Part shown: positions 1 through 34,607 of the stretch, piece after piece
How positions within the stretch are numbered: the first letter of the stretch is position 1
Layout of the letters: every line of letters starts with the position of its first letter
NCBI GenBank assembly: GCA_003132585.1
Contig: PKYG01000106.1
Span: forward strand, 1-34,607
Origin: Actinomycetota bacterium
GTDB taxonomy: Bacteria; Actinomycetota; Thermoleophilia; UBA2241
DNA: 34,607 bases
Reading direction: 5' to 3'
Translations under genes and position numbers: made by a program
Notes under the pieces: model-generated
Databases searched by the model: none
What the model saw: only the letters and a program-made list of their open reading frames with translations
What the model was told of the DNA's origin: nothing

Positions 1-980
1 GCCGAGATGATCTCGCCCGCATCGACGAACACGAGCGGGTTGTCGGTCACCGAGTCGATCTCGATCGTGATCACCTCGCGCAACCAGCGAAATCCATCGC
101 GACAGGCACCGTGCACCTGCGGGATGCAGCGCACGGAATAGGCATCCTGCACCTTGTCGCAGTTCAGGTGCGACAACATGATCGCGCTGCCGTCGACGGC
201 AGCGCGCACATTGGCGGCGCTCAGGCGCTGACCGGGGATCGGACGCAAGAGCTGGATGCGCTCCTGGAACGGCCCGATCGAGCAGCGCAGCCCCTCGATG
301 CTCATCGCGCCGATGAGGTCGGCGCTGTCGAGCACGCTCTCGCCGTCGATCACCGCCAGGCAGCCGATCGCCGCCATGTACTGTGTGCCGTTGATCAGCG
401 AGACGCCCTCCTTGGGCTCCATCACCAGCGGCTTCAGGCCGGCGCCGCGCAGCGCCGGCTCCGCCGGCACGCGGCGTCCATCGCTCGTGAGCAGCTCCCC
501 TTCTCCGATCATTGCCAGCACCATGTGCGCCGACGGGGCGAGATCGCCCGAAGCGCCCAACGAGCCGCGCGACGGCACGAACGGCACGAGGTCGGCGGCG
601 AGCATGTCCGCCAGCAGGTCGACGACCTCCTGGCGCACTCCCGAGTGGCCCTTGGCAAACGTGTTGATGCGGATCGCCATCGCCGCCCGCACCACGTCGC
701 GCGGCAGCGGCTCGCCGACGCCGACAGCGTGGCTGCGCACGAGGTTCTCCTGCAGCTCTCGCGCCTTGGCGACGGGGATATGGGTCGTCGCGAGCTGACC
801 GAAGCCGGTGGTGACGCCGTAGGCGACACGGCCTGCGGCGATCACGCGATCGATCACGGCGTGCGCGTCGGCGATGCGGGCGCGGCCCGCATCGCCGACG
901 CGCACTCGCGCGCCGTGACGCGCGATCGCGGCCACATCTTCGATTCTCAGCGGCCCTTCGCCCATCGCCACATCGACCAT
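1..980 (-). CDS. hutH: Histidine ammonia-lyase / aromatic amino acid lyase, 3' end truncated by window edge
   Basis: Reverse-strand translation from ATG (978-980) gives ...ARIADAHAVIDRVIAAGRVAYGVTTGFGQLA... and the MIO motif context SRGSLGASGDLAPSAHMVLAMIGEGE, then LINGTQYMAAIG and DNPLVF. GGAGGG Shine-Dalgarno upstream. Not in the ORF track because it runs off the left edge. Confidence 0.93.
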   Translation of the reverse strand, partial: MVDVAMGEGPLRIEDVAAIARHGARVRVGDAGRARIADAHAVIDRVIAAGRVAYGVTTGFGQLATTHIPVAKARELQENLVRSHAVGVGEPLPRDVVRAAMAIRINTFAKGHSGVRQEVVDLLADMLAADLVPFVPSRGSLGASGDLAPSAHMVLAMIGEGELLTSDGRRVPAEPALRGAGLKPLVMEPKEGVSLINGTQYMAAIGCLAVIDGESVLDSADLIGAMSIEGLRCSIGPFQERIQLLRPIPGQRLSAANVRAAVDGSAIMLSHLNCDKVQDAYSVRCIPQVHGACRDGFRWLREVITIEIDSVTDNPLVFVDAGEIIS

Positions 981-1225
981 AGCGCGTCCCTCCAGTCCGG
1001 TGCACCCGGTACGCCCCGCATTCGACCCCGCCATTCTACTTCGCCCCGTCGTATGTCCTCCTTGAGGCTCATCTGCCCACTTAGTTGCCCATGCAGACAA
1101 CTGCGCCCGGTTGCACGGCAGCGGATATCGCTTAAGCTGTGGGCAGGTTGTGCCGATGCGTCTCTGAGCGGGTCAGCAAGGCGGAACCAGTCACGGCCGT
1201 TTTCGGACGGCAGAAAGGGAGCACT

Positions 1226-1327
1226 ATGTCGAGATTCCTGGGCAAGTACCCTCGAGTCGCCTTTTATGCCCTCCTTGTCATGTCGTTCGCCCTTGCGAGC
1301 GGTGCCGGCAAGAAGTGGGCCAGGTAG
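1226..1327 (+). CDS. Small (33 aa) exported or membrane peptide, MSRFLGKYPRVAFYALLVMSFALASGAGKKWAR
   Basis: ATG preceded by AGAAAGGGAG SD; basic N-terminus, hydrophobic core, ALA-S possible signal peptidase site; paralogous to the next small ORF. Only seen in the track as the tail of a 62-aa ORF. Confidence 0.6.
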   Translation: MSRFLGKYPRVAFYALLVMSFALASGAGKKWAR

Positions 1328-1415
1328 CACGCAAGTTCAATCGTTGGTCATCTGAGCTCGTGGCCAAGTGAGGGAAACGTTTCTCATCTCACAGTGGAGA
1401 GGGGGCACGAAGCGA

Positions 1416-1514
1416 ATGACACGTCTGGTAGCGAAGAGCAAGTTCATGTACGGATTCCTGCTCATCGTCGCGTTGGTAGCGGCGAGCGGCGCGGGAGTCA
1501 AGTGGGACTGGTAG
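1416..1514 (+). CDS. Small (32 aa) exported or membrane peptide, MTRLVAKSKFMYGFLLIVALVAASGAGVKWDW
   Basis: ATG preceded by GGAGAGGGGG; shares M[ST]R...K..., hydrophobic core and C-terminal ASGAGxKW with the upstream small ORF, using different synonymous codons. Confidence 0.6.
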   Translation: MTRLVAKSKFMYGFLLIVALVAASGAGVKWDW

Positions 1515-1564
1515 CCAGCGAAGGGTTCTACGGCAGCGGCCGTGTGACCTAGACCGGTTTCGCC

Positions 1565-2899
1565 TTGTTGGCCCGCACTGAGACCGAACCATCGCCTTCC
1601 GCGAGCGCCCCCGAGTCGCCGTCCGCGATCGTTGTTCCGCGCGCGGTCACCCTGTACATCGTTGCCCTGGTCGCCGCAGCGATCGCCATCGTTTCCGCGA
1701 CCTTTCACGGTATCCTCATCGCCGATTTGCCCGACCTTCTCCTGTTCGTCGTCCTCTCAGCGCTTGGCGAACGCTGGTCGGTGGCGCTCTCGCCGAGTAC
1801 GAAGATGTCGCTGTCGTTTCCCGTTCACTACGCGGCGGCAATCCTCTTCGGTCCGGCGTTCGCCGCCGGCATCGCCGCCGCCGGGGTGCTCACCACCGAC
1901 GGTCTCTGGGCACGCAAGCCCCCCAGCCGGCTCGCATTCAACGCCGCTCAAATGGCGATCGCCGCCGCATTCTCCGGTCTGACCTATCGCTGGCTCGGCG
2001 GGGGACACCCCGTCGATCTCGCCCGCGACGCTCTGCCGCTGGCCTGTGGCGCGCTCGCCTATCTGGTCGCCAACGACACCCTGGTGGCGACCGTGCTGGC
2101 GCTTTCCGGCAGCGACTTCTTCGACGAGTGGGTGGGCACGTTCCGCGATATCGGCCTTCCCTGGGTCGCGATGGCACCACTCGGCGCATTGATCGCCTTC
2201 GCCTATCAGGACAGCCGCTGGGCACTCCTCTACTTCCCGCTGCTCGTGCTCGTCATCTACAACGGTTTCAAGCTCTATGTGACCCTCCAGCACGAGACCG
2301 ACTCGGCCTTGGTCGCGCTCGCCGACTCGATCGACAAGCGTGACAAGTACACCTTCCAGCATTCGCTGCGGGTGGCGCGGCTGGTCGAGGAGATCGCCAA
2401 CCGCATGGGGCTCTCGGCACGCGATAGGAACATGCTCGTCTCGGCCGCCAGAGTTCACGACCTCGGCAAGATCGCTACCGACAACCGCGTGCTCTTCAAG
2501 CAGTCGACACTGACCGAAGACGAGCGTCGGCTGATCAAGGCCCACTCCGCCGAGGGCGGAGAACTCGCCGGCAGGTTCAGCATGTTCAGCCGCGGCCGTC
2601 AGTACATCCGCCACCACCACGAGCGCTGGGATGGCAGCGGCTACCCGGATGGCCTCGCCGGCGAGGCCATCCCGCTCGGCGCGCGGATCATCGCCGTCGC
2701 CGACGCCTACGATGCGATGACGTCTGACCGGCCGTACCGCAAGTCGCTGCCGCACGAGGTCGCGATCGTCGAGATCCTGCGCGCCGCCGGCAAGCAGTTC
2801 GACCCTGCCGTCGTCGAGGCGTTCGTGACGCCGCTGCACGAGGACAAAGGCGCGGCTGCGTCGTCCGCGCAGCCGCAGGGATCGTGCTCGTACTCCTAG
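1565..2899 (+). CDS. Membrane-anchored HD-GYP domain protein (putative c-di-GMP phosphodiesterase)
   Basis: N-terminal multi-TM region; HSLRVARLVEEIA, VHDLGKIA, HHHERWDGSGYPDGLAGEAIPLGARIIAVADAYDAMTSDRPYR are HD-GYP signatures. Start TTG 1565 or 1568 is uncertain. Confidence 0.9.
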   Translation: MLARTETEPSPSASAPESPSAIVVPRAVTLYIVALVAAAIAIVSATFHGILIADLPDLLLFVVLSALGERWSVALSPSTKMSLSFPVHYAAAILFGPAFAAGIAAAGVLTTDGLWARKPPSRLAFNAAQMAIAAAFSGLTYRWLGGGHPVDLARDALPLACGALAYLVANDTLVATVLALSGSDFFDEWVGTFRDIGLPWVAMAPLGALIAFAYQDSRWALLYFPLLVLVIYNGFKLYVTLQHETDSALVALADSIDKRDKYTFQHSLRVARLVEEIANRMGLSARDRNMLVSAARVHDLGKIATDNRVLFKQSTLTEDERRLIKAHSAEGGELAGRFSMFSRGRQYIRHHHERWDGSGYPDGLAGEAIPLGARIIAVADAYDAMTSDRPYRKSLPHEVAIVEILRAAGKQFDPAVVEAFVTPLHEDKGAAASSAQPQGSCSYS

Positions 2900-3432
2900 C
2901 GGCACTGGTGCTCGGCCTCGCCGTCGGCTACGCCCGCGGCGGGCGCCTGGAGAACATCCGCCACCTCGAATTGCGCCGCGCCTGGCTCATCCTCGTCGCG
3001 CTCGCCCTCCAGCTGGTCGCGTTCTCACCGTTGGGCAACTGGTTCGGGAGCGCAGCGGTCATCGCTCTCCACCTCGTCTCGTACGCAGTCCTGCTCGCGT
3101 TCGGTGGTCTCAACATCCGCTCGCCCGGGATCGTCCTTGCGGCGAGCGGGGCCGCCCTCAATGGGCTCGCGATCGCCGTCAACGGCGGCTACATGCCGGC
3201 CACCCGCAGCGCGCTCTCCAGCGCCGGCCGGCTGTACGCGAGCGACACGGCCAGTAACTCGCGGATCGCCGATGCGCACACGCGGCTGCGGTTCCTTTGC
3301 GACGTGTTCGCGGTGCCGAGCGACGTGCCACTGGCGAACGTGTTCAGCCTTGGGGACGTGTGCGTCGCGATCGGCGTGGCGATCGTGCTTGGCGGCGCGA
3401 TGAACGCGCAGCCCAAGCGGGAGCAGGGTTGA
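2884..3432 (+). CDS. DUF5317-like membrane protein
   Basis: MLVLLAALVLGLAVGYARGGRLENIRHLELRRAWLILVALALQ... with NGGYMPA and NVFSLGDVCVAIG; overlaps the 3' end of the HD-GYP gene by 16 bp (GTG start). Confidence 0.75.
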   Translation: MLVLLAALVLGLAVGYARGGRLENIRHLELRRAWLILVALALQLVAFSPLGNWFGSAAVIALHLVSYAVLLAFGGLNIRSPGIVLAASGAALNGLAIAVNGGYMPATRSALSSAGRLYASDTASNSRIADAHTRLRFLCDVFAVPSDVPLANVFSLGDVCVAIGVAIVLGGAMNAQPKREQG

Positions 3433-3891
3433 GAGGCGCGCCCGCACCCTGCGGGCGAACCGGCGCACCGACGCTGACCACAACCCCCCACGGCCGCCGC
3501 GCAACGGTCCCTTACCGGCGACTTCGACGACTCTGCCGATCAGCGCCACCAACGGCACCGGTGGGTCCGCAGCGCGGCGGTTGTCGCCACGACAGACGAT
3601 CGCGTCGCGAGTGACCTTGACGACGCGATGAGTGACGACGTCCCTGCCGAGGGAGAACGTGACGACGTCGCCAGGAGTAGGTGCACGAGTCGGCTCGACG
3701 CGCACGAGATCGCCCGGTGCGAGCGTGGGGGCCATGCTCGTGCCCTGAACGTGCAGATGGGCGCTGCCGTGGTCGGCGATCGCCCGTCTCAGGTGCTCCT
3801 CGGGATCGTGCGGCGACTGGGCCTCTCGCCCGAGTGGTCGCTGGCGGCGCTGGTGCTCGCCGCCGCCGACCCGCTCGGCATCGCCCGCCAC
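3400..3891 (-). pseudogene. Signal peptidase I-like (S26/SipW-type) gene, probably degraded or chimeric at both ends
   Basis: LHVQGTSMAPTLAPGDLVRVEPTRAPTPGDVVTFSLGRDVVTHRVVKVTRDAIVCRGDNRRAADPPVPLVALIGRVVEV has catalytic-Ser and box motifs. The only in-frame start (GTG 3891) lies in antisense pmt sequence, and the frame has no stop near the expected C-terminus (it runs to 3025 antisense to DUF5317). Confidence 0.5.
3810..3886 (+). repeat. Orphan 77-bp fragment of a GT39 mannosyltransferase gene
   Basis: Matches 5884-5960 at 73/77 positions by eye; encodes RRLGLSPEWSLAALVLAAADPLGIA versus RRLDLSPEWSLAALVLAAADPLGIA. Confidence 0.85.
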
Positions 3892-3907
3892 GAAGATCGG
3901 CGATCGA

Positions 3908-5350
3908 TCAAAGATGCACGCTGATCTTCTTGCTGAGCGATGTCTCGGTCGAGAGGCCGGTCGTCGGAGTGCCGGTCCACGTGGCGCGCCAATACGTGGT
4001 GGCGGTCGGTGTGACCTTAGCCGAGAACTTGCCGTCGGTGCCGGTCATGACGGTCTTGTACTTGACCCAGCTGGAGCCGACCTTCTTCTGGATCGTGACC
4101 GACACGCCGGACTGCCACGCCACACCGGAGCCCATGTCGAGCGCGAGCTGACCGGTGATCGTCACGCTGAGGCCCTTCTTCACGGAGACCGACGTGGTGT
4201 TGATCGTCAGGTTCTGCGGCAAGCCGACAATCGCCTTATAACCGACCGTGCTGAGGCCGGCCTTCATCGCACCGTCGAAGTCAGCGAAACTCCGGACCAG
4301 CGGATCGGTGGGAAGCATGATCGCGGGACCATTGGCCGGAGTGGTGGCCACGAGGCCGAGGCTTGTGACCCAGTACTGGATCTTGCCGGCGGGGGCGCTC
4401 CCCGGGGCGGGATCGGGACTGATGGCGGGGTCGGTGACGGTGACCGGCTCGTAGTAGCCCCACCACGGGCTGGTGATGGCGCCTTCGTTGCTGTCCCATT
4501 CGGGCGGAGACCAGCCGCTGACCCCGCCGCTGCCCTCGTAGTCAGTCGCGATCGTCGTGGACCAGTCAGCCGAATAGAGGTAGCTCTCGTACTCGGACGG
4601 CTGGTAACCGAGCGAATGGTCGGGCCTGACCGTTTTGGCAACGACATTGGCCGGCCACTGCAGGGTGAGGTACTCGGTGCCCGTGGACGTGGGCGTGAAG
4701 GCGAACGGCTGGCCGTACGGCGTGCCGGCGACCGTCTGCCACGCAGTCGCGCTCTTCGGGAAACGGAACCCCCTCAGCGCCTGCCAGTCGTCGGTCGGGT
4801 CGGCGGAGGGGGCGTAGGTGACGTCGATGGTCGGCACGTAGCCCCAGATCTGAGTCTGGCAGGTCTCGTCGAAGGCGACGATGACGATGTAGTACGTGTC
4901 GCCGACGTAGCCGCCGGACCGGTCGTCCGCCGGGGGGTTCGGGTCCAGGAGTCTGTTGTTGATGTACGACACGTACCAGTCGACGTACTCTTTGTTGATT
5001 GGCAGATCCAACTTCAATTCGCCCAGGTAGCCTTGGTTGACGTTGAAGTAGTCGTAGGCGATCTTTGAGCTGACGCGGTCCCACTCATTGGGGCCGTACA
5101 CATACAGGTCGGCGTTCGCCCACGACGGCTTGAAAGTAAGCTCGGCGTGCGCGTAGCCGATGTGGTTGATCTTGACCGGGTATTGGTAGACCTGCGCCTG
5201 ACCCCAGATCGTGCGCACGGTCATGCCGGGTGGGAACTGCTGCTTCTCGGTGCTGGTGATGCTGATCGCGAGCGTGGTCGATGCGAACGCGAAGAGCAGC
5301 ACGAGCGTCAGAGCGACGAACAGAATGGTTCCCTTAAGGGATCGTGCCAT
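3908..5350 (-). CDS. Secreted protein with C-terminal Ig-like domain, unknown function
   Basis: Start MARSLKGTILFVALTLVLLFAFASTTLA (signal peptide) with AAGGGGG SD; C-terminus LSVTITGQL...GVSVTIQKKVGSSWVKYKTVMTGTDGKFSAKVTPTATTYWRATWTG resembles actinobacterial Ig-like repeats. The track start at 5479 is too long. Confidence 0.82.
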   Translation of the reverse strand: MARSLKGTILFVALTLVLLFAFASTTLAISITSTEKQQFPPGMTVRTIWGQAQVYQYPVKINHIGYAHAELTFKPSWANADLYVYGPNEWDRVSSKIAYDYFNVNQGYLGELKLDLPINKEYVDWYVSYINNRLLDPNPPADDRSGGYVGDTYYIVIVAFDETCQTQIWGYVPTIDVTYAPSADPTDDWQALRGFRFPKSATAWQTVAGTPYGQPFAFTPTSTGTEYLTLQWPANVVAKTVRPDHSLGYQPSEYESYLYSADWSTTIATDYEGSGGVSGWSPPEWDSNEGAITSPWWGYYEPVTVTDPAISPDPAPGSAPAGKIQYWVTSLGLVATTPANGPAIMLPTDPLVRSFADFDGAMKAGLSTVGYKAIVGLPQNLTINTTSVSVKKGLSVTITGQLALDMGSGVAWQSGVSVTIQKKVGSSWVKYKTVMTGTDGKFSAKVTPTATTYWRATWTGTPTTGLSTETSLSKKISVHL

Positions 5351-5458
5351 GCGAAAGCCCCCTTGAGCTCCTGCTGGTTTACCTGGACCGAGTCTCGCCA
5401 AGTCTCTGCCAACCCCCTTTTCGTCGATGCCCCCGTGAAGCCTTCCACTCGCGCGAAC

Positions 5459-5464
5459 TATAAT
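5459..5464 (+). promoter_or_regulatory. -10 box TATAAT of the pmt gene
   Basis: Perfect TATAAT about 60 bp upstream of the GTG start at 5525; weak -35 GTGAAG about 18 bp upstream. Confidence 0.5.
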
Positions 5465-5524
5465 GAGCGCCGTGGCCAAAGCAAACGAACCTTCTCATCA
5501 CGCGGTGACCCGCGAAGGTTCCGT

Positions 5525-7567
5525 GTGACGACGTCGGGCACACCGGCGCCGGCATCGCGGGCAGCGCGCGCGATTCTGCTTGCCGTCGCGCTGGTGCTGA
5601 TCGTCTCCGCCTCTCTCCGTTTCTATCGGCTCGGTGCCCCCTCCGACTTGATCTTTGACGAGGTCTACTACGCCAAGGACGCCAAGACGATCCTCGACGG
5701 CAAGATCGGGCCGATGGGCTACTACAAGTGGGAGCCGGGCAAGGAGATCTCGTGGCCGCACCCGGAGATGGGCAAGTTCGCGATCGCCGCGGGCATCGCC
5801 GTCGCCCACAACACCCCCGTGGGGCGACGGCTCACTCCGGCGATCGCAGGGTTCCTGATCATCGCCCTCGTCTACCCCATCGCGCGGCGACTCGACCTCT
5901 CGCCCGAGTGGTCGCTGGCGGCGCTCGTGCTCGCCGCCGCCGACCCGCTCGGTATCGCCCAGTCGCGCATCGCCACGCTCGATGTCTTCGTCGCCTTCTG
6001 GACCGTCCTGTGTGTCTACCTGACGCTGCGCTACGTGCAGGAAGGCCGGCGACGACGCTGGCTGGCGCTCGCCGGCCTGTCGGCCGGTATGGCTCTCGGG
6101 ACGAAATGGTCGGGGGCGCTCGCTTCGCTGGCGGCGCTGGCCCTGCTCATCGCCCTGCGCGAGCGACGGCAGCGACCCGACGACGACCCCTGGATGCTCG
6201 ACACCATTGCCGCCGACGTACGCGCGAGCATCTGGCCGGTAGTCCTGCTGGTCGTGCTGCCGCCGCTCGTCTATTTCGCAAGCTACACGCAGTACTTTGC
6301 CAGCGGCCATCTGTCGGGGCCGTGGTGGGACTTCCGCCCCTGGTGGATGCACTCCGCCTACGATCAGTGGTGGGAGCTGCAGCGGCAGATGTGGTACTTC
6401 AATCTGCATCTGAGCGCGCCGCACACGTACGCGTCGAAGGCGGGGACGTGGATCTTCGACGCGCGCCCGGTCTGGTACTACTTCCAGGACTTCGCCGGCA
6501 AGTACCATGGCATCGTCGCCATCGGCAATCCGATCCTCTGGTGGTCGTCGGTGGCGGCGCTCGTGGTGATGACCTCCTTGGCGCTGCGCCGGGTGATGTC
6601 GACGGCCGCTCGCGTCCTCTGGTGGACGGCCGTCGCCATCGTCTTCACCAGCTACTACAGCCACGGGATCCACATCCACCTCGCGACCTTCGGCGGCGCC
6701 CATGATCTCGAACTCAGTCGCCGGTTCTTCTTCTGGATCTCGGTGTACTGGACGTATGTCGCCCTCGGCCTCATCGCGCTGCTCGAGCTCGCGCGTCGTC
6801 GGTCGCGCTTACGCATCGACGCCGCAACCATCGCCGCCACGGTCGCGGCGACCGCACTCCTGCTCGGACTGTCGCTGATCGTCAGCGGGGTCCTCCACCG
6901 GCAGGCGCTCGCGGTGAGCGCCCTTGCGGCGCTGCGCATCGTGGCGCTGGCGGTCGTCGCCCTGTGGCCGGTCGCGAAGCGGCGAATGCTCTTCGCCTTG
7001 CCCGCCGTGCTCGTTGCGCTCCTCTACCTGCCATGGTTCAAGACGTCGCGCACGTCGTTTCTCTACTACATGACACCGGTGGCGCCGTTCATGGCGATCG
7101 TCGTCGCGCAGGCCCTCGGTCGGTGGAGCAGCGCCCGCGGCGCCGAGGCCGAGGACAACGTCGATGACGAGCCGCCGGCAAAAGACGAGGTCGACGCCGG
7201 CGAAGCGTTCCTGGCGGACCGGCGTCGCATCACCATGAAGGTCGCCGCGTTCCTCGCCCTGGCGATCGCCACGGCGCTGCTGTGGTATGTCATCGCGCAC
7301 GGCGCGAACCGTGTCTTCTGGGCGGTGCCCTACAAGAGACTCGCGCCGGGCGCCGCCTACGTCACCGCAGTCTGGGGCATCGCCGTGGTCGTCGTCGGCG
7401 TCGCGGTGCTGTTCTCGCGCCGACTTCAGCCGCTGAGAGCTTACTTCGCTTGGGGCTACATCGGGCTCGTCGTCGGCATCGCGATCGCGTTCCTGCCGGT
7501 GATCATCGACATCGCCAGCAAGCCGGCCGACTACTATCACCTCATGTGGTTCCGCAGCTGGATCTAG
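5525..7567 (+). CDS. pmt: GT39-family dolichyl-phosphate-mannose--protein mannosyltransferase
   Basis: FYRLGAPSDLIFDEVYYAKDAKTILDG...HPEMGKFAIAAGI, ADPLGIAQSRIATLDVFVAFW, GTKWSGALA, repeated TM segments, and HLATFGGAHD... Confidence 0.9.
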   Translation: MTTSGTPAPASRAARAILLAVALVLIVSASLRFYRLGAPSDLIFDEVYYAKDAKTILDGKIGPMGYYKWEPGKEISWPHPEMGKFAIAAGIAVAHNTPVGRRLTPAIAGFLIIALVYPIARRLDLSPEWSLAALVLAAADPLGIAQSRIATLDVFVAFWTVLCVYLTLRYVQEGRRRRWLALAGLSAGMALGTKWSGALASLAALALLIALRERRQRPDDDPWMLDTIAADVRASIWPVVLLVVLPPLVYFASYTQYFASGHLSGPWWDFRPWWMHSAYDQWWELQRQMWYFNLHLSAPHTYASKAGTWIFDARPVWYYFQDFAGKYHGIVAIGNPILWWSSVAALVVMTSLALRRVMSTAARVLWWTAVAIVFTSYYSHGIHIHLATFGGAHDLELSRRFFFWISVYWTYVALGLIALLELARRRSRLRIDAATIAATVAATALLLGLSLIVSGVLHRQALAVSALAALRIVALAVVALWPVAKRRMLFALPAVLVALLYLPWFKTSRTSFLYYMTPVAPFMAIVVAQALGRWSSARGAEAEDNVDDEPPAKDEVDAGEAFLADRRRITMKVAAFLALAIATALLWYVIAHGANRVFWAVPYKRLAPGAAYVTAVWGIAVVVVGVAVLFSRRLQPLRAYFAWGYIGLVVGIAIAFLPVIIDIASKPADYYHLMWFRSWI

Positions 7568-7570
7568 CGT

Positions 7571-8515
7571 CTACGGGATCAGCGCCGCCATGATCGCCTT
7601 CTGCGCGTGCAAGCGGTTCTCGGCCTGATCGAAGACGATCGACTGCGGCGAGTAAACGACGCTTTCGCTGATCTCCTCGCCCCAGTGCGCCGGCAGACAG
7701 TGCATGACGCGCGCCTGCGGGCTGGCCTCGCTGAGCAGCGTCTCGTCGATCTGGTAGCCGGCGAGATCCTTGACGCGGCGAGCATGCTCGGCCTCCTGCC
7801 CCATGCTCGCCCAGGTGTCGGTGTAGAGCACGTCGGCACCCCTGGCAGCCACGTGCGGGTCACGCGCCAGCGCGATCGTCGCGCCCGTCTGCCTCGCGTC
7901 TTCCTGCGCCCACTTGACGACCCACTCTTTGGGCTCATAGCCACCCGGTGTGCAGATGGTGACGTGCATGCCCATCTTGGCGCCGCCGAGCATCAGCGAG
8001 TGGGCGACGTTGTTGCCGTCGCCGACGTAGACCAGACGGCGCTCCTGGAGCCCGCCGAAGTGCTCGCGAATCGTCAGCATGTCGGCCATGATCTGGCACG
8101 GGTGGAAGTCGTCCGTGAGACCGTTGATCACGGGCACTTGCCCGTAGGCGGCCAAGTCGGCGACGTCCTGCTGCGCGAACGTGCGGATCATGATCGCGCT
8201 GGCGTAGCGCGAGAGCACGTTCGCGGTGTCCTTGATCGTCTCCCCGAGCTTGAGCTGGATGTCGCTCGAGGAGAGGAACATCGCGTGCCCGCCGAGCTGA
8301 AACATGCCGACCTCGAAGGACACACGCGTGCGCGTCGAGGATTTCTCGAAGATCATCGCCAGCACGCGGCCCGGAAGCAGCGCGTGCGCCTTACCGGCCC
8401 TTTGGCGGGCTTTGAGATCGGCGGCGAGGTCGAGCAGGCCGCCGATCTCCGCCGGTGTGTAGTCGTGCAGGGTGAGGAAGCTCCTGCCCTTCAATCTCAG
8501 GTCGTTGGCATCCAT
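7571..8515 (-). CDS. argF: Ornithine carbamoyltransferase
   Basis: FEKSSTRTRVSFEVGM (carbamoyl-phosphate site), NGLTDDFHPCQIMADMLTI, HCLPAHWGEEI. Confidence 0.97.
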   Translation of the reverse strand: MDANDLRLKGRSFLTLHDYTPAEIGGLLDLAADLKARQRAGKAHALLPGRVLAMIFEKSSTRTRVSFEVGMFQLGGHAMFLSSSDIQLKLGETIKDTANVLSRYASAIMIRTFAQQDVADLAAYGQVPVINGLTDDFHPCQIMADMLTIREHFGGLQERRLVYVGDGNNVAHSLMLGGAKMGMHVTICTPGGYEPKEWVVKWAQEDARQTGATIALARDPHVAARGADVLYTDTWASMGQEAEHARRVKDLAGYQIDETLLSEASPQARVMHCLPAHWGEEISESVVYSPQSIVFDQAENRLHAQKAIMAALIP

Positions 8516-8570
8516 CGTCCCCCCTCATCGTCACTCGTCGTCGCAGTTCGCCCGCGCATGATTGGCGATT

Positions 8571-9896
8571 CTAGATGAAACCCCGTTCGCTGAGGATGTC
8601 GCGCAGCGTCGGATGGCCGATCTCCTGCAGATCGTAGTCGACACGCACGGCCGGGATCTTGATCTCGACGATGCGGCGCAGATCGATCGGCGTGCCGATC
8701 ACGATCAGCTCCGCACCGGAAGTATTGATCGTCACCTCGAGGTCCTTGAGCTGCTGCTCGGAATAGCCCATCGCCGGCAGCAGCACGCCGATGTTCGGAT
8801 ACTTGTCGAAGGTCGCCTTGATCTCGCCGACCGCGAACGGCCGCGGATCGATGAGCTCGCGGGCGCCGAACTGCAGGGCAGCCACGGTGCCGGCGCCGTA
8901 CTTCATCTCGCCGTGCGTGAGCGTGGGGCCGTCCTCGACGACGAGCACCTTCTTGCCGCGGATCGCCTTGGGATCGTCGACGGTCAGCGGCGAGGCGGCC
9001 ATCACGACCGCCGCGCCGGGGTTGAGGGCGTTGGCGCTGGCGAGCACCGCTTCGACGCCGGCGCGGTCGGCGGTGTCGATCTTGTTGATGACGATCACGT
9101 CGGCCATGCGCATGTTCACTTCACTCGGGTAGTAGCTCGTCTCATTTCCGGCGCGATGCGGGTCGGCGACGGTGATCGCCAGGTCGGCCTTGTAGAACAT
9201 GAAGTCGTTGTTGCCGCCGTCCCAGAGGATGACGTCGGCCTCCTTCTCGGCCGCGCGCAGGATCGCCTCGTAGTCGACGCCGGCGTAGATGATGTTGCCG
9301 ACGGTGACGTGCGGCTCGTACTCCTCCATCTCCTCGATCGTGCAGTCGTGCTTCTTCAGGTCCTCGACCGTCGCGAAGCGCTGCACGGCCTGCTTGACGA
9401 GGTCGCCGTAGGGCATCGGGTGGCGGACTGCGGCGACCTTCTTGCCGGCCTCGCGCAGGATCGTCGCGATCGCGCGCGTCGTCTGGCTCTTGCCGGCGCC
9501 GGTGCGCACGGCACAGATCGAGATCACCGGCTTGGTCGACTTGAGCGCCGTGTACTTCGGCCCCATCAGGATGAAGTCACAACCTAGTGCGTTGACTTGC
9601 GCCGACTTGTGCATCACGTACTCGTACTTGACGTCGGAATAGGCGAACACGACCTGGTCGACCTCGTGCTGCTTGATCAGCGCTTCGAGCTCGGACTCGT
9701 CGTGGATCGCGACCCCGTTCGGGTAGAGCTTGCCGGAGAGCTCGGCGGGGTACTTGCGGTCGTTGATGTACGGGATCTGCGTGGCCGTGAACGCGACCAC
9801 CTCGTAGGCCTCGTTGTCGCGGAAGAACGTGTTGAAGTTGTGAAAGTCGCGGCCGGCGGCTCCCATGATCAGGACCTTGGTTCGACCCTTCGTCAT
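8571..9896 (-). CDS. Cyclic 2,3-diphosphoglycerate synthetase-like P-loop GTPase family protein
   Basis: N-terminal Rossmann-like KVLIMGAAGRDFHNFNTFFRDN; Walker A AVRTGAGKSQTTRAIA; ILWDGGNNDFMFY; VIVINKIDTAD (NKxD). Confidence 0.85.
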   Translation of the reverse strand: MTKGRTKVLIMGAAGRDFHNFNTFFRDNEAYEVVAFTATQIPYINDRKYPAELSGKLYPNGVAIHDESELEALIKQHEVDQVVFAYSDVKYEYVMHKSAQVNALGCDFILMGPKYTALKSTKPVISICAVRTGAGKSQTTRAIATILREAGKKVAAVRHPMPYGDLVKQAVQRFATVEDLKKHDCTIEEMEEYEPHVTVGNIIYAGVDYEAILRAAEKEADVILWDGGNNDFMFYKADLAITVADPHRAGNETSYYPSEVNMRMADVIVINKIDTADRAGVEAVLASANALNPGAAVVMAASPLTVDDPKAIRGKKVLVVEDGPTLTHGEMKYGAGTVAALQFGARELIDPRPFAVGEIKATFDKYPNIGVLLPAMGYSEQQLKDLEVTINTSGAELIVIGTPIDLRRIVEIKIPAVRVDYDLQEIGHPTLRDILSERGFI

Positions 9897-9941
9897 GACT
9901 GCTCCTTCTCTCCGATCGGGCTTCTCCGCGCCACGACAGAC

Positions 9942-11030
9942 TCAGGCCAGCGGTGTGAAGTCTTTGACGACGTACGCTGATGTGAACGCCTGAAGCACGG
10001 AGGCGTAGTTGGGTATGAACGCGATCCGGTCGCCGACGCCCGGGGGCGGATCGACGGCCTCGACGTCGAGGATCATGTGGTCGCTGGAGGCGCCGAGCAC
10101 CTCGACGCGCGGATCGAGCGGGCGCAGCCCCTCGGGCACGATGTCCTGGCGGCCGATGGCGCAGATCGCCCGCCGCCGTTCGCCGCGATCGGCGAAAGTC
10201 GGGCGATTGCCGTAAGCGTCCTGAGCCGCCTCGCCGCTCGGCAGCGACGGCTTGACCCGGCACTCGATGACCGGCGCCTCGACGACGAACGCATCGAGGT
10301 GCAGGCCGTCGATCGGCGCGCGCGTGACTGTGTCCACGCCGAGCACGATCGACTCGCCCACCCGCAGGTTGTCGATCCGCTCCGGGATGCCGCCGCCCTT
10401 GAGCGCACGCCACAGCGTGCTCGAGTTGCCGCCCGAGACGAGAAGGCGACGGCCAAGCTGCCGCTCGGCCGCCTCGCCGAGCTCCACCAGGCGGCCGAGA
10501 TTCGCCGCGGTCGGCACGATCGCCCCGTAGCACGTGAGATTGGTGCCGATGCCTTCGACCGAGATGCCCGAGATGCGCTCGGCCGCGTCGAGAAAGCCGG
10601 GAAGCTCTTGCGGCAGGACGCCTTCGCGCAGGTCGCCGAGGTCGACCATCACGACGACGCGCTGGGCGCGGCCGCCGACGACGGCGGCCGCGCCCAGCGC
10701 GCGCACCGTCTCGAGTTCCGAGTTCAGCGACACGTCGGCGACCCGCACTGTCTCGGCGGCGAGCGTCGGCGTCGGCGAGCGCAGCAGCCACAGCGGCGCC
10801 GGCACCCCGTCGTCTTTCAGTCGCCGGAGATTGGCCAGCCGCGAGTCGCCAATGGCGGTCACGCCGCCGGCGAGCAGCGCGCGCGCGACGGCCGGGCTGC
10901 CGCACGTCACCTTGGTGACGCCGACGAAGGCGACGTCCGGCAGGTGCCGCGTGAGCGCGCGCGCATTCGCCTCGATCTTGGCGAGATCGACGTGGATGGT
11001 GACTTCGGATGTCCTCGCGTCGGTCTGCAT
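9942..11030 (-). CDS. orr: PLP-dependent amino acid racemase, likely ornithine racemase
   Basis: Alanine-racemase-fold N-terminus VDLAKIEANARALTRHLPDVAFVGVTKVTCG (PLP Lys), VSGGNSSTLWRAL, located in the ornithine locus. Confidence 0.88.
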   Translation of the reverse strand: MQTDARTSEVTIHVDLAKIEANARALTRHLPDVAFVGVTKVTCGSPAVARALLAGGVTAIGDSRLANLRRLKDDGVPAPLWLLRSPTPTLAAETVRVADVSLNSELETVRALGAAAVVGGRAQRVVVMVDLGDLREGVLPQELPGFLDAAERISGISVEGIGTNLTCYGAIVPTAANLGRLVELGEAAERQLGRRLLVSGGNSSTLWRALKGGGIPERIDNLRVGESIVLGVDTVTRAPIDGLHLDAFVVEAPVIECRVKPSLPSGEAAQDAYGNRPTFADRGERRRAICAIGRQDIVPEGLRPLDPRVEVLGASSDHMILDVEAVDPPPGVGDRIAFIPNYASVLQAFTSAYVVKDFTPLA

Positions 11031-11043
11031 ATTTCCTATGCAG
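11025..11043. promoter_or_regulatory. Palindrome CTGCATA-TTTCC-TATGCAG, candidate operator at the orr promoter/start
   Basis: Perfect 7-bp arms, 5-bp spacer, a few bp downstream of the minus-strand -10 TATAAC (11047-11052), and overlapping the orr ATG. Confidence 0.6.
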
Positions 11044-11102
11044 CACGTTATAGCAGAATGTGGCGACTGGCAAGCGTCCTGGCGACGCTGCTCGACCCGC
11101 AG

Positions 11103-12476
11103 TTATACGCCGATGCTCCGTCGCATGAGCGTCACAACGGCCTCGGCGGAGAAATGCGCGCTGAGCGCGCCGCAGGCGGCAAAGATGTAGTCGCGGTCGA
11201 GCTCGCAGCGCGCGTCCTTGGGCGGCAGCAGTCGCTCGCCGCCGTTCCTCGCGCGTGCGTCGACCAGCGTCGCCACCCCGCCGGGCAGGCGCGTCAGCGC
11301 ACCGCCGGTGCCGATCAGCAGCCGGCACGCAGTGAGGTCACGGCCGCGGGCCACGGTCTGCCGGCCGGTCGGCGTGTACAGATGCGCCAGCTGGCCGGCG
11401 TGCCGTTGCACGGCAGTGACCGCCGCGAAGTGCGCCAGAGTGAGCGCCGCCGCGACCTCCTCGGGTGTGCGCGGCAGCGCCGGCGGCGGAGCCGCCGGAC
11501 GCTCGCCGGCGGCGAGCATGCCGATCACGTGCGCAGCGCTCACATAGGTGCCCAGGTCGCCTTCGACGCTGCGCTTGCTATGTGGCTGCGGCTCCGTCTG
11601 CAGCGGAGCGATCTCGGGGCTACCGTCGGTCACCGAGTGGACATCCGTCGTGGCGCCACCGACGTCGACGACGACGAGGTCACCGAGGACGTCGGCAAGC
11701 AGCTCGGCGGCGATCAGGACGGCGCCGGGCGTGGGCAGGATCGCACCGTCGACGATGGCGCCGATCCTCTCCATCCCCGGGGCCTGCGTGATGTGCTCTT
11801 CGAACGCGTCGTGGATCGCCGCCCGCGCCGGCACGATGTCGAGCTCGTCGACTCCCGGGTAGACGTTAGCCGTCACCCTCACCTTGAAGCGCGCACGCTC
11901 CAGTAGCGCGCGCGCCTCATCGCTCACCGCCGAGTTACCTCCGTACACGACGATCGGCCGGATCGGCAGCTCCGCCAGCCGGGCGGCGTTGAAGAGGACC
12001 GTGTCGTAGTCGCCGCCCTCCACGCCCCCGGCGAGCAGGATGAGGTTCGGGCGCGCGCCGACGATCTTCGTGAGATCGCCGTCACGCAGGCGACCGGCGG
12101 TCTGATACTCGACGACGCCGCCGGCGCCGAGCGCGGCTTCGCGCGCGGCCATCGCCGTCATGCGCTGTGTGAGACCGTGCACCGTCATGCGCAGGCCGCC
12201 GGCGGCGGAGCTCGTGGCGAGCGTGACGCACGACGCCAGGGCGCCGACCTGCGCTTCGAGATCGGCGCGCGCCGCGTCGACGCCGACCGTCACATCGCCG
12301 TCCTCGACGGAGGTCGGCGCAACGCCCTGGCCGACGAGGATGGGCGTCGCGCCCGCGCCGCTCAGTCCGGCGAATGCGGAGAGGACCGTCGTCGTCGAGC
12401 CGATCTCGGCGACGAGTGCGTCGACGGGACGGGCGCGCCCTGCGGCGCGCCCGTCTCCTGCACTCTGCGCTATCAC
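11103..12476 (-). CDS. GlmL/MutL-family ATPase, putative ornithine aminomutase reactivase
   Basis: VAEIGSTTTVLSAF, ILLAGGVEGGD, VVYGGNSAVSDEA, VVVDVGGATTDVHSV (actin-like ATPase motifs); immediately downstream of oraE. Confidence 0.88.
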   Translation of the reverse strand: MIAQSAGDGRAAGRARPVDALVAEIGSTTTVLSAFAGLSGAGATPILVGQGVAPTSVEDGDVTVGVDAARADLEAQVGALASCVTLATSSAAGGLRMTVHGLTQRMTAMAAREAALGAGGVVEYQTAGRLRDGDLTKIVGARPNLILLAGGVEGGDYDTVLFNAARLAELPIRPIVVYGGNSAVSDEARALLERARFKVRVTANVYPGVDELDIVPARAAIHDAFEEHITQAPGMERIGAIVDGAILPTPGAVLIAAELLADVLGDLVVVDVGGATTDVHSVTDGSPEIAPLQTEPQPHSKRSVEGDLGTYVSAAHVIGMLAAGERPAAPPPALPRTPEEVAAALTLAHFAAVTAVQRHAGQLAHLYTPTGRQTVARGRDLTACRLLIGTGGALTRLPGGVATLVDARARNGGERLLPPKDARCELDRDYIFAACGALSAHFSAEAVVTLMRRSIGV

Positions 12477-12509
12477 GCGGTCGCCATCGGATCGGCCGAT
12501 CGCATGCGA

Positions 12510-14726
12510 CTACATCCCGCGCTCGCGCATGGTCTTGACGATGAACGAGGCGACGTGGATACCCTTGGCCCCACGCCCGAAGCCGGCGTCCATGCCCCAG
12601 CTCCTGGCGAGCTCGTCGGTGACCTGCGTGCCGCCGGCGATCAGCAGGAGCTGGTCGCGGACGCCCTTTTCGGCGGCGAGGTCGGCGAGCTTCTCCATGT
12701 TCTGGCGATGCACGTCGCCGTGCGAGATGATCGTCGAGATCAGCACCGCCTGGGCGGCGTGCTCGATCGCCGCGTCGAGCACCTTCGCGACCGGCACCGA
12801 AGTGCCGAGGTACTCGCACGTGATGCCGAAGCCCTCGAGCCCGCCGTGCTTGATGTCGATGATCTCGCGCATGCCCACCGAGTGCTCGTCCTGGCCGACG
12901 GTGGCGCCGACGACCTTGAGCCCGCGCTCAGCGACGAACGCGCGGATCTCCTCCGCCGTGAGCATCTGCGGTTTCGGCGGTATCACGAGCGTCGCCGGAT
13001 CGACCGAGACGTCGAGCCGGCCCTTCATCTCGATCAGCGTGCCCTCCGCAGGATGCATCACCTGCTTGTGGATGACCTCCGCGTCGCGAAGGTTCATCGC
13101 CTTGCCCAGCTCGAGCGCGGCGAACTCGGCGACGCGCTCGGGCGCCGGCAGGAACATCGTCACCACGACGAGGCCGTCGCCGGCCCACTCGACCTCCGGT
13201 TTGATGAGCCCCTTGGCGCGCAACTCGGCGGTCTGCGCGAGCCGTGCGTTGACGTTGTCCTCGGGGTCGAGCTCGTCCGTGAACGGCACGAGCGCGGGCT
13301 CGCATAGTGTGCAGCCGCCGATCGCGGCGCACGGCTTGGCGAGCCCGTCGGGCAGATGGTTGGCGCCGAAGTGATGGCACACCGGCGCCAGGTAGTCGGC
13401 GGCGCGCGCGACAATGCTGCCGGCGGCGACGCCGCCGTCGGCGAGGCGCACGATGCCGTCGTCGTTGGTCTCGGGATACTGGCCGGAGTCGACGAAGTAG
13501 CCCTTCTCGACGGCGGCGAAGTAGCCGCCGTCCTTGATCATCGCCTCGAGAAAGAGCACGGCGCGCTCCTTGAACTCGCGCACCTTGCCTGTGAACTCGG
13601 GGTTGTCGTAGTCGAGCTTGACGATCTCGCGCAGCCCGTCCATGCCGACAAGCGACTGGCGGGCGGTGTTGACGGCGTGCACGTTGTTGTAGTGCCAGGG
13701 CACATTGCGGCCTTCGTCGGGAGTGATCGTGCTCTGGATGTCGGCGCTCGTCAGTCGCGAGATCATCAGGTTCATCACATGCGAGACCGTCGCCTCGCGC
13801 CCGCAAGACTCCATGTAGCGTGTGTTCTGCTGGGCGCGCATCTTGTAGTCCTTGAAGAGGTCACGCAAGGCCACGGCATACGGCAGATCCATGCGCATGC
13901 ACGGCGCCGGCGGCGCGTCGGGCGGCACCGTGGAGAGGCAGATGTCCTCGGCCGGCATGCCGACCGACACCGAATAGGCGCAGTTGATGGCGTGCTGCAC
14001 GAGCAGCTCCGGCATCACCTTCCACGCCTCGCGCGCCGTGGCGTTGGCGTTGTGGGCACCGTCGATCTGCGCCATGCGCACGCTCGCCATGACTTTCTTA
14101 GCGACGGCGGCATCGACGAACGAGCGGTACATGTTGATGTTCCGATAGAGGACGTTGTACTGCGGATCCTGGTGGGCCCCGTTGACGCCTTCTTCGGCGA
14201 ACATCACGGCCATTTCGGGGCCAGCCACTCCGCTCACGTACGAGTGGAAGTTGATCGGCCGGCCGACCTCGTCCTCGATCAGATCGAGCGCCTTGCGCGT
14301 GGCGCGTACCTGCTTGCGCGTGATCGCGATACCGCCGACGCCCTCTGGCGTGCCCTCGAGCAGGCCGTCCATGTGGCTCTGGCCGGCGGTGCGGATCACC
14401 ATCATGTGGTCGGCGCCGTGCCAGGCCGCCATGCGCATCCGGCGGATGTCGTCCTCGAAGCGCCCGGAGGCGATCTCCGTGGTGATCACGCAATCGGGCT
14501 GCGGGTCGATGTCGCCGAAGTAGTGCGCCGCGGGCAGCGGCACGCTCCGCTCGAGCGGCGCCGACGTCTCGCGGTACTCGAACGGGCCGACATGCTGGTG
14601 CGGCACGAGCTTGCGCCACGTCCAGCCCTTGCGCCGCGGCCGATACTGATCGATACCCTCGAGCAACTTGGGGATGTCGAGCTTCTCGTTGGGTTCCAGT
14701 GGCGGCATGTCCTGCAGATCAGCCAT
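12510..14726 (-). CDS. oraE: D-ornithine 4,5-aminomutase, large (B12/PLP) subunit
   Basis: ADLQDMPPLEPNEKLDIPKLLEGIDQYRPRRKGWTWRK...; B12-binding DxHxxG motif in VGQDEHSVGMREIIDIKHGGLEGFG. Start ATG 14726; the track start is too long. Confidence 0.95.
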   Translation of the reverse strand: MADLQDMPPLEPNEKLDIPKLLEGIDQYRPRRKGWTWRKLVPHQHVGPFEYRETSAPLERSVPLPAAHYFGDIDPQPDCVITTEIASGRFEDDIRRMRMAAWHGADHMMVIRTAGQSHMDGLLEGTPEGVGGIAITRKQVRATRKALDLIEDEVGRPINFHSYVSGVAGPEMAVMFAEEGVNGAHQDPQYNVLYRNINMYRSFVDAAVAKKVMASVRMAQIDGAHNANATAREAWKVMPELLVQHAINCAYSVSVGMPAEDICLSTVPPDAPPAPCMRMDLPYAVALRDLFKDYKMRAQQNTRYMESCGREATVSHVMNLMISRLTSADIQSTITPDEGRNVPWHYNNVHAVNTARQSLVGMDGLREIVKLDYDNPEFTGKVREFKERAVLFLEAMIKDGGYFAAVEKGYFVDSGQYPETNDDGIVRLADGGVAAGSIVARAADYLAPVCHHFGANHLPDGLAKPCAAIGGCTLCEPALVPFTDELDPEDNVNARLAQTAELRAKGLIKPEVEWAGDGLVVVTMFLPAPERVAEFAALELGKAMNLRDAEVIHKQVMHPAEGTLIEMKGRLDVSVDPATLVIPPKPQMLTAEEIRAFVAERGLKVVGATVGQDEHSVGMREIIDIKHGGLEGFGITCEYLGTSVPVAKVLDAAIEHAAQAVLISTIISHGDVHRQNMEKLADLAAEKGVRDQLLLIAGGTQVTDELARSWGMDAGFGRGAKGIHVASFIVKTMRERGM

Positions 14727-15084
14727 CGGACACCCCCCAGCGCTGCTCGACGGCGTCCCAGCCCGCGCCGCCGGCAAGCTTCGCCGCGGCGGCGCGCACA
14801 TCCACGTCCCACAGTGTGGCGCAGTGCAGCACGACGTTGCCGGCACCGTGACCGAGCAGGCCGCGTTCTTCGCACTCGGTGACGATCGCCACGCAGGCGC
14901 GCGAGTCGACACCCATGCGCATCAGCACCGAGCGCTCGATCGAGGGCGACGTGTGCGTGCGCGCCAGCTCGACGAGCGGGTCGACGATCTCCTGCGTGAG
15001 CTCCCAGAAGTGGGCCTCGAGCTGCTCGTCGGTGAGGCCCGCCAGATGACCGCGCTCCTGCGCGTACGTGTCGGCGCGCGCCAT
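14719..15084 (-). CDS. oraS: D-ornithine 4,5-aminomutase, small subunit
   Basis: MARADTYAQERGHLAGLTDEQLEAHFWELTQEIVDPLVELARTHTSPSIERSVLMRMGVDS..., about 121 aa; overlaps the oraE start. Confidence 0.92.
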   Translation of the reverse strand: MARADTYAQERGHLAGLTDEQLEAHFWELTQEIVDPLVELARTHTSPSIERSVLMRMGVDSRACVAIVTECEERGLLGHGAGNVVLHCATLWDVDVRAAAAKLAGGAGWDAVEQRWGVSDG

Positions 15085-15085
15085 C

Positions 15086-16498
15086 TCACGCCTCCCTGAG
15101 CTCGGCCAGCATGGCTTCGACCGTGGCCGCGTCCGTCTTCGTGTCGGCCGCGAGAAAGGCGACGTCGGCGGCGGTCGGCACGTAGTCGGCCGGCGCCGCC
15201 TTGACGGCGTTGCGCACGTACGACTTGCGCATCCGCAGCAGGTCAAAGTCCTTGGCTTGCAGCTGCTCCGGCCGTTCGGGGATGACGATCACCGTGCCCG
15301 GCTTGTTGTCGGCCGGGTCGCCGCAGCGAACCTCGACACCCATCTCGCGAGCGAAGTTGAGCTGCGCCCAATGGTGTTTGCCGGCGCCGGTGTACTCGGT
15401 CTCCTGGACGACGACCGTCGCCGCGCGCGGCATCTCGCGGGCAAGGCTCATGGCGGCCGCCATGGCCGTGTTGCCCGCCGGGCCGCGCTCGAGACCTTCG
15501 AGCTTGGCCATCGCCTCGGTGACGTAGAAGACCTCACCCTGGGTGACCGTCAGGTAGCGGTCGATGTAGCGCAGCGGCCGCGCCGCATTGCGCGGCACGT
15601 CGGCACGGTCGGGCCACGTCGCAAACGGTACGCCGAACCCGGTGTGCCCGGTGGTGAAGCTCTTGCGATTGAAGTCGGTGTCCGAGGCCATGTGCAGCCC
15701 GGAGAGGTCAACCGAGGCGCTGACGATCTGCGTCGTCGTCGCGCCGGCACGCTGGAGACCGCGAGCCGTGCCCGTCGTGTTGCCGCCGCCGGCATGCGTG
15801 ATCACGCACGCCGTCGGGTCGGCGCCGGTGAGCGCGCGCATCTCGCGCGAGATCTCAAGACCGAGCGTCTCGATGCCGGAGACGCCGAACGACGAGTAGA
15901 GCGAGGCGGCGAAGTAGCCAGTCTGGTCGAGCAGCTCAAGCATGTGGAAGAAGAGCTCCGGCCCGACGGTCATTTGCACGACCTCGGCGCCGTACGCCTC
16001 GCAGACGCGGGCCTTCTCGACGATCTCGGGCTGGCCGATGTGACGGCTGTCGAAGGTCTCCTGGCAGATGATGCACTTCAAACCGTAACGCGCCGCCTGG
16101 CTGGCGACGGCGGCGCCGTAGTTGCCCGACGTCGCCGCGATCACGCCGTCGTAGCCTTTCTCCTTGGCAACGTGGATCGACACAGACGCGCGGCGGTCCT
16201 TGAAAGCCCCGGCAAGGTTGGCCGCCTCGTCCTTGACGAAAATGCGCGCGCCCTTGCCGGCTTCACTGATCGAGCGCACGAGATCGGTGATGTTGCGCAG
16301 CTCGAGCAGCGGTGTGTTGCCGACTCCGGCCGTCGTCTGGATCGCGACGATGTCGTCGAGGCTGTACCCGTGGTCGCTCATCATCGCCTCGTAGTCGAAG
16401 GCGATGGGGCTGCGCTCGAACCGGGAGTAGTCCATGCCGAGGGCGCCGCGCATGATCTCGCCGCGACGGCCCATGATCTCGTCGAAGCGGGTAATCAT
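15086..16498 (-). CDS. ortB: 2-amino-4-oxopentanoate thiolase, beta subunit (PLP)
   Basis: GNTPLLELRNI, VKDEAANLAGAFKDRRAS (PLP Lys), ATSGNYGAAVASQAARYGLKCIICQE, in ornithine locus order. Confidence 0.92.
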   Translation of the reverse strand: MITRFDEIMGRRGEIMRGALGMDYSRFERSPIAFDYEAMMSDHGYSLDDIVAIQTTAGVGNTPLLELRNITDLVRSISEAGKGARIFVKDEAANLAGAFKDRRASVSIHVAKEKGYDGVIAATSGNYGAAVASQAARYGLKCIICQETFDSRHIGQPEIVEKARVCEAYGAEVVQMTVGPELFFHMLELLDQTGYFAASLYSSFGVSGIETLGLEISREMRALTGADPTACVITHAGGGNTTGTARGLQRAGATTTQIVSASVDLSGLHMASDTDFNRKSFTTGHTGFGVPFATWPDRADVPRNAARPLRYIDRYLTVTQGEVFYVTEAMAKLEGLERGPAGNTAMAAAMSLAREMPRAATVVVQETEYTGAGKHHWAQLNFAREMGVEVRCGDPADNKPGTVIVIPERPEQLQAKDFDLLRMRKSYVRNAVKAAPADYVPTAADVAFLAADTKTDAATVEAMLAELREA

Positions 16499-16824
16499 CG
16501 CGCACCACCCTGCGCGCGGAAGGCGGTCAGCCGCGCGCGCAGGTCCCTGCCCACGTGCGCGAGCTCGGGGATCGGTTTGCCGAAGGTATGGAAGTAACCC
16601 GGATTGATCGCCGACAGCGTGCCGGCAACCGTGCGCCCGGTCATCGTCTCGACCGTCATCTCCTCGCCGGGGGCGCCGTCGCTCTGGGCGAAGCCCTTGA
16701 CCCACATCATCAGGGGCTTCGCCGCCGTCTCCGGCGGCAGGTTCTTGCTGCGCTGGGACGGGTCGAGGATCATGCGCTCGACTTCGACCCAGTCGCCGGC
16801 GCGAGCGCGCTGCGGCTCATTCAC
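16495..16824 (-). CDS. ortA: 2-amino-4-oxopentanoate thiolase, alpha subunit
   Basis: MNEPQRARAGDWVEVERMILDPSQRSKNLPPETAAKPLMMWVKGFA...GRTVAGTL..NPGYFHTFGKPIPEL; ATGA-type overlap with ortB. Confidence 0.9.
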   Translation of the reverse strand: MNEPQRARAGDWVEVERMILDPSQRSKNLPPETAAKPLMMWVKGFAQSDGAPGEEMTVETMTGRTVAGTLSAINPGYFHTFGKPIPELAHVGRDLRARLTAFRAQGGAR

Positions 16825-16835
16825 GACGACCCCCG

Positions 16836-17846
16836 TCAGACGGTGGGCGTGAGAAAGCGCGGCAGCGGCATGTCGACGACCGTGAGCATACCCGCCGGCG
16901 CCGCTTTCATCAGCGGGATGTAGTTGCCGGTGCTGGCGTAGGTGCCCTTGCCGCCCGGGATCTCCGGCTTGTTCGCCATGTTCACGTTCGGGTCGCCGTG
17001 GATCTCGATGTAGTCACCGGTCTCCTGGCCCTCCAGCTCCGGATGGATCTGCTGCGGGTGGATAAGTTCGATCTTGAGCTCGCCCTTGCTGTAGCCCTTG
17101 CCGATGTGCCGGCAGCCCGCGACGTCGCCGGGCGCCACGTGCACGTGTGGCGTCGAACGCTCGACGCTCGTCACGATCGGCTCGCGGGTCTCGACGATCT
17201 CGTCGATCTTCCAGTTCAGGGCCCTGGCGATGAGGTGGATCGATTCGGGGAAGCCGATGTGGCCGACGATGCTGCCGTCGGCGACACCCTTCGTGAACCG
17301 CTCGACGGTCGTGCCGACGCCTTGGCCGGTCATCACGGTCGGGCCGAACGGGGAGAGGTCGTTCACGCGCGTCGCCTTGATGCTGTCGACGCGCAGGCAG
17401 ATGCTGCTCCACAGCACGATCAGCGCGTCGAGCATGAAGCCGGGGTTGATGCCGGTGCCGAGGATGCTCACGTTGTGCTGCTTTGCGAGCGCGTCAAAGC
17501 GATCCGCCCAGGCGGGGTCGGAGGCCCACGGATAGGCGAGCTTCTCGGCGATGCAGATCACATCGGCGGCGGACTTGACGGACGGCTCGACCTGGCTCGT
17601 GATCTCGTCCAAGTTGGACTGCGTGTTGATGCAGACGACATCGGGTTTCGTCGCGAGGACCTTCTCGTGGTCCTTGGTCATGACGACGTCGCACGGCCGA
17701 CCAAGCAGCTCCCCTACCGATTTACCTTCTTTGGCGGGGTTGGTGACGATGCAGCCGACGAGTTCGATGTCCTTGGGGCGGTCAAGGATGAACTTGAGCA
17801 GGCCTTGGCCCATCTCACCTGTTCCCCACTCGACTACCTTGATCAC
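16836..17846 (-). CDS. ord: 2,4-diaminopentanoate dehydrogenase
   Basis: MIKVVEWGTGEMGQGLLKFILDRPKDIELVGCIV (NAD(P) fold), GTGINPGFMLDALIV; first gene of the ornithine operon. GTG 17846 preferred over 17855 from SD spacing. Confidence 0.93.
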   Translation of the reverse strand: MIKVVEWGTGEMGQGLLKFILDRPKDIELVGCIVTNPAKEGKSVGELLGRPCDVVMTKDHEKVLATKPDVVCINTQSNLDEITSQVEPSVKSAADVICIAEKLAYPWASDPAWADRFDALAKQHNVSILGTGINPGFMLDALIVLWSSICLRVDSIKATRVNDLSPFGPTVMTGQGVGTTVERFTKGVADGSIVGHIGFPESIHLIARALNWKIDEIVETREPIVTSVERSTPHVHVAPGDVAGCRHIGKGYSKGELKIELIHPQQIHPELEGQETGDYIEIHGDPNVNMANKPEIPGGKGTYASTGNYIPLMKAAPAGMLTVVDMPLPRFLTPTV

Positions 17847-17881
17847 CGTGACCACGCTCCTTCCACAGAAAACTCAGCGAT

Positions 17882-17896
17882 GCATAGAAGGTATGC
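17882..17896. promoter_or_regulatory. Inverted repeat GCATA-GAAGG-TATGC, candidate operator at the ord promoter
   Basis: Lies directly downstream of the minus-strand promoter TTGAAC (17921-17926) - 16 bp - TATACT (17899-17904); resembles the orr palindrome. Confidence 0.6.
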
Positions 17897-17898
17897 GG

Positions 17899-17926
17899 AG
17901 TATATCAGGGCGGGTGGTCAGTTCAA
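17899..17926 (-). promoter_or_regulatory. Sigma70-type promoter for the ord operon (TTGAAC-N16-TATACT)
   Basis: Near-consensus -35/-10 at correct spacing upstream of ord. Confidence 0.65.
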
Positions 17927-17957
17927 CTGTGAAGGCGAAGCGGCGCGACGGCGATCT

Positions 17958-19538
17958 TCAGTCGGCGGGTTCTTCGATCTCGACTCGGTCACGCCCGGCT
18001 TCTTTGGCCCGATACAGCGCGCTGTCGGCGAGCTCCACGATGCGCTCGGCGACGACTTCGCCGTCCGGGCGCATCGCGACGCCGATCGACATGCTGAGGC
18101 CTTGATCGCGCGGCAGGTCGGCCTTCTCGAGGATGTCGCGGTTGCCGGAGCGGATGCGCTCGCCGATCGCCGCCGCCTGCACGGCGTCGGCGTGCGGCAG
18201 GATCACGGCGAACTCGTCGCCGGCGTAGCGCGCGACGACGTCGCCCTCGCGGACGCTGACGACGATCTGCGCCGCCGACTCACGCAGCACGGCGTCTCCG
18301 CGCAGATGGCCGAAGGTGTCGTTGATCTTCTTGAAGTAGTCGAGATCGATCATCAGGATCGACAGCGCGCTGCCGTCGCGCTGGGCCCGCGAGGCTTCCT
18401 CGTGCAGCCGCCGGAAGAATTCGCGATGGTTGTAGAGCCCGGTGAGACCGTCGCGGATCGCCGCGCGACGCAGAGTCTCCTGCGCACTCGACACGCGGTC
18501 GGCCATCGCATTGAACGCGCGCCCCAGGTCGCCGACCTCGTCGTCGGTCTTGATCTCAACACGCCGGCCGAGGTCGCCGAAGGCGATCGCGTTGACCGCC
18601 GAATGCAGCGACGCCAGCGGGCGGCCGAGGCGCAAACTGAGCAGCACGGCGATACCGATCGCCATCGCGATCACCGGCGCCAGCGAGATCAAGAGTCCAC
18701 GGATCAAGGTGCTGCGCGCGTGGGTGATCGGGTCGCTCTTGACGCTCACAGCGATGAACGCCTGCGTGCCCGAAACGCCCAGCGGATAGGCCTTCGTCGT
18801 GAACCCGTCGCGCGTGATGATGCCGTTCTTCGCGTAGAGCTTCGACTGGTTGGCGGAGCTCGCCAGCAGCTGTGCGATGATCGGCTCGCTGCTCGACAGC
18901 ACCTTGCCCATGGCGACGAACGTCACCGCGTTGTTGGTCTGTCGACTGAGCACTTGGGCGAACTGGTCGTCGATCCGCCCGCCGACGACCAGTTCGCCGT
19001 CGACCGGCGCGTCGTAGCCGTTCGCCCGGATCGGGGAGGCAGCCACGAGCCAGAGCTCTCCGCCGTACCAGACGATCTGGTAAGAGGCGACCTTCGAGTT
19101 CGTGCCGCGCACGAAGTTGACGTTGCGCAGCCCGGCCAGCGAGGTGCCCGATGACGCGATCGCCCGGAAGCCGGCGCCGAACACCGTGACCCCGTGGAGG
19201 CCGTAGGTCGCGAGGACGTTGTCGGTCACGTGTTTGACGATCCACGCCCGGTCGCGGCGGCTCACGGCGTGAGAGAGTTCGATAGACATGCCGTGCCCGG
19301 AAGCCAGGCGTTGCATCTCCAGACCCTTCTGGGCGAGGCCGCCGAGAGCGACCTGCACGTTCTCGTTGATCCGCGAGGTCTCGAGGTCCGAGAGGATCGT
19401 GGCCGCGGGCCTGACCGACAGCCCGAACTGCGCGACCATGGCGACGATCGCCGCGGCGACCACCGCCAACATCAGCTTGGTGCGTAGACGCAGCCGCAAC
19501 CTGGGCAATCGCTCCGGGTGTGACTCGGTGCTCGTCAT
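17958..19538 (-). CDS. Membrane-bound diguanylate cyclase (periplasmic sensor + HAMP + GGDEF)
   Basis: Two TMs flanking a periplasmic domain, HAMP-like region, RDGLTGLYNHREFF, IDLDYFKKINDTFGHLRGDAVL, RYAGDEFAVIL (AGDEF variant) with RxxD I-site REGD. Confidence 0.92.
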   Translation of the reverse strand: MTSTESHPERLPRLRLRLRTKLMLAVVAAAIVAMVAQFGLSVRPAATILSDLETSRINENVQVALGGLAQKGLEMQRLASGHGMSIELSHAVSRRDRAWIVKHVTDNVLATYGLHGVTVFGAGFRAIASSGTSLAGLRNVNFVRGTNSKVASYQIVWYGGELWLVAASPIRANGYDAPVDGELVVGGRIDDQFAQVLSRQTNNAVTFVAMGKVLSSSEPIIAQLLASSANQSKLYAKNGIITRDGFTTKAYPLGVSGTQAFIAVSVKSDPITHARSTLIRGLLISLAPVIAMAIGIAVLLSLRLGRPLASLHSAVNAIAFGDLGRRVEIKTDDEVGDLGRAFNAMADRVSSAQETLRRAAIRDGLTGLYNHREFFRRLHEEASRAQRDGSALSILMIDLDYFKKINDTFGHLRGDAVLRESAAQIVVSVREGDVVARYAGDEFAVILPHADAVQAAAIGERIRSGNRDILEKADLPRDQGLSMSIGVAMRPDGEVVAERIVELADSALYRAKEAGRDRVEIEEPAD

Positions 19539-22500
19539 GCCCCTTCTATCGTCACCTGCATGTCAGAAGTTGATGAAACCTCACACCGATGTGCGAGCGC
19601 GGCGACCCCACGCGCCGTGGCCACCTCGCCGATCCGCGCCAGCACCCGCCGACGCAGGGCGTCGTCCACCGTCACCCGCACGCACGCTGCCCCGTTCGAC
19701 GCCGGCCCCCCGATTCCCGCACCCACGAGCACGCCCTCGCGCACCGGCATCCCGCAGGCGCTTTCGAGCACGAGCGCATAGGATCCCACCTGCAGCTCGT
19801 ACCGCTCCTGCAGCAAGGCGGCCGTGACGCCGACGTCAGTCTTGTAGTCGACCACCACCAGCGCTCCCTCGCACTCGTACACCAGGTCCACGAACCCCTG
19901 AACGATGACGCCGTCGGCGCTGAAGATCACCGGCAACTCGCGCCAAGTGCGTGTCATCGCCGCTGCGCGCACCGGGGCCGCCGACCAGCAGGTGTGGGCG
20001 AGCTCGGCGACCCGGTCGCCGAGCTCGCCCACACCGCATTCTTCGGCCGCCGCCAACGCCAGCTCGCGCAGCCCGGTTTCGTCGGTGAGCGAGACGCGTT
20101 GCATGACGAGGTGGACTGCCGAGCCCAGGCTGCGTCCGCGGGCGCGGCCCCCAGCCACCGCCTCGTCCTCGTCGGCGAGCAGGGTCTCGAGTTCGAGATC
20201 GCTCGGCGCCGCCAAGGGCGCCGGGCGCGCCGCCCGCGCTAGCGCGGCGGCGCGCGCCGCCGCCCACTCGAGCCGCGCCCGCCGTGCCGCGCCTACGTCG
20301 AACGACGGCTCGCGATCGCGAGGACGTCCGGGCGCGGCCGACTCCGCGGCGCGGCGCACGATAGCGCCGAGGTGTTCGCCGGCGGCGACCTCCGGGCCGG
20401 GTAACCGCTCGCCCAGCGGGGCGAGCAGGGATGTCGCTTCGACGCGGCCGAACACGCCGATCACGAGATGGTCGCAGGCGCGTGTCGCGGCTACGTAGAG
20501 CAGCCGTCGTCGTTCGCTGGCATCCATCGCTGTCTCGACCGCGAGCGCCGCGGCGTAACCCCGCGTACTCAGTCGAGGCCTCTTGGAGCGGGCGGCGGCG
20601 GGCCCGGGTACCGATGCCGGCAGTGAACATTCGAGACGCCGGGCGGCGCGGTCGACCATGGGCTCGCTGCCCAGGCCCTGGCTGCCATGGACACCGCCGG
20701 CGAGCAAGACGACCGGGAACTCGAGGCCCTTGGAGCTGTGGATTGTCATGATCCGCACGGCGGCGGCGCCCTCTGCGACGATTGACTCGGCCTCGTCGCC
20801 GCCGACGGCCGCCTGATCGGCCCAGCTCACGAAGTCATGCAGACCTTGACCTTCGATCCCAGCAAACGCTCGCGCCCTCTCGACCAGCTTGTCGAGATTG
20901 GCGATCGCCTGTTCGGCGCCGCCGCCCCATGCCGCCTGGAACTCCAGTGCATGCGTTCGCGCCAGAAGCTCGGTGACCGTCGCGTGCACCGCCCGCAGAG
21001 CGCGCTGTTGGTGCAGATCGCGGAGAACGCCGAGAGCGGTGAGGATCTCGGCGGACCCCTCAGGCTGCGCCGCCAGATAGTCGAACCGACCGCCACGCGC
21101 CGCGAACAGATAGAGGTCGTCGTCGCTGAAGCCGAACAGCGTCGAGTGCAGCGCGCCGTACACCGCCACCGGATCGGCGGCGTCGTCCACGGCGCGCAGC
21201 GCCAGCAGGCAGTCGGCGACCTCGCTGCGCGCGAAGTAAGTGCGCCCGCCCTCGACACGAAACGGCACACCGGCCTCGCGCAGCGCACGCTCGTAGGCAT
21301 CGAGACCGGTGAAGGCGCGCAAGAGGATCGCGACGTCGCCCCAGTCCGCGGGCCGCGGCGCGTCGTCACCGCGCACGAACCATGGATCGCCACCACCGCC
21401 GACGTGCTCCTGCAGGAGCGCCGCGATCGCCTCGCCCTCGCGGCGACGCGCCTCGTCGGCGCGCACGCGGTCGCCAACCTGCGCGTCACAAAGCATCGTC
21501 ACCGTCGAGCCCGCGACAAGGTCGCGGCGATATGCGTCGAGCGCCACGTACTCCGGTTGGCGCTCGATCGCCGCATCCTCACCGATCACAGCGGCGAACG
21601 CGCGATTGACCCAGTCGACGACGGCGGGGACCGTGCGGAAGTTCTGGGCGATCGCCAGCACTGCTCCGCCCTGCCTCTCGATCGCTCTCCGCACGCGGTC
21701 GTACATGCCGATGTCGGCCCGCCGGAAGCGATAGATCGACTGCTTCGGATCGCCGACGATGAACAGCTTGCCGGGGGCGAGCTCGACCTCAGACCAGTCG
21801 CCGGCGCGCGGCTCACGCTCGGCCAGGAAGAACACAAGCTCCGCTTGCAGCGGATCCGTGTCCTGGAACTCGTCGACCAGGATGAACGAGAAGGCCTGCT
21901 GGAAGTGACGGCGCGCGGCGCGGTCGTCGCGGAGCAGGTCGCGCGCCTTGCCGAGCAGGTCGACAAAGTCGAGCTTGCCGAGAGCCGTCTGCGCGATCGC
22001 CGCCGCGGTCGCGAACTCCTGCGCCACGGCGAGCGCGAGCGTCGCCACGTAGTGGCCGTAGGCCGCGCTCGCCGCATCGGCGGCAGCGCGGACTCGTTCG
22101 TAGAGCTTGACCATCGTCTCCTTGCCACCGGTTCGCCAGTTCTTCTTGTTGCCGCCGGGCGCGCGGTCGGTGGGCACGGCGGCAAGTGCGGCGGCGAGCG
22201 CGTGAATATCGCCACCGGCGGCACGTTCGCGCAGCGTCGCGACCGCGTCGCTCGCGGCGATCGCCTGCGCGAACCCCGCATCACTCTGATGGAGGCAGGC
22301 CGCGGCGCAGAACTGCGCGAGCTCAGCGGCGCGGCCTTCTATCTCGGCGATCAGCGGATCCAGGTCGGGAGGCGGTTCGGGAGCCACGGCGACAACGTCG
22401 TAGCGCTCGCCGAAACGTCGCAAGGCGAGCGCCTTCACCGCGTCGAGGGCGACGCCGGCGACCAGCACCTCTTGCAGCCGCACGCCGGTGCCGGCGTCGA

Positions 22501-22960
22501 CATCCATCACGCCGGCCAGCCACTCCTCCCAGAAACGCTCGACGAGCAGCGTCCCGGCAAGCGCGTCGAGCTGTTCGAATCCGGGATCGACGCGCGCCTC
22601 TACCGGAAGCTCGCGCAGGAGGCGCGCGGCGAACGAATGGATCGTCGCGATCGGCGCGTCGTCGAGAAACTCGAGCGCCGACTCGAATCGCGCGCGCACC
22701 TCAGCGTCGGCCGCAACGGGCTCGCGCAGCGACTCTTCGAGCCGCAGACGGATGCGCTGACGCAACTCGCCGGCAGCCTTCTCGGTGAACGTGATCGCCG
22801 CGATCGCGCGCACATCGGTGCCGACGACGACACACCTGACGAAACGGTCGACGAGGATCCGCGTCTTGCCCGTGCCGGCGCCGGCCTCGACCAGCATCGT
22901 CGTTGCGAGGTCGGTGGTCGCGCGCGCACGGACGTCGTGGTCACTCGGGAGTCGGTCCAC
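19535..22960 (-). CDS. addA: AddA-like UvrD/Rep helicase-nuclease
   Basis: Walker A VEAGAGTGKTRILVDRF, AAITFTEKAAGELRQRI, ILVDEFQDTDPLQ, GDPKQSIYRFRRAD, IHSSKGLEFPVVLLAG, C-terminal nuclease VVDYKTD. Confidence 0.94.
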   Translation of the reverse strand: MDRLPSDHDVRARATTDLATTMLVEAGAGTGKTRILVDRFVRCVVVGTDVRAIAAITFTEKAAGELRQRIRLRLEESLREPVAADAEVRARFESALEFLDDAPIATIHSFAARLLRELPVEARVDPGFEQLDALAGTLLVERFWEEWLAGVMDVDAGTGVRLQEVLVAGVALDAVKALALRRFGERYDVVAVAPEPPPDLDPLIAEIEGRAAELAQFCAAACLHQSDAGFAQAIAASDAVATLRERAAGGDIHALAAALAAVPTDRAPGGNKKNWRTGGKETMVKLYERVRAAADAASAAYGHYVATLALAVAQEFATAAAIAQTALGKLDFVDLLGKARDLLRDDRAARRHFQQAFSFILVDEFQDTDPLQAELVFFLAEREPRAGDWSEVELAPGKLFIVGDPKQSIYRFRRADIGMYDRVRRAIERQGGAVLAIAQNFRTVPAVVDWVNRAFAAVIGEDAAIERQPEYVALDAYRRDLVAGSTVTMLCDAQVGDRVRADEARRREGEAIAALLQEHVGGGGDPWFVRGDDAPRPADWGDVAILLRAFTGLDAYERALREAGVPFRVEGGRTYFARSEVADCLLALRAVDDAADPVAVYGALHSTLFGFSDDDLYLFAARGGRFDYLAAQPEGSAEILTALGVLRDLHQQRALRAVHATVTELLARTHALEFQAAWGGGAEQAIANLDKLVERARAFAGIEGQGLHDFVSWADQAAVGGDEAESIVAEGAAAVRIMTIHSSKGLEFPVVLLAGGVHGSQGLGSEPMVDRAARRLECSLPASVPGPAAARSKRPRLSTRGYAAALAVETAMDASERRRLLYVAATRACDHLVIGVFGRVEATSLLAPLGERLPGPEVAAGEHLGAIVRRAAESAAPGRPRDREPSFDVGAARRARLEWAAARAAALARAARPAPLAAPSDLELETLLADEDEAVAGGRARGRSLGSAVHLVMQRVSLTDETGLRELALAAAEECGVGELGDRVAELAHTCWSAAPVRAAAMTRTWRELPVIFSADGVIVQGFVDLVYECEGALVVVDYKTDVGVTAALLQERYELQVGSYALVLESACGMPVREGVLVGAGIGGPASNGAACVRVTVDDALRRRVLARIGEVATARGVAALAHRCEVSSTSDMQVTIEGA

Positions 22961-25900
22961 CTTCGGCCTCTCTCAAGTCCGCCGTCTGCAAGGCGATCAC
23001 CGCCGCCAGCGCGGCATCGTCGCGCTTGCGTTGTCGACTCCAGGCGGTGCTGCCACACGCGTAGCTGTAGTCGCAGTATTCGCACCCGGAAAGGGCAGCA
23101 CGCGCGAACACGCCGCCGCGCGCCGCCGTCAGGATCAGAGCGACGACGACACGCAAGGTCGCCAGCGACGACTCCTCGTCCTCGGTCAGCGGGAGACTGA
23201 CAAATCCTCCGCGGCGTCTCACCATGCGATACTCGCAGGCGACGCTCTCGGGGTCCACGCCCAGCGCCTGACGCACGGCGAGCCGGTAGACCGGTAGCTG
23301 TACGTTGCGCCCGGCGCGCAACTGCTTGCGCTCTGTCTCGCCGCTGCCGGTCTTGTAGTCGATCACGCGGACGTGGCGACCGTCGGCGCTGCGATCGAGG
23401 CGGTCGCCGCGACCTCTCATGCCGAGCGAGCCCCCATCGTCGAGCGCCAACTCGACAGCGGCGCCGACGTCGGCGCCGAAGCGCCACTCGAAACGCCACG
23501 GTTCGAGTACACCCGGCCGCCAGCAGTCGTCGCCGGCGATGGTGTGCGTGATGTCCTCGAGCACCTGTCGCTGCACCGCGTGCCAAGCCACGGGCGACCC
23601 GGTCACCCCCGATCGCTCGGTCTCAACGAACCGCCGCGCGGCCGCCGCCGGCAACGTCGCCAACGCCCCCTCCCGCCCGGAATGCGCCGCGTCCGCCTCA
23701 CGGTAGACATCCTCAAGTATTCCGTGCACCAGCGTGCCGATCTCGCGTGCCTCCATTTCGGCAGTCGCCCCCAGTTCCTCCGGCGGGTAGAGGCCGAGGA
23801 CGTCGCGCATGTAGAACGCGAAGGGGCAGCCGACGTAGCGCTGCAGAGCGCTCGGCGACACCGCCGCCGCGAACGGATCGCGGCGGCGTAGCTCGGCGAG
23901 CGCCGCCGGCGTTGCCAAAAGCCCGTCCCACGCCGTCAATCGCCGCGAGAACAGCGCTGCACGACAATCCCAACGTCTCTGCACGGCGCCCGGGCCGACG
24001 ACCGTGGCGAGGTACTCGCGTGCCCTGACTCGCGTCTCGCCGACACGCGCCAACAGGACGGCGAGGTCGTACTCACGCTCGTCGATCGCAACGGGAGCTG
24101 CATTCGGCGGGTGGGCGGCGACGCCACCGCCCACCCGCCGCCACACACCGTCGAAGGCCGTCGGCTCGGCCAGCTCGGACAAGCCGACCGGCCTCCCGGC
24201 CACCGCTTCGCACACGCGCAAGAGGAGACGTGACGGCAGGCGTGGCCGGCCGGTGGCGCCGTCGAGTCGCGGCGACAACAGCACGACGCGCTCGCGCGCC
24301 GCTTCAAGGGCAAGCGCGAAGAGATAGCGCGCTTCGTCTTCGCGTTCGCTCTTGAGTGGCAGGCGCCACCCGTGACGGGCCGCCACAGCGGCACGTTCGT
24401 CATCGAGGAGCAGCGCATCCTGGCGTGGCCGCGCCGCCAAGCCCCCCTCGGCGAGCGCCGTGATCAGCAGGACGCGGAACTCGAGGCCGCGAAGCTCCAT
24501 CGGCGTGACGATCGCGACGCCGTCGACGCCGACGCGACCGCACGGTATGCGACGCTGCGCGCAGAGCTCGCGAACGGCGGCGGCAAAGCTCTCCCGGTCG
24601 ACAACCTCATCGACCGCGTCGAGGCTGCTGAGCGCGGTGATCTCGGCGAGGATCGCATCGGAGCCGTCAACGCAGAGGCAGCGATATGCCGCGACGAAAG
24701 CCGCCGCCAGCTCAGACCAGCGAGCGGCGGCCGGAACGGCGCTGACCGCCGCGTGCAGCTCGTCGACCAGCGCGAGCAGCTCGCGCACGGCGAGCAGGGA
24801 ACAGTCGTGGCGCGCCGCACTCTCGACATCGCCCTCATCGTCCCGCCCTTCGCCGGCGCGAAGCTCGGCGCTGCGACGCTCGTGGTAGTAGCTGCGTCGC
24901 GCCAGCCTCTCGCGCCATTCGTCGATGCCGCCGACGATCGCGCCGCGCCGCGCCTCATCATGCCAGAGAGCGGCCACGGTGGCGGTGGCGCTTTCGCGCC
25001 GCAACGGCGCAATCGCCAGGAAGTCGAGCACGGCGCGGCGCGAGAATCGCCGTCCGGCGACCGGTATGAAGCAGTCGAGCAGACGCAGGACGGCATGCGT
25101 CTCGCGCGACGCATCCGGCAGGCGGCAGGCGACGCGCACGCCGACCGCGGCAAGCTTCTCGGCGACGACCGCGACCGACTCGCCGCGCGGCACCAGCACG
25201 GCGATTTCGTGCAGGGCGACGCCGTCATCGACGGCGGACACGACGGCGCGCGCAACCTCACGAAGCTCGCCGCCCTCGTCGATCACGCTGAGACAGCGCA
25301 AGGACTCATCGCGCACCGCCACCGCCGGGGGGTGCGGCGCGAACACGCCGCCGCGCACTGCGGCGAGCAGCGAATCGTCCGCACAGCGATCGAGCTGTCG
25401 GCGATCGAGGCCGAGCCGGGTGAACTGATCGAGAGCGGCGTCTCCGTAGGCGGCGCCGCTCGCCGGCACGGGCACGAACACGGTAGCCGTGCCGGTCGCC
25501 ACCAGCGCCCGCATGAGCCCCGCCTGCATCGCCGGCAGGTCGTAGATGCCGAAGATGCAGAAGTGCGCCGCCGCCGCGAAAGCGCCGCCGGCGACCGCGA
25601 CGGCGGCGGCGCTGTACACGGCCGCCTCATCGGTCAGGCCAGCGCCGTCGAACGCCGCGCAGTAGTCGGCATACAGGCGCGTCAGGTCGGCGGCCTTGCC
25701 CGCGTGGGACACAGCACCGGCCGCCCACGCCGAGCGCGGATCGACCAGCGCCTCGCGCAAGTCGTCGATGGTGCGCACGAGCGCGCTGGCGAGACCCGGC
25801 ATGTGCTCGACCGGGGCGAAGTACCACGGTCGGCCGCGACGCTCGCTGAGCAGCCGCTTGACCAACCGCTCTTTGCCGAGTCGCCCCAAGGGCTCGCGCT

Positions 25901-26129
25901 GGCCGGCGCTCCGCGCGACACGCTGGGCGAACCGATTGATGGTCAGGATCTCGACGTTGGCGAGAGCGCCGAGACGTCGGCCAAGGGTCAGCGTGAGCCG
26001 GAGACGCTGGTTGCTCGAGCCAACCAGCACGATGACGGGCCGCAGCGCGTCGTCCGCTTGCGCCGACCGGACATCGTCGGCCAGTGCCGTCTCGAGCTCA
26101 CGGAAGCCACCAACAAAGAGGCCGCTCAC
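22941..26129 (-). CDS. addB: AddB-like subunit, PD-(D/E)XK nuclease with Fe-S cysteines
   Basis: YVGCPFAFYMRDVLGL, VIDYKTGSGE, CEYCDYSYACG (Fe-S cysteines); overlaps addA. N-terminus lacks a canonical Walker A (VGSSNQRLRL). Confidence 0.85.
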   Translation of the reverse strand: MSGLFVGGFRELETALADDVRSAQADDALRPVIVLVGSSNQRLRLTLTLGRRLGALANVEILTINRFAQRVARSAGQREPLGRLGKERLVKRLLSERRGRPWYFAPVEHMPGLASALVRTIDDLREALVDPRSAWAAGAVSHAGKAADLTRLYADYCAAFDGAGLTDEAAVYSAAAVAVAGGAFAAAAHFCIFGIYDLPAMQAGLMRALVATGTATVFVPVPASGAAYGDAALDQFTRLGLDRRQLDRCADDSLLAAVRGGVFAPHPPAVAVRDESLRCLSVIDEGGELREVARAVVSAVDDGVALHEIAVLVPRGESVAVVAEKLAAVGVRVACRLPDASRETHAVLRLLDCFIPVAGRRFSRRAVLDFLAIAPLRRESATATVAALWHDEARRGAIVGGIDEWRERLARRSYYHERRSAELRAGEGRDDEGDVESAARHDCSLLAVRELLALVDELHAAVSAVPAAARWSELAAAFVAAYRCLCVDGSDAILAEITALSSLDAVDEVVDRESFAAAVRELCAQRRIPCGRVGVDGVAIVTPMELRGLEFRVLLITALAEGGLAARPRQDALLLDDERAAVAARHGWRLPLKSEREDEARYLFALALEAARERVVLLSPRLDGATGRPRLPSRLLLRVCEAVAGRPVGLSELAEPTAFDGVWRRVGGGVAAHPPNAAPVAIDEREYDLAVLLARVGETRVRAREYLATVVGPGAVQRRWDCRAALFSRRLTAWDGLLATPAALAELRRRDPFAAAVSPSALQRYVGCPFAFYMRDVLGLYPPEELGATAEMEAREIGTLVHGILEDVYREADAAHSGREGALATLPAAAARRFVETERSGVTGSPVAWHAVQRQVLEDITHTIAGDDCWRPGVLEPWRFEWRFGADVGAAVELALDDGGSLGMRGRGDRLDRSADGRHVRVIDYKTGSGETERKQLRAGRNVQLPVYRLAVRQALGVDPESVACEYRMVRRRGGFVSLPLTEDEESSLATLRVVVALILTAARGGVFARAALSGCEYCDYSYACGSTAWSRQRKRDDAALAAVIALQTADLREAEGGPTPE

Positions 26130-26207
26130 GTGCGTCGCTGCAGTCGAACCGGCAGAACGCTGAAGATCCTGTCAGGCACCGGTGACGTCTGCCGCCGGGG
26201 GCGGGTC

Positions 26208-26576
26208 TCAGTGGAGAAGCGTGTAAAGCCAGAAGGCGCCGGGAACGAGCGCTGCCAGCGACCAGACCAGCGGTGACTTGGCGTTCTTGACGATCGCTTC
26301 GATCAGCGTGATCAGACCGATCAGCGCAGCGACGAGCGCGACCACGGCGCACACGATGAAGAGCACCCGTTCGACCGAGTTGTAGTGGAGCGGAACACCG
26401 GAGACCTTGCGCGGCGCCGTGATGTAGACCACCAACCAGATCAGGAAGGTCCCCAGCATGCCGACCCACGCGCTCAGGAGGCCGATCTTGCGCAAGATGC
26501 CGACAGGGACGTAGTCCGTGGTCCGCGACGCCCACGGATACCGCGAATGCTCCTCTTGGGTCAAGTCTCTCGCCAT
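26208..26576 (-). CDS. Small membrane protein of unknown function
   Basis: MARDLTQEEHSRYPWASRTTDYVPVGILRKIGLLSAWVGMLGTFLIWLVVYITAPRK... with about 4 TM segments; no overlapping strong ORF. Confidence 0.65.
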   Translation of the reverse strand: MARDLTQEEHSRYPWASRTTDYVPVGILRKIGLLSAWVGMLGTFLIWLVVYITAPRKVSGVPLHYNSVERVLFIVCAVVALVAALIGLITLIEAIVKNAKSPLVWSLAALVPGAFWLYTLLH

Positions 26577-26619
26577 GTTCGCCTCGCATCGCCGTGGTTA
26601 GAATGACTGTCATGGTACC

Positions 26620-27825
26620 ATGGAGAACCAGCGCAGCACATTGTCGATCCCCACGCACCGGATGACAGACACCACAGAGCGGAGACGCACGGCCGGCGAC
26701 GGCGCCCGGGCCGAAACTCCTCCGGCCGCCCCGACCACCGGCCGGCCGGCTCTCCCCGGCCCTCCGGAGATGCCCGTCGCGGCCGGCAAGCGGGCGCGCG
26801 GCTTCATCTTGTTCATCATCCTCGCCGCGCTGCTCCTGATGACGTCGGTGGCCGTCGTCAACGCCCTCGTCGACCCCTACGGGATCCTCGGCACCGGCGT
26901 CTTCCCGACCGCCACCACGTCCGACCGATCGGTCAAGGCCGACCTCATCGAGAAGCTCAAGCAGGCACCGCAGCTGATCGTGCTCGGCAGCTCGCGTTCG
27001 ATGCGCTACGACCCGGAGTACCTGCAGCAGAAGACGGGGCTACGCACGTTCAACGCAGGCGTTAACATCATCGGCGGCGCCGCCGACGTGTGGGCGATGA
27101 CGAACTACCTGCACGACCGCTTCCCGCAATCGCACCCCAGGTACCTCTGGCTGGTCGACGTCGAGACGTTCACGACGACCGTCAAGGAGAGCCTTGCGGC
27201 CGAGCCGCGCCTGGCACGCTATCTGGACAAGACCACAGGCACCGCCGGGCGCGCCGGCAGCGAGCTGACGACGATCGGCGGCGACCTCAAGTCGCTGCTC
27301 TCGTGGGCGACGACGCGCGACTCCCTGCGCATCCTCGTGCACCAGTCCACGGCCAGCGCCAAGGAGCAAGCCTTTCGCCGCCAGTTTCGCCCGAACGGCG
27401 GCATCGCCGCCAAGACGATGAGCCCGGCGGAACGCCAGCACCAGACGGCGGAGAGCCTCGCCCGCTACACGCTGCTCTACCAGACCGCGTATCACGCGAT
27501 GGACCCGCAGGCACAGCGCTACGTCGAGCAGACGCTGGCGCTGTTGAACCAGTCGGGTGCGGAGCCGCTGATCGTGCTGACCCCGTTGAGTCCGATGTTC
27601 CAGCAGAAGCTCGGGCCCCTCGGCTGGTACGACCGTCATCAGCAGGTGGTCGACTTCTTCAGCAGCCTCGCGAGCACGTACGGATTCACGTTCGCCGACA
27701 TGACATCGGTGAGCACGTGGGGCGGTTCGCCGACGGAGTTCTTCGACGGCGTGCACCCGTCGTACGCGAACATCCACAAGTTGATCGACTTCCTCGTCCA
27801 GAACTACGGCGGCGCACTGCGATGA
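26620..27825 (+). CDS. AlgJ/AlgX-like SGNH-fold membrane-anchored protein (copy 1)
   Basis: N-terminal TM then VNALVDPYGILGTGVFP, LIVLGSSRSMRYDPEYL (nucleophile Ser), FFDGVHPS (Asp-His). Start may be 26620 or 26662. Confidence 0.8.
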   Translation: MENQRSTLSIPTHRMTDTTERRRTAGDGARAETPPAAPTTGRPALPGPPEMPVAAGKRARGFILFIILAALLLMTSVAVVNALVDPYGILGTGVFPTATTSDRSVKADLIEKLKQAPQLIVLGSSRSMRYDPEYLQQKTGLRTFNAGVNIIGGAADVWAMTNYLHDRFPQSHPRYLWLVDVETFTTTVKESLAAEPRLARYLDKTTGTAGRAGSELTTIGGDLKSLLSWATTRDSLRILVHQSTASAKEQAFRRQFRPNGGIAAKTMSPAERQHQTAESLARYTLLYQTAYHAMDPQAQRYVEQTLALLNQSGAEPLIVLTPLSPMFQQKLGPLGWYDRHQQVVDFFSSLASTYGFTFADMTSVSTWGGSPTEFFDGVHPSYANIHKLIDFLVQNYGGALR

Positions 27826-27868
27826 GCGTAGCACCGCCGCCGACCCACTCTTCGCTCGCCGTGGCGTC

Positions 27869-27949
27869 ATGCCGTTGAGCGACCTCGACCCGCTCTACAT
27901 CGCCAGGCTTCTCGACGCCGTCATCGAAAGGACCAGCGGTGCTCTTTAG
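27869..27949 (+). CDS. Possible 26-aa small ORF, MPLSDLDPLYIARLLDAVIERTSGAL
   Basis: ATG to TAG ORF filling the gap between SGNH copy 1 and the MBOAT gene; overlaps the MBOAT GTG start by 11 bp. No homology evidence. Confidence 0.25.
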   Translation: MPLSDLDPLYIARLLDAVIERTSGAL

Positions 27950-29339
27950 CAGCTACATCTTCCTCTTCGCATTCCTGCCGGCGACGCTACTGGTCTACTG
28001 GCTGCTGCGCGGGTCCGCGGCGCGCCTCGCCTTCCTCGCCCTCGCCTCCTACGTCTTCTACGCCTACTGGGACTGGCGTTACGTCCCCCTGATGATCGCC
28101 GCCACGAGCATCGACTGGATCGCCGGCGGCATGATCGCCCGCAGCGACGAGCGGCGGCGGCGCAAGCTGCTGCTCACCGCCGCGATCACGCTCAACGTGG
28201 CGATCCTCGGCTACTTCAAGTACCGCGGCTTCTTCCTCGACTCGCTCAACGGCCTGAGCGCTCTGCTCGGCGGCGGGCGGCCCTTCCCCGCGCTCCGCGT
28301 GGTCCTGCCGCTCGGCATCTCGTTCTACACGTTCAGCGCGATCGCGTACGTCGTCGACGTCTACCGCGGCACGTGCGCGCCGGCGAAGAACCTGATCCAC
28401 TACTCGGCGTTCATCGCGATGTTCCCGCGCGTCACCGCCGGGCCGATCGTGCGCTACACCGACATCGACGACCAGTTCGCGAACATGGAGCCGCGGTTCA
28501 CCGCCAACCTCGCGGCCACCGGCTTGTACTTCTTCGCCTGCGGTCTCGCGAAGAAGCTGCTGGTCGCCGACGTCCTGCTACCTCACGTCGACAACCTCTT
28601 CGCGACGTCGGGGTCGCTCGGCTTCTTCTCAAGCTGGGCGGCGGCGCTCGGCTACACCCTCCAACTCTACTTCGACTTCTCCGGCTACTCCGACATGGCC
28701 GTCGGCGCCGCCTTCTTCCTCGGCTTCCGCCTCCCGCAGAACTTCGACTCGCCGTACAAGGCGACGAACGCGTCGCAGTTCTGGCGCCGCTGGCACATGA
28801 CGCTCTCGTTCTGGCTGCGCGACTACATCTTCATCCCGCTCGGCGGCTCGTGGGGCACTCTCAAAATGACGGTCCGCAACCTGATGATCACCTTCCTGAT
28901 CGGCGGGCTCTGGCATGGCGCCGGCTGGACGTTCGTCATCTGGGGAGGGCTCTGGGGCTTCTACCAGTCGGCCCACCTGGTTGCCCGCCGCTACAAGCTG
29001 ACCCCGTCATGGGCGTGGCTCAATCGGGCGATCACCTTCGTCTGCGTCGTGGTCGCCTGGGTCTTCTTCCGCGCTCCGTCCGTGAAAGTCGCCGGCGGCA
29101 TCCTCAAGGCGATGGTCGGCCTGCACGGCTTCGAGTCGGCTCATCGCCTGAGTGCGCTCGTCGGCGTCAACTTCGCGCTGATGATCTTCGCCGGATTACT
29201 CTGGGTGAACTTCGCGCCGAACACGTGGGAGATCAAGCTGCAGCCCAGGCTCCGCTACGCGGTTGTGCTCGGGTTGCTGCTCGGCGCGGCGATCCTGATG
29301 ATGAGCAACCCGAGCCCGTTCCTCTACTTCCAGTTCTAG
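27939..29339 (+). CDS. MBOAT-family O-acyltransferase (AlgI-like)
   Basis: MLFSSYIFLFAFLPATLLVYWLL, LPLGISFYTFSAIAYVVDVYRG, YFDFSGYSDMAVGAAFFLGFRLPQNFDSPYKATNASQFWRRWHMTLSFWLRDYIFIPLGG, GGLWHGAGWTFVIWG. Confidence 0.95.
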   Translation: MLFSSYIFLFAFLPATLLVYWLLRGSAARLAFLALASYVFYAYWDWRYVPLMIAATSIDWIAGGMIARSDERRRRKLLLTAAITLNVAILGYFKYRGFFLDSLNGLSALLGGGRPFPALRVVLPLGISFYTFSAIAYVVDVYRGTCAPAKNLIHYSAFIAMFPRVTAGPIVRYTDIDDQFANMEPRFTANLAATGLYFFACGLAKKLLVADVLLPHVDNLFATSGSLGFFSSWAAALGYTLQLYFDFSGYSDMAVGAAFFLGFRLPQNFDSPYKATNASQFWRRWHMTLSFWLRDYIFIPLGGSWGTLKMTVRNLMITFLIGGLWHGAGWTFVIWGGLWGFYQSAHLVARRYKLTPSWAWLNRAITFVCVVVAWVFFRAPSVKVAGGILKAMVGLHGFESAHRLSALVGVNFALMIFAGLLWVNFAPNTWEIKLQPRLRYAVVLGLLLGAAILMMSNPSPFLYFQF

Positions 29340-29340
29340 C

Positions 29341-30522
29341 GTGAGCGGCGGCGGGCAGATCAGCGACAGCCCGGGCGGCGGCGAGCCGACGCCGCGCAGC
29401 GAGCGCGGCGACGCAGCCGGGCAACCCATGGCAGCGGCAGCGCGCGACGCGATCACGCGCCCGCCGGCGAGCGCCGCCGAAACAAGCCTCGCCGGCGGCG
29501 GGCGCATCCGCCGCTTCGCCTTGGTGCTTCTGCTGACCGGACTCGGAATCGTGCTCGCCGTCGGCGCCCTCAATGCGATCGTCGACCCGTTCGGCATCGT
29601 CGGCACCGGCTTGTTCCCCACCAAGGTGATGGCCGACCGTCAGATCAAAGTCGACCTGGTCGCCGCCCTGCCGGAGGCGCCGCAGGTCGTGATCTTCGGC
29701 TCTTCGCGCGCCTGGAAGCTCAACCCCGAGTTCATTCGCGCGCAGACCGGCCTGGTGACGTTCAACGCGTCCGTCTCCGGCGGGCGTCCACCCGACGCCT
29801 GGGCGTTCGCCAATCTCATCCACGACACGTTCCCCGCAGCGCAACCGAACTACATCTGGATCCTCGACGTGTCGGAGCTCACCAAGGTGCAGCTCGCGGC
29901 CGGGCTGCTCAACGTGCCCGAGCTGCGCCCGTACTTCCCGTCCTTTCTCGTTCTGAGGTCGCGGCTCAAGGACGTCTCGTGGCTGTTCTCGGTCACGACG
30001 GCGCGCGACTCGCTCTCCATCCTTCACCACCTGAGCACGATCCGCGCCAAGGCCGCGCTCCAGCGCAAACACTGGTCGACCTGGGGCTGGTTCACCGATT
30101 CCACACGAGATGTGAAGCTCGACGCCAATCCCGGCCTGCCCAACATCCGGGCCGATATCAAGGACAAGAGCGCAATCTATCGCGACTACTCCGGTCCTGA
30201 CCCGGAGGCGAAACGCTACCTGGAGAAGACCTTGGCGCTCTTCGCCTCGTGGGGCGGCCACGGCATCATCGTCATCCCCCCTTCGGAGCCGGCGCTGATC
30301 ACCGCGCTGCTGCCATTGGGTTGGAGCGACCGCCACCAACAGGTGGTGGACTACCTCGCCACGTTGCACACCACGTACGACTTCACTGTCGTCGACATGA
30401 CATCGCTCAGCTCCTACGGGGGTTCCGCGACGGGCTTCATCGACGGCGTGCACCTGCGCACACCGGAGATGAAGAAGATGATGACGAAGGTTCTCGCGAT
30501 CGCCGGCAGTCAGCTGCGCTGA
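29341..30522 (+). CDS. AlgJ/AlgX-like SGNH-fold membrane-anchored protein (copy 2)
   Basis: LNAIVDPFGIVGTGLFP, VVIFGSSRAWKLNPEFI, LGWSDRHQQVVDYLATL, FIDGVHL; paralogous to copy 1 throughout. Confidence 0.82.
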   Translation: MSGGGQISDSPGGGEPTPRSERGDAAGQPMAAAARDAITRPPASAAETSLAGGGRIRRFALVLLLTGLGIVLAVGALNAIVDPFGIVGTGLFPTKVMADRQIKVDLVAALPEAPQVVIFGSSRAWKLNPEFIRAQTGLVTFNASVSGGRPPDAWAFANLIHDTFPAAQPNYIWILDVSELTKVQLAAGLLNVPELRPYFPSFLVLRSRLKDVSWLFSVTTARDSLSILHHLSTIRAKAALQRKHWSTWGWFTDSTRDVKLDANPGLPNIRADIKDKSAIYRDYSGPDPEAKRYLEKTLALFASWGGHGIIVIPPSEPALITALLPLGWSDRHQQVVDYLATLHTTYDFTVVDMTSLSSYGGSATGFIDGVHLRTPEMKKMMTKVLAIAGSQLR

Positions 30523-30523
30523 G

Positions 30524-30563
30524 CGTGAGGCGCCGGCGGCGGCGCCGCCCCCGGCGCCTCACG
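30524..30563. terminator. Bidirectional hairpin between convergent genes
   Basis: CGTGAGGCGCCGG / CCGGCGCCTCACG perfect 13-bp arms, loop containing GGCGGCGCCGCC; no clear U tract. Confidence 0.55.
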
Positions 30564-31041
30564 TCAGGGCGACGATGAGGTCGCGGGCGGCCGGATAGTC
30601 GCGCAGCAAATCCTCCCGGCCACCCAACTCGAGATCGGCGGCCTCGAAGCCCGGCGTCACGAGGCAGCCCACGAGCGACCACGCGCCCTCGGCGCAGCCG
30701 TGCAGACGCGCTGCCTGCCAGACGCCGGCCGAAACGAGCACCTGGGGGGCCGCCGGCGGTTCGCCGCCGAGGAGCACGGTGTCGGCGACGCGACGGCCGC
30801 TCAGCCGGATCAGCTCGAGCGCTTCGCCCCCTTGGTACAGCCAAAGCTCGTCGGCTTTGAGGCGGTGGAACCGACTCGGCGCCCCGCTCGTGACGAGGAA
30901 GAGGATGGCGGTCGCCGCGCAGCGCCGCCCGCGATCCGTCTCGATCTGCGCGGTCGACCGGTAAGTCTCGCGGAAGAAGCCACCCTCGGAATGCGGTTCG
31001 AGGCCCAGCGTGGCGATGATCTCGGCGGCGGTCGGTCTCAC
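30559..31041 (-). CDS. Cupin DUF985 family protein
   Basis: LGLEPHSEGGFFRETYRS, AILFLVTSGAPSRFHRLKADELWLYQGG, LVGCLVTPGFEAADLELGGREDLLRDYP. Confidence 0.9.
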   Translation of the reverse strand: MRPTAAEIIATLGLEPHSEGGFFRETYRSTAQIETDRGRRCAATAILFLVTSGAPSRFHRLKADELWLYQGGEALELIRLSGRRVADTVLLGGEPPAAPQVLVSAGVWQAARLHGCAEGAWSLVGCLVTPGFEAADLELGGREDLLRDYPAARDLIVALT

Positions 31042-31090
31042 CTCTCCAGCCTACCCGATCTCCCCGCCGGCAGACATGGGGACGGAACTG

Positions 31091-31127
31091 GAGAAGCCCC
31101 GCCGTCAGCTGCGCGGCGGGGCTTCTC
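31091..31127 (-). terminator. Stem-loop downstream of rnpB
   Basis: GAGAAGCCCCGCCG (31091-31104) / CGGCGGGGCTTCTC (31114-31127), perfect 14-bp stem, 9-nt loop. Confidence 0.6.
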
Positions 31128-31137
31128 TGTAGCAAGC

Positions 31138-31505
31138 CTGTAAGCCGGATTCTGTCGAGGATGGCCATCCATCTCGCCTGCGCGTCGCCGCGCAGATCAT
31201 GCGACCGAAACCCGGAAGCCGGGGCGAGCAACCCCATCGCTCCCCTATTTGGTCTTGCACCAGGCGGGGCTTGCCGAGCCGGCCTGTCACCAGGACCGCT
31301 GGTGAGCTCTTACCTCACCGTTTCACCCTTGCCCGCACCTCCGAAGAGGCCGCTGGCGGTCTGCTCTCTGTTGCGCTTTCCCTCGGGTTTCCCCGGCTGG
31401 ACGTTATCCAGCGCCCTGCTCTGCGGTGTCCGGACTTTCCTCGGCGAGCGGCCTCGCGCGCTCAGAAGAGGCGCGCAACGCCGGAACGCCGCGGCCACCC
31501 GGCTT
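31138..31505 (-). ncRNA. rnpB: RNase P RNA (bacterial type A-like)
   Basis: Reverse strand contains GAGGAAAGTCCGGAC near the 5' end, GTGAGGTAAGAGCTCACCAGCGGTCCTGG (GGTAA CCA-binding loop), and ACAGAATCCGGCTTACAG at the 3' end; -10 TACAAT at 31514-31519. Confidence 0.95.
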
Positions 31506-31530
31506 GCCTTCGCATTGTACCACCAGGAGA

Positions 31531-32298
31531 TCAGTCGGGAACCGACGCGGCGCGCCGAGCCGGGCTCAGCTCGGCCGCGGCCGCCTCGTCAAGCAGCCAT
31601 GTGAGCACTCCGGCGGACGGCGCGACAGCCTGTGCAGGCACGGCGACCGGCATGCGCAGACCCTCGAGGACCTCGGCGACCATCCCCGCCTTCTCGCCGC
31701 CGGTGACGACGAAAAACACGCGGCGGGCGGCGTCGATCACCGGCAGGGTCAAAGTGAGACGCGAGTCGCCGTCGGGTGCCAGGTTGACGACCACCAGCCG
31801 ATCCTGCTCGGTCACCGCGTCGGTGTGCGGGAACAGCGAAGCCGTGTGCCCGTCGGCGCCGAGACCGAGCAGCACCAGATCGAACACCGGCACATCGGCG
31901 GAGTGGGCGGCGGCGCGCGCCGGAGGCGTGAGGATCTCCTGCTCATAGGCGCGCGCCGCCGCCTCCGGCTCCTCCTCACCGTGCATGCGATGCACGTTCT
32001 CCGGCGGGATCGGCACCTTGCTGATCAGCGTGTCGCGCGCCATGCCGTAGTTGCTCGCGGGCTCCTCGGGCGGCACACAACGCTCGTCGCCCCAGTAGAG
32101 GTGCACGCGCCGCCAGGGGATCTTGACGCTCACCGTCTGGCGCGCGAGCTGCCCGTAGAGGGCGCGCGGCGTGCTGCCGCCGCTCAACACGACAGTGAAC
32201 GCGCCGCGCGCCACCGCGCTCTCTTGCGCGGCGAGCACGAAGAGGCTCGCCGCGCGCTGCGCGACGGCGTCGGCGTCTGTGAGTACTTCGATCTTCAC
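31531..32298 (-). CDS. pgl: 6-phosphogluconolactonase (DevB type)
   Basis: FTVVLSGGSTPRALYGQLA, VHLYWGDERCVPPEEPASNYGMA, DLVLLGLGADGHTASLFPHT. Confidence 0.95.
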   Translation of the reverse strand: MKIEVLTDADAVAQRAASLFVLAAQESAVARGAFTVVLSGGSTPRALYGQLARQTVSVKIPWRRVHLYWGDERCVPPEEPASNYGMARDTLISKVPIPPENVHRMHGEEEPEAAARAYEQEILTPPARAAAHSADVPVFDLVLLGLGADGHTASLFPHTDAVTEQDRLVVVNLAPDGDSRLTLTLPVIDAARRVFFVVTGGEKAGMVAEVLEGLRMPVAVPAQAVAPSAGVLTWLLDEAAAAELSPARRAASVPD

Positions 32299-32308
32299 GA
32301 CCGCTCGG

Positions 32309-32617
32309 CTACAACTTCTCGAGCGCCTCGCGCCCGCTCATGCCGGCGGCGATGCCGCGTGCGGCAGCGGCCTCGTTGACGACCGTCACCTCAGCGACGA
32401 GCAGGTCGTCGACGGTCGCGATCGCATCCCCGCGCGTCGCCTTGGCCTTGGCCGCCGGATACTCGAACCGCTCGAGCGCGAGCACGTCGAAGGCGCCGCA
32501 GGCGAGCATGCCGACGGCGGTCATGACCGCCACGAGGTTGACCGGCCCGAGCGGGATGACGAAGCCGTCGGCGCGCTTGTCGCCGAGAACGACGATCTCG
32601 TGGCGGGCACCGATCAC
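32309..32617 (-). CDS. DUF1805 (YunC-like) small protein
   Basis: [34 protein letters not shown]...[47 protein letters not shown] overlap with the zwf stop fixes the start at 32617. Confidence 0.8.
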
Positions 32618-34230
32618 GGCTGCCTCCAGCGACGCCCGTCGCGCGCCACAAGCCCGTCGGCGGCCTCGGGACCCCACGTGCCGGCCTCGTAGATGCCGAG
32701 CCCGTGACCCGGAGTCGCCGCCCACCGGTCGAGGATCGGCATGACGATGCGCCACGCCTCGTCGACTTGGTCGTCGCGGTTGAACAGCGTCGCATCGCCG
32801 GTCATGCAGTCGAGCAGCAGCGTCTCGTAGGCGCTGAACGGCAGCTCACGCAGCGCCGAACCGTAGCTGAACTTCATCTCCACCGGCTGCAGGCCGATCA
32901 CCTGCCCCGGTGTCTTCGCCTCGAAGCGCAGCGAGAGACCTTCGTCGGGCTGGATCCTGATCACGAGCAGGTTCGGTGGGATCTGGCCGCCGAGCTTCTC
33001 GGCATCGCGGAAGAGCAGATGCGGCGGCCGCTTGAACTGCACGGCGATCTCCGTCGCCTGGTGCGGGAGGCGCTTGCCTGTGCGCAGATAGAAGGGCACG
33101 CCCTGCCAGCGCCAGTTGTCGACAAGCAGCTTGACCGCGGCGTAGGTCTCCGTCGTGGAATTCGGCGACACGCGGTCCTCACGCCGGTAGGCGATCACCG
33201 GCTGCTCATCGATCGTGCCGTCCACGTACTGGCCGCGAACGGCGAACTGATCGACATGCTCAGGTGGTATGGAGCGCACGGCGCGCAGCAGCTTCACCTT
33301 CTCGTCGCGCACGGCATCGGCGCTGAACGCGACGGGCGGTTCCATCGCCGTCAGCGCGAAGAGCTGGACGAGGTGGTTCTGGATCATGTCGCGCAGCGCG
33401 CCGGCCTCTTCGTAGTAGGCGCCCCGGTGTTCCACGCCGAGCGCCTCGGCAGCGGTGATCTGCACGTGGTCGACGAAGCTCCGGTTCCAGACCGGCTCAA
33501 AGATGCCGTTGGCGAAGCGAAAGACGAGGATGTTCTGCACCGTCTCCTTGGCCAGGTAGTGGTCGATCCGGTAGACCTGGTTCTCGGCGAACACCTCGCG
33601 CAGAACGACGTTGAGCTGGTGGGCGCTCTCGAGATCGTGACCGAATGGCTTCTCGACGACGATCCGTGTCCAACCCTGGCCCTCGGGCGCCGCATGTTCG
33701 GCGACGTCACCGGAGGCGCCGCGCCGCGCCAGGCCCGCCGCGCCGAGTTTCTCGATGATCACCGGGAACAGGCTCGGTGGTGTCGCCAGGTAGAAGATGC
33801 GATTGCCCGCCGTGCCCTGTTGCTCATCGAGCTCCGCCAGCAAATCGGCGAGGCGCTGGTAGGCCTGCAGGTCGTCGAAGTCGCCCTGCAGGTAGCGCGC
33901 CTCGCGCACGCAGCTGCCACACGCCTGGTCGATGCGGCTGTCGTCGCCGTAGAAGCTGTCGATCGCTTCCGTCATCGCCGCGCGAAAGTCCGTCTCGCTG
34001 AGCGCACGCCGGCCAAAACCGACGATCGCCATCCGGCTCGGCGACACGTTGTGGCAGGAGAGGTCGTAGAGCGCCGGCACGAGCTTGCGGTGCGTCAGGT
34101 CTCCGGTCGCTCCGAAAATGACCACGGCGCAGGGATCGGGCGGGCGCTCGAGACCGAAGGGGTCGAGCGGCGACGCGCTCGGCCGCGGACGTTCGAGCGC
34201 GTCGTCGAGCTGCTCGTACTCGAGCGCCAT
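32614..34230 (-). CDS. zwf: Glucose-6-phosphate dehydrogenase
   Basis: [65 protein letters not shown]. Start ATG 34230. Confidence 0.97.
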
Positions 34231-34607
34231 CACTTCTCCTTGACCGCGTGGCCGCCGAACTCGTTGCGCAGCGCCGCCAGCACCTTGGCGCTGAAGGAGT
34301 CGGACTGCCGCGAGCGGAAGCGCGTGAAGAGCGACATCGCGATCACAGGCATGGGCACGGACCGTTCGATCGCCTGCTGTACGGTCCAGCGACCCTCGCC
34401 GGTGTCTTCTACGTAGCCGGCGATCTTCTCCAACCCCGGGTCTTTGGCAAACGCGTCGACGGCGAGCTCGAGCAGCCACGAGCGCACCACGCTGCCCTGG
34501 TTCCAGAGATCGGCGATCGCGGCGAGATCGAGGTCGTAGCCGCTCTCCTTGAGCAGCTCGAAGCCCTCGCCGTACGCCTGCATCATGCCGTACTCGATGC
34601 CGTTGTG
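34230..34607 (-). CDS. gnd: 6-phosphogluconate dehydrogenase, C-terminal part (gene runs off the window)
   Basis: [22 protein letters not shown]...[19 protein letters not shown]...[53 protein letters not shown]. Confidence 0.95.

Follow-up and report, generated by a model that had tools for sequence, protein, structure and literature searches.

Two very small open reading frames stand in tandem before the gene for a putative c-di-GMP phosphodiesterase in a stretch of actinomycetotal DNA of 34,607 nucleotides (the window), and the locus raises the question of whether these frames are genes and, if so, what they have to do with the enzyme. A sequence-only reading of the window had taken them for paralogous genes of exported peptides and recognised no family for them. 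We report here that both tiny genes are, on comparative grounds, genuine members of an unrecognised family of predicted membrane peptides. The family crosses phyla, and a gene for a DUF5317 protein is its usual third gene, neither of which the earlier reading had foreseen.

Two small genes before an HD-GYP gene

The genome of the window is in 142 contigs. The translations of the two frames agree letter for letter with those given by the sequence-only reading, each frame has a good SD before it (Table 1), and the residues said to be shared (M1, R3, K7 and ASGAGxKW) are common to both peptides, which are 38% identical. GTG codons further 5' also open both frames, giving 62 and 48 aa; conservation begins at the ATGs. 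The HD-GYP frame starts about 50 nt 3' of the stop codon of peptide gene 2.

Table 1. Positions in the window of the peptide genes, their SD-like sites and the two genes that follow.
Feature	Position	Strand	Basis
SD-like AAAGGGAG for peptide gene 1; AGGGAG ends 4 nt 5' of the first ATG	1214..1221	+	Read from the sequence
Peptide gene 1, MSRFLGKYPRVAFYALLVMSFALASGAGKKWAR, 33 aa	1226..1327	+	ORF translation; orthologues in genomes G001, G002, G006
SD-like GGAGAGGGGG for peptide gene 2; ends 10 nt 5' of the second ATG	1396..1405	+	Read from the sequence
Peptide gene 2, MTRLVAKSKFMYGFLLIVALVAASGAGVKWDW, 32 aa	1416..1514	+	ORF translation; counterpart copies in G001, G002, G006
Membrane HD-GYP c-di-GMP phosphodiesterase (predicted), 444 aa; N-terminal multi-helix membrane sensor, C-terminal HD-GYP	1565..2899	+	Pfam, AF2, Foldseek
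DUF5317 (PF17248) polytopic membrane protein of 182 aa; its gene overlaps the 3' end of the preceding HD-GYP gene	2884..3432	+	6.8e-29, 101.3 bits (cut-off 25)

An initial profile search with both window peptides turned up tandem pairs in G001, G002 and G006, which belong to the same family, and further copies elsewhere in G001 and G006. The same two kinds of peptide are paired in all three, and the main pair lies 5' of an orthologous HD-GYP gene and DUF5317, which bears out both the paralogy and the synteny that had been proposed. Within the family group DUF5317 was found only in G000, G001, G002 and G006, the same four genomes that have clear peptide matches. Most weak matches of this first profile in the class (E 0.02-1) fell within long, unrelated frames, and we set them aside; those in G041 and G051 are real.

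Orthologous frames are kept in the relatives. The pN/pS of peptide gene 1 is 0.23 against G002 and 0.37 across the related group, and that of peptide gene 2 is 0.05 in the G001/G006 group. An orthologous frame, purifying selection and the same neighbourhood, the marks by which we judged a new family, are all found for the window peptides. Neither they nor the other members searched, six at most in each library, matched Pfam, NCBIfam or PHROGs (over the curated cut-off or at E < 0.001), in agreement with the earlier failure to recognise a family.

Elsewhere in the window, an ornithine-degradation cluster was identified at 7571-17855 (-), partly from Pfam domains and for the rest by eye. It comprises ornithine carbamoyltransferase-like, cobW/GTPase-like and alanine/ornithine racemase-like genes, a MutL-like reactivase, a pyridoxal enzyme, 2,4-diaminopentanoate dehydrogenase and a D-ornithine 4,5-aminomutase, the last an 800-aa frame uniting Lys-AminoMut_A, OAM_dimer and B12-binding domains. 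At 26620-30522 (+) an MBOAT/DltB-like gene is flanked by two paralogous SGNH/AlgX-like genes (assigned by eye), and these genes probably serve surface polysaccharide acetylation.

A membrane sensor joined to a c-di-GMP enzyme

The protein encoded after the peptide pair matches Pfam HD_5 (9e-37, 126.9 bits, cut-off 27.2), and the catalytic residues HD..GK and HHxxxxDGxGYP are present and conserved. Its AF2 model has a pLDDT of 85.5. Searched with Foldseek, the C-terminal half of the model matches HD-GYP structures including PA4781, and the membrane half matches the S-components TmRibU, FolT and CbiM with a probability of about 1.00 and target TM-scores of 0.59-0.68, but with E values of 0.026-0.3. 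Against MASE9 (PF20972) the window protein scores 22.8 bits (E 1e-4), below the curated cut-off of 24.3 bits, and its Thermotogota counterpart at locus L157 scores 218.3 bits. The membrane half is predicted from the model to have an ECF S-component fold and to be MASE9-like.

The nearest named relative that we found is fen_672, an Actinomycetota MAG whose HD-GYP protein is 59% identical to that of the window and has the same peptide pair upstream. Over the loci collected the output domains of the receptor differ (HD-GYP, GGDEF-HD-GYP, GGDEF-EAL or HD-HATPase), with the peptide kept alongside. A profile of the N-terminal sensor matches the EAL partners at L129 and L132 and the HATPase partners at L205 and L207; it does not match the EAL partners at L203 and L206 or the HD protein at L138. 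The earlier reading had pointed to HD-GYP genes; it is with the membrane sensor that the peptide is predicted to pair, and not with HD-GYP in itself. The window also encodes a CHASE4-HAMP-GGDEF diguanylate cyclase, at 17958-19538 (-).

The peptide and its putative receptor in other phyla

HD-GYP relatives in other phyla have similar-looking ORFs of 25-35 residues directly 5', so that the homologues sought by the sequence-only reading are present in relatives and well beyond them. Examples come from Syntrophomonadaceae (MKFTLMKALIALAGLILAGAAMLKW), Thermus (MKMKKLIAKVLALLGSLVALGLAAGASTHWK), TA06 (MAKLYRVFFALLSLILAAGAGGRWVPGQGPGLGGG), Thermotogota (MRKLMKIVLVLGSLLGTLMAVVGGNQIW), Deinococcota (MKKLAFKIATLIAALVALAVAAGADTTWQ), Paenibacillaceae (MKKFEGIKYSRIVINAIIVASVVVALTSGYKLGG), Chloroflexota (MRRIFAAVAALVALVLGGGAGFLGY) and Bacillota (MAKLFKVLTALTALLLAGGASWRW, among the shortest members); genus labels of loci rest on the source phylum and sequence likeness, and many of the genomes are MAGs. 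DUF5317 served as an independent bait for loci in Thermotogota, Deinococcota, Paenibacillales, Chloroflexota, Bacillota and other Actinomycetota. Peptide and receptor occur together in at least six phyla: Actinomycetota, Bacillota, Thermotogota, Deinococcota, Chloroflexota and the candidate phylum TA06. The TA06 loci have the peptide and the phosphodiesterase without DUF5317, which elsewhere usually stands alongside.

The peptide gene is single or present as two or three tandem genes: two in the family of the window, in Thermosipho and at L047, and two or three in several Paenibacillaceae. Some tandem copies are near-identical or identical. A second complete pair in G001 (locus L113, contig C32, 1732-1977) has no phosphodiesterase nearby; the gene downstream of it encodes a multi-span protein of 394 aa that matches nothing in Pfam.

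Linkage of the peptide to the receptor

For automatic counting, an ORF had to have 22-42 aa, an SD, a basic N-terminus, an uncharged hydrophobic core, and G plus a hydrophobic or aromatic residue near its end. In 82 loci this criterion gave 85 matches near the module and 5 far from it, a density difference of about 94-fold, and four of the five far matches are also family-like and were misplaced through wrong gene ends. Because the criterion was drafted after members were known, and a few loci are duplicate or truncated, the contrast between locus counts outweighs the rates: among all fetched loci, a strict match was found at 102 of 127 with DUF5317 and a phosphodiesterase, 4 of 14 with a MASE-type phosphodiesterase only, 1 of 18 with DUF5317 only and none of 61 other HD/EAL loci. 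The single match at a DUF5317-only locus (L253), a frame that overlaps that of DUF5317, is probably spurious. Since ten of the 14 MASE-type loci that lack DUF5317 have no peptide, the sensor alone does not require one.

Inspection by eye regained most of the loci that the criterion had missed. Even then no peptide was seen at five loci with DUF5317 and a phosphodiesterase (L232, L235, L248, L254 and L269), nor at L264, which lies at a contig end. Locus L131 lies at the edge of its contig; a peptide copy is present in the same genome, on another contig (L229).

Whole-genome profile searches provided a test independent of the ORF criterion. In Paenibacillales the peptide was found in 22 of 26 genomes with DUF5317 and in none of 35 without it; the DUF5317 loci of the four exceptions (L203, L204, L206 and L233) encode another peptide, MKRWVFAI.... 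The corresponding counts were 45 of 47 and 0 of 14 in Deinococcota, where G426, one of two exceptions, has a divergent copy in L231. In the class of the window they were 16 of 18 genomes with DUF5317 and one doubtful match in 231 without it, and candidate peptides were seen at both exceptions (L132 and L138) as well. In one Deinococcota genome (G400, locus L227) the peptide and HD-GYP are together and DUF5317 is elsewhere, which points to the peptide and HD-GYP as the core pair.

DUF5317, the usual third gene

Among the sampled genomes, 93 of 297 Actinomycetota and 63 of 200 Bacillota carry DUF5317. An alignment of 140 unique sequences has D140, S155, G157, D158, N93, M104 and P105 at 100%, with an SxGD motif. 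The Asp pair and this motif had given us the idea of an LspA-like aspartyl peptidase, and we rejected such homology: hhalign gave a probability of 0.8%, there was no Peptidase_A8 hit, and a comparison with PDB folds returned no significant match. At seven loci (L117, L118, L125, L126, L128, L130 and L146) an MFS_1/MFS_3 domain is fused to DUF5317. Locus L118, once taken for a DUF5317-HD-GYP fusion, in fact has DUF5317 fused to MFS, with HD-GYP divergent. Eight Thermotogota loci (L148, L149, L151, L152, L155, L156, L162 and L163) have DUF5317 in a separate context, with neither an adjoining HD-GYP gene nor the peptide. We found no paper on DUF5317 in the open-access literature searched, and the module of peptide and receptor is a first context for it.

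Selection and anatomy of the peptides

Conservation at the protein level, suspected earlier from differing codons, is evident in purifying selection, with pN/pS of 0.05-0.48 in ten groups, computed from pooled sequence pairs that are not phylogenetically independent. As a control the DNA was also read in shifted frames, and pN/pS was then higher in the four groups that aligned cleanly; the f11 group, misaligned through a length difference, is left out.

The 123 unique peptides have 23-42 aa and a common layout: a basic N-terminus, one hydrophobic span and a tail of about 4-8 residues usually ending in or near Trp. The last six residues include W, F or Y in 110 of the 123 and W in 90, and a G-A-x-x-x-W tail is seen in many lineages. 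The longest stretch free of charged or strongly polar side chains has a median of 17 residues, and 112 of 121 peptides contain a 19-residue window hydrophobic enough to cross a membrane. Within the hydrophobic span pN/pS is 0.16-0.38, and in each of the three groups tested conservation is stronger there than in the tail; the Thermotoga-type group, for example, keeps LVLGSL[FL]G[AT]L. The tail of the Meiothermus- and Thermus-type groups has an invariant Trp with variable residues around it. The helix-packing pattern small-x3-small-x3-small occurs in 95 of 121 peptides, themselves not phylogenetically independent, against 62.8 +/- 4.7 in shuffled sequences.

As to the signal-peptidase site proposed for the window peptides, the -3/-1 rule of signal peptidase I can be satisfied near the C-terminus in 122 of 123 peptides; of 120 cuts that were placed, 94 have A at -1. 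In many peptides several cut positions are possible.

Proposed function

Because the peptide is found beside one kind of c-di-GMP-degrading membrane enzyme in at least six phyla, each is probably the dedicated partner or signal of its receptor. Our preferred reading is that the peptides are, quite possibly, partners of the phosphodiesterase receptor that stay in the membrane as a subunit or tethered ligand; the conserved span, the helix-packing pattern and the membrane-compatible length favour retention. The peptide would insert N-in/C-out and act on the receptor from within the membrane or from its outer side, and its helix, its aromatic tail or both would contact the membrane domain of the receptor, plus DUF5317 where that is present. 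This contact would set the activity of the cytoplasmic c-di-GMP enzyme, the active form remaining in the membrane, in the manner of small membrane proteins that adjust the activity of larger ones. Tandem copies may give a higher dosage or two forms, the latter as in the window.

The peptide could also be a secreted pheromone, a reading that we regard as possible but somewhat doubtful. Its signal peptide would be cut at [SGA]GA| or ALA|S, and the released aromatic tail of 4-8 residues would be perceived through the S-component-like receptor as a signal of density or of self, with c-di-GMP altered as a result; DUF5317, MFS-fused in some lineages, may process or move the peptide. The small-residue cut sites and their fit to the -3/-1 rule, the duplicated and near-identical tandem genes, the variation of the tail around its Trp, the DUF5317-MFS fusions and the invariant Asp pair of DUF5317 all speak for release. 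So does the signal-peptide look of the shortest members: MAKLFKVLTALTALLLAGGASWRW, for one, resembles a textbook signal peptide followed by four residues and would fit release better. However, the span outconserves the tail, unlike a free signal sequence, the position of the cut is ambiguous, and no peptidase of a known family was recognised within the module, DUF5317 having no detectable relation to LspA. Retention and release appear to fit the sequences alike, and these cannot separate the two. Somewhat unlikely, as we see it, is the full picture of peptide signalling in at least six phyla, hyperthermophiles included, in which an S-component-fold, c-di-GMP-degrading receptor senses a tiny exported peptide, whose mature tail has about 4-8 residues and Trp at or near its end, and DUF5317 is a processing, transport or co-receptor part. 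If true, it would be direct peptide-to-second-messenger signalling within one receptor polypeptide.

At most loci the peptide frame immediately precedes the receptor gene, at a distance of about 5-330 nt, as would be expected of a leader or arrest peptide governing expression of the phosphodiesterase in cis. We rejected such leader or attenuator control on gene order and copy number, and consider it highly improbable: two to three tandem copies occur, the peptide sits with DUF5317-MFS and divergent from HD-GYP at L118 and L130, it is divergent from the remaining module at L117, and the extra copies in G001 are distant, with no phosphodiesterase nearby. Selection acts along the entire protein, and no terminator-like site was found at 960-1760 of the window. 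With gene order against a general role as cis leader, a trans-acting peptide coupled to the receptor remains. There is equally little likelihood that the peptide is a small hydrophobic toxin or a general membrane peptide hitchhiking beside the phosphodiesterase. Known type I toxins are of similar size and hydrophobicity and also come in tandem copies, but the almost exclusive tie to a single type of receptor in all these phyla, and the lack of a toxin or phage family match among the tested peptides, tell against it.

To our knowledge, the signals of most membrane-sensor c-di-GMP phosphodiesterases are unknown. Here one widespread receptor type gains a probable dedicated peptide partner absent from the family libraries searched. 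A retained peptide would be a conserved microprotein subunit, and a released one would couple a peptide signal directly to c-di-GMP. Thermus-, Thermotoga- and Paenibacillus-type genomes, whose lineages include cultured members, are among those that carry the module.

Comparison with known systems

S-components and the 5TMR receptors of the LytS/YpdA type have a common fold, which as a receptor domain is combined with GGDEF, EAL and kinase domains, according to the main text of Partipilo & Slotboom 2024 (PMC11109136); that text mentions no MASE, DUF or HD domain, and its mentions of peptides concern signal and antimicrobial peptides. The membrane half of the receptor described here is predicted to be alike, by its matches to S-components; it is MASE9-like and has a putative partner peptide.

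The Co/Ni ECF transporters likewise place a small membrane protein, CbiN or NikN, beside a protein of S-component fold. CbiN has about 95 aa and two membrane helices, and its outer part helps to fill the binding site of the S-component, whereas the present peptides have 23-42 aa, one span and no Pfam match.

The Gram-positive systems of a pheromone and an adjacent receptor (SHP-Rgg, PapR-PlcR, ComX-ComP and AgrD-AgrC) are alike in having a tiny, sometimes duplicated gene adjoining that of the receptor, and a variable tail. Here, in contrast, the receptor is itself a predicted c-di-GMP enzyme, the peptides span several phyla including Thermotogota and Deinococcota, and we recognised neither a known exporter nor a known processing enzyme within the module. 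MgrB, a small single-span regulator of the membrane sensor PhoQ, resembles our preferred reading of a membrane-retained partner, in which a one-helix peptide is proposed to control a sensor enzyme within the membrane. The present peptides differ from it in having no family match, and in that their gene adjoins the receptor gene across phyla.
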